From Bacteroidetes bacterium HGW-Bacteroidetes-1 (GTDB taxonomy: Bacteria; Bacteroidota; Bacteroidia; Bacteroidales; F082): 64,000 nucleotides of DNA. Location of the stretch: NCBI GenBank assembly GCA_002842755.1, contig PHDU01000005.1, forward strand, positions 1 through 64,000. The letters are read 5' to 3'. The position numbers and the translations under genes were made by a program. The notes beneath the pieces were generated by a model. That model ran no database searches and was not told the DNA's origin. It saw nothing but the letters and a program-made list of their open reading frames with translations. Positions 1 through 64,000 of this stretch are shown here, in pieces (position 1 is the stretch's first letter; each line of letters begins with the position of its first letter).

Positions 1-674
1 GGCTTCTTTTTACCAGCATTTTTGATCTTCAATTCTTCAACAATCTGCTCATAGTTACCATATTCAAGAATGTAATCAGTTGCTTTCTTTTCACCAACAC
101 CGGCAATATTTGGGATATTGTCTGATGTATCGCCGGTCATGCACTTGTAATCAAGGTAATATTTCTGCTTGAACCCAAAGATATTTTCAAAGTTTTCCTT
201 GGTAATAGTCACCTTCTTATTAGGGTTATAAACAGAGATACGATCATCAATTAACTGTGGAAAGTCACCATCGGTTGAGATAATTGTAACAAGATGGTTG
301 TTACGAAGCATGAATGACAATAAAGCAATGTAATCATCTGCTTCGTAACCATCACCATCTAATACATTAAGGCCAGACTTTCTACAGATTTCTATAAAGA
401 CGGGAAAAACTTTCTGGAACATTGCGTATTGTTCTGGTGTAAGTGATGTCTTTCTGTGCCCTTTGTATTCAGGAAACAGATTTAATCTTCTTTCGCTTTT
501 ACAAGTATCGAACACCATGATTACTCTCTGGTTTTTAAGAGAGTTTTGCCGCATAAGCAGCCATGTATTCACAACACCTTTTAAAGACTTTGAGAAGTTT
601 TTAACATCACAGTTTTGCCAGAATGTTCTATGGAAAAAGTTATTTCCATCAATTATAGAAACGCGTATACTCAT
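1..674 (-). CDS. 5'-3' exonuclease / flap endonuclease-like (RNase H-type), truncated by window edge
   Basis: Manual translation from ATG at 674: MSIRVSIIDGNNFFHRTFW...VIMVFDTCKSERR...LDGDGYEADDYIALLS...ISTDGDFPQLI...YKCMTGDTSDNIPNIAGVGEKKA; PIN/FEN motifs. Not in ORF track because open at edge. Confidence 0.85.
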   Translation of the reverse strand, partial: MSIRVSIIDGNNFFHRTFWQNCDVKNFSKSLKGVVNTWLLMRQNSLKNQRVIMVFDTCKSERRLNLFPEYKGHRKTSLTPEQYAMFQKVFPVFIEICRKSGLNVLDGDGYEADDYIALLSFMLRNNHLVTIISTDGDFPQLIDDRISVYNPNKKVTITKENFENIFGFKQKYYLDYKCMTGDTSDNIPNIAGVGEKKATDYILEYGNYEQIVEELKIKNAGKKK

Positions 675-691
675 TAGTTTACCTTTCGTGT

Positions 692-988
692 TTACTTCTT
701 GAGAGCAGCCAACCTTTTTGCTTTCTTTTCATTGAAAGTAATCTGGCGTTTAGCGGCCATTTCTTTCAGCTTTTCAGGGGTGATGTTCTTTTTTACAATT
801 GGCATAGCAGCAACATCGGCCTGTATAAGCTTTCTCATTGCATGTGCTGATTTGATGATTGCCATCAATGCCTTACGAGCAACAAGACCGGCTTTCTTCA
901 CTTTGTTGTTTTGGAGCTTATAAAGCTCACCTTTTACAACAGCACTGTTATTGTCGATGGTTGATATATAAGATTCAAGATTATTCAT
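692..988 (-). CDS. small basic histone Hc1-like DNA-binding protein
   Basis: 98 aa, Lys-rich; NNKVKKAGLVARKALMAIIKSAHAMRKLIQADV resembles the Hc1/H1-like helix pattern (NKaaglRARKAL..ik.la.elRkli). Confidence 0.5.
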   Translation of the reverse strand: MNNLESYISTIDNNSAVVKGELYKLQNNKVKKAGLVARKALMAIIKSAHAMRKLIQADVAAMPIVKKNITPEKLKEMAAKRQITFNEKKAKRLAALKK

Positions 989-1051
989 AGATACTCCTTA
1001 TCGAAAAAATTCATAAAATCAATATATCAACGTATTTAACTTATGTCAAGA

Positions 1052-1450
1052 TTATTTCGCTGCTGTTTCCTTTTCTGCGGTTTCGATTTTTGTAATGATA
1101 TCTTCGATAGCTGATTTCATTGATGCATACACTTCAGCATTGCTGTCGTTGATTACAACAATGTTGTCAATGTTGGAAGAACTGTAATAGCTTTCTGATG
1201 AAATCATCGAGCTTGTGATTACAAATTCTCGTTCTTTGCGAGTTGTTTGTATGTGACTGTCCTTTAAAGTCAGTTTGCGTTTGAGTGCTTCATACACATT
1301 GATCTTGACAAAGCCATTTTCAAAAATTGCGGCAGGGTTCATGTATGGCATTACCAAATCAAACATTTCACCGCGCTTGTCTGTTACCGACAAAACGATT
1401 AGCTTTTCTTTGCCATTTACCGCATCCATAATCGGGTATTTCTTAGTCAT
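1052..1450 (-). CDS. hypothetical protein
   Basis: 132 aa ORF, overlaps next gene start by a few nt in operon-like fashion. Confidence 0.6.
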   Translation of the reverse strand: MTKKYPIMDAVNGKEKLIVLSVTDKRGEMFDLVMPYMNPAAIFENGFVKINVYEALKRKLTLKDSHIQTTRKEREFVITSSMISSESYYSSSNIDNIVVINDSNAEVYASMKSAIEDIITKIETAEKETAAK

Positions 1451-2699
1451 CTGTAGTCTCCTTATCGAATCTAAATCTTTCGAAAGCTGTGTGTCTTAGA
1501 CTTCCAGTTTTCGTCTCTTCCATGTAACTTATTTCAGCAATTTTGTCAAGCAATTCTTCTTTATATGACCAATATTCTTCTCTTTCATCTTTTGTATAAC
1601 CTGTACCGCAACGCAGTTCTGTATTTTTATATTTAAAGATTAAACCACCTAGACAATGCTCGATTTCTGTTCCGGGTTCTCCGGGGTAATACCCAATTAT
1701 TCTCAGGTCAATTGTGTTCTTATCTTTGAACTTTAACCAATCATTGCTTCTTTTTGTCTGGTATAGTGAATAAGGATTTTTAATGATAATCCCTTCAGCA
1801 CCAGCAGCAATGTATTTACGAGCAATAGATGCTATAAGGTTGTAATCCATCTTAACCTTAAAGTATTTAAGGAACTTAATCTTCGGTGAATCTATCTTCT
1901 TTTCAAGAGCTTCCATAAAGGCAACACGTTCATACAAAGGTAAGTGACCAAGACTCTTGATATCGAAGATGCTTAATTTCGTTGTATTACGAATGTAAAT
2001 AGACGACATATCGACGTTCTTTCTATTTACAATCCTCATCAGCTTTTGAAAGTGGGTACTGGATATTTCGCAGTCTAATTCAAGACCAGCAAAATGATCT
2101 ATATGCCGGGCTATTTCAGATTTGATATTCTCTACCAAGAACGGTTGTAATTCCTTACCATCTCTTGATTTGAAATCAATTATATCTGAGGATTGAACTG
2201 TCTCAACAGCACGTATACCATCCACCTTCACATTGTAGTAACACCATTCAAGTTCAGAGAATGCGCGATTAAACCGCTTCTCATCTTGCTTAAAGGCCAG
2301 CATACAACCAAAGTCTGGTATAATTTCTTTGTTGAATGCTTTGTTTATCAACTTTTTGTTGATACCAATATTCAAGTCTTTATCAATTGCTTTAAGAAAG
2401 TAATCAATCACTTCTTTTTTACGAAGTGCTAGATTACTTCTCAATAGTTGTATCTTGTCGTTTCTTCCGGGTGTTACCTTGATCTTTTCAAATAAATCAA
2501 ATGGTATATCTTCATTAAGACCATATATCCAAGGAACCCTAATACCGGCAGATGTCAGGCCAAATATTTCCCGATTGGAATAAGCGTACACAAGAAAGCG
2601 TTCCAGTTCATCTTGGTTGCTATATTCTCGTAATAGCTTCACCTTAACGCTGGTTCTAGGTTCGTTCTTTATTTCATTTAACAATCTGACGAGTGCCAT
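1443..2699 (-). CDS. ATP-dependent DNA ligase
   Basis: KVDGIRA adenylation motif (KxDGxR), GLELDCEI, EGIIIKNPYSLYQTKRSNDWLKFKDK motifs. Confidence 0.9.
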   Translation of the reverse strand: MALVRLLNEIKNEPRTSVKVKLLREYSNQDELERFLVYAYSNREIFGLTSAGIRVPWIYGLNEDIPFDLFEKIKVTPGRNDKIQLLRSNLALRKKEVIDYFLKAIDKDLNIGINKKLINKAFNKEIIPDFGCMLAFKQDEKRFNRAFSELEWCYYNVKVDGIRAVETVQSSDIIDFKSRDGKELQPFLVENIKSEIARHIDHFAGLELDCEISSTHFQKLMRIVNRKNVDMSSIYIRNTTKLSIFDIKSLGHLPLYERVAFMEALEKKIDSPKIKFLKYFKVKMDYNLIASIARKYIAAGAEGIIIKNPYSLYQTKRSNDWLKFKDKNTIDLRIIGYYPGEPGTEIEHCLGGLIFKYKNTELRCGTGYTKDEREEYWSYKEELLDKIAEISYMEETKTGSLRHTAFERFRFDKETTDD

Positions 2700-3213
2700 T
2701 TTTAATATCCAACCTTCTATATAATCTATCTAATATTTGGAAGTCTGTTGCTCTTAAAAGAATGCGACCATTTAACACTCGTTTGTGGTGCTTCTTAACG
2801 AATTCTAGGAACTTTGCTTGTTCTATGCCATTCTTCTTTTTTAAAACGCTTCTTGCCCCGTTAACAGCGTCGAGAGTAGTCAGCACTTCATCTTTGTAAT
2901 ACATCCGCATCATCTCATTGAGATGTTCGAATAAGAATTCCCTTATTCTCAAAAACTCACCAAAGCTATTTACTCCAAATTTTCCTTTTAATTGCCAGAA
3001 CAGGTCAATCCCAAACTGGAATATGTAAGATGTAAATGCGGTAATTGTGGTTGCATCTTTAAAGACTGTTTCATAAAGAATTGCAATCTTTTTGTAGAAC
3101 ATGGTTGGGATCATGATTACCCTTGGAATCCACTTAGCGTAACCAAGCGATAACAAAAGCTGGTCTTTTTGCTTTTGTTCAGCCTTTAACTTCGTAGACT
3201 TTGCTGATGCCAT
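2674..3213 (-). CDS. hypothetical protein
   Basis: 179 aa ORF, overlapping gene ends. Confidence 0.6.
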   Translation of the reverse strand: MASAKSTKLKAEQKQKDQLLLSLGYAKWIPRVIMIPTMFYKKIAILYETVFKDATTITAFTSYIFQFGIDLFWQLKGKFGVNSFGEFLRIREFLFEHLNEMMRMYYKDEVLTTLDAVNGARSVLKKKNGIEQAKFLEFVKKHHKRVLNGRILLRATDFQILDRLYRRLDIKNGTRQIVK

Positions 3214-3805
3214 TTTCCTGTTCTACCTTTATCGCTTTATCTGCTTTATGTATCAAGTCTTCTAAGTGAGTCACTATAATCATTTGCATTCCCATCTGCT
3301 TTGATGTAACAGATATCCAATCAATAGCAAATGGTAATCTCACACCATCCAAGTTCTTGAACGGTTCATCAAGGATTAGAACCTGTCTTAATGTGCCTTT
3401 AAATATTCTCAAGTAAGAAATCCTGAGACATAAGCTGATGATATCAAGGACACCACCACCCTTACAATCTTTGAGTGGCGTTATTTTACCATCTGTATTA
3501 ATGTAAAGATCATAGAACAAACCTTTTTTATTCCGGTTTGGTATAACCTTAAACTCCATCTTTTTATCAGGGAAAACAGCCTTTAATGCCAAATTTGACA
3601 AATTTTCGAGTTTAGACTTCACTTCGTTCCTTGTAAACTCAGAAAAGCTATAAAGGAAATCAAGAGCTTTGGAAAACTTATCAAGGCTTTCTTCATTTAA
3701 TATAACCTGTTCTTTGCTTGTCTTGATCGTTCTTTCAAGGTGTTCTTTATAGGACTGAACCTTAATTAAACGTGAATGTAAGTCACTCATTGATAGTCTT
3801 CTCAA
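3179..3805 (-). CDS. SbcC/Rad50-like ATPase, C-terminal half (signature, Walker B, H-loop); likely start Met at about 3790
   Basis: LKDCKGGGVLDIISLCLRI...VLILDEPFKNLDG...MIIVTHLEDL. Confidence 0.75.
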   Translation of the reverse strand: MRRLSMSDLHSRLIKVQSYKEHLERTIKTSKEQVILNEESLDKFSKALDFLYSFSEFTRNEVKSKLENLSNLALKAVFPDKKMEFKVIPNRNKKGLFYDLYINTDGKITPLKDCKGGGVLDIISLCLRISYLRIFKGTLRQVLILDEPFKNLDGVRLPFAIDWISVTSKQMGMQMIIVTHLEDLIHKADKAIKVEQENGISKVYEVKG

Positions 3806-4046
3806 CTGCTGTCAAAGTTGTTTCAAATGAGGTAAGAGCCGTTTCAAGCTTGGTTTTCATTGTTGAAATATCGGTTTTCATTGTTTCGATAGTTGCTTTA
3901 ACCTCGCTTGGTTCAATACCAAACTCGGTTTTAACACGATCAACCAATGATTTTCTCTGGGTTTCAGCGACAGTGATGGTCTTTTCTACGCTGTTGAGTC
4001 GCTTTTTAAGGTCTTCAAACTTAGCTTTTAATTCATTAAGTTCCAT
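3783..4046 (-). CDS. predicted coiled-coil protein
   Basis: 87 aa heptad-like sequence between SbcC-C and SbcD-like genes. Confidence 0.6.
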   Translation of the reverse strand: MELNELKAKFEDLKKRLNSVEKTITVAETQRKSLVDRVKTEFGIEPSEVKATIETMKTDISTMKTKLETALTSFETTLTAVEKTINE

Positions 4047-4926
4047 TTTGTAATCGTTCCTTTACAAATTTAATTACATCGTCATCAACTTTGGTCGTCT
4101 TGGCAAATATATCGAGAGCATTGAATAGATTCTCGCTCATGATGCTTGTATCCATGAGTTCAACCATCTGTTTAACATTCTCAAGAACATTAACTTCCGG
4201 TGTATCATCAATAATTTTCTCAATGAACACATCGGTTTCACATGGTATTTCTTTGAGAACTACACCCTTATCAGATAGATAGGCGAACTTTGGCTTGCGG
4301 CCAACATCATGTGATGTATTCTTCCTTCTTGCCAATGCACCGGTTGAAACAAAAGTTGTTTTACCCCGCTGGATAATTCCCTGTTCTGGGTGATAATCAG
4401 CAATCAATACATAATCTGCATTTGTTTTCAAATCAGCAATCAAATAATGCTTGTAAATAACAGGGTCTTTCACAATTATGTGGTGTGTTAATAACACATT
4501 ATTTAATTCAGGTGAAAGAAATTCATCTCTTGTGTTTGGGTCTGTTACATTATCAGCAAATATCAATCTTGTTGTTGGTAAGTCCAAGTAATCCCGACCA
4601 TCCGAAAGTGTTACATTCCTCATAAACATACCAAGCATTGTCAGTGGTGATGACTCAGGAGAACCATCGTGGAAATGATTACCACGAAGTATTACCATCT
4701 TCACATCTGAATACTTTTCGAACAACATTAACAATTCTATAAAGACCAACATTGAAATGCTTGGTTTATCAAACAAATCACCACCAATTATGACGGTGCA
4801 ATGGTTTTTACGAGCAACTTTGAAAGCATGTTCAAGCTTGTTTAAGATGCTTCTATTGTAATTATCCTTGCGGCTAATTGGTCGTGCCCCATAATGGGGG
4901 TCAGGAATGTATATCAGTTTGTCCAT
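4036..4926 (-). CDS. SbcD/Mre11-like metallophosphoesterase nuclease
   Basis: IPDPHYGARP, VIIGGDLFDKPS, VILRGNHFHDGS, LLTHH motifs. Confidence 0.85.
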   Translation of the reverse strand: MDKLIYIPDPHYGARPISRKDNYNRSILNKLEHAFKVARKNHCTVIIGGDLFDKPSISMLVFIELLMLFEKYSDVKMVILRGNHFHDGSPESSPLTMLGMFMRNVTLSDGRDYLDLPTTRLIFADNVTDPNTRDEFLSPELNNVLLTHHIIVKDPVIYKHYLIADLKTNADYVLIADYHPEQGIIQRGKTTFVSTGALARRKNTSHDVGRKPKFAYLSDKGVVLKEIPCETDVFIEKIIDDTPEVNVLENVKQMVELMDTSIMSENLFNALDIFAKTTKVDDDVIKFVKERLQNGT

Positions 4927-4947
4927 GTTTATCTTTCAATCCATTCA

Positions 4948-5148
4948 TTATAGACTGCAACCTTTTTCGGTTGCGGTTGCAAATAACAACGATGTAACAG
5001 ACTGTTGGCATTCACGACAAAGAGCTATCCATTCGTCTGTTTTCGTATGGAAATGCACGATAACTTCTTTTTTACCACACCCGTCACAAATATTCGGCTG
5101 AGTCTTATGCTGTAAGATCATTTTTAATTGTCTCAATACAACTTTCAC
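4948..5148 (-). CDS. small zinc-ribbon protein
   Basis: CDGCGKKEVIVHFHTKTDEWIALCRECQQ (two CxxC pairs). Confidence 0.55.
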   Translation of the reverse strand: MKVVLRQLKMILQHKTQPNICDGCGKKEVIVHFHTKTDEWIALCRECQQSVTSLLFATATEKGCSL

Positions 5149-6424
5149 AATATTTCTGATTAGTAATCGGACAAATCATTTTATCAGAATCTATTTCTTT
5201 TTTCAAAGATTCAATCTCTTTTAAAATATTTTGTTTATCCTTTGCGTACTCTTTAAATCGGGTGTCCAGTGTTGTTAGATTGTAATCAATACATTCAAGC
5301 TGATCGAGTTTAAATTGCAAAGCATCTGGAAACTCAACCTCTGGGAACACTGGAATATCGGCAGTTATAATATTGGCTATCTTCGCAATAATTGCCATCA
5401 GCTTCATACCAACGTCTATTTTCTTGGCAAGATCGTTGATATCATCTTCAACATCATCAAACAGAGCAAATTCCATCATGTCTATGCTATCATATTTCGA
5501 TAATGATTGCAAGCTATTTTCTAATTCTTTTAAGGTTTTATAGCCAGTTTCAATGTTCTGACATTTGCCAAGCATCATGATTGCTGCATCTAACTTGGTC
5601 TTAAAGTTATCAACAGTCGGTCTATATGTGGTGACTGGTGAAACCTTGTTTATTTCGATTTCCAGCCCTTCCAGCATGTTCAAATTGTCTTCAATGAGTT
5701 TGATGTCGTTTGCCAGTTTCGCAATCGTTTTATAGGCATCTGTTAACAGATCAACATCAGACTTAATCAGGTTCAACTGTTCTTCAGCAATCAATTGCTG
5801 TTTTGTGTAAACCTTCAACTGAGCCGATGTGTTTAACTTCTCAGATACAAGCTCTTTAATCAGAACATCTATCTTTTCTGAATCAGGTAACAGCGTCGAA
5901 ATCATCTTGTTCCGCAATGAACCGGTGTAAAGATCAGATACAAAGAACATCGGTTCATGCTGTTCAGCAAAGTTTAAAAAGATTTCGTTGTCAAGGAACT
6001 GAATCGGTTTAATCCGAGTGAAGTCTGTAATAAATTCAGGAAGCTTAACACCAAACCTGTCACGGCGTTCATCGTTAAGCATGTAGAACTCTTCAGAACT
6101 TTTGGCTGATAGAAATTCGCCACATGATTCACAAACTTGATCTTCTGCCTTGACTTTCTCTTTACAGTTAGGACACTTTTGTATCTTCGTTTTGGTGAAG
6201 CTTCTTGAAATTGTATCATCGTTGTCAAATACGATTGTATTCTTACCGGTTTCAGCATCCCAATTCAAATAGAATGGAGCTTTCCTTAATACAGCATCCA
6301 AGCCTCTAAGAAAAGCAGATTTACCAGAATCAGATAATCCTTGAATTACATTGATTGAAGGATGTAATTCAACTTTTGTATTAACATGTGGTTGAAAGTT
6401 CTGAAGTTCGACAGATTTAATCAT
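5105..6424 (-). CDS. SbcC/RecF-like ATPase, N-terminal half (Walker A, zinc motifs)
   Basis: MIKSVELQNFQPHVNTKVELHPSINVIQGLSDSGKSAFLRGLDAVL; CPNCKEKVKAEDQVCESC; CPITNQKYCESC. ORF track start 6469 is probably too far upstream. Confidence 0.75.
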   Translation of the reverse strand: MIKSVELQNFQPHVNTKVELHPSINVIQGLSDSGKSAFLRGLDAVLRKAPFYLNWDAETGKNTIVFDNDDTISRSFTKTKIQKCPNCKEKVKAEDQVCESCGEFLSAKSSEEFYMLNDERRDRFGVKLPEFITDFTRIKPIQFLDNEIFLNFAEQHEPMFFVSDLYTGSLRNKMISTLLPDSEKIDVLIKELVSEKLNTSAQLKVYTKQQLIAEEQLNLIKSDVDLLTDAYKTIAKLANDIKLIEDNLNMLEGLEIEINKVSPVTTYRPTVDNFKTKLDAAIMMLGKCQNIETGYKTLKELENSLQSLSKYDSIDMMEFALFDDVEDDINDLAKKIDVGMKLMAIIAKIANIITADIPVFPEVEFPDALQFKLDQLECIDYNLTTLDTRFKEYAKDKQNILKEIESLKKEIDSDKMICPITNQKYCESCIETIKNDLTA

Positions 6425-6494
6425 TATTTCACCAACAATTTTTCTTGTCGTGCAAACATAGCCAAACAAAGGCTTTCGGCCATATCATCATGAG

Positions 6495-7070
6495 TCAAAA
6501 TTCGCGACATAAATATACTCCCTGTTTTTGGTCAAAATAAATTATGTCACATTCGATAAGTTTTTTAACACATTTATTTAGTGACCCATGAGATAAAAAA
6601 TGATCCGTGTTTGTTTTAAAAATATGTAAATTTTCAATACGATTGTCCTTTTTGTCCATGTTGATGTGATGAACAATCTCTGTATCTTCCAAATATCGCC
6701 CAATATGTTGTTCGACTACATATCTATGTTCTGATATCCAACCCTTTTTTGCAAATGGATGATTTATTTGCTTTATGAGAATATGCCCATCCATCTCAAT
6801 CCTACCCCTCTTGTTCTTTTTAGCTCCATCTGGGACTGAACTAATTACACGTCTACAATCAATGCTATTGCAGATAATGTTCTTGCTTCTTTTAAAATTT
6901 GAAAGATTTGCATATATTTCTTTTCCACAAACCGAGCAATTTGTTTTTACAAGATATCTATTTGCTGGTAAACCATTTTTTCTTAGATATGGGATTTTGT
7001 AAAGATTATCTCTTACAAAAACAAGTTTATTATTATTTTCTTCTGGTCTTTTTTTATTTACCATCATCAA
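6495..7070 (-). CDS. HNH endonuclease (putative homing type)
   Basis: EHRYVVEQHIGRYLEDTEIVHHINMDKKDNRIENL HNH_3-like signature. Confidence 0.8.
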   Translation of the reverse strand: MMMVNKKRPEENNNKLVFVRDNLYKIPYLRKNGLPANRYLVKTNCSVCGKEIYANLSNFKRSKNIICNSIDCRRVISSVPDGAKKNKRGRIEMDGHILIKQINHPFAKKGWISEHRYVVEQHIGRYLEDTEIVHHINMDKKDNRIENLHIFKTNTDHFLSHGSLNKCVKKLIECDIIYFDQKQGVYLCREF

Positions 7071-7084
7071 TCTCCATGCTTTTT

Positions 7085-7136
7085 AAATTAAACATTGACA
7101 ATATCATAATAAAAAAATATTGTCAATGTTTAATTT
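7085..7136. repeat. perfect 20-bp inverted repeat, 12-nt loop
   Basis: aaattaaacattgacaatat / atattgtcaatgtttaattt. Confidence 0.9.
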
Positions 7137-7143
7137 GTAACAG

Positions 7144-7569
7144 TTATTGTGATGTAATTGATGCACTTTCAATCACGATACTCCCGGTAATTGCCCAGTA
7201 TTTTGCAACAGTTATTTGCCATATGTGAGCATCCTCATCATGAACCGCGTCAGAAAGTGCCTTTAACATGTTATCGAGATCGGGTCTCTGTTGGTGTGGC
7301 TTACCTATCATTTCATTTTGCTTCTTCTTACTCCAGCTTTTCGGAATCGGTATATTGAATGTTACCTTTGCTCCTGCTTCCGGTAGTTTTGCACCAAGCT
7401 CTCTGAGCATATTACAGTAATCATAGTATCGGACAATGATAGGTCTTTTACGCCACTTGTCTGAGCGAGTCATACGTGGTTTGGGTTGTGGGTCTATGTT
7501 TAAAATTTGTATATTGTTCGGTAACTGCTGTTCCATTGATAAAACTTCCTTTGAATAAGAATATACCAA
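7144..7569 (-). CDS. RusA-like Holliday junction resolvase
   Basis: PKPRMTRSDKW...RPDLDNMLKALSDAVHDEDAHIWQITVAKYW. Confidence 0.85.
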   Translation of the reverse strand: MVYSYSKEVLSMEQQLPNNIQILNIDPQPKPRMTRSDKWRKRPIIVRYYDYCNMLRELGAKLPEAGAKVTFNIPIPKSWSKKKQNEMIGKPHQQRPDLDNMLKALSDAVHDEDAHIWQITVAKYWAITGSIVIESASITSQ

Positions 7570-7605
7570 TTATAGCACATTAAAGGAAAGTTTTAAAGTA
7601 ATAAA

Positions 7606-7962
7606 TTACACATCAATTAATTGCTTTATTTTCTCTATTTTGGTGTTTTGTTGTGATATTCTTTCTTTCAATATGTTGATATATTTTGCTTGATCGATGA
7701 GAGTATTATCTTTAATGTGATGATCAATGAAAACCGCTTCTTCTGATTTACCACTAACATATGATATAATTTTGTTTAAATGATGTGCTTTTAAAATAGC
7801 TATATTTTGTGGTAGTTCTGGTAAACTTTCATTATGTGAAATGCAAAGAAGAATGTGTTTTTCTGGATTTTCTAATGCCATTTTAATAGCATCACAAATC
7901 ATTCTTGTTGTTTGGCCGCATTTTCTTGCCTGTGTGCTTAAAACTGTTCCAATACAAGTCAT
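7606..7962 (-). CDS. hypothetical protein, possible P-loop-like N-terminus
   Basis: 118 aa; CGQTTRM. Confidence 0.55.
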   Translation of the reverse strand: MTCIGTVLSTQARKCGQTTRMICDAIKMALENPEKHILLCISHNESLPELPQNIAILKAHHLNKIISYVSGKSEEAVFIDHHIKDNTLIDQAKYINILKERISQQNTKIEKIKQLIDV

Positions 7963-8153
7963 TATAACAATTCCTTTATTAAGTTCATTGCTTCTGGAAG
8001 TGCAGGATTCTGACTGTTTCTAACAGCTATATTCCTGTTTAACCAACGGACATTATCTTTATTCTTGATGGTCTTTCTGTAAAATGGGATATCCATCTTC
8101 GCAATGATTGCTTCCAGCTTAGAAACTAATTCCTTATTCATAATGTTAATCAA
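7962..8153 (-). CDS. hypothetical protein
   Basis: 63 aa ORF, start/stop overlap with neighbour. Confidence 0.5.
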   Translation of the reverse strand: MINIMNKELVSKLEAIIAKMDIPFYRKTIKNKDNVRWLNRNIAVRNSQNPALPEAMNLIKELL

Positions 8154-8253
8154 TTACCTCCGTATCATCTGAACCACAATGAGGACACTCAGCATCAATA
8201 GGTGATGGGTCTTCGAAATCTTCATCACAAGCATTACAATGATATGTAATCAT
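8146..8253 (-). CDS. 35-aa zinc-ribbon microprotein
   Basis: Manual translation MITYHCNACDEDFEDPSPIDAECPHCGSDDTEVID; below ORF-track size limit. Confidence 0.6.
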   Translation of the reverse strand: MITYHCNACDEDFEDPSPIDAECPHCGSDDTEVID

Positions 8254-8270
8254 TTAATAATCTCCTTAAT

Positions 8271-8411
8271 TTATTTCTTCCAAATGTTTGTAGCATAGAA
8301 CATTGGTTGATTTGGCACACCACCTTCACGCGGTTTAACCAATTCAACATTTACAATCAATACCTTGTCGGAAACTAAGTCTTTTCGCTCAACTATTAAC
8401 AGATTGTTCAT
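8271..8411 (-). CDS. hypothetical small protein
   Basis: Manual translation MNNLLIVERKDLVSDKVLIVNVELVKPREGGVPNQPMFYATNIWKK. Confidence 0.4.
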   Translation of the reverse strand: MNNLLIVERKDLVSDKVLIVNVELVKPREGGVPNQPMFYATNIWKK

Positions 8412-8413
8412 GT

Positions 8414-8797
8414 CTATTTAACTCCATAGATATAATACGAAATATAGTTGCTTACATAACCATCAAATAATTTCTGTCTTGTTTCTAAGATGTAGTCTAT
8501 GCGGTAATACTCGTCAAAAATTTTGATGATTTCGTCAATTATTGGTTTTTTACGATCTTGAGGTAATGCAGATAATGGTTTGTCTAAATCGTATTTACGT
8601 CTTATTTTTAATTTATGCAAATATGGAACCCTTATGTCTGTACCAGACACTTCACAAACTCGTTCCTGAAAGAATTTAACCGGTATTCTATCCTCCCAAG
8701 CAAGATCGTTATTCGGGTCTTCAACAATGATGCCCTGTTTAAGCAGTTCTTCAACATCTATATTGAGAATATGCATTTGATTTATTCCTTTACCCAA
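8414..8797 (-). CDS. hypothetical protein
   Basis: 127 aa ORF. Confidence 0.55.
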   Translation of the reverse strand: MGKGINQMHILNIDVEELLKQGIIVEDPNNDLAWEDRIPVKFFQERVCEVSGTDIRVPYLHKLKIRRKYDLDKPLSALPQDRKKPIIDEIIKIFDEYYRIDYILETRQKLFDGYVSNYISYYIYGVK

Positions 8798-9008
8798 TAT
8801 AGCCGTTGAATGTATTAAATTCTTCTTCGCTGATTTCTTGCCAGCTCAACACAGTGTATGTTTCCATGTTTTTATATGATTCATTACAATCTAACTGCCA
8901 TTGGAGTGGGTGTCTACCAACTAAAAGAGCCTGTCTGTATGGTTGTGCGAAGTTTGTTCGACAACCATGTTTTTCACACAAATAAACAACAAAATAATAT
9001 TTCCTCAT
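8790..9008 (-). CDS. hypothetical protein
   Basis: 72 aa ORF, overlaps next gene. Confidence 0.5.
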   Translation of the reverse strand: MRKYYFVVYLCEKHGCRTNFAQPYRQALLVGRHPLQWQLDCNESYKNMETYTVLSWQEISEEEFNTFNGYIG

Positions 9009-9038
9009 TTTATTCCTTTATGTATTTAATTCAAAACA

Positions 9039-9119
9039 TTGCCAGATAAGGGAGTCGAACCCTTATGCTTTCGCGCTGAAGCTTAAATTCAGTGTGTATT
9101 CCATTTCACCAATCTGGCA
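9039..9119 (-). tRNA. tRNA-Leu (UAA)
   Basis: TGCCAGA/TCTGGCA acceptor, anticodon loop TTTAAGC, GGGTTCGACTCCC T-arm, long variable arm. Confidence 0.9.
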
Positions 9120-9270
9120 AGTGGTAAGGCGGCAATTGCTTGCCGCCTACCGATTATAACATCAACCTTTCAGGGCTGCAATTTCCTTGTCAATATCTTC
9201 TACAGACATTGCTTCAAGTGATGCATTCAACAGATTAACCATAACATATTTTAAATCGTCTGTCAAGAAA

Positions 9271-9301
9271 AAACATCGTTTAAATCATTTAAACGATGTT
9301 T
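9271..9301 (-). terminator. hairpin with 14-bp arms followed by T-tract on minus strand
   Basis: aaacatcgtttaaa tca tttaaacgatgttt; minus strand continues TTTTTTCTTG. Confidence 0.6.
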
Positions 9302-9328
9302 AAAGAGAGGATTTTCGGACAAACGAAT

Positions 9329-9410
9329 TAGCAAGGGTGGGACTTGAACCCACAAGCCTCTCGGCGACTGCTTTTGAAACAGCTACGTCTACCAATTTCG
9401 TCACCCTGCC
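9329..9410 (-). tRNA. tRNA-Leu (CAA)
   Basis: GGCAGGG/CCTTGCT acceptor, loop TTCAAAA, GTGGGTTCAAGTCCCAC T-arm, long variable arm. Confidence 0.88.
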
Positions 9411-9533
9411 ATAGAAAAGGTACCACCGAACTACCGTCTATTTTGTAAATGGTTGGATTATGAGTCCAACGTTACAAAATGCGTTAGTGCGAAACGTAAC
9501 GGTTGACACAAATAGTTCAGTAAAAATGTTCGA

Positions 9534-9821
9534 TTATTTCTTGGAACTCTTCAAACCATTATCAAAAGACCGTTGATACATCTGTTTGTCGGCCAGAACG
9601 ATTTGAAAAGCTTCTTCTCTTGTAAAGCCAGAGGCCATCAAGAGTTCAAACTTTTCTTTCACGTATTCAACAGACTTCTTGATGAATAACTTCCTAAAAG
9701 CCGGTTCAATGACAGAACCAAATTCTTCCAACACTTCAACAACTTCTGAAACGAATGGCAATAGCCTGTCCTTTTCTTCTTTGAGTTCTTTTACAATTGC
9801 CGCTACCTGATTAAAATCCAC
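9534..9821 (-). CDS. hypothetical protein (GTG start preceded by GGAGG)
   Basis: VDFNQVAAIVKELKEEKDRLLPF...; upstream part of the ORF-track call overlaps tRNA-Gln and is not coding. Confidence 0.6.
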   Translation of the reverse strand: MDFNQVAAIVKELKEEKDRLLPFVSEVVEVLEEFGSVIEPAFRKLFIKKSVEYVKEKFELLMASGFTREEAFQIVLADKQMYQRSFDNGLKSSKK

Positions 9822-9854
9822 GAATATACCTCCGAAATAAATTGTAAAACACGG

Positions 9855-9926
9855 CAGGGGTACAAGGATTCGAACCCTGATTACATGCGCCAAAGGCATG
9901 TGTCCTAGCCATTGGACGATACCCCT
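9855..9926 (-). tRNA. tRNA-Gln (UUG)
   Basis: AGGGGTA/TACCCCT, loop CTTTGGC, GGGTTCGAATCC. Confidence 0.92.
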
Positions 9927-10060
9927 AGATGGTGTAATGGATGGCTTAATTCCACTACACCGTAAAACAAGAACGGGTTTGAGTTCACGTATCGTTATTG
10001 AGCAAAATATTGATAAAAGATTTCAAACCAATGTAACCGGCACAGCCAGCGTTACATCAA

Positions 10061-10132
10061 AGCCGAAAATAGGATTTGAACCTAAAACCTATGCATTACA
10101 AGTGCATTGCTCTACCGTTGAGCTATTTCGGC
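10061..10132 (-). tRNA. tRNA-Thr (UGU)
   Basis: GCCGAAA/TTTCGGC, loop CTTGTAA, AGGTTCAAATCCT. Confidence 0.92.
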
Positions 10133-10315
10133 AAAGCCGGGAGATTTATCAATTTGCAACCCTATTCAATGAGTGCCAACTGCGATTAAATAGGTTTCTC
10201 CCGGCAAATTCGGCATATCGACCCTAATCTATCATCTTGTATAGTTGGTTTGCAACCCAAAAATACACACCAAACAATTATGATGTTTGTCATGAATAGC
10301 CGAGCCGACACACAT

Positions 10316-10390
10316 TGCCAGTGATAGGATTCGAACCTACAAGTTAGTAGTTCCTAAGACTACCGTGTCTACCATTTGCACCACACTGGC
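10316..10390 (-). tRNA. tRNA-Leu (UAG), short variable arm
   Basis: GCCAGTG/CACTGGC, loop CTTAGGA, GTAGGTTCGAATCCTAT. Confidence 0.85.
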
Positions 10391-10486
10391 GATCTTTGGT
10401 ATAGTCCTGTTCACAACAATGACTAACAGGAGTAAGCATGTCATTGTTTTCGTAGCCTACATCAACCAAAGCTGGCTACCTACGCG

Positions 10487-10573
10487 GCGAAAAGTGAAGG
10501 ATTCGAACCTTCGGTACCTTTCGGTACACAAGTTTAGCAAACTTGCTGTTTAAACCACTCACACAACTTTTCG
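10487..10573 (-). tRNA. tRNA-Ser (GCU)
   Basis: CGAAAAG/CTTTTCG, loop TTGCTAA, long variable arm TACCGAAAGGTA, GAAGGTTCGAATCCTTC. Confidence 0.92.
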
Positions 10574-10631
10574 AAAATGGGTAGGTGAGGCACTACCCGC
10601 GAAATACTCTCACATTAACTGCACAATACAA

Positions 10632-10703
10632 AGGGGAATGGTGGATTTGAACCATCGACCTAGCGGTTAACAGCCGCTTGCTCTACCACTGAGCTAATTC
10701 CCC
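10632..10703 (-). tRNA. tRNA-Asn (GUU)
   Basis: GGGGAAT/ATTCCCC, loop CTGTTAA, TGGTTCAAATCCA. Confidence 0.93.
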
Positions 10704-10789
10704 AAACAGTTGTAAATTGGTGGCAATATTAATGACCTTTGCTCTTACCTCTTGGAACGGTCAAGCAAGCGGCCAATTTACAACTTCGG

Positions 10790-11156
10790 TGGAAGTGACG
10801 GGAATTGAACCCGTGTCCGAACAGATTTACATTCATCCATCTACATCGTTATCTTTTTTGTTATCTTTTGGAACACAGGATAAAAAGCTAAAGTTCCAAT
10901 GTTTCCAGCAACCACAGTAGGCACTCATGTAGGGTCACAGTGATAATCTCCCCTAGCCACTAGCTGCTTTTATGTTACACCTAGCCTGAATCGTCGCAGC
11001 AACTATTCAGGTAGATGGTTGTAGCGGCTTACGCGGCTACAGCGTTGTATGATTCTTCGTTGGCGTTTAAAGCCTGACCGACTTTTAACGTAGCCTCTCG
11101 GTCAACTACGCGATGCAAGATGAGTTTCAACTGCCCGTCGAAACCATTTCACCCCC
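10790..11156 (-). ncRNA. ssrA: transfer-messenger RNA (tmRNA)
   Basis: 5' GGGGGTGAAATGGTTTCGACGGG, 3' CGGACACGGGTTCAATTCCCGTCACTTCC-A; acceptor GGGGGTG/CACTTCC; internal tag frame GCC AAC GAA GAA TCA TAC AAC GCT GTA GCC GCG TAA (11029..11064). Confidence 0.95.
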
Positions 11157-11301
11157 AGAATTACACATTTGTCTATCAAATTTGTTAAAAAGTGAGAGAC
11201 AATTGTGTTTGTCCTTCATATATGATTGTCGTTTCAATCCACGTACCAAATTATTGATACGACATTTCATCAATGTTATTGTCAAAGATCAAAAGAATCG
11301 G

Positions 11302-11374
11302 TTGCTAGGGCAGGATTCGAACCTACGTAATGATGGTTTATGATACCATTGTCTTACCACTTGACGACCTAGCA
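11302..11374 (-). tRNA. tRNA with CAU anticodon (Met or Ile2)
   Basis: TGCTAGG/CCTAGCA, loop ATCATAA, GTAGGTTCGAATCCTGC. Confidence 0.9.
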
Positions 11375-11386
11375 ATGAAATTCAAC

Positions 11387-11860
11387 TTATAATCGAGAAT
11401 TGTGTAGTGCATTGTGATGCTTCTGACACAACCATTTTATTTCCAGAGGTTTATTGTAATCATCATGATGTGCATGTGCAGAACTTTTACCACAAACTTC
11501 ACAACAACCACGAGCTAATCTACCAGCCCTAATCTCAAGAGCAACGATTCGTCTTGCATTTATTTTTTCTGGGTATCTTTCGATTTGTAGTTTTTTATAA
11601 TGATAATTGTTCTTTGATATCCCGCCGCGCCAGTTTGGGTTTTGCTCCCCTTTAGATTCTATGTTGTTATTGCGGTTTATAGCCGATTGTGACATAAAAC
11701 TAAACACGATATCTTTTGGTAGAATCAAACCGAGTCGTTTCATCTTCATTTTTACGGCATGAGGGCTGCGTTTTAAGTGTTGTGAAATTACCACACTATT
11801 CATTTTTAAATAGTTTTCCTTGATAAATTTAATTTCAACATCACTCCAACGATTATTCAT
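11387..11860 (-). CDS. HNH endonuclease with N-terminal HTH-like region
   Basis: GEQNPNWRGG...CCEVCGKSSAHAHHDDYNKPLEIKWLCQKHHNALH. Confidence 0.85.
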   Translation of the reverse strand: MNNRWSDVEIKFIKENYLKMNSVVISQHLKRSPHAVKMKMKRLGLILPKDIVFSFMSQSAINRNNNIESKGEQNPNWRGGISKNNYHYKKLQIERYPEKINARRIVALEIRAGRLARGCCEVCGKSSAHAHHDDYNKPLEIKWLCQKHHNALHNSRL

Positions 11861-11945
11861 ACCACAAAAACCCTTATAATTTATTTATATGGATTGTGTT
11901 GTCAAAGGACTGACAACACACCCATCAAAAACACCGTGACACTCT

Positions 11946-12395
11946 TCAAGAAACAGTGTTGTTTGCGCCTTTAAAAGCTGCAATCCTGACCTTAATTTTT
12001 TCAACTTCGGCCTTAATGCGCTTTGTAAAGTTCTCAACCTTGCGAGTCTGTTCACTATGAAGCTGTTTCTGAATACCAATGATGATATTAGCAACATTCT
12101 TCGTGAACTTTAGTTTCGCAAGTCTGGTACCTTTCAGTTCTTCAAATGTATCATCGGGATTGCACTTAGCCATACCGACACACTTTGCCAACTGGAAGCA
12201 CAAGGTAGCAAGGGTTTTATGACGAACGTTTTTACCGTTCTGAACGAGTAATTTGATTGTCTGTGGACAGAACTTTACAATCAACTTATTCTCGTTACGA
12301 ATCATTTCGTAATTTGTATTTGGGCTGATGGCTCCGAACTGTGAAAGCAGTTCATTGAGCATCTTGCTTTGTCTTTTTGAAAATTCAACCTTCAT
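11946..12395 (-). CDS. hypothetical protein
   Basis: 149 aa ORF downstream of consensus promoter. Confidence 0.65.
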   Translation of the reverse strand: MKVEFSKRQSKMLNELLSQFGAISPNTNYEMIRNENKLIVKFCPQTIKLLVQNGKNVRHKTLATLCFQLAKCVGMAKCNPDDTFEELKGTRLAKLKFTKNVANIIIGIQKQLHSEQTRKVENFTKRIKAEVEKIKVRIAAFKGANNTVS

Positions 12396-12424
12396 TTATT
12401 TAATCCTTTCGTTTCGATATTTTG

Positions 12425-12454
12425 ATTATATCATTGCTTAACAAACTTTGTCAA
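12425..12454 (-). promoter_or_regulatory. sigma70-like promoter TTGACA-N18-TATAAT
   Basis: Both hexamers perfect on minus strand, about 23-nt leader to ORF at 12395. Confidence 0.85.
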
Positions 12455-12476
12455 CAAAAATCTTTATCTAATTTTT

Positions 12477-12510
12477 AAAGGCCGGTGAAAATTGCTTCCC
12501 ACCGGCCTTT
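12477..12510 (-). terminator. rho-independent-like terminator
   Basis: aaaggccggtg / caccggccttt 11-bp stem just after the Hc1-like gene. Confidence 0.8.
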
Positions 12511-12519
12511 AGACGTTAA

Positions 12520-12714
12520 TTAGCCGACAACTTCAACAGACAGTTTGCGGAAGTCTTTAAACAACTTTGTGAGGTTGTTTGTTGCGCCTCTGGCGCGTCT
12601 TGTGGCCATTTTGTTGCCCTTTTCGGCGGCTTTCTTTGAGTCTTCATTGAAAATGACCAACTCGGCTTCGATTTCTTTCAACAGTGATTCCAGTTTGCTA
12701 TCCATTGTGTACAC
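12520..12714 (-). CDS. histone H1-like Hc1 family protein
   Basis: ESLLKEIEAELVIFNEDSKKAAEKGNKMATRRARGATNNLTKLFKDFRKLSVE matches the Hc1 pattern (EKGNKaA..RARka..eL.k..KdFRKlSvE). Confidence 0.8.
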   Translation of the reverse strand: MYTMDSKLESLLKEIEAELVIFNEDSKKAAEKGNKMATRRARGATNNLTKLFKDFRKLSVEVVG

Positions 12715-12723
12715 CTTTCGTTA

Positions 12724-13875
12724 TTAGATTGCAATGCTTTCTTCAAGCAATGATTCCGGTACTTCAACATCATTTGTTTTCAGATAGTTGTTAATTGCAT
12801 TAACATCTTTCTTCAAATCATCGGTGATTGCAAGAATACCTTTTTCCTTAAAGTATTCAATGATCTGTGAAAGAAGATGTTTATTCTTCAGATTCTTTGC
12901 AATGATGTCTTTGGGTAAAGTTATCATCTTAACTGGTATGGCGATGTCATCAAGGCTCAATTCATCATCCCCATCAAGTGATAAGCTTTCAGTATCAAGA
13001 GAGATATCATTATCACTGTCAAGTGAGAGATTGTCAAGTGATAAATCATCTTCTTTTGGTTTAGCCGTTGTTTTTGGAGCTGTAGATGGCTGAATCTTCG
13101 GTGCTGTTTTTGGATCAGCAGTTTTGGTCTTTGATGAAGTGTTTACATCATCAAGACTGGTAACTTCATCTTCGTCAAGTTCAGCATCAGATTCTTCTTC
13201 TGAGTGAGCTTTTGTAAGGTAGTCATGAAGCTGTTCATAAGTCTGTGTTTTACCATAGACCTTTTCCAGATCAATCGGGCCACCCTGTTCAAACGTTCTA
13301 CCCCAGAGGAAGTCGTAGTTTTCCTTGAGTTCATGTGCTCTTGCATCATCAGTTGATTCTGTAAGGCTGTATGAAACACGGTCACTACCATCTTTATTCT
13401 TGGACATCGTTTTCTTGTAAGACCAGATAATACCATCAATCGGGTCTTTTTCGATGATTGCAAGGATTTCTTTCAGTCTGGACGCTGTGAACTTAATAGC
13501 GATGAATTTCTGTTCTTTGTCATTAAGATCAATGGCATTTACCCAGTACTTCTCATCAACTATCTTGTTGATAACACCCTGAATTTTTGTCTTTTCGTCT
13601 TTGTTGGATGTTTCGCGCCATTCTTTCCATAGTTCCTGAATGAAGTCGCATACCGGGCACTTCTCGTTAAGTTCCGGGCTTGTATTCATGCACCAGCAGC
13701 TTTTTGCGTTGCTCTTAACGATTGGAACCATGTGAAGGTTGAAGTGTTTTCGTGCATAGAAAAACTGTTCATTTGGAATCCACAGTTTTACAGTTCCTTC
13801 ATGCTTCAATTCTCGACTGTTGCGAGAACCACCGGACATTTTTGATTTTAGTTCTTTTGCTGTAAAGTACCCCAT
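12724..13875 (-). CDS. single-stranded DNA-binding protein (gp32-like, zinc motif, acidic tail)
   Basis: CWCMNTSPELNEKCPVC zinc motif, aromatic-rich N-terminus, acidic Asp/Ser-rich region. Confidence 0.6.
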   Translation of the reverse strand: MGYFTAKELKSKMSGGSRNSRELKHEGTVKLWIPNEQFFYARKHFNLHMVPIVKSNAKSCWCMNTSPELNEKCPVCDFIQELWKEWRETSNKDEKTKIQGVINKIVDEKYWVNAIDLNDKEQKFIAIKFTASRLKEILAIIEKDPIDGIIWSYKKTMSKNKDGSDRVSYSLTESTDDARAHELKENYDFLWGRTFEQGGPIDLEKVYGKTQTYEQLHDYLTKAHSEEESDAELDEDEVTSLDDVNTSSKTKTADPKTAPKIQPSTAPKTTAKPKEDDLSLDNLSLDSDNDISLDTESLSLDGDDELSLDDIAIPVKMITLPKDIIAKNLKNKHLLSQIIEYFKEKGILAITDDLKKDVNAINNYLKTNDVEVPESLLEESIAI

Positions 13876-14657
13876 TATTCTACCTCCATTGTATTTATGT
13901 TAAAGAAATAGTCTTTACCATTTGTAAGAAGCCATGCCATATCCGACACGTACAACTTAACTCTGTCTTTGGGATTGCTGTCTTTAATGGCTTTAATCAT
14001 TTCCTTAAAGCCCATTCCAACCATCGTTACCGGGATGTTATCAAGACTACCGATGAAATCTTTGTCGGCAATCGTTCTGGTAAAGTTTTCACCAGTTGAA
14101 TTGTTTTCAATGCGGCATTTCATCATACCTTTTGCCGGTGTCATCTTGAATGTTTCATAGCTGAACGCTTTGGCATCATCGACAACATCTTGCAAAGTAC
14201 CAATCGGGAGTTCAACACCGTTTTCATAAACGATTTTGCCACGATTATATGTCAGTGCATCTTTGTCGAAGAAGTCAAGAATACCATCAATTGCCTGATA
14301 AGATTCTACAATTTCAGCATCAGAGGTTTGAGCCATATTCGAATGAATTTTGCCAACGCCTGTACCGTCACTGAGAAGGAATGCATCAACAGATGATTTG
14401 ATTCTTAACATTTCAGAATCGGTTCTGTTTACTGCGGCAATCAATTTCTGAAGATTTGGAACTTTGATGTTCCCTTCTTCTGTAACTTTAACACCGTCAC
14501 AATAAACTTCTGCGTACATTGTGACCATTTTGTCAGTTACTTTAGCCATGATTCGGTTATTCGGTGCTGTGTGAATAACAAGATCACGGATAATATTTCC
14601 GAGAGCGCAACGCCCTAAGAATTGTTTAAAGTTCGCTGTGTTCAACTGGATATCCAT
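13875..14657 (-). CDS. sliding clamp-like DNA polymerase processivity factor
   Basis: 260 aa; position between SSB and helicase; clamp-like sequence style. Confidence 0.5.
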   Translation of the reverse strand: MDIQLNTANFKQFLGRCALGNIIRDLVIHTAPNNRIMAKVTDKMVTMYAEVYCDGVKVTEEGNIKVPNLQKLIAAVNRTDSEMLRIKSSVDAFLLSDGTGVGKIHSNMAQTSDAEIVESYQAIDGILDFFDKDALTYNRGKIVYENGVELPIGTLQDVVDDAKAFSYETFKMTPAKGMMKCRIENNSTGENFTRTIADKDFIGSLDNIPVTMVGMGFKEMIKAIKDSNPKDRVKLYVSDMAWLLTNGKDYFFNINTMEVE

Positions 14658-14703
14658 AGTTTAAAAACCTCCATAAACATTATAACAACATAGAATTGTT
14701 TTA

Positions 14704-16191
14704 TTAGTCAAGCAAATTTATTTCTTCTTCTTGAGAACATTTTGACAGTTTTCCTTCTTTAGCAATAGGTATTTCGCCTCCTGCTACCTTCTCTCCTTCT
14801 TCTTTTACCTTCTGTTTTTTGGTTTTCATACTGCTGAAACCAACCGCCATCATTTCTTCTTGTTCTTTTTCGATAAATGTCATTTTGTGAAACTGTGGGA
14901 TTACTTGGGTTCTACATTTTGGTATATTCCTTCCTTTAATAATTGAGATACTCATTCTGCCATTGTAAACAACTCCTTCAAACTCTGTCATAAAATCTTC
15001 ATCTTCTTTTGTAATCTCAAGCGCAATCATTATATCGGCCTTATGTGAGGCAATATCTGACCACGATCCTGACTCTGTATCAACCTTCTTAACACCACGT
15101 TTAGTTTGCTGTGCAGAGTATACCACACAATTGAATTCACCAGCAAACTCTTTTAGTGACGAATAAATAACACCAAAGGCAGCGGCGTCATAATCGGAAA
15201 CACCATTAATACCGGACTTCATATCACCAGCATAGTCAATGATTATAAAGTCTGGGTTAAACGGATTATTCGCAATGATGCTTCGTACCTTTGCCGGTGT
15301 GCAACCGCTTGGTACCCAATAAACTAACAGGTCTTCATCTCTGGAACTGACACAGGAAATCCGGTTATCCCATCGCTTCATCAAATCTGTATCAGTTGTA
15401 ATAGAACCAGATGAGAATTGCTTATGTTCTATACCGGTAATATTTGAATCCATTCGATACAAATACTGACTGGCACTCATTTCAATTGTGATAATTATTC
15501 CACGTAAACCACGCTTATAATTATGTAATGCCGTGTGCATCAAGAACATTGATTTACCAGTGTTTGTTCTGGCCTGATAAAGAACAAATTCGCCGGGAGC
15601 CTGTCTACCAATATATTTGTCGATGTTCTTAAAACCAAGTTCACACATACCAACCTTGTCTGGGTTGTCGTGTATATCTTTGGCTAATGATTGTCGATCT
15701 TTTAAACTGTTCTTTAAACCCATTACAGTTTGTACCTGCTTTGGGTTCTTCATTCTCCTGATTTCGGAAAAGCTCTTTTCCAAATCAGTCATAGTACCAT
15801 CAAAGTTCTTATCAACGTAATCTATCGAATTGTTTAATGCACCCAAGAACTTTCTTCGACAAGCAAACTCTGTCAGTGCAATACAGTGAACCTTGAAGTC
15901 TTCAATCGTGCAAGGTCGTGTCTTTATTGCTCTTAATGCTTCCAAGACCTTTAAGTTTTCCTTCTCTGGTCTTTCCTGCATGTTCTTGTAATATGTCAGG
16001 AACCCTTGAGTAGAAAGGACATCACCTTTTCGTAATCGTTCACAAAGGATTAAAACTATTTCACGGTTTACAAGATTTGCGAATTGTTCTTCTTTAGCAG
16101 GTGACGCATCAAATACTTTAATTGCATCCTTGCCGTATTTAAACAGCCCAAACATTAGAGATAGTTCTGTATCAATACATTCAACCTTCAT
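14704..16191 (-). CDS. DnaB-like replicative helicase
   Basis: GEFVLYQARTNTGKSMFLMHTALHNY...DFIIIDYAGDM...VVYSAQQTKR. Confidence 0.85.
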   Translation of the reverse strand: MKVECIDTELSLMFGLFKYGKDAIKVFDASPAKEEQFANLVNREIVLILCERLRKGDVLSTQGFLTYYKNMQERPEKENLKVLEALRAIKTRPCTIEDFKVHCIALTEFACRRKFLGALNNSIDYVDKNFDGTMTDLEKSFSEIRRMKNPKQVQTVMGLKNSLKDRQSLAKDIHDNPDKVGMCELGFKNIDKYIGRQAPGEFVLYQARTNTGKSMFLMHTALHNYKRGLRGIIITIEMSASQYLYRMDSNITGIEHKQFSSGSITTDTDLMKRWDNRISCVSSRDEDLLVYWVPSGCTPAKVRSIIANNPFNPDFIIIDYAGDMKSGINGVSDYDAAAFGVIYSSLKEFAGEFNCVVYSAQQTKRGVKKVDTESGSWSDIASHKADIMIALEITKEDEDFMTEFEGVVYNGRMSISIIKGRNIPKCRTQVIPQFHKMTFIEKEQEEMMAVGFSSMKTKKQKVKEEGEKVAGGEIPIAKEGKLSKCSQEEEINLLD

Positions 16192-17042
16192 AATGTCCTA
16201 CCTCTGTTTGGGATTCTCTGCTTTGAAACCGGTCTGACAGACTCACCTTCAGATGAGCTTACCTTTTTATCTGAGAACAGCTTGACAAATTCTGGGTTTA
16301 ATTCGTTCAACCGTTCTAAGGCACTCTGCTTCTTTTTATCAATGCTGACTTCGAACTTTAAACAATCCAAGACGAAGTATTCAATCAGTGATGTGCAATA
16401 CTTTTTCTTCAAATCATCTAATATTAAATCACCAACAATTATCGTTATACAATTCATACTTGAACGTAAATTCAATAAGTTCATGAAACGTGTTGTAACA
16501 AATGATTCTTCTTCGGCTAATTGTTTATTATTCTCTTGCCCGAAACCATCAACGATGAGAAACTTAGTCTCTACCAGTGAATCCCAACCCTTCTCATCTC
16601 TTTCAAAGTTGAAGAATGTATCAATGAGTTCATGTGATTTAATCATCGCTGCATCATGTTCACTATCAATCAGATTAACCGCGATTAGACTGGCAATAAA
16701 CGATGTTGCATAGTCCTTTCGTTCTTTACAGTGTATGAATATGTTTGTCGCTTCTGTGAGCTGCCTAATCATCTTGATTAACAGTTTCACATTTTCCTGA
16801 CACTCTTTTGTAAATGTCTCGACAAATTTTCCATTACTGCCATTGAACAGAACTAACGGGACACCGATCTTTATGTATTCTTTGTTCTTGAGAAATGCCT
16901 TTGTACAATCACAATCGACGTATGTTTGTTCGTCTTTCATGATATGACCAAGATGGTCACACTTGGTACATTCCTTCTTTAACTTCTCGTAATAATCCTG
17001 ACAAACCCCAAAATATTTTTCCTTGAAAAACTCTGGTAGCAT
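16188..17042 (-). CDS. putative helicase loader-like protein lacking an obvious Walker A
   Basis: N-terminal CxxC zinc cluster, FLIVDGFGQE Walker B-like, adjacent to DnaB-like gene. Confidence 0.4.
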   Translation of the reverse strand: MLPEFFKEKYFGVCQDYYEKLKKECTKCDHLGHIMKDEQTYVDCDCTKAFLKNKEYIKIGVPLVLFNGSNGKFVETFTKECQENVKLLIKMIRQLTEATNIFIHCKERKDYATSFIASLIAVNLIDSEHDAAMIKSHELIDTFFNFERDEKGWDSLVETKFLIVDGFGQENNKQLAEEESFVTTRFMNLLNLRSSMNCITIIVGDLILDDLKKKYCTSLIEYFVLDCLKFEVSIDKKKQSALERLNELNPEFVKLFSDKKVSSSEGESVRPVSKQRIPNRGRTL

Positions 17043-17057
17043 TAGAACAATTCCTTT

Positions 17058-18005
17058 TTAATTGTTGTCTATTTGAGCACATTCATGAAAGATTCCTACA
17101 TTTTTCAGTCGTTTAACCTGATCTTCACAGTATTGTTTAGACACATCAATACTGACATAATATCGGTTCATCGACTTTGCCATAACTGCCGTTGTACCTG
17201 AACCACCGAACGGATCAACAACTATATCGCCGGGATTTGTCCATGTAAGGATATGGTCACGAACAAGTTCCTCTGGGAATACTGCGGGATGATCATTGGA
17301 TAGCTTTAAATATTTGTCATATGTATTCTTGACAGCCCAAACATCACAACGTTTACCATTTGGGTCAAGAATAATATAACCACGATTTACATATTCAAGA
17401 ATTTTGTCGTGTGTGAGTTCTTCTGGTTTCTCATTGTTTGCCGGGTAAGCCCACACATTCCACCTTGCGCCAACATCTTTATATTTCTTACCTGTTGTGC
17501 AAGCCTCTTTCTTTGTTCCATCGGCCTGACGTTCTCTACCGGGTACCAAACAACCACCCCAAAGGTTCTGACGATCTTCGATGATGTTGATTGTTTTTGG
17601 TTTACCCTTGCTGAAAACAAACATATATTCAAATGAATTGTGGTATCTGATTTTCTCAGGGTATTTAAGGAATGTTTTCTGCCAGATCATTGTATCGTGG
17701 ATATTTAAACCGCATTTCTGTTTGAAATACAACGCCTGTTTAAACGATGTTCCAGATTCAGAACCATCAATAACTGTATCTTGAACTACCCAAACAATTA
17801 CCCCGCCGGGTTTTAATGCTCTGGCTAATTCCTGTGCAATTGTACAAAAATCAAACGCATAACCTTCATACGATCGAGCATAATCATAGGGTGGTGACAT
17901 TATACCAAAATCAATAGACTCATCTGGCAATAGCCTTAACTTTTCGGCAGAATCACCATGGTAAACTTTATTAACAAGGAGTTTCATTTCTTCAGGAAGA
18001 TTCAT
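17058..18005 (-). CDS. DNA methyltransferase (N4-C or N6-A, SPPY motif)
   Basis: GIMSPPYDYARSY and VVDPFGGSGTTAVMAKSMNRYYVSIDVSKQY. Confidence 0.88.
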   Translation of the reverse strand: MNLPEEMKLLVNKVYHGDSAEKLRLLPDESIDFGIMSPPYDYARSYEGYAFDFCTIAQELARALKPGGVIVWVVQDTVIDGSESGTSFKQALYFKQKCGLNIHDTMIWQKTFLKYPEKIRYHNSFEYMFVFSKGKPKTINIIEDRQNLWGGCLVPGRERQADGTKKEACTTGKKYKDVGARWNVWAYPANNEKPEELTHDKILEYVNRGYIILDPNGKRCDVWAVKNTYDKYLKLSNDHPAVFPEELVRDHILTWTNPGDIVVDPFGGSGTTAVMAKSMNRYYVSIDVSKQYCEDQVKRLKNVGIFHECAQIDNN

Positions 18006-18101
18006 ATAGGGAAATGTCCTTTTATTGCTTGTTTAAAGGGGATTTTGTGGTCTGGTGCATCATGATAACACACCAGAACCACTTTAATCAATGCTTATTC
18101 G

Positions 18102-21100
18102 TCAATTCCATAAAAAGCTTCGACCGGCTTTAGCAGAACCCGATGAATTGCCCTTGACATAATATTCATTCCATTTCAATGTCGGATAGGCAACGACCAA
18201 CAGCCTTTCAAACGCCGGGAATATCTTGTTATTCCAATAGTAAGATTCATTGTATTTACCAGTGAATGCATAGAGTGGCCTTGGTAGCGGCTTCTGTCTT
18301 GTGTCAAAGCTTTCAATGAAGTATTGAACCTTGTCACCAACCCAGAAGTCTTTACCATCTTTAAGCATCTGAGCAGCTACTTTTGTGTGCATCATCGGTT
18401 TATCATATTGATCAATAGGCTTTGTAACCTTCTGAGCAAACATCAGTTCATCCAATGGAAGCTTGCTGGAAAATACTTTGGTTTGTTTATCAAGAATCCA
18501 TGCCCGGATATCAATTGGTGATGGTGGTTCATCTGACAGAATCCATTCAAGAATTTCTTTCTGGTATTTCTTAACGAAACCACATTGATCTGTTCTGACA
18601 TATTCAAAACCAGTGATCTTCAGTTTACAAGGATTAACTTCATGACCATCAAGGTAGTCGAGATAACCAGCGTAACGCTTTTTGGCATTAACGATTAAGA
18701 ATGTTCTGAATCCTTTATCATAGGACATTTCCAGTGTACAAACATCTGCATTAAATTCTTCTTTGGCAATTTTATCGCACAACTTCTGAATCTTACCCAA
18801 GAGGTCTATGACATCATCTACCGATTTGATCTTGTCTACAAACAATGAATCTGTATTGTGTAATAGAATTGAACCCATTGCATCAACAAAGTTGTGATTA
18901 TCGGCTACCGACAAATCATAAAGATAATCATCATAATCAATTGGTTTGCAAATATTTTCTATCAAGTGCTTACCATATCCTTCATTGATCAGATTCTTAA
19001 CGGTATAGGTCTTTTTATTAAAGTTACTCTGACAAACAACCACCATACCAACCTGTTTCATGAGAGTAGACAATCCAGAAATCAACTTAATTGAAGCTGA
19101 TTCGAAATCATAGTTCGTGCCGCTTTTTATTTCTGTAATTGAACCATCACCAATCATTAGCTGTTGGATGAAATGTTTCTTTTGCTCCAACGACAATCTA
19201 TAAACAAAGTTTGGTATTCTTTTTTGGTCATATTTTTGTCCACAAAGTTGTCTAAATACAATAGCCTGTAAACAAGTCATCATCTGTAGTTTATTATTAC
19301 CATCAGATTGACACAATAATCCATTTTCTGCATTTTTGAATAGCCAGTCTGTTGTTTGTTTTAATTGATTTAACAACCAGAAATCTCTTGACGCAATTGA
19401 TGTACCTTTACGACTTTGTGTTGTTTCCGGGGTCGATGATGAACCATTACATATATAGTGCGCCAACAAACTTAAAAAGCCATTGAACATCGGGTCATTA
19501 ACATTGAGATGCCGCAACATTGTTGTCTTTTTGACTTGATTGTGTGATAAGAAAATCTTTTCACTATCTGCGGTTAAATAGACATCCCCACCACGCTTTC
19601 TTGTGTAAGAATATGGTTCCATATAATCTAATAGGTCGATTGTCGTGATTGGTTGTATGTCTGGTAATTGAGTTAAACTGAATGCATTAAAGCCGTCTGT
19701 TGGCTTAAAACATTGCCCCTCTGAATTTATCAATGAATGATCTTTTGATACTTCAGTAACGCCATGTCGGTATCTATAGTGGTAGACTTCTTTTTTAACT
19801 TTATGTCTTATGACACAATCAACCGACTTCCATTCGGAATCATGTGTTTGAAAGTTGTATGAGAGTGCTGTTACATTTTCATCAAAACTTCCATATTCTT
19901 TTCCATCCTTGATATATCGCTTGGTTGTTTTATTGAACAATTCTTCAAAGGATACAACGGAAACATCATCATTTGTTTTAATAATCGTACATCTGTCTTT
20001 AGTTACACTATCACCGTAAATTATAATGTATCCTTCATCCTCTAGGAACTTAGCACCAGCTTTATTAAAATACTGACCACCAAGAGTTACAGATTCAGCA
20101 ACCCTTGTATCATAAAATCTTGTATGTGACTCGCCTAGTGCTCCGTAAAATGAAAGACCAAATGATTTGTAAACATATTGAAGGTTATCATATGTTTTAT
20201 GCATCAGAGAACCGGGAGATTCTTTACTCATTAGGTCTTTGTAGAAATCTCTCTTCTCTTTCATTCTGGTAATAACTTTTGGAAGGATGCCAATAAAATC
20301 TTTCCTGAATCTATGACCACTTGGGGTTTTGATACACATTTCATCAGGAACGCTATCATCTGTAACAAGAGTATCAGGTGAAATATTCAGTGTTTTGATG
20401 ACGTTTGGGTAAAGTGATGAATAGTCAAATACTTTAACATTCTTGTATCTTCCGGGCTTTGGTGGGAATACATAAGCCCCTTCAAATTTATCATCATCTT
20501 CGTCATCGTCTTGTATCAACTGACCATTTTCATCGTATTCCCTGATGATCGTTTTAAAGTGATAATGTTTATCTTCCTGTGCCTGTTTAACGATGAGATT
20601 GTCAACTTTTCGAGTGATAAACAAGTCATCACAAGGACACATACCGATAGCATTTACGTTTCTTGCAACAGCTAGATACTTTGTTTTCATTTCAAGTTCA
20701 TATTGCCGTCTTACGTCAACTCTATTGTATTTCTCAAGAAGTTCTGGGTGGTTAAGCCACATCTCATAAACACCAATACCTTCATGTTGAACCTTACCTT
20801 CGCCGAGGTATTCTTGTGAAACATTTTCAAGAGAGTATGAACGCAATGATACAGACTTCTGAAATACCTTCATCTGATCCTGATGAAATATTTTACGCCA
20901 ATCGAGTTGTATTCCATATCTCATCATCCTCGATTTCACGTATGGTAAGTCAAAGGATATCCCGTTCCATGAGATGATTACATCATATGAGTTAAAGATT
21001 TTACCAATCTTAATAAGTAATTCTTTCTCTTCTTCATCTGTATCTTCAGCAATTTTCAAAAATGCTTCTTTACCATCAACCAAATCCTTGAAAGCAACCG

Positions 21101-21596
21101 ATAAAATGCGGAATTCTCCGGGGATTGGCTGACCGTTCTTAATGCGATCATCAGTTTCAATATCGAAGAATAAACATTTGTAATCCTGTTCAAACTCTAC
21201 GTTATCCTGCAAGGCAAATCGTTTGTGTGGTGGTATATCAGCTTCAAATGTTTCACATTCAAGCATCTTCAGCTTTTCAAGCATGTCATTGAATGCGAAT
21301 GTCTTGTAACCCCAATCTCTTTCCATTTCCTTGTTTAAGGACTCTGTTTTGTGTGGGTAATCAGCATAAATCTTAACGTATTTACCATCAGGTTCAACCG
21401 AGTTGATGACGTTGTTGCTTGTGAACTGGTTAAACTTGCTTCTTAACCGTTCATAATCTTCGGCTAAGACGTAGAAAAACCAAGCAAACTTTGTTTCACC
21501 GATTCCCTTTTTACCTGTCTCTGGATTCCTGTAGACGTAGGCTATTTTATTTAAGCCTCTATCCCATGCTCTCATTATCTTGAACTTTTCGGCCAT
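18102..21596 (-). CDS. family B DNA polymerase with intein
   Basis: FFDIETDD exo motif, DYSSLYPNV motif A, YGD|intein|TDS motif C. Confidence 0.95.
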   Translation of the reverse strand: MAEKFKIMRAWDRGLNKIAYVYRNPETGKKGIGETKFAWFFYVLAEDYERLRSKFNQFTSNNVINSVEPDGKYVKIYADYPHKTESLNKEMERDWGYKTFAFNDMLEKLKMLECETFEADIPPHKRFALQDNVEFEQDYKCLFFDIETDDRIKNGQPIPGEFRILSVAFKDLVDGKEAFLKIAEDTDEEEKELLIKIGKIFNSYDVIISWNGISFDLPYVKSRMMRYGIQLDWRKIFHQDQMKVFQKSVSLRSYSLENVSQEYLGEGKVQHEGIGVYEMWLNHPELLEKYNRVDVRRQYELEMKTKYLAVARNVNAIGMCPCDDLFITRKVDNLIVKQAQEDKHYHFKTIIREYDENGQLIQDDDEDDDKFEGAYVFPPKPGRYKNVKVFDYSSLYPNVIKTLNISPDTLVTDDSVPDEMCIKTPSGHRFRKDFIGILPKVITRMKEKRDFYKDLMSKESPGSLMHKTYDNLQYVYKSFGLSFYGALGESHTRFYDTRVAESVTLGGQYFNKAGAKFLEDEGYIIIYGDSVTKDRCTIIKTNDDVSVVSFEELFNKTTKRYIKDGKEYGSFDENVTALSYNFQTHDSEWKSVDCVIRHKVKKEVYHYRYRHGVTEVSKDHSLINSEGQCFKPTDGFNAFSLTQLPDIQPITTIDLLDYMEPYSYTRKRGGDVYLTADSEKIFLSHNQVKKTTMLRHLNVNDPMFNGFLSLLAHYICNGSSSTPETTQSRKGTSIASRDFWLLNQLKQTTDWLFKNAENGLLCQSDGNNKLQMMTCLQAIVFRQLCGQKYDQKRIPNFVYRLSLEQKKHFIQQLMIGDGSITEIKSGTNYDFESASIKLISGLSTLMKQVGMVVVCQSNFNKKTYTVKNLINEGYGKHLIENICKPIDYDDYLYDLSVADNHNFVDAMGSILLHNTDSLFVDKIKSVDDVIDLLGKIQKLCDKIAKEEFNADVCTLEMSYDKGFRTFLIVNAKKRYAGYLDYLDGHEVNPCKLKITGFEYVRTDQCGFVKKYQKEILEWILSDEPPSPIDIRAWILDKQTKVFSSKLPLDELMFAQKVTKPIDQYDKPMMHTKVAAQMLKDGKDFWVGDKVQYFIESFDTRQKPLPRPLYAFTGKYNESYYWNNKIFPAFERLLVVAYPTLKWNEYYVKGNSSGSAKAGRSFLWN
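18855..20009 (-). mobile_element. intein of about 385 aa in polymerase motif C (YGD/TDS) with LAGLIDADG-like motifs
   Basis: Begins SVTKDRCTIIKTNDD, ends DNHNFVDAMGSILLHN followed by Thr; LLAHYICNGS and LMIGDGSI. Confidence 0.92.
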
Positions 21597-21615
21597 AACT
21601 GATATAAACTCCTTT

Positions 21616-21891
21616 TTAATCTATGAAACCTGCGAAACCTTTATCTGTAGTCAGTTCTGTGAAAAACGGTTCTGGAATGTTCTCACCCCGCGATAACTTG
21701 AATGTAGCGACACCATAAACCATTTTAGTTTTCCTATCCTTGAATAATGGGTCAAAACCATCATAAACCATAGCAACACCATCATCGGTATTAATATGAA
21801 AACATGTGTTCAATTCTTTACCATCAATAAATGGATGCACCACAAACGCATAATTATGATCCGCTGTTATTATCATTTTGTTAATCCTCAA
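21616..21891 (-). CDS. hypothetical protein (probable ATG start about 15 nt downstream)
   Basis: ORF track uses TTG; MIITADHNYAFVV is likelier start. Confidence 0.55.
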   Translation of the reverse strand: MRINKMIITADHNYAFVVHPFIDGKELNTCFHINTDDGVAMVYDGFDPLFKDRKTKMVYGVATFKLSRGENIPEPFFTELTTDKGFAGFID

Positions 21892-22054
21892 ACAAACTCA
21901 ATATAAATGATCCAACCATACAGGATATGGCAACAATCAATGATATAATTGTTGATATAACAGCGATTGCCACCCCGATCAACATTATTAAACCTATCAA
22001 TGCGAATGGTACAAGAGCCAGACAAACGATTACTAACAATGCATCCATTATCAT
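21881..22054 (-). CDS. small membrane protein
   Basis: Manual translation MIMDALLVIVCLALVPFALIGLIMLIGVAIAVISTIISLIVAISCMVGSFILSLFED. Confidence 0.55.
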   Translation of the reverse strand: MIMDALLVIVCLALVPFALIGLIMLIGVAIAVISTIISLIVAISCMVGSFILSLFED

Positions 22055-22063
22055 TAATTTACC

Positions 22064-22684
22064 TCATTTTGTAATAACGAAGTTTACCCAATCATATTCC
22101 TTAGCCATCTTATTACTTTGGAATCTATCTTTGTAGAAACCAAAAGCATTTCTGAACTTTGCTGTAAGGAAAAAGGCTTCCCACTTTTCTCTTGTAAACA
22201 ACGAAACATGTGTCGGGTCTACGTCTATAGTACCAGGTAACAGAGGCCCAACGGTTGCTATGTAAATAATACCTCCGGGCATTAGTACACGATACAGCTC
22301 ATTTAAAACACCGGGAATAAGTTCTTCGGGGATATGTTCAATAACCTGCCCCATGTGTATGAAATAGAATGTATCGTTTGAAAAAGGTATCTTCCCATCT
22401 TCCACATTACACAAACGATCTCTGATTTCTGGGAATGGTGTGTTTTGAATGTACCAGTCAGATACATCGCCACCAAACACATTATCATAACCATGTCGCC
22501 TAAATGTTTCAACTAAAACTCCGGTTGCAGAACCCATGTCAAACATCTTATGCTTCTTTGTAATGTGTTCTTCAAAGATATCTTTAAGCATATGGAAGTA
22601 TTGTGTTTGCCATTCACCAATACAATTCATGTTGAAGTTATTCGTGTTTTTACAAAAATCAAAGTATTCTTTGCCAAATTTCAT
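22064..22684 (-). CDS. class I SAM-dependent methyltransferase
   Basis: MFDMGSATGVLVETFRRHGYDNVFGGDVSDWYI...IHMGQVIEHIPEE. Confidence 0.8.
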   Translation of the reverse strand: MKFGKEYFDFCKNTNNFNMNCIGEWQTQYFHMLKDIFEEHITKKHKMFDMGSATGVLVETFRRHGYDNVFGGDVSDWYIQNTPFPEIRDRLCNVEDGKIPFSNDTFYFIHMGQVIEHIPEELIPGVLNELYRVLMPGGIIYIATVGPLLPGTIDVDPTHVSLFTREKWEAFFLTAKFRNAFGFYKDRFQSNKMAKEYDWVNFVITK

Positions 22685-22851
22685 TGTTTTTTCTCCGGTT
22701 TATAGCAACGTGTTTCTTTGTATAAAGACGTATCCATATCCAATTCTATCGCTCGTTTCTGATGCTTTTCATGGAAATATTTAACACAAGTTTCTCTGTG
22801 TATACAATCATCCTGTGTACAAAAGCTCCGGTCACGATAAATTGGTTTCAT
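22681..22851 (-). CDS. Cys-containing hypothetical protein
   Basis: Manual translation MKPIYRDRSFCTQDDCIHRETCVKYFHEKHQKRAIELDMDTSLYKETRCYKPEKKQ. Confidence 0.55.
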   Translation of the reverse strand: MKPIYRDRSFCTQDDCIHRETCVKYFHEKHQKRAIELDMDTSLYKETRCYKPEKKQ

Positions 22852-22853
22852 AT

Positions 22854-23102
22854 TTAATCCTCATCAATAGGTAAGTCTTCATCAATAACAGTAATGCGTG
22901 GTTTTACTTTCTGCACTGTTGGTTCAGGCTTTTCAGGTTCTTCAGCTATCTCAACTGAATCAATCTGTGTCAATTCTATCCTAAAGCGGTATAAAGGACA
23001 AGTCTTTATTGGACAATTTATAATCTCATCCTTTTGACCATTAGAACACTCTTGACACTTCATACGAATAGCATCAAGCGGGGTCTTTGGTTTCTTAGCC
23101 AT
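22854..23102 (-). CDS. hypothetical Cys-rich phage protein
   Basis: TPLDAIRMKCQECSNGQKDEIINCPIKTCPLYRFR. Confidence 0.65.
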   Translation of the reverse strand: MAKKPKTPLDAIRMKCQECSNGQKDEIINCPIKTCPLYRFRIELTQIDSVEIAEEPEKPEPTVQKVKPRITVIDEDLPIDED

Positions 23103-23389
23103 TATATAACGCCCTTCATTACCTCAATCTCGACTCGTTTGATCTTCGCGCCGTTTAACGCTGTTTCAATAGATTCAATCTTGTTAATAATTGAGTTAAT
23201 TCTTCTCAGGATATACAAACCGAGTGTCATTAGAAACAGAAATATATCTGAGAAAAACATAGGATTCTGGGTAATAATATGAAAACATGCCCAAACAAAC
23301 GATATATAAGCTGCGTAATAATCGGCGTCAATTATATAAAGATATAAATTAGCCAGAAACTTTGCTAATATTGTTCTAAGATTGTCCAT
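23102..23389 (-). CDS. hypothetical membrane protein
   Basis: 95 aa with hydrophobic segments. Confidence 0.55.
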   Translation of the reverse strand: MDNLRTILAKFLANLYLYIIDADYYAAYISFVWACFHIITQNPMFFSDIFLFLMTLGLYILRRINSIINKIESIETALNGAKIKRVEIEVMKGVI

Positions 23390-23646
23390 TACAACTCCTT
23401 GTTCAGATCAAGTGATTCCTGTGAAATGTAAAACACACGACAACCAGAACCATAATTGTGTTTTACATCAATGAGTTTAAGTTTCATGATCTTATTCGCA
23501 AGACATTTTGGTAATCTTGGGGTAGCTTGCCAAAACCGAATAGTCTTTTCTTTCGACTGTGTTAAAAGCTGAAGACATGCTCCATTATCTAAGAATCTAT
23601 CATCAGTCGTTATCTCGTATTCTTTTCGATTGATTTTAACTTTCAT
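23389..23646 (-). CDS. hypothetical protein
   Basis: 85 aa ORF. Confidence 0.55.
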   Translation of the reverse strand: MKVKINRKEYEITTDDRFLDNGACLQLLTQSKEKTIRFWQATPRLPKCLANKIMKLKLIDVKHNYGSGCRVFYISQESLDLNKEL

Positions 23647-23657
23647 TTATTTACCTC

Positions 23658-24518
23658 TTAAAAATGTGATTCAAGAAGATTTGCAAGGAATAATGTTTTA
23701 TGCACAGCATTATTCATCTTGTGGTTACAATCGGCCAATGGAACCAGCTTATCCCAAGCTTTTTCCTTCTGTACAATTTCCCACAGTTTCCCGAATATGT
23801 AATCAGGGTCAGCAGAAAATGCAATATTTATCTTTTCATCACGCTCCATTGAATTGATAGACGCGATTGTCAGCTTGTCAATAAACTCGGATGATGAACT
23901 GCTCACATTTCCTTCAAGATTGTTGATAGCAAGGCGCATGTCACCATTTGCCATCTTAGCAAACTGTATCAACTGTTGATCTGTGAAAACCATTTTATGC
24001 TTGATTGCAATGCGTTTAAGATGATTTGCGATTGTCTTAGTATCAATAGCGTCAAACTGAATTTGAACGCAGCGAGAAAGCAATGGAGTCACCAGTTTGA
24101 AAGGATAATTGGCAGTCAAAATAAACTTGGTGGTTCTGCCGTTAAGCTCCATGATACGACGTAAACACATCTGAGCATCGGCTGTAATGTTATCGGCTTC
24201 ATCAAGAAGGATAATCTTGTAAGGAGCACCACCCAACGGACGGCGTTTAGCTATTTCACCACCAATTTCATTTCTGATGAAATCAATACCTCTTGTTGAT
24301 GAGGCATTAAATTCGAAGAAATTGGATTTCTTGTTATCTCCGAGTATTTCATTGGCAATCGCGATAGCCGCTGTTGTTTTGCCAGTACCAGCTTTACCAG
24401 ACAATAGAATATGTGGTATTCCATCTGGCCTTGCTATCATGTCCTGAATCTGTTTGATTTCCTTATCGCGGCCTACAATCTGTTTAAGCGTTGATGGTCT
24501 TTCTGTTTCGAATAACAT
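23658..24518 (-). CDS. clamp loader / RFC-like AAA+ ATPase
   Basis: HILLSGKAGTGKTTAAIAIA, ILLDEADNIT, LSRCVQIQF. Confidence 0.9.
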   Translation of the reverse strand: MLFETERPSTLKQIVGRDKEIKQIQDMIARPDGIPHILLSGKAGTGKTTAAIAIANEILGDNKKSNFFEFNASSTRGIDFIRNEIGGEIAKRRPLGGAPYKIILLDEADNITADAQMCLRRIMELNGRTTKFILTANYPFKLVTPLLSRCVQIQFDAIDTKTIANHLKRIAIKHKMVFTDQQLIQFAKMANGDMRLAINNLEGNVSSSSSEFIDKLTIASINSMERDEKINIAFSADPDYIFGKLWEIVQKEKAWDKLVPLADCNHKMNNAVHKTLFLANLLESHF

Positions 24519-24535
24519 TTGTATTTATGCTCCTT

Positions 24536-25132
24536 TTAACTTCGAATACCTTTATTAGCTAAGTAATCAGCTCGTTCATTGTATGCATTACCAGCATGGC
24601 CTTTAACCCAGACCCACGATATTTCGTGTTTTAAGGTAAGCGCATACAACTGTTTCCATAAATCATCATTCTTCAATGGTTTAACTGTATTCAGCTTCCA
24701 ACCATTTCGTTTCCAGTTACTAATCCAATCATGGTTAAAAGCATGAATTACATATTGGCTATCACTGTAAATAGTGATATCACAAGGTTCCTTCAATGCT
24801 TCAAGACCCTTAATAACCGCTGTAAGTTCCATACGATTATTTGTAGTTCGCTGTTCACCACCATAAAGCTCTTTCTTGGTTTCACCATGTAAAAGGATTA
24901 CACCCCAACCACCGACTCCGGGGTTGTTCTTACAAGCACCATCGGCATATATCTTAACGAGTTTCAAATCATTAAGAGGCTTGACCATTGGTTCAAGAAA
25001 GCTTCTACCACCACGATTATACATTTCTACTCCGGGTGCAACCTTAATCCACTGCGGCTGCTTTTTTGGGATACAACCAAGGTAAGAACTTGATTTCTGG
25101 TTGTGGTTTGATTTTATGGGCGATGACGGCAT
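24536..25132 (-). CDS. rnhA: ribonuclease HI
   Basis: KIYADGACKNNPGVGGWG...NRMELTAVIKGLEAL...YSDSQYV...WVKGHAGNAYNERADYLA. Confidence 0.93.
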   Translation of the reverse strand: MPSSPIKSNHNQKSSSYLGCIPKKQPQWIKVAPGVEMYNRGGRSFLEPMVKPLNDLKLVKIYADGACKNNPGVGGWGVILLHGETKKELYGGEQRTTNNRMELTAVIKGLEALKEPCDITIYSDSQYVIHAFNHDWISNWKRNGWKLNTVKPLKNDDLWKQLYALTLKHEISWVWVKGHAGNAYNERADYLANKGIRS

Positions 25133-25610
25133 AAAGAATCTCCGGGTTTACTTTCCACTGATGCATGTCTAACCAAGCTACCCACTGTCTGTTGGGCTTT
25201 GTAATCTTTGTCATACCACCAATCAATGCTTTAATTAGCATAAACATCTGAGGTCTGTTGTTCATCAGGAAATCGAAAAGGTAATCACGATCTCTGATAT
25301 TTAAACAGGCTGCTGCTAATGCAAACGGGGATAAATCCTTCGCATTACCTTCTTCATAATGGATTTTGAGGTTCTTGCCCTGCCGTAATCCCTTTGTCAG
25401 TGATGTTGATTGAACAATGATTTTAACATTCTTGTTCGCATTTTTAATAATGAAATCAACCTGTTCCTTGTTTAACCCAAGATGATCAGCGTAAAGAACG
25501 ATTGATTTACCATCATCTATTTTCTTTTTATAGACAATATCTGGGAAGAAATAGTCATGAACAATTTCATCTTTTTTCGGCGAATAGTCGCCAACGATTA
25601 TATCAACCAT
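25044..25610 (-). CDS. hypothetical; possible small clamp-loader-type subunit by position
   Basis: 188 aa next to the RFC-like gene. Confidence 0.45.
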   Translation of the reverse strand: MVDIIVGDYSPKKDEIVHDYFFPDIVYKKKIDDGKSIVLYADHLGLNKEQVDFIIKNANKNVKIIVQSTSLTKGLRQGKNLKIHYEEGNAKDLSPFALAAACLNIRDRDYLFDFLMNNRPQMFMLIKALIGGMTKITKPNRQWVAWLDMHQWKVNPEILYAVIAHKIKPQPEIKFLPWLYPKKAAAVD

Positions 25611-25681
25611 TTTATCAGGCTCCCTTTAATGAAGAAAATCATAACACATGTTTGTTTATTAAGCAAGAAATTAAATAATCA

Positions 25682-25885
25682 TTATTTATCAGCACAAATG
25701 GCTAGAAATTTGGGTTCGTTAAGTGTTTTAATCTTCTCATAATCCAACCAATCAATTATTCCACCATCCTCAATCGGTCTACCAAGATATTCTTCATATG
25801 CTTTGTAAATATCTTCAATCGGGCCACAGAGAATGCCAAAACGAATACCGATTATCACCGCTTGTTCTCTTGTAAGTTTTTCCAT
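25682..25885 (-). CDS. hypothetical protein
   Basis: 67 aa ORF. Confidence 0.5.
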   Translation of the reverse strand: MEKLTREQAVIIGIRFGILCGPIEDIYKAYEEYLGRPIEDGGIIDWLDYEKIKTLNEPKFLAICADK

Positions 25886-25888
25886 AAG

Positions 25889-26065
25889 TTACCTTCCAAT
25901 TGTGTTTGGTGGAAAGACCGGCTTATTCGGCGGGTCTATCTCATTCTTTGTTGAAACAAATGATTTATTTGCTGGAATATCTGGAACCATTTGAATAAAC
26001 TGATATATAACACCAGCAATGAAACCGATTCCCATTGCCAAAACGATGTCCATTATATCATACAT
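25889..26065 (-). CDS. small membrane-anchored protein
   Basis: Manual translation MYDIMDIVLAMGIGFIAGVIYQFIQMVPDIPANKSFVSTKNEIDPPNKPVFPPNTIGR. Confidence 0.5.
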   Translation of the reverse strand: MYDIMDIVLAMGIGFIAGVIYQFIQMVPDIPANKSFVSTKNEIDPPNKPVFPPNTIGR

Positions 26066-26070
26066 TTTAT

Positions 26071-26847
26071 TTACCTCACTTTTAGTTCATTATAACGTGT
26101 TAAAATGCGATTTTTTGCTATTGAAAAATAGTTATCATCTTTTTCAATACCAATAAAATTCCTACCACTATTTAAACAAGCTATTCCTGTAGTACCAGAA
26201 CCCATAGTAAAATCCAAAACGATTTCACCTTCGTTGGTGTAAGTTTTAATCAGGTATTCCATCAGGGCAACCGGCTTTTGGGTTGGGTGGAGTCCTCGTT
26301 CTCTATTGTCAGAATTACCAATTCTTAATATATTCGTTGGATAGTTTTCAAATTCGATAATCCTTTCTAGTTTATGCGAGTCCCTTTTGAGTCCGTGTCC
26401 GTTCTCATAATTTCGTGGTCTTGACCATTTTTTATCTACTTTAATAATTCCTTGCGGATTGTATCTCATTCTTTTTTCACCTAACTGTATATTGTGTCCT
26501 ATTGGTGCTTCGCTAAATACAATCAGACTTTCTGTGAACTTTATAGGCATATTTTTAGCGTGAGTGAAATTACATCCTTTTGACTTCTCCCACACCCACT
26601 CATACTTAAACATCTTTGGGTTGCTCATCACAAGTGCTGAAGTAAAAGGCTGCGAACCAAAAAGCACAATCGCCCCATTAGGCTTAATAATGCGCTTCAA
26701 CTGTTCCCACATCGGTTCAAATGGAATAATAGAATCCCACTTACAAGATGTCGTTCCATATGGTATGTCAGCAATAATCGCATCGACTGAATGATCTGGG
26801 ATTTCCTTCATTCTTACAAGGCAATCACCTTTCATCAACTTAATCAT
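26071..26847 (-). CDS. DNA methyltransferase (paralog 1)
   Basis: ADIPYGTTSCKWDS; DFTMGSGTTGIACLNSGRNFIGIEKDDNYF. Confidence 0.9.
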   Translation of the reverse strand: MIKLMKGDCLVRMKEIPDHSVDAIIADIPYGTTSCKWDSIIPFEPMWEQLKRIIKPNGAIVLFGSQPFTSALVMSNPKMFKYEWVWEKSKGCNFTHAKNMPIKFTESLIVFSEAPIGHNIQLGEKRMRYNPQGIIKVDKKWSRPRNYENGHGLKRDSHKLERIIEFENYPTNILRIGNSDNRERGLHPTQKPVALMEYLIKTYTNEGEIVLDFTMGSGTTGIACLNSGRNFIGIEKDDNYFSIAKNRILTRYNELKVR

Positions 26848-27119
26848 TTGTTAAACACCTTTAAAATGGCATCTTTCTTATCACGGATTTCAATCAGTTT
26901 TGCAATCAGTTCATCAAGTTCACCACCAACGGTAGACACATGATACATTGTTTCATGCATACCATCAGCATCTTTCAAACCCTGACAAAGCCATACCGAG
27001 ATGTGTTTGTGTGGTGTTTTTCTATCTGACCCAAGCGGTGTAATGACTATTTCTGATAGACCATCACAAATTGATTGCTTAATTTCCTTTGTCATTTTCT
27101 TCCTCGTCATACAAATCAA
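26844..27119 (-). CDS. hypothetical protein
   Basis: 91 aa ORF. Confidence 0.5.
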   Translation of the reverse strand: MICMTRKKMTKEIKQSICDGLSEIVITPLGSDRKTPHKHISVWLCQGLKDADGMHETMYHVSTVGGELDELIAKLIEIRDKKDAILKVFNK

Positions 27120-27720
27120 TCTTGGTTGTCATGTCAGGAATGTAAAGGTTGATAGGATTATCACATTGAATATCCATCTTAAACACTTTTGTAAACTGAG
27201 ATTTGTCGAATGGTTTTGTAATCAGATGAACACCATTCTTCGTTAGTAACTCAATGATAACCTTGTTTGTATCTTCTGGTCTACAGTTGTTGTTAATGTG
27301 ATCTTTTACAGACTCAATAACAATCGGGTCTTTCTCATCAATATCGACAATCCACTTTTTATCATTGTCATTGTGGCATTGTCCACAGGCTTTAGAAAAC
27401 GCTTGTTTTGTTGAATGAAAATCTTCTTGCATCATCTGAGAAGTAATATTCAACATAGTTCTGAACGATACCTTCTTAAATGATCGTTTATTCAACCTTA
27501 AACCAGCTCTTGCACCAAAGAAGTTGCATAAAGCTTTAATCTCTGGATATTTTTTCTCAAAATAATCAAGAGAATGAATATAATAATCCTTGATGATAAT
27601 TGTGTTCTTCTTTGCTCCATTTGGCATGTCCTTACGCCTTTGAAACACTTGAACATAGTAGAAGTCATCTGGTGTGTCGAAACTCAATAAGGGCTTAATC
27701 TGTTCAAATACATCAATCAT
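27079..27720 (-). CDS. hypothetical protein
   Basis: 213 aa ORF. Confidence 0.6.
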   Translation of the reverse strand: MIDVFEQIKPLLSFDTPDDFYYVQVFQRRKDMPNGAKKNTIIIKDYYIHSLDYFEKKYPEIKALCNFFGARAGLRLNKRSFKKVSFRTMLNITSQMMQEDFHSTKQAFSKACGQCHNDNDKKWIVDIDEKDPIVIESVKDHINNNCRPEDTNKVIIELLTKNGVHLITKPFDKSQFTKVFKMDIQCDNPINLYIPDMTTKIDLYDEEENDKGN

Positions 27721-28031
27721 TATATTTTACCACCTTCTATTGGTTTATTATCATTAAGACACCATTCGTTTAACCAATAATAATGCTCCCATTCATCGGG
27801 CGTTGCATTATATTGTTTCAATTTATCTTCTGTGAATTTGGCTGAATCTTTACCAGCTTCTTTCATCGTTTCAAGAGCCTGAACAAGTGCTAATACAAAC
27901 CCATCACCAATCAATTGTTTCTCTTTTTCAGGCCAGCGTTCACCATGCCTGTAAACTTCAAGAATTCCGTTGTTATTTTTAACTTGGTATTTTCCATCAT
28001 AAAGTGGAATTAGTTCTGGGTTATTGGTCAT
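27720..28031 (-). CDS. hypothetical protein
   Basis: 103 aa ORF. Confidence 0.55.
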   Translation of the reverse strand: MTNNPELIPLYDGKYQVKNNNGILEVYRHGERWPEKEKQLIGDGFVLALVQALETMKEAGKDSAKFTEDKLKQYNATPDEWEHYYWLNEWCLNDNKPIEGGKI

Positions 28032-28162
28032 TTATTCTTTACCTCAACATTATCTGGTAATAAGTCTTTATCAACAAGAATAGGCCCAACATCTAAGTGT
28101 TGGCCTCGATCACAACCTACAAAGATTAAGATGATGAACAGAATTAATACAACTTTTTTCAT
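28028..28162 (-). CDS. small lipoprotein
   Basis: Manual translation MKKVVLILFIILIFVGCDRGQHLDVGPILVDKDLLPDNVEVKNK; lipobox-like FVGC. Confidence 0.6.
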   Translation of the reverse strand: MKKVVLILFIILIFVGCDRGQHLDVGPILVDKDLLPDNVEVKNK

Positions 28163-28173
28163 TCCCATTCACT

Positions 28174-28491
28174 TCAACCACCGCGCTCGATTGCGTCACG
28201 TCTCATGAGTTCTTCATACATAATCAGAACCGCCGATTTTCCATGTAATTCCGAAAGTGTTACAATGTCTTTTATCTGTATATTACCAGTTTGTAATATA
28301 TTTCCATTAACATCTTTCAGTGTCATTGAAACCGTGTTGACAACACCACGTTTGACAGGCTCTTTGACGTAAAACACCGTCGTCTTATCTTTGTGTTTAC
28401 AATCTTGACATATTGAATCACCATTGAGTCGTCTTTCACTTGCAATATTTTCACTTCCACATTTAGGACATTTTGGATTAGACATGTTCAC
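28174..28491 (-). CDS. zinc-ribbon protein
   Basis: CPKCGSENIASERRLNGDSICQDC. Confidence 0.6.
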   Translation of the reverse strand: MNMSNPKCPKCGSENIASERRLNGDSICQDCKHKDKTTVFYVKEPVKRGVVNTVSMTLKDVNGNILQTGNIQIKDIVTLSELHGKSAVLIMYEELMRRDAIERGG

Positions 28492-30317
28492 ACTTCCTTT
28501 TCAAATTGTTTCAAAATATTAGCTTCCATTTCAGCAACGATATCACCAAGATTGTCATCGCTGGAATCATCACCCAAACTTTCAATTACCTTATCAATAA
28601 GGTCTTTCTTTGTTTCCCATTGTTTATGAATGATTTCTTCAACCGTTCCTACTGTAATAAACCGATAAAGATGAACATCATGATCTTGGCCGCTTCTATA
28701 AGCTCTACCAGCTCGTTGCATTGTAATTGCTGGTTTAATAGGTATATCCCATTCTATTACAATTCTTGCAGATTGTATGTTCTGACCATAGTTGATTTTA
28801 TCAGTTGTTACAAGAGCTTTAATGTCTGGTGTATTATTAAACTCCTGAACGACTTTCAAAGCATCTTTACCATCACCTCCCATACATGTAATGTATTTGA
28901 ATCCAAGCTGCTTTAACTTCCTTGCTATAGCAGCTACACCGCACTTAAAGAATGTAAAGATAATAACTTTATCACTGGTCTGACCAATAATATCTTCCAG
29001 TAATTCAAACTTCGGATTCTCATCCCACCCACCACGACTTGTATCGCAAAGAAATTGTCTGGCGTTTACATATCTTGCACTACCAACAAATTGCTTTTTA
29101 TACTCGATGTAACTCTGATGAAATCTGGCAGACGGTTCCACAAATACATCATGCCTGTATAACTTAACCGGCAAATCAAGTTTCTTCTTGATGATGTAAG
29201 GCGCAATCAGGTTCTTAACGTATTGGTGGTTTTTAAAGCCAACAGCAACGATTTCTGTCTTGAAGAAAACCTGCTTAGACCCTTTCATTCGAAATGGTGT
29301 CTGGCGTTCTTCATATTCTACAAAGTTTGTTTCAAAAAACTTGTGACCACCAAGAATCTTCCCATCATCAAGCAGCTTAAACACTGGGTAAATATCAAAC
29401 AATTTATTCTCAATTGGTGTTCCTGACATTGGATAACGGTAACGAGGTTTCCAACAATCCTGAACCAACTGGAAAAAGTTGATACTTCGTTGAGCTGAAA
29501 TAAAGTTCTTCATCTTGTGAAATTCATCTACAACGATCATATCAAAGCTTAAATTCTTCAGATGATGAACATCAAAATTACATTTTTCATAGTTTGTAAT
29601 AAGTGTCTTGTATTGAGAAACACCTTTAAACATTTGATACATAGCTTCGCGTTTCTTTGGTGGTTCTGTTGTAATTTTAAACATTTCGCCATCACCAAAG
29701 AATTTACCATAGTCAGAGTAAAAGTTTTCTACAAGTGATGCTGGTAACATGATAAGTGTCTTTTTCACACCACCATATTTTTTGAGGTATTTATCGACTG
29801 TTAAAGCAACAAGCGTTTTACCTGTTCCAATGTCATTGCCGATAATAATACGTTCACCAATTATGCTGTAAACGATTGTTTCGACTTGGTTCCCATAATA
29901 TTGAAAGTCTTTTCTGTAAAGTCTGAAGAAACGTTCTTTAATGTGTAATTCGCATTCAAGAATAAAGTTAAGAATCTGCTTTACATCTTCATCAGCCGCA
30001 GAGTATTTACGTTCCTTTAATTCAACCAATCGTTTGCGATGGTTTGTATAATCGTCATATTTCTCTTTTAAACCATCGGTGAACTTGATTGGATATTTAA
30101 TTTCTTTAAGCCGGTTAATCAACACAGGCAAGGCAATAAACGGTACTTCATATTTGCTGTTACGAAAACGAGCACAAAGAGCATAAGAACATTTATCCTG
30201 AACGGTTAAAAACTGTTCGTTCGTTTCTTCGCTAATAGTTATTTGATGATTTTTCTCGTTATAACCTAATTGCACACTGATTTCTCGGTTTTCAAAAGAT
30301 TTCGTTAAGCATAGCAT
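28488..30317 (-). CDS. SNF2/DEAD-box type helicase
   Basis: IGNDIGTGKTLVALTV, MIVVDEFHKMKN, SGTPIENK, QRAGRAYRSGQ. Confidence 0.9.
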   Translation of the reverse strand: MLCLTKSFENREISVQLGYNEKNHQITISEETNEQFLTVQDKCSYALCARFRNSKYEVPFIALPVLINRLKEIKYPIKFTDGLKEKYDDYTNHRKRLVELKERKYSAADEDVKQILNFILECELHIKERFFRLYRKDFQYYGNQVETIVYSIIGERIIIGNDIGTGKTLVALTVDKYLKKYGGVKKTLIMLPASLVENFYSDYGKFFGDGEMFKITTEPPKKREAMYQMFKGVSQYKTLITNYEKCNFDVHHLKNLSFDMIVVDEFHKMKNFISAQRSINFFQLVQDCWKPRYRYPMSGTPIENKLFDIYPVFKLLDDGKILGGHKFFETNFVEYEERQTPFRMKGSKQVFFKTEIVAVGFKNHQYVKNLIAPYIIKKKLDLPVKLYRHDVFVEPSARFHQSYIEYKKQFVGSARYVNARQFLCDTSRGGWDENPKFELLEDIIGQTSDKVIIFTFFKCGVAAIARKLKQLGFKYITCMGGDGKDALKVVQEFNNTPDIKALVTTDKINYGQNIQSARIVIEWDIPIKPAITMQRAGRAYRSGQDHDVHLYRFITVGTVEEIIHKQWETKKDLIDKVIESLGDDSSDDNLGDIVAEMEANILKQFEKEV

Positions 30318-30361
30318 ATAACAAGTTTAAACGCAACTAAAAAACTTATCTAAAATTTTTC

Positions 30362-30391
30362 TTGACGAAAAGCTTTAGCCTATGATATTAT
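30362..30391 (+). promoter_or_regulatory. sigma70-like promoter TTGACG-N18-TATTAT
   Basis: Hexamers and spacing read directly; lies at the strand switch. Confidence 0.7.
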
Positions 30392-30397
30392 CATTTT

Positions 30398-31215
30398 GCG
30401 GTCGTAAGATCGAGGTGAGCATCTCTAGCGATAAGTGTAAATTTATCGTGATGCATGATAAAACCGAAGGGAAAACTGACCTTCTCTGTCCTACTTGTGT
30501 TCCCGTCTTAATCAAACGGATTCAACACGGTACTGACGGGCCTCGAAACTGCTTTCTAAACAGTAACAGGTTAATAAATGCTCTTGTTGGACACCAATCG
30601 GTATAAGACAAACAGCTATATTAACAGCCAACAGCTTGCAGGGATGTGAGTATAAGGGTTGAAATTATATCCTTGGTTGGTAAGCGAGATTTAATTGACG
30701 GGCAGCTTAACAGCTTAACTTGATTTCATCGGACTCTGAAGTCACTAGATTGTAAGTCGAGAAGATTCTTAAAGGCACCTGCCATATCTGTTATGATTTG
30801 GTCGTGGTGTGGTGATGAATAATTGCCGCACCCATCAAATGTAAACACAGTTAGATATGGTAGGAAACTGATTTGTCGTACCCGATAGTTAAAAGTGGTC
30901 ATAAAACAAATCAGTTAAAAGCTTATATAAGATTCTTATGTATAATTGGCATGGCATTTATATAATGCGTAGTTACAGTGTTATACATATAGAAATTTAT
31001 GTATTGCTTGTCATTAACCAGAAATGGTGTTGAGAATACAGGTTCATTTGGAAGAAATTCTAAAAAAGAAGGAACCTACGGAGGATGATTTCCTCTGCTA
31101 AAAATTGACGAAGTCAAGTTTTTAGTTAAATACCAGTAATTACAGGAAATTACCAATATTACACAGAATACTGTTTTAATTGTGGATTACTAGATTTTTT
31201 ACTGGTTTATTAAAA
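30398..31215 (+). ncRNA. candidate large structured non-coding RNA (or very long structured leader)
   Basis: No credible ORF; many complementary arm pairs, several nested (CCTGCCATATCT/AGATATGGTAGG, GGTGTGG/CCGCACC, AACTGATTTGT/ACAAATCAGTT, TATGTATAA/TTATACATA, CTAAAAATTGAC/GTCAAGTTTTTAG). Confidence 0.5.
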
Positions 31216-31226
31216 AGGATAAATAA

Positions 31227-31454
31227 ATGCTTAATTATATATTAATTACTATTGGTTATTTAACAATTGGCTTTGTTGTTGCGGTAGTTACTTTAATTTA
31301 TGATCATAGTGATGACATAGATCGAGACAATTTTATAAAATTGTCTATCTTTTTATGGCCGATTGTTTTGTTAATCTTGTCGTGGTTGTCTGTATCATCA
31401 TTCATATGTGAGAAAACGATAAAATTGGTTAATTATTTGAAAAAGCGATTATGA
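31227..31454 (+). CDS. small membrane protein
   Basis: Two hydrophobic segments; AAAAAGGATAAATAAATG initiation region. Confidence 0.65.
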   Translation: MLNYILITIGYLTIGFVVAVVTLIYDHSDDIDRDNFIKLSIFLWPIVLLILSWLSVSSFICEKTIKLVNYLKKRL

Positions 31455-31717
31455 TACAATTACCGCCATTTAAACATATCTTTCCAATTAATAGAACAAG
31501 GATATTCCCAAGTTGGGGAAATTCTTATGTAGACAATTGGGTAAGATTTGAAACATTTATTGGTGGTGTTGATGTCAATGATAGTTGTGTTATGTATTTT
31601 GGAACGCCGAGCCAACCGGATAGACCTGACATTTGGGAACGATTTGCTAACTGTCAGGCTCCTAGAATGGTGGATGTTTGTGTTGCTTCTTTTCCACATC
31701 CGGGCAGAACACCTTAA
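31451..31717 (+). CDS. hypothetical protein
   Basis: 88 aa; overlaps previous stop (ATGATAC). Confidence 0.5.
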   Translation: MIQLPPFKHIFPINRTRIFPSWGNSYVDNWVRFETFIGGVDVNDSCVMYFGTPSQPDRPDIWERFANCQAPRMVDVCVASFPHPGRTP

Positions 31718-31727
31718 ATAAATTTTC

Positions 31728-31756
31728 TTGACAAAGTTTAAATGATGTGCTATTCT
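31728..31756 (+). promoter_or_regulatory. sigma70-like promoter TTGACA-N17-TATTCT
   Basis: Directly upstream of ORF 31792. Confidence 0.75.
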
Positions 31757-31791
31757 ATAATAGACGTTTAAATCCATAGGAGTTTATCAAA

Positions 31792-32328
31792 ATGAAAATA
31801 ACCGAAATTCAACCGTTCAAAACAATTGCTGGTACACTTGAAAAACAAAAACAATTAATAGATTTGTTTGTTAAAAAAGGTGGTTTATGTTTAACACCAT
31901 CCAATGATATTAATTATGGGTCATTATTTTGTATTCATAGATCAATAAAGAATGACCGGATGTTAATATCTAATTATGCTAATTTGGTCGATTTTGAAAA
32001 TTGTGATTTACCATATATGTCTTTTAAAGGAACAATTGAGCTTTTTGAATCTTTGGAAGATCACCAAACAGGTAAATTTGTAGAATTCGATATTGATTCA
32101 GATGGTAGATACCAGATACCAAATACAGCAATTCTTTCGTGGCAGGATTATATGACTTATGAACATGGCAATAAAAGAATATTTGGTGGGTGGTTGTGGT
32201 CACATAATGGTAAAGAATTCTGGCGTGGTCGTTGTGGACTCAATGGGTCTGGTAAAATCGTAAATGATTGCGATAAATGGGTAAAACCATTAGTTCCCAA
32301 GAAAATACGCTTCTGGGTAGAGGAATAA
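31792..32328 (+). CDS. hypothetical protein
   Basis: 178 aa; TAGGAG upstream. Confidence 0.65.
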   Translation: MKITEIQPFKTIAGTLEKQKQLIDLFVKKGGLCLTPSNDINYGSLFCIHRSIKNDRMLISNYANLVDFENCDLPYMSFKGTIELFESLEDHQTGKFVEFDIDSDGRYQIPNTAILSWQDYMTYEHGNKRIFGGWLWSHNGKEFWRGRCGLNGSGKIVNDCDKWVKPLVPKKIRFWVEE

Positions 32329-32334
32329 CAACAA

Positions 32335-32694
32335 ATGATTACAAACATCATTATTAACATAATCATTTCTGGTGTTATCTCATTCATCATCGGTTATATC
32401 ATTGGTCGAGTGACTTACAAGCCAACAAGAACATTCATATCTATTGATGAAGCAAACCAGAGAATTGGTAAATATGGCACTCTGTTTGACAATCAAAAGA
32501 AACGAATTGAAGCTAAAGATTCACCATTTTCACCAGAAACAACACAGTCTATAGAAAATACCCGGAAAATGGGTGAGAAATTAATTAACAGGTTAAATCG
32601 CGACCAAGAACCTAAATTAGAAATCATTGATGTTCGCGATATAGGCAAAGAAGAGGCTGACAACATAATTAAAAGGTTAAATAACCATGAATAA
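32335..32694 (+). CDS. hypothetical membrane-anchored protein
   Basis: N-terminal TM, hydrophilic C-terminus. Confidence 0.6.
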   Translation: MITNIIINIIISGVISFIIGYIIGRVTYKPTRTFISIDEANQRIGKYGTLFDNQKKRIEAKDSPFSPETTQSIENTRKMGEKLINRLNRDQEPKLEIIDVRDIGKEEADNIIKRLNNHE

Positions 32695-32923
32695 ATTGTT
32701 AAAAAGACGTTTCCACAAACACCCAATGTATTTGATCCTATGGGAATTCTATGTATCAGAACACACCATCAGGCAGACTGTTAGTAGATCGTTGAAAATG
32801 CGATTAAAGAATATCACAGATGTTTATCTTAAAAAGTTGTGTCATCAAAATTCTTTTTACGATGTATATGGTCACAAGGTTCAATATGAACCAACCGATA
32901 TTTCTATACAAAAATTAGATTAA
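32687..32923 (+). CDS. hypothetical protein
   Basis: 78 aa ORF. Confidence 0.55.
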   Translation: MNKLLKRRFHKHPMYLILWEFYVSEHTIRQTVSRSLKMRLKNITDVYLKKLCHQNSFYDVYGHKVQYEPTDISIQKLD

Positions 32924-32935
32924 AGGAAATAATCA

Positions 32936-33379
32936 ATGATTATAATTAAAAAAAGTATAACAGCAGATAGTAGAACTTGTGATTGTAAGAACATTCCAAT
33001 TGATGTTCTTGAACGTTCAACATACCAACACAAAGATGATGTTGAAAAAGCAATGGTATTTTTTCAAAGGCTGATGAGGATTGAAGGTTGGAGTCATGAT
33101 GACCACAAGCTTCGCACAATGAAGGAATTTCACAAGGCTTTCCAAGGTGGGTTTGTTGATGAAACATGGTGGAATGAACACAAGAAGGAACTACATCATT
33201 TACCACCGGATGCAGATATAAATATGGTTCATGTATTTGCATTCATATGTGATTGTGTAATGGCTGGTCTTGGCAGAACTGGTAAAATAAGACCTATCAC
33301 AATTGACAGTGAAGTTCTACAGAAAGCCTTTCGAAACACTGTTAATCTTTTGGTTAGCAATGTAAAAGTTGAGGAATAA
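32936..33379 (+). CDS. hypothetical protein (His/Asp-rich possible metal site)
   Basis: WSHDDHK...WWNEHKKELHHLPPDADINMVHVFAFICD. Confidence 0.6.
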   Translation: MIIIKKSITADSRTCDCKNIPIDVLERSTYQHKDDVEKAMVFFQRLMRIEGWSHDDHKLRTMKEFHKAFQGGFVDETWWNEHKKELHHLPPDADINMVHVFAFICDCVMAGLGRTGKIRPITIDSEVLQKAFRNTVNLLVSNVKVEE

Positions 33380-33656
33380 AATCATGACAGATGAAGAATT
33401 GATGAACTTAACCGCCACGAAAGCCAGAGAGATACAATTAATCGAACAAAATGATAAAACCGATAAACAATTAATTGCTATCTTGAAACAAGTTAGAGAA
33501 ACAATTTCCAAAACAGATAAGGATCATTTGTGGTGGTATGATGTTTTGGAAGCCAGAACAATTGAGAGATTACGGTTGATGAAATATGTTGTTGTAAATG
33601 CATCCAATCAACATGACGGAACCGGCTACAAAATTTCATGGGGAGAACATGATTAA
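33369..33656 (+). CDS. hypothetical protein
   Basis: 95 aa ORF. Confidence 0.55.
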   Translation: MRNKIMTDEELMNLTATKAREIQLIEQNDKTDKQLIAILKQVRETISKTDKDHLWWYDVLEARTIERLRLMKYVVVNASNQHDGTGYKISWGEHD

Positions 33657-33883
33657 TGTCAGAAATTAATGCAATATCAATGAGAGCTATTGTAGCTTCA
33701 AGAGTTGATCAACAAGAGCTGAACGTGATATTAAACGAAATTCGCACAGCGGCAATGGCTGGATTGGTAAATATCAAAACAAATTGTAGTTCTCCCGGCA
33801 TCCACAGGGAACTTATCAATCGTGGTTTCGTTATTGAAGATATTTCATCAACAGCATCTAAGTGGTATAAAATTCATTGGTAA
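33656..33883 (+). CDS. hypothetical protein
   Basis: 75 aa ORF. Confidence 0.5.
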   Translation: MSEINAISMRAIVASRVDQQELNVILNEIRTAAMAGLVNIKTNCSSPGIHRELINRGFVIEDISSTASKWYKIHW

Positions 33884-33893
33884 AGGATAACAT

Positions 33894-34091
33894 ATGTCAC
33901 GTTATGCAGGAAAGATCAAGGTTATCTGTGCTAACAATATGTGTTTTCCTGTTAATACAAATCTGGAACCTTGTGGGTGTGAATGTTATGACCCCTACCC
34001 AAGATTACCAGATGATGCAATCGAACATATAAGTTATTACGATTATTTACAAAGAAAATTTGGAGTTGAAATAAATGTCCAGCGTAGGTAG
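33894..34091 (+). CDS. hypothetical protein
   Basis: 65 aa ORF; AAAGGATAA upstream. Confidence 0.5.
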   Translation: MSRYAGKIKVICANNMCFPVNTNLEPCGCECYDPYPRLPDDAIEHISYYDYLQRKFGVEINVQRR

Positions 34092-34308
34092 AAATCAAAC
34101 AGTTGGTTATACAAAGAGACAGTCTGGCACAAACATGGACTTTTCAAGGCGATCACTTGAAGCTATGGAAATCCCAGAACTTGAAGAAATGTTGGAATAC
34201 CTGAAAACCAATGGTAATCGTTCTTCAAGAAAGCTTGTAGAGAAGATATTGAATTCCAAACTTAATGAAAATAATTTAACATTTAAACTCAGGTTAGAAA
34301 AGGATTAA
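34075..34308 (+). CDS. hypothetical protein
   Basis: 77 aa ORF. Confidence 0.5.
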   Translation: MSSVGRNQTVGYTKRQSGTNMDFSRRSLEAMEIPELEEMLEYLKTNGNRSSRKLVEKILNSKLNENNLTFKLRLEKD

Positions 34309-34312
34309 ACGA

Positions 34313-34408
34313 ATGTTGGAAAAAGGAATTCTGTTAACAATTGTTGTCATTTTATTATCTGTGGTTATTACATCGACTCCACCGGTAACAGCAGAGAAAC
34401 CACCATAA
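34313..34408 (+). CDS. 31-aa single-TM peptide
   Basis: Manual translation MLEKGILLTIVVILLSVVITSTPPVTAEKPP. Confidence 0.4.
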   Translation: MLEKGILLTIVVILLSVVITSTPPVTAEKPP

Positions 34409-34429
34409 GTTGTAAAACCTACAAACAGA

Positions 34430-34558
34430 ATGAGTCTGATAGAATCCAATGATCTTGATAACAAAACATCACTATTCCTCATCGCTTTGGATAACAAAGA
34501 ATATCTTGTTTGTTCTAGTTGGGATGGTGGAATTACAATTGTTGAGGTAACTAAATGA
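34430..34558 (+). CDS. hypothetical microprotein
   Basis: Manual translation MSLIESNDLDNKTSLFLIALDNKEYLVCSSWDGGITIVEVTK; ATGA overlap with next. Confidence 0.45.
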   Translation: MSLIESNDLDNKTSLFLIALDNKEYLVCSSWDGGITIVEVTK

Positions 34559-34719
34559 AAATAGAAATAAATCAATCCAACTTACAAATGCAATTATGGA
34601 TTATCATCGCTGGTTATTTATCATGGATTACACACCATTCATTTGGTTTGTGTGTTTTTCATGGATTGTTAAATGTGTTTTACATTCTTTATTGGCTTTG
34701 GAATAACTCTATTACATAA
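34555..34719 (+). CDS. small membrane protein
   Basis: Manual translation MKIEINQSNLQMQLWIIIAGYLSWITHHSFGLCVFHGLLNVFYILYWLWNNSIT. Confidence 0.5.
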   Translation: MKIEINQSNLQMQLWIIIAGYLSWITHHSFGLCVFHGLLNVFYILYWLWNNSIT

Positions 34720-34731
34720 AAGGATAAACAA

Positions 34732-35244
34732 ATGGAAACCAAAACAGCATTTTCTGTAGATTTGTTGGAATTTGAACGTGGGTGGGGTAGCAAGGTAGAC
34801 GACACAATCATCTTCTTGGATGCCAACAAAGCTTATAAATACGTTGAAGAATTTAATGCCAAGAACAATGCAGACAAAGTTCCTGACTGGTATATGACGG
34901 CAGAAAAGCCAGTTGATATCAAGCTGGCGACAGAATCTTATGATATCATTGACAAAACTGTTGAAAAATACATGAGTGAACGGGAACTACGCGATCAGTT
35001 AATGGCTAAAAACAAGCCAGAAGACACGAAACCAAGACCATTAACATGTGCTGGTTGTCTACAAGAATTGAAACCACCACTTAAAGGATTGCCTGATTGG
35101 TATGCTTTTAAACTATCCTATACCAACATAGCAAACCCACTCACTGATAATGAAGCGTGTATACAACTCATTCCATTATTCACAGGTGATAAATATTTCT
35201 GTAATAAGAAGTGTTTAATTGAATGGTTAAATAAACTAAAATAA
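34732..35244 (+). CDS. hypothetical protein with Cys motifs
   Basis: CAGCL...FCNKKCLIEWL. Confidence 0.6.
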   Translation: METKTAFSVDLLEFERGWGSKVDDTIIFLDANKAYKYVEEFNAKNNADKVPDWYMTAEKPVDIKLATESYDIIDKTVEKYMSERELRDQLMAKNKPEDTKPRPLTCAGCLQELKPPLKGLPDWYAFKLSYTNIANPLTDNEACIQLIPLFTGDKYFCNKKCLIEWLNKLK

Positions 35245-35256
35245 AGGAACTGAACC

Positions 35257-36705
35257 ATGCTTTCTAAATTAAAAACATTTGCTCAAGACATTAACAAAGA
35301 ACTTGATGGTATACTCTATCTAGTGGGTGGTTCTGTTCGCGATATGATTATGAACATAGCACCAAAGGATTACGATCTTGAACTGTTTAGAGTCTGGCCG
35401 AAAGACTTTGTTAAATACCTCGATAAAAAGAAAATCCCATTTAAGTTTAACAGCGATGCAAAATTCCCTGTTTACCGTGTCTGTATTGTGAATAACCTTC
35501 TTGACGATGAAGAATGGGTTGAAGTTGGTTTCCCTCGTGTAGACAACAAGACAGGCCCGAAACATTCAGACTTTGAATGTCTTGTAGACCCATTTATGTC
35601 GGTTATTGATGCCGCGATGAGAAGGGATTTCACAATCAATGCTGTTTATTACAACCTTTTAAAAGATGATTACGAGAATCATGGCTTTGTTAGCCATATA
35701 ACACACAGTAGGGAATTATCCCCTGTTCACATGGAGAAGTTTAAGGAAGACCCACTTCGTATTATGCGCGGGTTCCAATTTGCTTCTCGTTTTGGGCTAT
35801 ATACGGCTGATACTCTTGAAACCGTTGATGTAGATATGATCAATGGATTATCACATGTAGACCCAAGCGGCATCTACGCTGAATTTGTTAAGGGAATTAC
35901 AAAGGCAAAGAACATCACAAATGCTCTTGAATACCTTTGTTCAATAGCATTACGAAATAACGGTTCTGAATTCTTTAAACCTATTACAGAAATGTTTTAT
36001 TGCTTACAGAACGCCAGACACCATTTCGAAGGTAATGTTTGGGAACACACAAAACTCGTTATCAAGAATGCTATTGAACTGGCAGATACCGATGATGAAA
36101 AGGTTCTCCTGTTCTTCGCTGCTTTCTTCCATGACATAGGCAAGATACCAACATTTAAACTTGATACCGCCGGGAATCCAACTGCTCATGGTCACGATGT
36201 AGAAGGTGATGATCTGGTTGAACTTTATGGTAGTCGTTTCGGATTACCAAAGAAGATGATTAAACAGATTATCGTTTTGAAACACTGCCACATGATTGGT
36301 AATGATGCCAAGAATAAGAAGCTTTATTTAATGGCAGAAGAATTAGAGAAAGTCGGCCTGAATTTCGATATCCTTTGTAAGCTGATGCTTGCTGATGTTT
36401 ATGGGTCTGTTAAGGAATATTTCAGAAGCACTGTTAGAAGTCATGGCGAAATCTACAATTTCATGGCGAAAATTAAATCTCTTGGAATTGAGCTTAAACC
36501 ATTGCGAATGTTTGTCAGTGGGGATGATATTCTTTACCACAGTAACGGTAAAATCAAAGGTAAGAAACTTGGTGATCTGCTTTATGAAATGAAGATGTTG
36601 CAGATTAACAATCGTGTTGCAACACGACAGGAAGCATTTGATTTTATGAAAAAACGCATCGAAAATATTTTGGAGAAAATAGTTGACAAAGAAACGCCTG
36701 AATGA
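35257..36705 (+). CDS. cca: tRNA nucleotidyltransferase (CCA-adding enzyme)
   Basis: LYLVGGSVRDMIMNIAPKDYDLELF, RRDFTINAVYYN, DPLRIMRGFQFASRFG, FFHDIGK. Confidence 0.92.
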   Translation: MLSKLKTFAQDINKELDGILYLVGGSVRDMIMNIAPKDYDLELFRVWPKDFVKYLDKKKIPFKFNSDAKFPVYRVCIVNNLLDDEEWVEVGFPRVDNKTGPKHSDFECLVDPFMSVIDAAMRRDFTINAVYYNLLKDDYENHGFVSHITHSRELSPVHMEKFKEDPLRIMRGFQFASRFGLYTADTLETVDVDMINGLSHVDPSGIYAEFVKGITKAKNITNALEYLCSIALRNNGSEFFKPITEMFYCLQNARHHFEGNVWEHTKLVIKNAIELADTDDEKVLLFFAAFFHDIGKIPTFKLDTAGNPTAHGHDVEGDDLVELYGSRFGLPKKMIKQIIVLKHCHMIGNDAKNKKLYLMAEELEKVGLNFDILCKLMLADVYGSVKEYFRSTVRSHGEIYNFMAKIKSLGIELKPLRMFVSGDDILYHSNGKIKGKKLGDLLYEMKMLQINNRVATRQEAFDFMKKRIENILEKIVDKETPE

Positions 36706-36741
36706 TAAATTGATTATGCCATAACAGCTCCATGATTTCTG

Positions 36742-36777
36742 AAAACCCGCTAGTTTCTTCCTTTTCTAGCGGGTTTT
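36742..36777 (+). terminator. rho-independent terminator
   Basis: aaaacccgctag / ctagcgggtttt 12-bp stem then TCTCATTT. Confidence 0.85.
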
Positions 36778-36851
36778 CTCATTTCCGGGGAATTTCGGTT
36801 GGATTTAGTTTAATGTTAAATTAGTCTAACCGTTGGACAAAAAGAATTTGA

Positions 36852-36881
36852 TTGACAAACCTTATTAAACGATGATATAAT
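36852..36881 (+). promoter_or_regulatory. perfect sigma70 promoter TTGACA-N18-TATAAT
   Basis: Predicted +1 coincides with ATG at 36888. Confidence 0.88.
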
Positions 36882-36887
36882 CAATAT

Positions 36888-37262
36888 ATGAAGAAAGATA
36901 AATTAGATGGAATTCCTTTGCTTATCGACCCTGAAGAATTTTTTAAACATGCTTTAATTCTCAGGGAACTTGACCAAGTTGGTTATTTGAATGTTGAGAT
37001 AACCGATAAGGAATGTTTGGAAAAGCTGAAGATTCCAGAAGCTCTTTACAAATTTGCTTCTGAAACAAATACACCAGTTGGAGAAATGATTAATGTTATT
37101 TTAAGAGATTGGTGTATTAGAATGTTTGAAGGTGAATCTAAATACAGGAAAGGGCTTTTGTTCAAAATAGTTAAATGTCCGTCTAGTGTATTGACTGATG
37201 AACAGAAGAATAAATTGATTGTATTTTTACACAAGGATATACCAGAGTTGCAGAAACGATAG
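36888..37262 (+). CDS. hypothetical protein
   Basis: 124 aa ORF directly after -10 box. Confidence 0.6.
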   Translation: MKKDKLDGIPLLIDPEEFFKHALILRELDQVGYLNVEITDKECLEKLKIPEALYKFASETNTPVGEMINVILRDWCIRMFEGESKYRKGLLFKIVKCPSSVLTDEQKNKLIVFLHKDIPELQKR

Positions 37263-37324
37263 ACAAAGATTAGCTTGAACATTGTTTATTTATATGTTAA
37301 TGTTGATGAACACAAACAAAGGAT

Positions 37325-37684
37325 TTGATCATGACTAATGATGAAGCGATTGAAGCAATCGAAAAGTTTCAAAGATGCCGAACAACCCTTGAAAACTTTG
37401 ATAACCTGACAATCATTGGTAATCATGATGAAATCAATGATAATGAACATCGTTTAAAGCATTTTCAGGTTAAGCTAAGTGAAATATTTAAAGATAATAT
37501 TATCACTTTCCGGGTATCAATTGTTCAAGATACATTCTTTTGTTGTGTTGTTACACGATATAATAAAAGCACGTTCGTTACTGATAAAAATTTTGTTGAT
37601 AAACTGATATCTGGCGAAGAGCCAGTTACAGATAGAATCAGATTATTTCTAAATAGTGATACAATGAATAAATTAATTTCATAA
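37325..37684 (+). CDS. hypothetical protein
   Basis: 119 aa ORF. Confidence 0.55.
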   Translation: MIMTNDEAIEAIEKFQRCRTTLENFDNLTIIGNHDEINDNEHRLKHFQVKLSEIFKDNIITFRVSIVQDTFFCCVVTRYNKSTFVTDKNFVDKLISGEEPVTDRIRLFLNSDTMNKLIS

Positions 37685-37688
37685 AAAC

Positions 37689-38810
37689 ATGAATAAAACA
37701 TTTAAATATAGAATTTACCCAACAAAGTCACAAGTTAAAAAACTGAATGACAACATTCGGGCTTGTCGATTTGTTTGGAATACCTTTCTTAATGAAAGGA
37801 AAGTTCTGTATGAAACGGAAAAGAAGCAAATCTCTTGCTTTGATCAAACAGCAAAACTAACTGAGCTGAAAAAAGAATTCCCATTTTTAAAAAATGCGTA
37901 TTCACAGTCATTACAACAAATTGTTATCAAATTAGATTTGTCCTTTAAGTCATTTTTTAGACGCATCCAAAACGGAGAAACACCGGGGTATCCGAGATTT
38001 AAAGGATGTTATCGACTAAGTTCTATATATTTCACCCAATTTGGTAAGGGTTGTAAAATAGCTAATGGAAAGTTAGCCGTTTCTAAAATTGGTGATATAA
38101 AACTAGTTTATCATCGCGAATTAATAGGAACTCCAAAAACAGCAACGATTAAACGTACACCAACTGGTAAATGGTTTGTATCTATCTGTTGTGAAACTGA
38201 TAATACCATATTGCAAACAAACGACTTATCTGTTGGTATTGATTTGGGTATTAGCAAGTTTGCTACTTTTTCTGACGGAACAGTTATTGAAAATCCGAGA
38301 TTCTTCAAAGAAGAAGAAATCAAAATCAAGAAAGCTCAGAGTAAAACAGACAAACTTGTTAAAGGTTCTAAAGAACGATTTAAAGCTAGAAAGGTTGTTA
38401 ATCGTATTTATGAACGTTTAAGCTGGAAGCGAGACAATTTTTCTCATCAAGAGAGTAGGAAGGTGATAAATAAATATCAAAATATCATTCTTGAAAAGTT
38501 GGAGATATATAAATTGATACACAATGGATACCCAAACTTAAACAAATGTATAACAGATGTAGCATGGAATAAATTTACAAGTTTGGTACAATACAAAGCG
38601 GTAGAAGCTGGTAGAACTGTCATTCTTGTAAATCCTAAAAATACCACAAAAACTTGTAGTCAATGTGGTAAGATTGTTGATAAATCTCTAAGTGAACGAG
38701 TACATAATTGCTCTTGTGGACTTGTATTAGATAGAGATTTAAACGCAGCTATTAACATTTTAAGATTGGGAACACAATCTTTACAAAGACTCTGCCTCTC
38801 GGCAGAGTAA
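37689..38810 (+). mobile_element. tnpB: IS200/IS605-type TnpB RNA-guided nuclease, no TnpA in the window
   Basis: KTFKYRIYPTKSQ; VGIDLGISKFA (RuvC D), IILEKLEIYKL (E), CSQCG...CSCGLVLDRDLNAAINIL; 3' hairpin ACTCTGCC TCTC GGCAGAGT. Confidence 0.93.
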
Positions 38811-38829
38811 TGTTCACAAGGAGTTAACA

Positions 38830-40377
38830 ATGACAACGGATGTAATTACCTCACTGACCGATCTCGATGATTTAGACCTCGATCTTGAAACCGATGGAGT
38901 CAGTGAAATCACAGATGCAACAACGCTTGATTCTGTGGCCTCAAAAACCGATTCTGATGATGACCTGACCTTAGATGACCTTGAGGAAGACACGGTGCAG
39001 CCAGCGGCCTCTAATTCGCAGGAAACAGATGAATTGAAACTTGACGATGAAACCAGTTCAATTGATGATTTGACACTGGAAGATAACATCGTTGACCCAC
39101 CGGTTGATACCGCGAAGCCAGAACTCAACAAACCGGTTTTGAATCTTGATGAAGAAATCGAACTTGACCTTGATGTAAACGAAGGTATCACAAAGAAGAC
39201 CGAAGTAACCATAAATGGGAAAACGCCGGGAGAATTTGTTAAAGATGCTTTCGATGCGGCGGTAACACCACCGGTTGAAGAAAAGAAGAAGCGTGGTAGA
39301 AAGCCAAAAGAAGTTAAGCCAGAAGTTGTTACATCGGCTCCTGTCGATACTTCAAAATTCATTGATCCTAATTTCCCACTGGCTGTCCTCAATGTTGATA
39401 AATACGCCACTCGTTCAACTATTCGTTCTGATGAAGAAGTTACTGAACTGGCCGAAAAGATTAAGTTGCAAGGCCAAGCCGAACCTATTCATGTTTACAT
39501 CGCCGATGATGGCGTTGCTTACCTTCTTGCTGGTCTTGGTAGAAAGATGGCAATTCAGGATAAACTCGGCAGAGAAACCGCTGAAGCTATCGTACATAAA
39601 GGCTTAACAGAAGCCGATATCTACAAGATTTGCACAGGAACTAATGAACCAAGAACCAAGTTAACCGAATGGGATAAGATTGTTTCCATTGGTAAATACA
39701 CAGACGCACATCCCGGTGTTTCTATTGATGATGAGAATGATACAAACTCAGTTGTTCGTGTATTTGGTTATTCAAGAAGTGCGGTTTATCAGTATTTAAA
39801 GGCTTGGAATGTGTTGAAAAACAGTTCTGAATTCATTGAATACTTTAACAGAAACGGCCAGAAAATCGCTGGCTACACTTATCAGATTCTTGCCAATACC
39901 ATCACAGCACTTGCCGAACACAAATTGTCTGCCGCTGAATGGATAGTCATTTTCAATGAGATTTATGCTATTTCCACCAGACAATCATTTGCAACAATGT
40001 TGATTGATGCCGCGAATACATATCTTGTTATGAAGAAACCGGCATCAGTACTTGCTACAGAGGTTGATGATGGTTTAAGTAAAACTGATGAAAAAATCAT
40101 CGACAGGGCTGTTAAAGAGACAAAAGAAAATGATACCGTTGAAGATATCGACAATACAATGGTTGATAAACTTGAACAGGAAATCGCGGTTGAACAGGAC
40201 TCCAAAGAAGTCATTGACGGCTGTTATCAAAGTGTGTTATTAACATTAACACAGGCACGTTCAGGCATTGAAAGTTTGATCGCTATTGAGAAATATCAGG
40301 AACTTAAAACCCCTGCTGAAATCAAGAAAATCAAAGAAATGATAATGATGGTTGCCGAATCTGCTAAAAAACTTTGA
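38830..40377 (+). CDS. ParB/Srx-domain-like DNA-binding protein with acidic N-terminus
   Basis: LAVLNVDKYATRSTIRSDEEVTELAEKIKLQGQAEPIHVYIADDGVAYLLAGLGRKMA; HTH-like GYSRSAVYQYLKAW. Confidence 0.75.
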   Translation: MTTDVITSLTDLDDLDLDLETDGVSEITDATTLDSVASKTDSDDDLTLDDLEEDTVQPAASNSQETDELKLDDETSSIDDLTLEDNIVDPPVDTAKPELNKPVLNLDEEIELDLDVNEGITKKTEVTINGKTPGEFVKDAFDAAVTPPVEEKKKRGRKPKEVKPEVVTSAPVDTSKFIDPNFPLAVLNVDKYATRSTIRSDEEVTELAEKIKLQGQAEPIHVYIADDGVAYLLAGLGRKMAIQDKLGRETAEAIVHKGLTEADIYKICTGTNEPRTKLTEWDKIVSIGKYTDAHPGVSIDDENDTNSVVRVFGYSRSAVYQYLKAWNVLKNSSEFIEYFNRNGQKIAGYTYQILANTITALAEHKLSAAEWIVIFNEIYAISTRQSFATMLIDAANTYLVMKKPASVLATEVDDGLSKTDEKIIDRAVKETKENDTVEDIDNTMVDKLEQEIAVEQDSKEVIDGCYQSVLLTLTQARSGIESLIAIEKYQELKTPAEIKKIKEMIMMVAESAKKL

Positions 40378-40393
40378 GAAATATGGTAATACA

Positions 40394-40894
40394 ATGGATA
40401 AACAACCGGTATTCAAATTTCATGTTCTCTCGCTTGGTGCATCAAACCAGCAGTTAGGTGAGAGTAATAACTATATCAATCGCCCATTTTTACAAATCGA
40501 CGAGCTTCGTAAAAAGTGGGGAGATGAATATATAGTTCTTAATTCGCCGCTTGGTGACTTTGATAAACCTAAGACATACCTTGGTTGTATTGATCTTGAT
40601 AAAAAGAATCGCAAATATTTAAAGCTTTTCAAAGAACTGGACTTCCCGATTGAGAACCCGGATTACTTTGTTTTGAATATTTGCTTCTCTGGTAGCAAGA
40701 TTGATAAGGTACAGGACTTCTTTAAACACGACGATGAATCATTTTCATGCATCCTTTCATCTGCCTACAACAAGGAAGGTGAAGTTTATACAACTGATAT
40801 GCTTGTCATCTGCAAAGATGGTGATGGAATCGTTGTTGATGGTGTAATGCACTTCTTTAACAAAGAAATCGGCACGTTTGAAGAAGATAATTAA
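40394..40894 (+). CDS. hypothetical protein
   Basis: MDKQPVFKFHVLSLGASNQQ; ORF-track start 40352 overlaps the ParB-like gene. Confidence 0.6.
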   Translation: MDKQPVFKFHVLSLGASNQQLGESNNYINRPFLQIDELRKKWGDEYIVLNSPLGDFDKPKTYLGCIDLDKKNRKYLKLFKELDFPIENPDYFVLNICFSGSKIDKVQDFFKHDDESFSCILSSAYNKEGEVYTTDMLVICKDGDGIVVDGVMHFFNKEIGTFEEDN

Positions 40895-40905
40895 CTGACT
40901 TGTTA

Positions 40906-40934
40906 AGAGAGGGAGCCTTAAAAACTCCCTCTCT
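40906..40934 (+). terminator. rho-independent terminator
   Basis: agagagggag ccttaaaaa ctccctctct tttat. Confidence 0.85.
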
Positions 40935-40960
40935 TTTATAAATTAAAGGAATAAATTAAC

Positions 40961-41251
40961 ATGTGGTACCCAACAGGCGCAACAACAGAAGCGACTAATT
41001 ATGTTGGTAATTCGACTTGGGTTGGTGTTGTCCGAATTGATCCAGTGCCAGAATCGCCCCCAGATTGGCGAAATATAAAGAAGATAGATAAAGAGGCCAA
41101 GCGGATTAAAACGATTGAAGGTATCAAGACTTCAAAAAGATTACATTCGAAAACACCAGTGTTTAAAGTGTTTGATAGACGATTTTCTAAACCATACAAG
41201 AGGGAACCAAGAATGACACAACAATTTGCCATGAGACAGGTGATTCTATGA
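40961..41251 (+). CDS. hypothetical protein
   Basis: 96 aa ORF; AAAGGAAT upstream. Confidence 0.5.
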   Translation: MWYPTGATTEATNYVGNSTWVGVVRIDPVPESPPDWRNIKKIDKEAKRIKTIEGIKTSKRLHSKTPVFKVFDRRFSKPYKREPRMTQQFAMRQVIL

Positions 41252-41940
41252 TTAAGTTGATGAAAGGTGATTGCCTTGTAAGAATGAAAGAGATTCCAGA
41301 TAAAAGTGTTGATTGCGTGATAGCAGATCCACCATATATTATGACAAAACGTGGCAAAAGTTGTAGCCCAAACTGGATGCCTGATAATATGGGCGAAAAT
41401 GTTTTTGATGGTGATATCCCGAATTTTTACGATTGGCTTTTTTTGTGTTATCAAAAATTAAAAAACGATTCACATATTTATATATTCACAAATACCGTTT
41501 CATTACAAAGAATTTTGAATGATGCTACCGCCATTGGTTTTAAGTTACATAACATAATAACAATGATAAAAGATACAAACATGCCAAATCGGTGGTATTT
41601 AAAGTGTTGTGAATTAGTTTTATTTATGAGAAAGGGATTGGCATATCCGATCAATGATATGACTTCAAAAGATTGGTTACATGTTGTAATGCCAAAACAA
41701 AAAGATGGAAAGTTACATGTAACACAAAAGCCAGTTAAGCCTGTTAGAATGTTTGTACATAATTCAACACCATTGAATGGTATAATCCTTGACCCATTCA
41801 TGGGTTCTGGTACTACAGGTATAGCTTGTTTAAATACTGGTAGGAATTTTATTGGTATTGAAAAAGATGATAACTATTTCTCAATAGCAAAAAATCGTAT
41901 TTTAACACGTTATAATGAACTTCAAAGAGGCATTAAATGA
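41248..41940 (+). CDS. DNA methyltransferase (paralog 2)
   Basis: IADPPYIM; DPFMGSGTTGIACLNTGRNFIGIEKDDNYF. Confidence 0.9.
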   Translation: MIKLMKGDCLVRMKEIPDKSVDCVIADPPYIMTKRGKSCSPNWMPDNMGENVFDGDIPNFYDWLFLCYQKLKNDSHIYIFTNTVSLQRILNDATAIGFKLHNIITMIKDTNMPNRWYLKCCELVLFMRKGLAYPINDMTSKDWLHVVMPKQKDGKLHVTQKPVKPVRMFVHNSTPLNGIILDPFMGSGTTGIACLNTGRNFIGIEKDDNYFSIAKNRILTRYNELQRGIK

Positions 41941-42935
41941 GCGTTGTCCATGCTATTTTTGAGAAGTTACAAATTGAATACGTCGAACATAAAAACGGTG
42001 AAGAACTGAGGTTCAGATGTATCAACCCAAAACACAGCGATTCAAGCCCTTCTGCTGATATCAACACATTAACAGGTGCTTGGCTTTGCCGTTCATGTGG
42101 TTTCAAAGGTAATCTTGAACGCCTTATTAAAGTTGTTTCTGGTGAAGATGTTGACCTTTCACAATACGTCTCACTTGATGAGGAATTTAGATTCAAGGTA
42201 CAAAACATCTACAAACAAAGCCTCAAAGGGATTTCCCGCTATGATGACATCGTTCAGTTCGATGATACAATGGGAACCGAACTGAAGAATTTTAAACCGG
42301 CTATGGAATGTGAGGAAGCTGTTAAATATCTGACCGGTGTAAAGCGTAAGCTTACAGAAGAAACTATCACAAATCATAAACTCCATTATTCATCTGATGG
42401 TGATTATAAAAACAGGGTTATCATTCCATACTTCAAGAATGGAAAGTTGATCGGATTTAACAGTCGATTTATTTATGATGGTAATAAGAAGTTCAGATAC
42501 ATGTATTTCTTATCTCATTCACAGTTTGAGGACTATGTTTACAACTTGGAAAATGTTGTAGATAATGATTATTGTATTCTTGTAGAAGGCCCATTTGATC
42601 TTATGATTCTCAGACAACTTGGATATAAAAATGTAATAAGCACATTATCAACAAGGGTCAGTGAAAAACATTTACAACATATCATTTCATTTAAGAAGAT
42701 AATTTTCTGTTTCGATGATGATAAAGAGTCTAAAGCTGGACAGAAAGCCGTTATAAATGCTTCCAATCTGATTCTGGAAATCTCACCCACGAAACAGCTT
42801 TACTACTGCAAATTGCCTGAAGGGAAAGACCCTACAGAGGCCAGCGAAGATGAGTTGAAATCAGCGTTTAATAAACTGATAAGGATTAAAAAGAAGGAGG
42901 TACACACCATAGGGTGGGTTTTAACAAATGATTAA
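41937..42935 (+). CDS. DnaG-like DNA primase
   Basis: CHC2-type FRCINPKHSDSSPSADI..WLCRSCGFKGN; Toprim ILVEGPFDLMILRQLG, IFCFDDDKESKAG. Confidence 0.9.
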   Translation: MSVVHAIFEKLQIEYVEHKNGEELRFRCINPKHSDSSPSADINTLTGAWLCRSCGFKGNLERLIKVVSGEDVDLSQYVSLDEEFRFKVQNIYKQSLKGISRYDDIVQFDDTMGTELKNFKPAMECEEAVKYLTGVKRKLTEETITNHKLHYSSDGDYKNRVIIPYFKNGKLIGFNSRFIYDGNKKFRYMYFLSHSQFEDYVYNLENVVDNDYCILVEGPFDLMILRQLGYKNVISTLSTRVSEKHLQHIISFKKIIFCFDDDKESKAGQKAVINASNLILEISPTKQLYYCKLPEGKDPTEASEDELKSAFNKLIRIKKKEVHTIGWVLTND

Positions 42936-43910
42936 ACTATTAAAAGGCGATTGTCTTGTAAGAATGAAAGAAATCCCAGATAATTCAATTGATTTAATTT
43001 TAACAGACCCACCCTATGGTTAGTTAGCACAACTGCATGTAAATGGGATTCTATTATTCCACTGGAACCAATGTGGGAGCAGTTGAAGCGCATTATTAAA
43101 CCGAACGGGGCGATTGTTATGACAGCTTCACAGCCGTTTACAAGTGCGCTGATAATGAGTAATGCAAAGATGTTTAAATATGAGTGGGTATGGGAGAAAA
43201 GCACCGTTACTGGATTCCAAAGAAGCAATTATCAACCACTAAAAAATACTGAAAATATTTGCGTATTTTACCCAACTGAGTTTATAAATGACATGCGAAG
43301 CGGGTCAAAAGAAGGAGAAATCAAGGGGAAGATGAAAAAAGCGTTTCGCGGTTCTGGATTAACAACAAAAGAACTCAATGCCTTGTGTGGTTTTGAAGCA
43401 TCTGGGTATTTGAGAACATCGTCGAGTTGGTCGAACGTATTGCCGAACGGGGAAAAGCGTTTGATTTTAGAAAATGTTTTGAAGATTAAAATAGAAGAAA
43501 TTACAGAAAAAAAAGAAATTACATTTAACCCACAAGGAATAGTTCTATGCAACAAAAAAAATAAAAGAGGGAGGGTCGGCGAGAATTGGGCAGAGATGAA
43601 GTCAAATGAATATAACCAAGAGTTTACAAATTACCCAAGACATTTATTATATTTCAAAAGTGAAACTGGTCTACACCCAACTCAAAAACCCGTAGTCCTG
43701 ATGGAATACCTGATTAAAACTTACACCAACGAAGGCGAGATTGTGCTAGATTTCACAATGGGTTCTGGTACTACAGGAATAGCTTGTTTAAATACAAAAA
43801 GAAATTTCATCGGTATTGAAAAAGATGATAAATATTTCTCAATAGCGAAAGATCGGATAACAAAACATTACAATGAACTGAAAAAGAAATCTTTGTTTTT
43901 AAAAGCGTAA
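42928..43910 (+). pseudogene. DNA methyltransferase (paralog 3), disrupted by TAGTTAGC insertion at 43021-43028
   Basis: MIKLLKGDCLVRMKEIPDNSIDLILTDPPYG* then frame shift; removing 8 nt restores [26 protein letters not shown]. Confidence 0.85.
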
Positions 43911-43941
43911 TATATTTTAATTAGAAAAAGGATAAATAAAC

Positions 43942-44265
43942 ATGAGCACAACGACTTTTAGACCAATCACGATTTACAACTTGGAAAACCAAAGACCAAA
44001 TAAGCGACCATTTATAAGAATTGGTGCTGGCCCTGTTTGTATGAATGGTATGCGCGGAACTACAAGTGGAACAGCTTTTAACATAAACGAGGCTAGAGAG
44101 ATAATTGATATTTATGAATCTACAAGGAATCCAAGAATCCGTTTTGCGGATATGGATGATATTACATTGAGTAAAGAAGATATAGAAGATTTAAAATTCT
44201 TTGTTTTCTTTATGAAAAACTTTGAATATAAACCTAACCTTACAGGGGTGAAGCCCCTGAGTTAA
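43942..44265 (+). CDS. hypothetical protein
   Basis: 107 aa; AAAAAGGATAAATAAACATG. Confidence 0.55.
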   Translation: MSTTTFRPITIYNLENQRPNKRPFIRIGAGPVCMNGMRGTTSGTAFNINEAREIIDIYESTRNPRIRFADMDDITLSKEDIEDLKFFVFFMKNFEYKPNLTGVKPLS

Positions 44266-44357
44266 AAACAGGGGCTTCGTGGTGAGAGAGGCACATCAAT
44301 TTTTTGGAGGCATGATTGTTAAAGGTTAACACAAGCCAAACAACATGTCAACTAAAA

Positions 44358-44765
44358 TTATCTACCAGCAATTAAGGCCGCGCCAACAATGATTGTGAAG
44401 AGAATTGTTTTTGCTTTATCTCTGCGTCTTAATTGTTTTAATGATCGTTTCGCACTCGTTAATGATTTTGATTGCTCCGTCAACATCTTCTGTTGATTTC
44501 CCAATTTCAATAGAAACGTGTTCGATTCGTTCTCGGCTTTTACTAATTTCAGTTCTGACTGTTGTAATTCCTGCGCTGTGACTTGCAACATCTGCCTGTA
44601 ACTGTCTAGTTTCTGACGCAAGTTCGTTATTATTTCTTTCAAGCTTGTCAAGTTCTGACTCAAGCTTGCCACTTGTGCCCCGGTAATAGTATATGATTCC
44701 CGCGCAAATAATGGAAATGAGCAGGATAACGACAATAATACCAATAATATTATTACTCGTTTCAT
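44358..44765 (-). CDS. putative lysis/spanin-like membrane protein, frame C
   Basis: MKRVIILLVLLSLSCSFPLFA signal-like; coiled coil; C-terminal TILFTIIVGAALIA. Confidence 0.6.
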   Translation of the reverse strand: MKRVIILLVLLSLSCSFPLFARESYTITGAQVASLSQNLTSLKEIITNLRQKLDSYRQMLQVTAQELQQSELKLVKAENESNTFLLKLGNQQKMLTEQSKSLTSAKRSLKQLRRRDKAKTILFTIIVGAALIAGR

Positions 44766-44769
44766 TCAC
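44416..44769 (-). CDS. putative i-spanin (Rz)-like membrane protein, frame B, GTG start
   Basis: VNETSNNIIGIIVVILLISIICAGIIYYY N-terminal TM plus coiled coil; overlaps frame C by about 350 nt. Confidence 0.55.
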   Translation of the reverse strand: MNETSNNIIGIIVVILLISIICAGIIYYYRGTSGKLESELDKLERNNNELASETRQLQADVASHSAGITTVRTEISKSRERIEHVSIEIGKSTEDVDGAIKIINECETIIKTIKTQR

Positions 44770-45037
44770 AGGTAACTCCGGTTTCAACGACAGCAGATGC
44801 CGCAGTGGTGTATGAACGAACATTCAACCACTTATCAACAACTCTCATACTTGAACTTGAGGCGGCAGAAAGGATTGCGAAAAGCTCATAATTGAATTTT
44901 TCTGGATTGTAAATAGCAGTCCAAATTGAAATAAAAATGAACAGACCATAACCGATGAATGACATCAGCTTTGTGCTACTTACAATCCCATCATTACCAA
45001 GAAACATACCAAAAATAGATTTGAAAAAAGCCCTCAT
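44762..45037 (-). CDS. putative holin
   Basis: TKLMSFIGYGLFIFISIWTAIY...NYELFAILSAASSSSMRVVDKW; next to amidase. Confidence 0.55.
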   Translation of the reverse strand: MRAFFKSIFGMFLGNDGIVSSTKLMSFIGYGLFIFISIWTAIYNPEKFNYELFAILSAASSSSMRVVDKWLNVRSYTTAASAVVETGVTCE

Positions 45038-45040
45038 AAT

Positions 45041-45580
45041 TCACTCCTCGAAATTCCAGTTTCGTAACTTCATTATGTTAATCAGATTGCTCAGGTTGTG
45101 GCCCGGACAAAGTGTTAATTCATAATCTCTGTGGTTTTTTATACATTTTGGTATATTCAAGTGTTTGTACTTTTCTTTAATATATCTTAACAAAAGGATA
45201 AATGATTTCAATGATCGTTTATCAACCTGTTCTACATTATAGTTTCCATAGAACATAATTGCAATCGTTGTGTTATCATAACTCTTACAATGACAACCAG
45301 CAGTTCCTAGAGGACGACCTTCATAAACAGTTCCATCCTGACAAATGATAAAATGATATTTTATATCATTTAAACCAAGTTTCTTAATGTGTTTGTTCTG
45401 TAAATAAAGGATTGAGTCTGGGCCTTTATAGTATTTAGAAGTGATCGTCCTTGGTCTACCAACTTCCATACCATAATGATGAATAACAATTCGTTCAGGA
45501 AAGATGTTTATATAAGGAAATTTTGGAGTAATCGCACCCCATTCTGCACGTTTTATTATTCGAAAAGCAGAGGAAGTCAT
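45041..45580 (-). CDS. N-acetylmuramoyl-L-alanine amidase (amidase_2/PGRP type)
   Basis: RIVIHHYG, YHFIICQDGTVYEGRPLGTAGCHCKSYDNTTIAIMFYGNYN, HRDYELTLCPGHNL. Confidence 0.88.
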   Translation of the reverse strand: MTSSAFRIIKRAEWGAITPKFPYINIFPERIVIHHYGMEVGRPRTITSKYYKGPDSILYLQNKHIKKLGLNDIKYHFIICQDGTVYEGRPLGTAGCHCKSYDNTTIAIMFYGNYNVEQVDKRSLKSFILLLRYIKEKYKHLNIPKCIKNHRDYELTLCPGHNLSNLINIMKLRNWNFEE

Positions 45581-46635
45581 TTTGTAAAGAACCTTTTATA
45601 GAAGTCGATTGATCTCTGTAATGATGTTGTTTCTTTTGAGAACTTATCGTTTTCAAAGATTTCAACATATTTTTCATGTGTGTAATCTGTTAATGGAATA
45701 ACAGGAATGTCTAGTTCTTCTCCAGCGATTGCCCGTGTATCTACACGAACAAGAACAACTTTACCACCAATTCCATGAATAGGTAAACCAAAATGAAGTC
45801 TTGTTGTAACACAATATTCAACGTGTTTATAGTAATCAATTATATCCATCGCATTATCGACATGTACTATATGATTACCAAACCATTCTTTGAGATGTGA
45901 TAGATCGCTTTTCTTAACCTGTGCAAAGTATAAACACGGCTTACCTGTTTTTAATTCCAGATATTCCTTTGTCTTTTTAAACTCTTCTACCAATCTATCT
46001 CGATCTTCTCTATGTTCAAAGTATGCAGCAGTTAAACAGATGGCGTTGATTGTATTATCTGTTTTTTCAACTCCACGAAATCTACAAGCAAATGTACCAG
46101 AACATGGTAGCAGTGTAGATTCTACATTCTGGCTATCAAGGAATGCCTGTGCCATTTTATCGCGAGTTGTAATAAGTTTTGTATGTAATAGACTTTTTTG
46201 TAAAACCATTTTTGTCAGTTCTGATTTATTCAAATGATCTGAAAATTCTTGTGGTGTCCAAAATTCAGATGGATAACCACCACCACCGGCAAGTCTTAGA
46301 ATTGGAACGTTCAATTCATTTAGATCGTCCCATATTTCATCGTCATAATACAACTTCCAATCGTCAAGATTATTATACTGTGGCATACCACCATAGATAA
46401 TGAAATCACATGATTTCATGGTGTTTAAATCTTGTTGTGAAAGTTTTGAAAACCGACTTATCAAATGCCATTCTATGCGTTCTGGCTTCAGTGCTTCGTT
46501 TAAAATGTGCTGCAAACCAAACCGGATAAAAACATCACCGATGTTAATGTGGCCGGTGTAGTCTTGAATTAAATTTGTCAGAATGGCAATTTTCATTCGA
46601 TGTCTACTCCAATTAGAAATTTGTTTTAAGTTCAC
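45577..46635 (-). CDS. polysaccharide pyruvyl transferase-family protein (probable start MKIAIL...)
   Basis: MKIAILTNLIQDYTGHINIGD...TTRLHFGLPIHGIGGKVVLVRVD. Confidence 0.75.
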   Translation of the reverse strand: MNLKQISNWSRHRMKIAILTNLIQDYTGHINIGDVFIRFGLQHILNEALKPERIEWHLISRFSKLSQQDLNTMKSCDFIIYGGMPQYNNLDDWKLYYDDEIWDDLNELNVPILRLAGGGGYPSEFWTPQEFSDHLNKSELTKMVLQKSLLHTKLITTRDKMAQAFLDSQNVESTLLPCSGTFACRFRGVEKTDNTINAICLTAAYFEHREDRDRLVEEFKKTKEYLELKTGKPCLYFAQVKKSDLSHLKEWFGNHIVHVDNAMDIIDYYKHVEYCVTTRLHFGLPIHGIGGKVVLVRVDTRAIAGEELDIPVIPLTDYTHEKYVEIFENDKFSKETTSLQRSIDFYKRFFTK

Positions 46636-47143
46636 CAGTTACAAACAAGTGAGCCTCGGATTTACGTCTTCGTACAAGACCAGCAAGAACCTTCCCGCCG
46701 CCTTTATTCCATCTAAGGAACTGTGCAGGAACTTCATCATATTTCCCTTGATTCAAGAGCTTTAATAGTGTAGAAGATGCAAATGCACCAGCACCAACAT
46801 TGAAAGTGAATGATACAAGTGCATCAAATTGGTTCTGTGAAAGCGGCACTTTAACATGTTTAGTTACAACATCTTCAAATTTCGCCATATCCTTTTTCAA
46901 AAGAGTCTCAGCATCAAAATCACTTATTGTCATACCCTGTGGTGTTGGTTTACCAAGAGTTGGGCCAGTATGTCCATAACCAATAGTCCACACATTAGCA
47001 GGGCACAGATAACCCTTGTTATGCTTTCCTTCAAATGCTTTAATAAGCTGTAATCCAACATCGCTGATATGTGGAGGAATTTGCAACCCATGAGATACAG
47101 CCGGTTTAACTTCATCAGTGTAACCACATTTAGGACATTTCAT
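46613..47143 (-). CDS. endolysin, GH24 lysozyme family, with N-terminal zinc-ribbon-like CPKCGY
   Basis: LQLIKAFEGKHNKGYLCPANVWTIGYGHTG...NQFDALVSFTFNVGAGAF...RRRKSEAHLF. Confidence 0.9.
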   Translation of the reverse strand: MKCPKCGYTDEVKPAVSHGLQIPPHISDVGLQLIKAFEGKHNKGYLCPANVWTIGYGHTGPTLGKPTPQGMTISDFDAETLLKKDMAKFEDVVTKHVKVPLSQNQFDALVSFTFNVGAGAFASSTLLKLLNQGKYDEVPAQFLRWNKGGGKVLAGLVRRRKSEAHLFVTGELKTNF

Positions 47144-47295
47144 TTCTTTACTCCTTTTAACAACATATCAAGAATGATTTCGTCCCAAGCATCGGCTATT
47201 TCTTTCGCCTGTTTTGAGAAGTCAAGTCCACGATCTGCGAATAATGTATCATCTGTCAACTTTTTTAATTTGACACTTGGTTCAACGTATTCCAT
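47140..47295 (-). CDS. hypothetical small protein
   Basis: Manual translation MEYVEPSVKLKKLTDDTLFADRGLDFSKQAKEIADAWDEIILDMLLKGVKK. Confidence 0.5.
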   Translation of the reverse strand: MEYVEPSVKLKKLTDDTLFADRGLDFSKQAKEIADAWDEIILDMLLKGVKK

Positions 47296-47299
47296 TCAT

Positions 47300-47551
47300 T
47301 TAATCCTTGTTATACACAGTGTAACATTGTCCACATTTGAGAACACCATTTCCAAGATCAAACAATTCGACATTTTCACATGTTAGATTACCACAATAAC
47401 ATATTCCGTCTATCTTTAACAACCTTGGGGTTTTTCTTTTTTCTATTTGTGGTGGTTCAACGTCCTTATTACTACCAGATTTATAGTCACCATACGCCAT
47501 TTCTGTCAGATTCTTGTGTTTCTTACGAATCTCATGTGGTCGTTTTGTCAT
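47300..47551 (-). CDS. zinc-ribbon protein
   Basis: CYCGNLTCENVELFDLGNGVLKCGQC. Confidence 0.5.
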   Translation of the reverse strand: MTKRPHEIRKKHKNLTEMAYGDYKSGSNKDVEPPQIEKRKTPRLLKIDGICYCGNLTCENVELFDLGNGVLKCGQCYTVYNKD

Positions 47552-47571
47552 GCAGACGAACCTGCTTTCAA

Positions 47572-47946
47572 TTATTTAGGAATTGGAATACCAAAAAAAT
47601 AAGCAAATATCATGATAACCAGAACAACAATACCTTTAATTATATCTGGTTTGACACCGAGTACCAATGAGCTTGTTTCATTTGTTTCTTTATTTTTATC
47701 TTCTATTAATTTATGGGAGATGCAGTTATTTTTTATACCATTTACGCTTACTGAAAGACTTTCAAGGGTCTTGTTTAAATTATCGAATTCTTTGGAATTC
47801 ATATCTTTTATGTCTTTTACTTTTTCAACAAGGTTGCTGATAACAACTTTCTGCTCAGCTTGTGTTTCTATCATCTTTACAAACTGTTCATCAAACCGAA
47901 AGTTATTTTTTTGTTGTTCGTCGTTGTAGCCCATATTATCACTCAC
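47572..47946 (-). CDS. hypothetical coiled-coil protein with C-terminal TM
   Basis: C-terminal IIKGIVVLVIMIFAYFFGIPIPK. Confidence 0.6.
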   Translation of the reverse strand: MSDNMGYNDEQQKNNFRFDEQFVKMIETQAEQKVVISNLVEKVKDIKDMNSKEFDNLNKTLESLSVSVNGIKNNCISHKLIEDKNKETNETSSLVLGVKPDIIKGIVVLVIMIFAYFFGIPIPK

Positions 47947-48530
47947 TTTCTAAAAGAACTTTTAATTTTTTCAACAACGTTTATTATAAATGCGTACAAC
48001 TTCGAATACCAAGGATTTGAATCCGTGTGTTCACCAACACCTATTGTATAAACACATTGTGGTGTGGCGTTTATTAACATATCTTCAAATTCTGAGAATG
48101 AAAATTTACGTAAAGTACCATCACCCCACCAAACAATTACATGTCTTGATTTTATCTGAATGCTGTGCAGAATACACCAATGTTGTTTTAATAACCCAAA
48201 CAAGCTTTTAATGAGTTTTGGTAAATTTGGAGTATCATGGACTAATATAATCGTTCTATTATTTGGCAGTTTACCTGAAAAAAGTTGTTCTTTGATTGGC
48301 TTAATAAGATTATAGTTTAGATTAAATTCAGGGTAAGCTTTTGCATATTCATTTATAACACGTTCATGTTCAGCAGGATTATCATCTAAATCATTGTCAT
48401 CATATTCCATAATCGTTTTAAGGTGGTTATAGACTTCATCATATGGTTTACCAAGAATATCCGCAACAACCCACGCCATCGCGGTTAATCCACAATCTTT
48501 TTTGGTTTTCATTAATGGAGCTGTTTGCAT
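47943..48530 (-). CDS. putative papain-like / C39-like cysteine peptidase
   Basis: DCGLTAMAWVVADILGKPYDEVY ... SRHVIVWWGDGTLRKFSFSEFEDML. Confidence 0.45.
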   Translation of the reverse strand: MQTAPLMKTKKDCGLTAMAWVVADILGKPYDEVYNHLKTIMEYDDNDLDDNPAEHERVINEYAKAYPEFNLNYNLIKPIKEQLFSGKLPNNRTIILVHDTPNLPKLIKSLFGLLKQHWCILHSIQIKSRHVIVWWGDGTLRKFSFSEFEDMLINATPQCVYTIGVGEHTDSNPWYSKLYAFIINVVEKIKSSFRK

Positions 48531-48541
48531 AACATTCGCCT

Positions 48542-48603
48542 AAAATAATTGATTTACCCACATCTTTCATTATACATGAAATTGCAGGTAAATCAATTAT
48601 TTT
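48542..48603. repeat. 17-bp inverted repeat flanking a minus-strand -10-like TATAAT
   Basis: aaaataattgatttacc / ggtaaatcaattatttt. Confidence 0.85.
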
Positions 48604-48633
48604 TTCTGTTTAAATGAAGTTTCTGGAAATGTA

Positions 48634-49653
48634 TTATTCTTTGTCTTTGTTGTTCTTTTTCAGATTCTTTTCAAAGGATTCCAGCTTATCAACCGCATTT
48701 ACTTCAAGAAATTTCCTGATAACAGTTGTTGGATCGTACTTCATACATTTACCACCGACTACACAACGCCACGGCTGACCGTTTCCACCAAAGTCAAACA
48801 TGAATGTGTTCGGCCTATTGCAATGAATTGATGTACAAAGGTCTTGCTGTGACAGGTTCTTATTGGTTGTGTAACCAAGCGTTTTCGGGTCAGTACCGCC
48901 CCAGAGAACGATTGCATCACGTTTACCAAGAGCAGCCCAAGCATGTTGTGCAAATGAATCAATGAATATACCAAATTCACATTCTGCCAGAAGTGCGAAG
49001 ATATAACGAGGATTCATTGGTTCTTTGTCAGACAGTTTGTAACAGTTCTGCAAGTCTGGTTCAGTTGGCAAACCAATATGAACTACTGCGAAACCAAGTT
49101 CTGTCAGATGATTAACAATCGCCTGTGCAGCTTCTTTCTTGAGTTCCCTGTAGTGCTGTGGCCTTACCGGGTTCTGAGCTTCCTGTGGTGAGTAATACGA
49201 AGTACCACCGAATGGCTGAAAGGCTACAAGCGGTCTGTCAACTTTCCACTGAAGTTTAATCTGTTTTGCAACAGCTTTTTCTTCATCAGAGAGTTCAATG
49301 ATACCAGATAGAGAGCTTGGAGCCTGAATACCAAGCATTTTGCACCATGATTCAATCAGGTGAAGGTTGCCTTTGCGGTAATCAATGTCTGTGTAAGGTT
49401 CAGCTTCAAGAACAGCATAATCCTTGTGGTCTTCATAGAAGTGAGGAACTACATTAAGCATGTATGTTCTGTCAATGAATTCCAGATTGGTAAATGCTTC
49501 TGGATAACTGGTCATCGCATGGATAACTGCTTTTGGTTTCTGTGAACGAAGGGCTTTCAATACGGCGGTTGCCATAATCTGTTTACCAAGACCACCACCA
49601 GAACGCCAGTTAATGTATTCGATTTCGGGGAAATCTTTTTTAGCCTTTGTCAT
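48634..49653 (-). CDS. glycosyltransferase family 9 / heptosyltransferase-like
   Basis: RSGGGLGKQIMATAVLKALRSQKP...VAFQPFGGTSYYS...VHIGLPTEPD...FIDSFAQHAWAALGKRDAIVLWGGTDP. Confidence 0.75.
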   Translation of the reverse strand: MTKAKKDFPEIEYINWRSGGGLGKQIMATAVLKALRSQKPKAVIHAMTSYPEAFTNLEFIDRTYMLNVVPHFYEDHKDYAVLEAEPYTDIDYRKGNLHLIESWCKMLGIQAPSSLSGIIELSDEEKAVAKQIKLQWKVDRPLVAFQPFGGTSYYSPQEAQNPVRPQHYRELKKEAAQAIVNHLTELGFAVVHIGLPTEPDLQNCYKLSDKEPMNPRYIFALLAECEFGIFIDSFAQHAWAALGKRDAIVLWGGTDPKTLGYTTNKNLSQQDLCTSIHCNRPNTFMFDFGGNGQPWRCVVGGKCMKYDPTTVIRKFLEVNAVDKLESFEKNLKKNNKDKE

Positions 49654-49832
49654 ATATCAATCTTCACTCCATATTTGTTTAAAATAGCTTCAGCAGCTTC
49701 TTGAAGCGGTTTCATTTCAGATTTTGTAAGTTTACCAACGATATCATGAAAACCATTCTCAACACAATACAAAGTTAATGCGTCGAAAATAGCATCTGCA
49801 ATATCTTCACGCTTAACAGTGATGTCATGCAT
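49650..49832 (-). CDS. hypothetical protein
   Basis: MHDITVKREDIADAIFDALTLYCVENGFHDIVGKLTKSEMKPLQEAAEAILNKYGVKIDI; 8-nt overlap with upstream gene. Confidence 0.55.
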   Translation of the reverse strand: MHDITVKREDIADAIFDALTLYCVENGFHDIVGKLTKSEMKPLQEAAEAILNKYGVKIDI

Positions 49833-50160
49833 TTTGGAATATTGGTTCTGTTGCTTGAAGAACAGCTTCAATCGCGGCAACCATACCAGCACCAGATAAC
49901 GTGTCAACAGCAGCGTCAACATCTGCTTTCTTAACGCTGAATGAACGATTGAGAACCATACTTCGCTCAAGATCATGGTACTCGTTCTTTTCAAGTTTTG
50001 CTTTGTATGCATTATATGCATATTCATCGGCGAAACCAATGACTCTGACATCCATTTCGGCGCGGCGAACATCATAATTGAATGATTCAACAACAAATAC
50101 AGCATTTGTGAATTCGTAGCTTAATGGACTATTTTCTCGTTTTAAAGTGCCTGTGAACAT
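49825..50160 (-). CDS. hypothetical protein
   Basis: 111 aa ORF. Confidence 0.6.
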   Translation of the reverse strand: MFTGTLKRENSPLSYEFTNAVFVVESFNYDVRRAEMDVRVIGFADEYAYNAYKAKLEKNEYHDLERSMVLNRSFSVKKADVDAAVDTLSGAGMVAAIEAVLQATEPIFQNA

Positions 50161-50275
50161 TTTAACTCTCCATATGGTGAATTTTGTTACATTCTATCAC
50201 ACTTAATTCATTTCGACAACAAGAAGAAACGAAGCAAGAACTTTAGAATATCGTTTTGTGACATTGGTTAAATCC

Positions 50276-51046
50276 TTATAGAGTGTGATTATCTATTTCA
50301 AATACAAATGAGCCAACAATTTGACCAGCAAGATGATCATTCAAATATCTCCACCCAAAATAAGCATTATCGAATGTACTAATTGGAATGATAAAGATAT
50401 TATCAGCATCTGCAACCATTGTGCTATATGTTGTAGTATTTATTCCAATAAAAGAAACCGGTATGAAGGTTATAGGGTCTTCTAACATCCGCAATGTAGC
50501 ATTTAAAACAAAAAGCGGGCACTTTAATATTTTTCCACTCGCTGATAAGATATTCGCTTTTTTTGATGCCATTGAATATACATAAATCCGAGTATTATCA
50601 ACGGTTGTATAGGGTGTCATTCCGTCACAATAATCCTGATGTGTTCGCGCTGAAAAACATGCAAATGTATTATTTGTCAATTTTCCATACAAAATTGTAC
50701 CAAATGGATTAGAACCTGTGAATAATTGGAAAAATGTATCTCCGAGAATTAAGTATGAATTAGAATTGATTATTGCATTTAGATTACCGTTTGAAAATAG
50801 AACTTGATTCGTTATTGTGGTACCAGAAGTCCAAGCATTACCATAATATGCATAAATCCAACTGTTCAAATCCGTTAGTTGTATTCGCATAACTTTATCA
50901 AAGATTGCTGGTACTGAAAAAATTACATTCGTTGCATCTGTATAATGAATGGTATAGTTACCAGCACCATAATAATCTGCAATTGCATTAGCAATTCCTT
51001 CAAGGATCGCTGGTATAGTTGGCGCAATTATATATTTTCTAGCCAT
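50276..51046 (-). CDS. hypothetical structural protein
   Basis: 256 aa next to fiber genes. Confidence 0.55.
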   Translation of the reverse strand: MARKYIIAPTIPAILEGIANAIADYYGAGNYTIHYTDATNVIFSVPAIFDKVMRIQLTDLNSWIYAYYGNAWTSGTTITNQVLFSNGNLNAIINSNSYLILGDTFFQLFTGSNPFGTILYGKLTNNTFACFSARTHQDYCDGMTPYTTVDNTRIYVYSMASKKANILSASGKILKCPLFVLNATLRMLEDPITFIPVSFIGINTTTYSTMVADADNIFIIPISTFDNAYFGWRYLNDHLAGQIVGSFVFEIDNHTL

Positions 51047-51064
51047 TTTAATTCTCCCTTAATA

Positions 51065-51295
51065 TCAAACTGGTAATGTTTCAAGACACGGCGTTACACC
51101 GGCATCAACCGATGAGACTGTCATGTGAATAGGTAAAGATAAAACAGACCATTCTTTACCTTCAATCTCTTTTATTTTATTTACATATTCACTAAAAGTA
51201 GCATCACCAACTGTAACGCCTTTAGATTCGATTGCCGTTTTGATATCAGCTTTTGTTTGTATCAACTGTTGAAGTTTTTCTGGTAAATTTGTCAT
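51065..51295 (-). CDS. hypothetical tail-associated protein
   Basis: 76 aa; KADIKTAIESKGVTVGDATFSEYVNKIKEI. Confidence 0.55.
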   Translation of the reverse strand: MTNLPEKLQQLIQTKADIKTAIESKGVTVGDATFSEYVNKIKEIEGKEWSVLSLPIHMTVSSVDAGVTPCLETLPV

Positions 51296-51304
51296 GATTT
51301 ATAC

Positions 51305-54067
51305 TCACAATTTCAAAAGATTCAAAAACGTTTCAAACACATTCGCATTGATAGTTCTGGCATCTCCAGTATAATAACGTGCTTTTATTTTATCATTAGC
51401 GTCTAAATATATTGAGGCTGTTAATAATAATCCATAAAAACCACCAGTCTGATTTTGTGATGATCTTAATATTTCATTGTTTGATTCGTCTGTGATGAAC
51501 AAAATATTTATACCAGAATATGGGGTGGTTATTCCACAACGGCATGTTATAATATACCAACCAGATTTAGAAACTGTAATTACACCAGAGTCTAGTGTAT
51601 AGCCACCATCGTTTTTAACGATCGTATTAAATGGTATATCATATGTTCCGCTATATGGGCCTGCATTTGCTGATAGCGTTAATGATAATCCTTTTATCGA
51701 AGTTTCGTTTGTAATTTTCTCGCTACTCCAAGTCTTGGTTGAAAGTGATTGTGTATCGTCTATAATCGGGAAATTATCAGTTCCCAACAAAGCATCTACA
51801 ATTTCTTCAACATCTTGAAATTCTGTGTCTATCTTGGTACTGCTCCACGTTTTATCAAGTGCTGTAACCGCATCATCAATAACATCACCACCACCGCCAG
51901 AACCAGCAGCATTAACATCTACCCAGTTGTAAGCATCAAGCTCATCTTTGATACAAACATAATAAAGATCGGCAACACCAGTTGCGCCAGTCAATGTGAA
52001 TATTTTACCACGATATGCTTCTGCCGCTGTTGGTAGTTCTGTTCCAGATAACAATGGAATATATGGTAAAGCATCCTGTGCGATAAATTCTATTTTTGAT
52101 TCGTCGGTTGAAACTTTTGCAAGTTTATCAGAATTTCCTACCAAAGAATCAATACCACTATGTTCAGTTATGCCTTGGTTATATGTTCTCGTTGCTGGAT
52201 AGCTGATTTGATCAACACCAACGCCACTACTGCCTCCAAAATCATACCAACGATTTATAAATCTTAGTTTTAGTGTGTGACTACCCGCAGATATTGCGGT
52301 AGAAAATAGTGTCCAAACAGCATTGACTGTTGTTGTATTGAAAACAGTTACATCATCCAAAATAACGGTGAATTGATCATATGTATTTTCAAAAGCAATA
52401 CCATAATAGTAAAAAGATAAATCACCAGCATTTTCATTTGTGAAAGTAAAAGTTTCTTCGGATGTGCCATCGTTTGTACCAACAATACCAGAACGTAAAC
52501 ATTTCACTCCGGCATAGGCAATTGCTGCCGTTAAAGTCCATGTTCCAGAATGAGGAATAATTTCATAAGCTTCTTCAAATGTTTCCGTTATTAAACCACC
52601 ATCAACGGATGGTATAAATAGATCAACAAATTCTAATGCGTCTTCATTTGTATTAACAACAGGTACTTTACCTGCCTGATTTGTATATGCTGCTGGAGTA
52701 TCAGTTAGACTTAGAAAATCACCACCGCCAGAACCAGTACCATCTTGAGCAATTATTAGCCAATCTGTACCATCCCAGATGTATGATTTACCTTCGGCTG
52801 TATTATAATAACCCCAATTTAATTCTGGATTGGCTGGTGCTGCTGTAAGTGAACCTTGCCAAACGATTGAAATACCATCAACACCATCTTGTCCATCGGT
52901 ACCATCAGCACCGGCGTTACCAACTATATTGGTTCCGGTTCCCCATACACTAGCGGCTTTCGGCCCAAATATTTGTAGTGTTGATGTGTTGATGTAAAAA
53001 TCACCATCAACACCTTCTGTAGTTGGGGCAATGGTTCCATTAAGGATTGTTTTACCATCAGCACCAGCATCACCGGTTGCTCCGGGCAATCCATCGGCTC
53101 CATCAGCACCAGTGATATCAGCAATGGCGATGATATTAGTCCATTCGATATCAGATGTATGCTTCCATTGAATGTGGGTACCAGTGTTTTGAAGCATAAC
53201 AGCTTCACCATCAGCACCAGTATTGCCGGTTTCGCCAGTCTCGCCCTTCAAAGCAGATAGTGCGATTAAATCAGTCCAAGTTACATCTGATGTATATTTC
53301 CACTGTATATGTGTGGCAGAAACTTGTAAAAGAACTTCTTCTCCATTAGCTCCATCATTACCTGTTGTGCCTGCTGCGCCATCAGCACCGGTAATTTCAG
53401 ATAAAGCAACGAGGTCAGTCCATGCACCATCCGTTGAATACTTCCATTGGATATGTGTAGCTGTTTTCTGAAGCATGACTTCATCACCATCTACACCGGG
53501 AATACCGGGGATTCCCTGTTGACCAGTTAAATCAATCAATGCTACGAGATTGATCCATTCTGTATCGCCCATGTAACGCCATTGAATGTGCGTTCCGTTA
53601 TTCTGGACTTCAATTGGAGTACCGGGAATACCAGGTAATCCTTGTAATCCTTGCTCTCCATCAGTTCCATCTTCGCCGGGAATACCTTGAATTCCCTGTG
53701 GGCCAGTAATTGCGGCGATTGAAATGAGGTCAGTCCAAGCTACATCAGAAGTGTATTTCCATTGAATATGAGTTGGTGAAAGTTGTAAAAGAACTTCTTC
53801 GCCGGGGACACCTTGGATTCCCTGAATACCTTGATCACCTTGGATTCCCTGAATACCTTGATCACCTTTGATGTCAACCAGCGGTAGAATGTTTGTCCAA
53901 TTTTCATCACCAACATACCGCCATTGAATATAAGCACCACTTCTACGAAGTTCAACAGCACGACCATCAAGACCAATAGGTTTTTCAATAACAACCGTTG
54001 GGGTTGCTTGTGGCGTAACAACGACAGTTATTGGTCTACCTTGTATAATTACGGTTTGAGTGGTCAT
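51305..54067 (-). CDS. collagen-like tail fiber protein with repeated IQWKY modules
   Basis: GxY tracts (GIQGIQGDQGIQGIQGVPG) alternating with THIQWKYTSDVAWTDLIAL modules. Confidence 0.88.
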   Translation of the reverse strand: MTTQTVIIQGRPITVVVTPQATPTVVIEKPIGLDGRAVELRRSGAYIQWRYVGDENWTNILPLVDIKGDQGIQGIQGDQGIQGIQGVPGEEVLLQLSPTHIQWKYTSDVAWTDLISIAAITGPQGIQGIPGEDGTDGEQGLQGLPGIPGTPIEVQNNGTHIQWRYMGDTEWINLVALIDLTGQQGIPGIPGVDGDEVMLQKTATHIQWKYSTDGAWTDLVALSEITGADGAAGTTGNDGANGEEVLLQVSATHIQWKYTSDVTWTDLIALSALKGETGETGNTGADGEAVMLQNTGTHIQWKHTSDIEWTNIIAIADITGADGADGLPGATGDAGADGKTILNGTIAPTTEGVDGDFYINTSTLQIFGPKAASVWGTGTNIVGNAGADGTDGQDGVDGISIVWQGSLTAAPANPELNWGYYNTAEGKSYIWDGTDWLIIAQDGTGSGGGDFLSLTDTPAAYTNQAGKVPVVNTNEDALEFVDLFIPSVDGGLITETFEEAYEIIPHSGTWTLTAAIAYAGVKCLRSGIVGTNDGTSEETFTFTNENAGDLSFYYYGIAFENTYDQFTVILDDVTVFNTTTVNAVWTLFSTAISAGSHTLKLRFINRWYDFGGSSGVGVDQISYPATRTYNQGITEHSGIDSLVGNSDKLAKVSTDESKIEFIAQDALPYIPLLSGTELPTAAEAYRGKIFTLTGATGVADLYYVCIKDELDAYNWVDVNAAGSGGGGDVIDDAVTALDKTWSSTKIDTEFQDVEEIVDALLGTDNFPIIDDTQSLSTKTWSSEKITNETSIKGLSLTLSANAGPYSGTYDIPFNTIVKNDGGYTLDSGVITVSKSGWYIITCRCGITTPYSGINILFITDESNNEILRSSQNQTGGFYGLLLTASIYLDANDKIKARYYTGDARTINANVFETFLNLLKL

Positions 54068-54079
54068 TTTTGTTCACCC

Positions 54080-54412
54080 TTATGTCACAGGACGAGTAAT
54101 ATCTTTGATTACAGGAATTAAAAAAGTTGTTGAAGAAAATGGTTGACCGTTATGATCTACGTCGATATCCATTTCCAAAGTGCCAATCGGCCAAGCGTTA
54201 GTATCGGCAACGTAAAACTTCAGTTTGCCGACTTCTACCTTTTCAACTAAACAGGTATCAACCAAATCACCAGCCTTTGTTCTGATCTGTGATTTAACCT
54301 CACCGATAGCTAAATCAATTGGTGACTTATTTTCATCCAATATCTGAAACATGAACGAAAAGTAGTCTCCGCGTTTTATCTCTGGAAGCTCTTTTGGCTT
54401 ATATTTGGACAT
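54080..54412 (-). CDS. hypothetical tail-associated protein (paralog of 54547..54891)
   Basis: IKRGDYFSF...WPIGTLEMDIDV...VIKDITRP. Confidence 0.65.
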   Translation of the reverse strand: MSKYKPKELPEIKRGDYFSFMFQILDENKSPIDLAIGEVKSQIRTKAGDLVDTCLVEKVEVGKLKFYVADTNAWPIGTLEMDIDVDHNGQPFSSTTFLIPVIKDITRPVT

Positions 54413-54533
54413 CGTACACCACCTGATTTACCTTTTCATGAACGTCGATTTCAATGACAGAATTGGAACGACTTACATTCAATTCTATCACAATTATCGG
54501 ACGATTAACATTGATTTCGATAATTTCTTCCAT
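54399..54533 (-). CDS. hypothetical small protein
   Basis: Manual translation MEEIIEINVNRPIIVIELNVSRSNSVIEIDVHEKVNQVVYDVQI. Confidence 0.45.
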   Translation of the reverse strand: MEEIIEINVNRPIIVIELNVSRSNSVIEIDVHEKVNQVVYDVQI

Positions 54534-54546
54534 AAATTTACCTCAC

Positions 54547-54891
54547 TTACGGGCGAGTAATGTCTTTGATCACTTTCCTAACATATGTAGGAGAAGTGAA
54601 CTTAACATCATCTATAGTGTAATCAATGTCAAATTCTACGTCACCAAGAGGCCATTCGTCTGTATCTGAGATTGAGAATTTGATAGTTCCGGGGGTAACT
54701 TCTTCTTTGGTACATTCTTCAAGAAGTTTACCAGAAGCCTTAGACCGGACTTCACACTTAACATCATCTACAGAGATTTCTTCTGTTACACCTTCGTCAT
54801 GAAAATGAACTGTGAACTCAAAGGTTTCACCACGTTTAATATCATCAAGAACGATTGTTTCAAATGTTGTCATTATAAACTCCTTAGACAC
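54547..54891 (-). CDS. hypothetical tail-associated protein (paralog of 54080..54412)
   Basis: IKRGETFEF...WPLGDVEFDIDY...VIKDITRP. Confidence 0.65.
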   Translation of the reverse strand: MSKEFIMTTFETIVLDDIKRGETFEFTVHFHDEGVTEEISVDDVKCEVRSKASGKLLEECTKEEVTPGTIKFSISDTDEWPLGDVEFDIDYTIDDVKFTSPTYVRKVIKDITRP

Positions 54892-55183
54892 TCAACCCAT
54901 TGTATTTCTCAATGGTTTTTAGATAGTTATAAGCCGCTGTTATTAGACCGGCTTTATCAAAGGATGTGATGGTTAAAGCGTTTAAAGAAACCTTTTCGGT
55001 TATCTTTTTAACACTACATGCACCTTCTGTATCTCTTGATTCTTTATTTGCAAAGACCAGAACTCTTATCCATGCTTCATTTGTTGAAATGCGGATTTCA
55101 ACGTCATGAACCTTTAAATAAGCATTTGGAAACTGGTAACGAATTTCATTGTCATAAATATTTGAAACGATTTCAATAGCCAT
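54884..55183 (-). CDS. hypothetical protein
   Basis: 99 aa ORF. Confidence 0.55.
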   Translation of the reverse strand: MAIEIVSNIYDNEIRYQFPNAYLKVHDVEIRISTNEAWIRVLVFANKESRDTEGACSVKKITEKVSLNALTITSFDKAGLITAAYNYLKTIEKYNGLSV

Positions 55184-58100
55184 TAGTTTATACCAAGCCT
55201 TTCTTCGATAATTCTCATTTTATCAGATAGGGAGCCGATGCATGATTTTAGTTCAATATTTTCATTTTTCAGATATTCGATACATGTATCATGAACCTGA
55301 ACATTTTCATCAATTTCCTGTGCAGCTTTTAAAGCAATACCATCAAGAGTGTAGTAACCATCGTCTGCGAATGTTAAACCCCATGCTCTTGATACATCTT
55401 CTGCTGTTGGTGCTATAAATTCATCAAACCCACGTTGGTTACAATCGGCCCACAACCATTTCTGAATACATACGGTTCTTAATCCTGGTAATACATAAAT
55501 ATCTTCAAAATTTTGTTTGCGTGTCCTTGTTGATTCATTATAGTAAGCACCATTACCAACTACTGGATATGATGTGGTTGCCTGTCCAACTATTCCATAA
55601 CTCGGGGCAATACCAATAATGGCATGTGAAACTAATGCCTGCCCATAAACACCAAATCTAACTGACGCAAAACCAGTGATGGAACAGTTACATGCAATTG
55701 AATATACACAACCAACCGCGCAAATAGCCATATTTGTTGTTGGGGTATATACATAGAGTGGAATATCTGTGAATGCTCGTATTCTTACTGTCGAAAGAAC
55801 TACCCCCCCACCAACACAAATACTTTCAAAACCATATGCTGTACCAGCACCACTATATATTTTGTTTTCTACATAATCGGTTGCCGTACCAAGCCGAGTA
55901 TGTAAACAGTTTGTACAAACACATATATTCGCAACACAACCAGAACTGGCACATACGGCTCCTGTAAAAGTACCAGATGTAGCACAAATTACACCTTTTA
56001 CATTAAGTACTCCATTGTAATACTGCATATAAGCAGTAGAACCAGAACCAACGTAAAAGAATGGGCAGTTTATTGCTATTGTAGTTCCACTTGGGGCTAC
56101 ATATGCTGTACAAGCAACACCTGCAAGGAATGATGCTCTTGCTGTTGTTTGAGTTACAGAATAACCAAAAGCACATATCCATGTATTACAATCATACATT
56201 TTGCCATGCATTGCATGAGAACCGGCATGTGTGGTGTAAACACCATACGCTGGATATAAATAAACACCAGTTCCACACATATATGTTGGTGTAATAGACC
56301 AACCACCAATCGTACCACATGTTGCGGTTAACGCAGCTGTACAAACAGTTCCTGTAAATGTGCCAGCACTAGCGCATACGGTTCCTGTAAAAGTACCGCT
56401 AGTAGCGCACACCGCCCCGGTAAATGTACCAGATGTAGCACAGATTACACCTTTTACATTAAGTACTCCATCGTAATACTGCATATAAGCAGTAGAACCA
56501 GAACCAACGTAAAAGAATGGACATGTCGCAGCTACAGTTGTCCCACTTGGTAAAGCAACAGTCCCCAATGTAGCAACACCAATTGCAACTGGTAATGATG
56601 GCCCACAAAGACCTACACTGAAACCAACTGCATTTAAGTATGCTCCATTGTAATACATTCTTCCGAGGTTTGTGTAGCCCAATATGGCTGCTGCTGTACA
56701 TGCTCCTACAAATATAGTATAACCAGCCGAACATAAGTAAATTGAACCGGCGCCGGCAGTTATATTATGTAGATAATTTGACCCTATCGTCCAACCACCA
56801 ATGGTACCTAGACAAGATGTTATACTACCAGTAAAACAACCACTTGTAGCACATACGGTTCCACAAACAGTCAATGCGCTTCCATTCCATTGTAAACCGC
56901 CAGAAGTTCCACCTAAATAGAAACAACCGGTGTTATTCATGAAGGTTTTCCATGCACCACCATCATAATAACCCATATAATCAGAACCTAAGTAAAGACC
57001 AGCACCAGATGGAGCAGCTGTACAAGCAGGAACTACTCTGGAAATCAACGCACCTGTCGTTGAAAGACCGCGATATATTGCGTTTTGATTGCTTGTATCG
57101 ACATTGACCAATGATGGTGAATAGACATGCATTACTCTTGTGACAGCGGCATTTGACCAGTTCAAATAACGAAGTTTTAAATATTTCGCATTTGCTGGTA
57201 CTTTTGCATGAGATTGCGAATTCAGTCCGCGTGGCACATCTTTGGCAGCAATATATGACGGCATTATATACATTTCATAATCAACCCAAGTCGCGGCTGA
57301 AGCCACACCAGCTACAAAATAAAAGTTATTATTCGCTGTACCGCATGAACCATCCGCAGTAGATAAAGGCCATACATTTAATAGTGTGCAGTTACAATCA
57401 TATACATATAATCCTATGTAATGTGTACCACCAGCGATATCTTTTTTCAGAGACATTGAAAATTTATATGTATGAGATGGGTCTATTTCAGTGTAATTAT
57501 CAGCAATAACTTGAACACATTGATTTGTTGAAATAGCATGTGCTCGTATATTAACACCGTCTTTTGCAACAGTTACAAGACCTGAACATGTAGGCCACCC
57601 ATAAAGGTTATTACTTATCGAATAGTTATTGATAAGTGATGATCCTAAATATGTTTTTGCGCTATAAACACCATTCGGTACACCATCGAGGTTATTAACA
57701 GTAGCTAATGCACCAGCATCACTAAAATTGGCGATACCGCTGCTTCCGATGATAATCGCCCCCTTTAAATTGAGGATACCGCTGACCGTATCATATGTCA
57801 TGTACTGTCCAGTCGGACAACCAACAGCAATGCCATAGGTCACACCCAACGTTCCCCAACCATTAAGATTACCAATTCTCACACGACTTGTTGTTCCAGC
57901 CCAAGGGCTACCAGCATGTGTATAAAGGTCAATATATGGAGCTTGACCATTCATGCAGATACCACCACACCCACAACAACAACCATAGTTTACAACTGCT
58001 TGTCCTTTTGTTGGTGTCCACCCGCAGGTACCACTACACATGATAACAAACATATAATCAAGTGTGGGGTATGCCTGAGAACATCCAATACATGTAACTC

Positions 58101-61056
58101 TCCCCCAAGAATCATTTAAACCATCTTTTACACGCACGATATCATTAACCGCGAATTGTGAAAGACTATCCGAATAAATTGTTGTACATGTACCAGCACT
58201 ATAAGTACCAGCAAAACAATCGAGTGTAACTGCTGGTCTTATCATTGTATGACCACCAACAACACTTATCTCGTCTTTTATAAAGACTGCTGTTCTGATT
58301 GATCCCCTTGCACAAACGTTATTAAATTCTGCATTGCCGATACAATCTATTTTCCAACCACTGTTTCCTGTTACAAAATTGCCTGTTTGCATTATACCTG
58401 TGGCTGTGAGTATTATCCCACATGATGCTGAGTGAATACACCCATTTGTAACGCACCAACCACCAATATTACCTACACATGAATATAAGCAACCTGTAAA
58501 GCAACCAGCACATGCATAAATTGTACCTGTAAAGCAACCAGCACACGCATAAATTGTACCTGATATTTCAACATTACCTGTGTTGCTGATGTTAACAGTT
58601 CTACAAGAACCATTCCATGCTTGGAAACCAGCACAAGTGAGCATTACACCGGAAACAACACCATTTCCAACATTGCAAGCACTTCTAAAGTCTTTGGCTA
58701 TGATCTGTTGAGCTGTTAATTTTTCAGTAGTTACAGATTCAGCTTCGATGTCACCATTTTTAACTTGTAATGGAACAGATGAAGCCGACCAAGCAGACAT
58801 GGCAGATTCATTACCGCTTGTATCTACGGCAATCGCGGCGTAAGTTCTGGCAGCATAGCCAGAACCACGATCAGTATCACTGAATAACTGAGAAGGCCAA
58901 TTTTCATCAAGTAGTTCTTCTGCTGCTATACCAATTTTTCGATAGACTTTAAAATGTGAAAAATCATCAGGAATACCACCAGATACCGTGATGTAAAACG
59001 ACACACCACCGATAATCGGGTTCATATCGGCAACTGTTGGTGTTCCCGGTGCTACAACGTCACCAGTCATTGTTTTAAATGACTCGGCTCCCGGCTGACC
59101 ATAATAATGTTTATCACCAGATTCTATTGCTATATCTGAGTAAATACCAGCAGAACTTATTGAAACAAGTCTGAAGTTGTAATTACCAGCTTCTACGCCC
59201 TTCCAAAGTGCTGATATTCTAGTAGCATCGACTGTAAAATCAAGAGGTCTAAATGATGTATCTGGGTCGCCAACTGGTTTAAAGTAAAGAGCAACTAATT
59301 GAACATTTGTTGTTGGTTTTACAAAAACGACATCAACTCTTGTTTGAATAGTTCCATCGGTCATTTTTTCATTAACAATAGCCAACGAACTCATTGTTGG
59401 TTTCGCTGGTATATTATATGGTGAATACTGACTACCGCTGGTTTCTGCGCCTGTTCCGGGGTCTGTAAACACATAAACAGATGCAGAATATTCTTTAACT
59501 TCTATCGTTGTCTGCTCTTGGTTTCGTTTAATTGATGTAACAACGAACTCTTTTTCTGACCAACCAAAACGCGGCGAAGTAACTTTTACAACTTCACCAG
59601 CATCAAGATCACCAATTCCAACTTCGGTAGTGATTGATGTTCTTTTAAGTTGTTTGGTGATGTTTTTTAAATAATATTGTGCAAGTTTATGGGCTGTTGT
59701 ATCATCTTTAATCAGCTTAAATTCAAGTGTTTCGGTGTTCCACTTATTTATTCTTGCAGCATGTGCGGTATCTTTTAAGTTAGGGTCAAGCAATGGTGAT
59801 TCTTCATGAACACCGGGTTTTTTGTTAAAATCACCACGCTCAAAGTTCCATGAGTAACTAAGCCTGACTCTATTTGTTTGCTCGTCAATATCTGGCTCTT
59901 CCCACGGCGTTAAATCGCAATGAAACCCTTCAGCACCAGTTTCATCAAAATGAACTCCAGATAATACCTTTGTAGCATCAATTGTTAATTTGATTTTGCC
60001 AGCTTCTTCAAGAATGTTACCACGACAACAACGAAGAATTTCATTCAACCATTCACCAAACTCAGCCGTGTTGTCTATTACGCCATCTATCTTAAACCCT
60101 TGATTCGCGCATTCAAGAATAGCATCTGCAAAATCTAAGTCGGCTGTTGGTAAGCCAAGACCGTAACCTTCATAACCTGTTGTTGGCTTGGTCATCAAAT
60201 TATAAAGAATCTGTGCAGGATTTCTTTCTGCATCAGTGTTGCCAGCATTCCTTATACCATAAATATCGGCATAAATCTGGCTTACTTCACCATCTGGCGT
60301 AACAGGATCGGCAGGTTCTTCAATACCACCAACAATTTTATAAAGTTGAATATAAGCAAAACCGGGATATTCTGAGGTTACACCACCAACGACTTCAGGA
60401 CTACCAGAAGACCCTGTTCCATGAAACACTCTGAACTTTATTTCTTCGCTTTCTGGGGTTGGCTTGTAGCCATTTTTACCAGTTGTTACGTCGTAAACAA
60501 GCGTTTTATCGAAATATAGTTTACGAATCCGATACAAAGGCCCAGAACCTATGATGAATTCTGATCTGAAAAGGTTTACCCAAGCCAGAGGGATTCTATC
60601 GACTGTACCAAATGGTATTGGAATAGCATTCCAACTCTCATTTAAACCATTCTGAGAGTAATAATCATATGCTATTTGTGCATCTGGTATGCGACTTTTA
60701 AGATATTCATAGCCGCTTTCCATGACGGTTAGTGATATTTCATCACCAAATGAATTAAGCTTGCTTACTTTACCTGTGAACTTCTGATAATTTTTTGTGC
60801 CTTCTTTAAAAAGGAAGGTCACTTTCATGTTCAGAAAGCCACTAACAGATTCAATCGTGTTGAAATATTGATCTCTGTTGTCTAAGAGCAATTCCATTGA
60901 ACGGATTCTATTACCGTTCTTTTCAGAGATTTCAAATTGTCTGTTAAGATCAAATGTGTTCGCAATGCGAGGTTCCCAGTACCTGTTATCATAATCCAGC
61001 GGCTCTGACGCTAGATAGTATGTTGATGCACCAAAAACAGCAATGACTCTGAGCAT
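55183..61056 (-). CDS. large tail tip/host-specificity protein, Cys-rich C-terminal half and terminal chaperone-like domain
   Basis: 1957 aa; phage tail N-terminus, FnIII-like region, repeats of ATSGTFTG, C-terminal RTRKQNFEDIYVLPGL...IENLKN-like coiled coil. Confidence 0.85.
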   Translation of the reverse strand: MLRVIAVFGASTYYLASEPLDYDNRYWEPRIANTFDLNRQFEISEKNGNRIRSMELLLDNRDQYFNTIESVSGFLNMKVTFLFKEGTKNYQKFTGKVSKLNSFGDEISLTVMESGYEYLKSRIPDAQIAYDYYSQNGLNESWNAIPIPFGTVDRIPLAWVNLFRSEFIIGSGPLYRIRKLYFDKTLVYDVTTGKNGYKPTPESEEIKFRVFHGTGSSGSPEVVGGVTSEYPGFAYIQLYKIVGGIEEPADPVTPDGEVSQIYADIYGIRNAGNTDAERNPAQILYNLMTKPTTGYEGYGLGLPTADLDFADAILECANQGFKIDGVIDNTAEFGEWLNEILRCCRGNILEEAGKIKLTIDATKVLSGVHFDETGAEGFHCDLTPWEEPDIDEQTNRVRLSYSWNFERGDFNKKPGVHEESPLLDPNLKDTAHAARINKWNTETLEFKLIKDDTTAHKLAQYYLKNITKQLKRTSITTEVGIGDLDAGEVVKVTSPRFGWSEKEFVVTSIKRNQEQTTIEVKEYSASVYVFTDPGTGAETSGSQYSPYNIPAKPTMSSLAIVNEKMTDGTIQTRVDVVFVKPTTNVQLVALYFKPVGDPDTSFRPLDFTVDATRISALWKGVEAGNYNFRLVSISSAGIYSDIAIESGDKHYYGQPGAESFKTMTGDVVAPGTPTVADMNPIIGGVSFYITVSGGIPDDFSHFKVYRKIGIAAEELLDENWPSQLFSDTDRGSGYAARTYAAIAVDTSGNESAMSAWSASSVPLQVKNGDIEAESVTTEKLTAQQIIAKDFRSACNVGNGVVSGVMLTCAGFQAWNGSCRTVNISNTGNVEISGTIYACAGCFTGTIYACAGCFTGCLYSCVGNIGGWCVTNGCIHSASCGIILTATGIMQTGNFVTGNSGWKIDCIGNAEFNNVCARGSIRTAVFIKDEISVVGGHTMIRPAVTLDCFAGTYSAGTCTTIYSDSLSQFAVNDIVRVKDGLNDSWGRVTCIGCSQAYPTLDYMFVIMCSGTCGWTPTKGQAVVNYGCCCGCGGICMNGQAPYIDLYTHAGSPWAGTTSRVRIGNLNGWGTLGVTYGIAVGCPTGQYMTYDTVSGILNLKGAIIIGSSGIANFSDAGALATVNNLDGVPNGVYSAKTYLGSSLINNYSISNNLYGWPTCSGLVTVAKDGVNIRAHAISTNQCVQVIADNYTEIDPSHTYKFSMSLKKDIAGGTHYIGLYVYDCNCTLLNVWPLSTADGSCGTANNNFYFVAGVASAATWVDYEMYIMPSYIAAKDVPRGLNSQSHAKVPANAKYLKLRYLNWSNAAVTRVMHVYSPSLVNVDTSNQNAIYRGLSTTGALISRVVPACTAAPSGAGLYLGSDYMGYYDGGAWKTFMNNTGCFYLGGTSGGLQWNGSALTVCGTVCATSGCFTGSITSCLGTIGGWTIGSNYLHNITAGAGSIYLCSAGYTIFVGACTAAAILGYTNLGRMYYNGAYLNAVGFSVGLCGPSLPVAIGVATLGTVALPSGTTVAATCPFFYVGSGSTAYMQYYDGVLNVKGVICATSGTFTGAVCATSGTFTGTVCASAGTFTGTVCTAALTATCGTIGGWSITPTYMCGTGVYLYPAYGVYTTHAGSHAMHGKMYDCNTWICAFGYSVTQTTARASFLAGVACTAYVAPSGTTIAINCPFFYVGSGSTAYMQYYNGVLNVKGVICATSGTFTGAVCASSGCVANICVCTNCLHTRLGTATDYVENKIYSGAGTAYGFESICVGGGVVLSTVRIRAFTDIPLYVYTPTTNMAICAVGCVYSIACNCSITGFASVRFGVYGQALVSHAIIGIAPSYGIVGQATTSYPVVGNGAYYNESTRTRKQNFEDIYVLPGLRTVCIQKWLWADCNQRGFDEFIAPTAEDVSRAWGLTFADDGYYTLDGIALKAAQEIDENVQVHDTCIEYLKNENIELKSCIGSLSDKMRIIEERLGIN
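58492..58557 (-). repeat. 33-nt tandem duplication in the tail gene
   Basis: acctgtaaagcaaccagcacatgcataaattgt x2, one mismatch; encodes TIYACAGCFTG twice. Confidence 0.9.
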
Positions 61057-61068
61057 TAAAGCACCCCG

Positions 61069-61827
61069 TTAAACAATTTCGTCAAACTGGAAACCCATGT
61101 TTAAAACCTTACCCAAGAAGTAATCTCTGGCATAACCTGTATTCGCTCTTACCAGATAAACACTTGTCTTGTCTGTATCAAACTCCAAGTATAACACAAA
61201 TGGCTGATAAGTTTTCACTATTTTATCATACTCTGTTTTGGTGAATTTATCAAGATTACCTGAAAAAACCCTACGAGTTTTTCCTATTTTCTCAACTGAC
61301 ATGTAACCGCTTCTTGGAAATTCAAGAATGGATAGTTTTGGTATCTCATTAACAGAGAATCCTGATTTTGGGTTCCATATCGTTGTAAATGTCCCAACCA
61401 ACATATTACCAACCTTGAAATATGTTGGTTCAAACAATGGGGTTTGTGCAGGTATTCTTAATCGAACATAACGATAGTTCGTTGCTGTAATTTCAACAAA
61501 TCTGTGGATATAAAGCTCATCAGCAACTTCATCGGTAGTTAAACCGGTGACATGTTCTGCGAGAGTCCATGTAGAACCATTTGGGCTTGTTTCTATGTAG
61601 AATTCTGCGAAATTTATTCTATTGATAAAGATTCCGTTATAAGAATACAACCCACCAAGATCATAACGGATAATCTGTTCTGCGATTACTGATGTACTTT
61701 TCCAACACTTTACAGGCTGTAAACTTTTCAAGTTCGATTTTGGAAAGTTTGTATCTTCGGTGGTTGCTGTGATTGTTACAGACGAATCGTTTTCATTCTG
61801 TGGGTAAAAGTCAACTAATTGTTTCAT
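61069..61827 (-). CDS. tail-associated protein with possible galactose-binding (discoidin-like) domain
   Basis: QIIRYDLGGLYSYNGIFI...FYIETSPNGSTWTLAEHV...NYRYVRLRI. Confidence 0.5.
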   Translation of the reverse strand: MKQLVDFYPQNENDSSVTITATTEDTNFPKSNLKSLQPVKCWKSTSVIAEQIIRYDLGGLYSYNGIFINRINFAEFYIETSPNGSTWTLAEHVTGLTTDEVADELYIHRFVEITATNYRYVRLRIPAQTPLFEPTYFKVGNMLVGTFTTIWNPKSGFSVNEIPKLSILEFPRSGYMSVEKIGKTRRVFSGNLDKFTKTEYDKIVKTYQPFVLYLEFDTDKTSVYLVRANTGYARDYFLGKVLNMGFQFDEIV

Positions 61828-61830
61828 GTA

Positions 61831-64000
61831 TTACCTGCCTATCCCAAGCATTTTCTTCTTGTATTCCTCGATAAGAGTCATCGCCTTTGGATCATTGCTT
61901 TTAACAGCTTCCAGCATTCTATCAAGCATCTGCTGGCCGTTTCTGGTAGAACCAACATCTAAAAAGTAGACATCACCCTTAGCTGTCTGTTTTTCTTCGG
62001 CAATTCTCATTCTCATGGTTTCTTCGATCTTACCGAACATATCTTCAAGAGAACGATTCATTTCTTCCGCTTTGGCTTTCATCTTCTCGGCGTTTTCGAT
62101 CATGAGGTTAAACAGGTCATTCTGAGCCGTAAACCATTCTTCAGACTTTTCTTCAGAATTGCCTATTCTTGTCTGTATAACATCCTTATTAAACTGGAAC
62201 CATGCATCATAAGGATCGGAATAGCCAGACATATCTAGTGATGTGCCACCCATTGCATCTTTTAAACCACTCATTTCAGAAGAACCCATGACCTGATTGT
62301 AAAGACTGAAATCTTCCATGTCCTTAATCGTTCCAAGCATTGATGAAGTAAGGTTTCCTTTTCTACCAATAAGCATCAGATCATCGTAAAGGGTTGTTGC
62401 CATCATATTGAAGCCATCAGAAATAGCGTTACCAAACACACCGATGCTTTCATCCGCGACACTCAAATAACCAGATTTAATAACACCATTCACACCACCG
62501 GCAAGTTCTTTGTAGAACTCAGACAATTGAAGTGTGTTATCCAGAAGTGCCATACTTCTATCAAATTCGGTCATTGCAGAATCAGCAATCAAGTTTGTAT
62601 TAACTGTCGCCAATGTATTGTATCTGTCTGTTATTGCGCTATCAACATTGCCCAATAGATTATTTATTGCTGTTTTAGTCAAAGAAATTTGATTACCAAC
62701 AGTTGCAGATTTTATTGTGAGTTCTATATCTTTGTTCAAATCTTCAATAATTTCTTCTAGTGTTTTAGAATACGTATTGATTGTTTCTTGAACTGTTTCT
62801 TCAACCTGCATTGTGTAGTTTATGGTTCCCATTGGAGTACCATTTGCACCCCATTGTTTATCAAGAATGGTACCACCAGCGGCTTTTATGTCTTTGTATG
62901 TTTTCGTAAACCAGTCTACATATGCCTTGTGTGCATCATTCCCAGAAATGAGATCCCCGCGAATACTGGCACGAAGATTTGTAGGAATCTGCATGGTTGC
63001 TTGTAGTGTTTTTGTATTAAAAACACCAGTCCCACGCATTTCACCAAGTTGAGAGTATTTTTGTGAGTATTTTAAAACGTCTTCTTCAGTATATTTACCA
63101 CTTTTGAATTTTTCAATCTCTTTGTATTTTCCTGTTACATCGGCAAGAATAGTTCCTGTAGATGTTGAAGATTGTGCAAGCTGATATATTTCAGCAGCAG
63201 CAGATGAAATAGCACTTATCGTATCTTTTGTAATGGTTTTAAGCTGATTTGATAAATCAACTTCCAAACCAAGTAGATTCATTTTCGATTCATACCACTC
63301 CATTGTACCAGATGTGAATTCTGCATGTCTGGCTTTTTCGATTTCAATAGCAGTTTTCGCCATTGTTATTGAATCTTCGCCAAAGAAACTATTAATATAA
63401 GCCGAGTATTCCATCTGTTTATAAATGGTTTCTTTTTCAAGCTTCAATATCTCTTCTTTTGCTTGCCAGTTGGCGAATTCTTGATCAAGAAGTTGATTGC
63501 GGTAATCATCCATTTTTTCATATTTATCTGCGGCTGTATATGATGATGTAGCATAACGATCATATTCTGTTTTAATCATAGACAACTTTTTGATATCATA
63601 TGACTGCTGTTCTCTCAGCGATTTCAATGAGTTGGTTTCGGCTGTTTTCTGAATAGTTTTCATATTACCATAATGTTGCTGTCCAGCAGACATCAACATC
63701 TTGTAATAACTATCCATCGAATTCAAATAACTGCTTGCATCAGTTGAGGCATGTTTCTCTTTCGGGCCTTTAAACCACCCATCACCAGATTTCCATGTGC
63801 GGTAATCAACGCTACCAAACGAATAATCTTGAATACCAGAAGTATTACCCATGTAATAACCAATAGCGTCAGAACCGCGACGATTTATAGAAGCGGCTCG
63901 TCTTGCGTTGTAATCATCAAGAGATGCTTGAGCACCAGCGGTTTTATCCTTAGTACCACCAAACAAACGTCCGGGTGATGAAAGGAATGACAATGCACCA
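61831..64000 (-). CDS. large structural protein, possibly tail tape-measure C-terminal part, open at window edge
   Basis: Reading frame remains open to the edge; long helical/coiled sequence. Confidence 0.6.
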   Translation of the reverse strand, partial: GALSFLSSPGRLFGGTKDKTAGAQASLDDYNARRAASINRRGSDAIGYYMGNTSGIQDYSFGSVDYRTWKSGDGWFKGPKEKHASTDASSYLNSMDSYYKMLMSAGQQHYGNMKTIQKTAETNSLKSLREQQSYDIKKLSMIKTEYDRYATSSYTAADKYEKMDDYRNQLLDQEFANWQAKEEILKLEKETIYKQMEYSAYINSFFGEDSITMAKTAIEIEKARHAEFTSGTMEWYESKMNLLGLEVDLSNQLKTITKDTISAISSAAAEIYQLAQSSTSTGTILADVTGKYKEIEKFKSGKYTEEDVLKYSQKYSQLGEMRGTGVFNTKTLQATMQIPTNLRASIRGDLISGNDAHKAYVDWFTKTYKDIKAAGGTILDKQWGANGTPMGTINYTMQVEETVQETINTYSKTLEEIIEDLNKDIELTIKSATVGNQISLTKTAINNLLGNVDSAITDRYNTLATVNTNLIADSAMTEFDRSMALLDNTLQLSEFYKELAGGVNGVIKSGYLSVADESIGVFGNAISDGFNMMATTLYDDLMLIGRKGNLTSSMLGTIKDMEDFSLYNQVMGSSEMSGLKDAMGGTSLDMSGYSDPYDAWFQFNKDVIQTRIGNSEEKSEEWFTAQNDLFNLMIENAEKMKAKAEEMNRSLEDMFGKIEETMRMRIAEEKQTAKGDVYFLDVGSTRNGQQMLDRMLEAVKSNDPKAMTLIEEYKKKMLGIGR

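Follow-up and report, generated by a model that had tools for sequence, protein, structure and literature searches.

The window, as we call the whole 64,000-nt stretch of DNA that was analysed, almost certainly carries a member of a new family of phage-encoded structured non-coding RNAs, about 420-730 nt long, untranslated, with a sigma70-type promoter of its own and, as judged from sequence comparison, under strong selection for the fold. The large structured phage RNA behind its own promoter that the earlier note had proposed was supported: it has homologs with compensatory changes, it is under purifying selection, and its synteny is conserved. The locus lacks a conserved ORF and has a significant fold, compensatory evolution and its own promoter, as expected of this kind of RNA. 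We infer that it is transcribed, where the transcript ends, and any role in replication; the statement as a whole, a new family together with a mechanism linked to a replication origin, is put forward tentatively. The features of the locus are listed in Table 1.

The source is a tailed phage, a 110-kb contig within a 4.2-Mb MAG, of which 64 kb make up the window. Its genes include those for a family B DNA polymerase, DnaB helicase, clamp loader, gp32-like SSB and ATP-dependent ligase, and tail genes. The IMG/VR contig IMGVR_UViG_3300038335_000014 (120 kb) is identical to it across the RNA region. Phage contigs are easily assigned to the wrong bin, which leaves the hosts uncertain; two relatives described below, L118 and L119, are filed under Candidatus Methylomirabilis and Bacteroidota, respectively.

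Other features of this phage were recorded. The minus strand at 9040-11374 contains eight tRNA genes together with a tmRNA gene that is complete (tag ANEESYNAVAA); phage-encoded tmRNAs are uncommon. The gene for DNA polymerase B (18102-21596, minus) has an intein-like insertion with a LAGLIDADG domain (weak, about residues 548-914), compared with shorter polymerases of 777-787 aa in the relatives L030 and L118. Three DNA methyltransferase paralogs, at 26071-26847 (minus), 41248-41940 (plus) and 43071-43910 (plus), share blocks of up to 97% nucleotide identity, which points to gene conversion or a recent duplication inside the phage. The phage also carries an OrfB/TnpB-type transposase gene (phrog_506; 37689-38810, plus) and a ParB-like gene (38830-40377), and L041 has a ParB-like gene too. 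A palindrome at 7095-7126, TTGACAATAT...ATATTGTCAA, is promoter-like on both strands and lies within one of the window's most AT-rich stretches.

Table 1. Predicted features of the RNA locus and its flanks, in window coordinates.
Feature	Position	Strand	Evidence or remark
SNF2-type helicase gene	28488-30317	-	Divergent from the RNA; its conserved neighbour
Sigma70-type promoter TTGACG-N18-TATTAT, TGA before the -10	30362-30391	+	Same place in L119 and L041/L042/L118
Large structured ncRNA gene, ~730 nt	30398-31126	+	Fold z, L119 homolog, compensatory pairs; both ends inferred
Conserved 5' domain: GAAGG/CCUUC hairpin, then long interrupted stem with 9-nt loop CUUAAUCAA	30464-30545	+	Window+L119 model finds L118/L042/L041 at the syntenic place
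GCCAAC/GUUGGU stem enclosing two hairpins (30634-30651, 30653-30675)	30627-30681	+	Alifold consensus with L119
Multibranch domain, closing stem UGACGGGC 30696-30703 / GCUUGUCA 31006-31013	30696-31013	+	L119 consensus
Long arm CCUGCCAUAUCUG...UAGAUAUGGUAGG, inner arm 30796-30840	30778-30864	+	Pair probability 0.94-0.98
Hairpin AACUGAUUUGU / ACAAAUCAGUU around conserved GUACCCGAUAGUUA...AGUGGUCAUAAA	30866-30916	+	L119 consensus
Hairpin UAUGUAUAAU / GUUAUACAUA, apical GCAUU/AAUGC	30937-30989	+	L119 consensus
Conserved 3' end GGAACCUA...GGAGG...CUCUGCUAAA and small hairpin	31071-31102	+	All members, order kept
A-tract/stem/U-tract hairpin	31098-31125	+	Possible weak intrinsic terminator; not called by the consensus terminator scan
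AT-rich candidate DNA-unwinding element	31126-31266		Contains the window's least stable 100-bp duplex (31167-31266), directly behind the RNA

Promoter, coding potential and folding of the locus

The promoter that the earlier note had claimed at 30362 is present, and counterparts were found at the same position in L119 (TTGACA-N18-TATGAT) and in L041, L042 and L118 (TTGACA-N17-TATTCT). Sites of the type TTGACA-N17/18-(TGA)TATAAT-like are located ahead of phage genes at 12425-12454 (minus), 30362-30391 (plus), 31728-31756 (plus) and 36852-36881 (plus). This type is unlike the -33/-7 promoters usual in Bacteroidota and bears on the host used by the phage.

A single plus-strand ORF of at least 60 aa was found at the locus (30382-30606, 74 aa). 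Its codon score was -0.23 bits per codon, compared with a mean of +0.19 for phage genes and -0.14 for shadow ORFs. This ORF, which has a weak zinc-finger score below the cutoff, was rejected as coding: the codon score is negative and the frame is not kept upstream in L119. The frame of L041 and L118 that matches it, their best ORF frame, shows 11 nonsynonymous changes and 1 synonymous change up to a stop in L118, and therefore no protein is being kept there. These results agree with the earlier view that no credible ORF is present. Neither of the two outcomes named beforehand as speaking against a non-coding RNA, absence of covariation and a protein-coding ORF, was found.

The plus strand folds to -235 kcal/mol, which is 46 kcal/mol under the mean of 100 dinucleotide shuffles (z -6.0; none of the 100 was as low). 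The minus strand is 20 kcal/mol under its dinucleotide shuffles (z -2.8). Among 78 sampled 832-nt stretches of the window, the mean fold excess was -12 (sd 11) and one showed a larger deviation. In 200-nt windows on the plus strand, z was below -4 throughout 30701-31100.

All of the complementary arms quoted in the earlier note were found in their places, and two of them are now read differently. The pair CCAGTAA (31133)/TTACTGG (31199) lies outside the conserved RNA, because the transcript probably ends near 31126. The pairing CCCGTC (30502)/GACGGG (30535) is not the conserved one, in which CUGUC (30486-30490) pairs with GACGG (30535-30539) and CCGU (30503-30506) with ACGG (30516-30519). Of the extent first proposed, 30398-31215, the locus is real and non-coding, while the 3' end of the transcript is probably near 31126 and not at 31215.

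Homologs, compensatory changes and a short form

Searches with single proteins and with DNA matched only the same phage, and the homologs were reached through a helicase alignment with two relatives found through DnaB. L119 is a 1.9-kb contig from a Bacteroidota MAG; its adjacent helicase is 80% identical to that of the window and its RNA is 75% identical over 713 ungapped positions. In the 315 codons that the two helicase genes share, identity is 75% overall, falling to 53% at third positions and to 46% at fourfold-degenerate sites. The RNA is therefore under purifying selection, because its 75% identity compares with 46% at freely drifting fourfold sites.

The L119 RNA has a fold z of -8.1 on its own. 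RNAalifold on the two sequences gave 180 pairs; both partners differ in 26 of them and one partner in 23. Because this structure had been chosen with both sequences, which makes the count circular, a retest was run with single-sequence structures. When the centroid structure predicted from the window sequence by itself was mapped onto L119, 19 compensatory pairs were kept, compared with 5.8 (sd 2.1, maximum 13) in a null of 2000 trials in which the 3' letters were dealt out anew. In the reverse test, with the L119 structure mapped onto the window, there were 19 compensatory pairs compared with 6.5.

The clearest covarying stems were 30954-30958/30964-30968, 30937-30946/30980-30989 and 30868-30876/30906-30914. 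The two stems of the hairpin at 30937-30989 contain 8 compensatory pairs, including the change from GCAUU/AAUGC to AUGUA/UACAU, and the hairpin at 30866-30916 has 9 consensus pairs, 3 of them compensatory and 1 with a one-sided change. In the long arm, a compensatory change replaces UUUG/CAAA by UUGG/CCAA in L119. The closing stem of the multibranch domain shows 1 compensatory change and 2 one-sided changes, and no broken pair. In place of the hairpin at 31098-31125, L119 has a different stem of the same form.

L041, L042 and L118 carry a short form of the RNA, about 420 nt from the promoter to the CUGCUAAACAG end, beside the helicase gene. The helicases of L041 and of L042/L118 are 57-60% identical to that of the window; the RNA locus is identical between L042 and L118, and L041 is 84% identical to L118 in the RNA region. 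Relative to the window RNA, the short form has a recognisable 5' domain and 3' end. A covariance model (R1) of the 5' domain, built from the window and L119 only, was searched in 269 kb and matched L118/L042 (17.9 bits, E 0.028) and L041 (13.7 bits, E 0.47) in syntenic position and correct orientation, and nothing else; the E-values fall several-hundred-fold when the search is confined to the intergenic region. Folded singly, L118 and L041 show the stem arrangement of the window, and L118 shares the position of the 9-nt loop, for which the consensus over the family is CUUARYCAA. In the four-sequence alignment of the 5' domain, which had been fitted to the model, two-sided changes occurred in 10 of 24 pairs, compared with 4.6 in shuffles. 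The 3' end common to both subgroups is GGAACCUA...GGAG...CUCUGCUAAA. A local alignment of the whole RNA between the window/L119 and L041/L118 subgroups was not significant alone; the case for kinship across the groups is built on synteny, the promoter, the motif at the 3' end and the model of the 5' domain.

Two further relatives with helicases about 50% identical, G102 (a 30-kb fragment) and G103 (123 kb), gave no RNA copy in the R1 search, so not every related origin requires this RNA. Other repeats are located at their helicase strand switch in place of the RNA. At this strand switch in G102, two copies of an 83-bp repeat rich in TGTCATNNATGACA dyads are found on the upstream side of the helicase (L044, 1504-1666). 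In G103, the helicase block is separated from the genes that follow by an AT-rich intergenic stretch (L028, 8481-9056; fold z -8.4) containing several long inverted repeats, which may be a mobile element or terminators.

Known families and wider searches

The earlier note could not match the RNA to a known family, and the Rfam 15 search of the window and its homologs bore this out. Among 4227 models, including GOLLD, ROOL, OLE and raiA, none was assigned to the RNA of the window, L119, L041, L042 or L118, nor did cmscan of pieces of G102 and G103 give a family. The best weak scores were 11-26 bits, far under the gathering thresholds of the unrelated families concerned, and the only matches of the window were tRNA and tmRNA families located elsewhere than the RNA locus.

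The RNA was compared by blastn with 50,697 phage records and with the genomes of several hundred relatives, and matched only its own sequence. Matches of L041 to Pectobacterium phage PP90 (23 nt, E 0.2) and of 40 nt to G016 were taken as chance. The IMG/VR search with pattern CTTAAAGGCACCTGCC gave three matches, all chance, and that with CCCRTCTTARYCAAAYGG gave only known members and one coding sequence in unrelated phages. Covariance model R2, searched in about 790 genomes, gave a single match, in G1073, which is a false positive within a 385-aa reading frame; a match in L110 (E 0.84) was disregarded. On these sequences the family appears to be new and rare, with four distinct loci found and a long and a short form. 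Few phage RNA classes so large and complex are known, and the short form would be tractable for structure work.

Position at the strand switch and comparison with known systems

The window has a single divergent strand switch, and the RNA is located at it. The GC skew changes sign there, at 30 kb, and the replication genes (PolB, DnaB, clamp loader, gp32-like SSB and ligase), whose block the RNA borders, are on one side. A promoter followed by a candidate AT-rich unwinding element is located at a strand switch, as in an R-loop origin of the T4 type. In T4, oriE, oriF and oriG are found at transcriptional strand switches with composition shifts; oriF consists of a promoter and an AT-rich DUE, with a transcript forming the R-loop primer, and oriE has 12-nt iterons (PMC3016281). 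Behind the RNA, tandem repeats of 11/22 bp in L041 (5309-5456) and 10/11 bp in L118 (1-115; all of these coordinates are approximate) are possibly iterons or a partition site. L119 shows a weaker 22-bp periodicity, and the 3' flank of the window showed no significant periodicity.

An RNA linked to a replication origin, a reading that the earlier note had not considered, was put first, and rated slightly above a free RNA of the GOLLD/ROOL kind, because of the strand switch, the GC skew, the replication genes, the unstable or repeat-bearing flank and the parallels with T4 origins (PMC3016281). RNA polymerase would start at 30398, and the domains of the transcript would fold during synthesis. The G-rich 3' end would enter the AT-rich, easily melted stretch at 31126-31266, which is iteron-like in two relatives, and would form or regulate an RNA-DNA hybrid, priming or opening the origin at the divergent strand switch. 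Such an origin would work like the T4 promoter-plus-DUE origin or like plasmid ColE1 RNA II. However, the switch of coding strand also accounts for the change in GC skew, many phages have AT-rich flanks, and the window's own flank lacks significant periodicity. The possible weak terminator at 31098-31125 would halt transcription short of the AT-rich stretch, R-loop origins in T4 work without a structured transcript, and a consensus scan of 30398-31126 found no minus-strand promoter-like site, such as an antisense RNA I-like promoter. The place of this RNA, of a family absent from Rfam release 15, suggests a concrete role in the start of replication. It is rather doubtful that it represents a phage origin class built on a long conserved folded transcript, a counterpart of ColE1 RNA II; if it did, the RNA architecture itself would control when the T4-like replisome starts.

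A free-standing, trans-acting RNA like GOLLD or ROOL is also a serious possibility. It would be abundant in infection, released at the weak terminator at 31125, and would form a folded or multimeric particle or bind host machinery. Its own promoter, the lack of an ORF, the multibranch architecture and the size fit this reading, as do fast-changing stems with conserved loops and junctions, the variation between subgroups (420 and 730 nt), and the terminator-like stem that is kept in L119 with a different sequence. GOLLD and ROOL, two phage RNAs whose function is unknown, have a comparable size and frequently occur close to tRNA islands (PMC12286853). Likeness to them had been suggested earlier; size and phage context agree with it, but no Rfam model matches and the tRNAs of the window (9.0-11.4 kb) are about 20 kb away from the RNA (30.4 kb). 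A free RNA would also leave unexplained the fixed place at the strand switch by the helicase and the repeats or easily melted DNA behind it.

The earlier note had offered a leader of the gene at 31227 as its alternative. That the RNA is such a structured leader of great length, or an attenuator, for the operon that begins with this 75-aa membrane protein gene is improbable, because the downstream gene differs between the window and L041. The gene is on the same strand and the consensus scan found no strong terminator between the RNA and the 31227 start codon. However, the L041 RNA precedes an ortholog of window 36888-37262 (35% identity, E 5e-18), and genes 31227-36705 are absent there, while the synteny of RNA and helicase is kept in all members. 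Purifying selection throughout 420-730 nt would also be unusual for a leader. A pure DNA element, in which the inverted repeats would function as DNA in an origin or a packaging site and the RNA would be incidental, would fit the strand switch, tandem repeats and AT-rich flank, but is very improbable given a fold excess far larger on one strand, many conserved pairs that are G-U on the plus strand only, and the conserved promoter at the 5' end.

Compared with known systems, the window RNA is like GOLLD in being phage-encoded, untranslated, several hundred nt long (many GOLLD RNAs exceed 800 nt), multibranched and better conserved at one end. In GOLLD the universal part is the 3' half, whereas here the best conservation across groups is in the 5' domain and the short 3' end; the GOLLD covariance model gave no match, and the window RNA is away from the tRNA array. 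ROOL is similar in size (659 nt in one example), in phage or prophage origin and in its complex fold, but its model gave no match at gathering or E<=10, and the window RNA is not near tRNAs. ROOL is a homo-oligomeric nanocage with kissing-loop multimers.

T4 oriF and oriE share with the window locus a promoter at a strand switch, an AT-rich element or iterons behind it, and T4-like replication genes; unlike the window RNA, the T4 transcripts are not conserved structured RNAs, and the window origin is a candidate. ColE1 RNA II is a structured transcript of about 550 nt with a G-rich 3' part directly ahead of the origin. It has no sequence relation to the window RNA, and belongs to a plasmid and not a phage, and no RNA I-like antisense promoter was found inside the window RNA; it resembles the window RNA in being a structured transcript whose G-rich 3' part is located just before the presumed origin.
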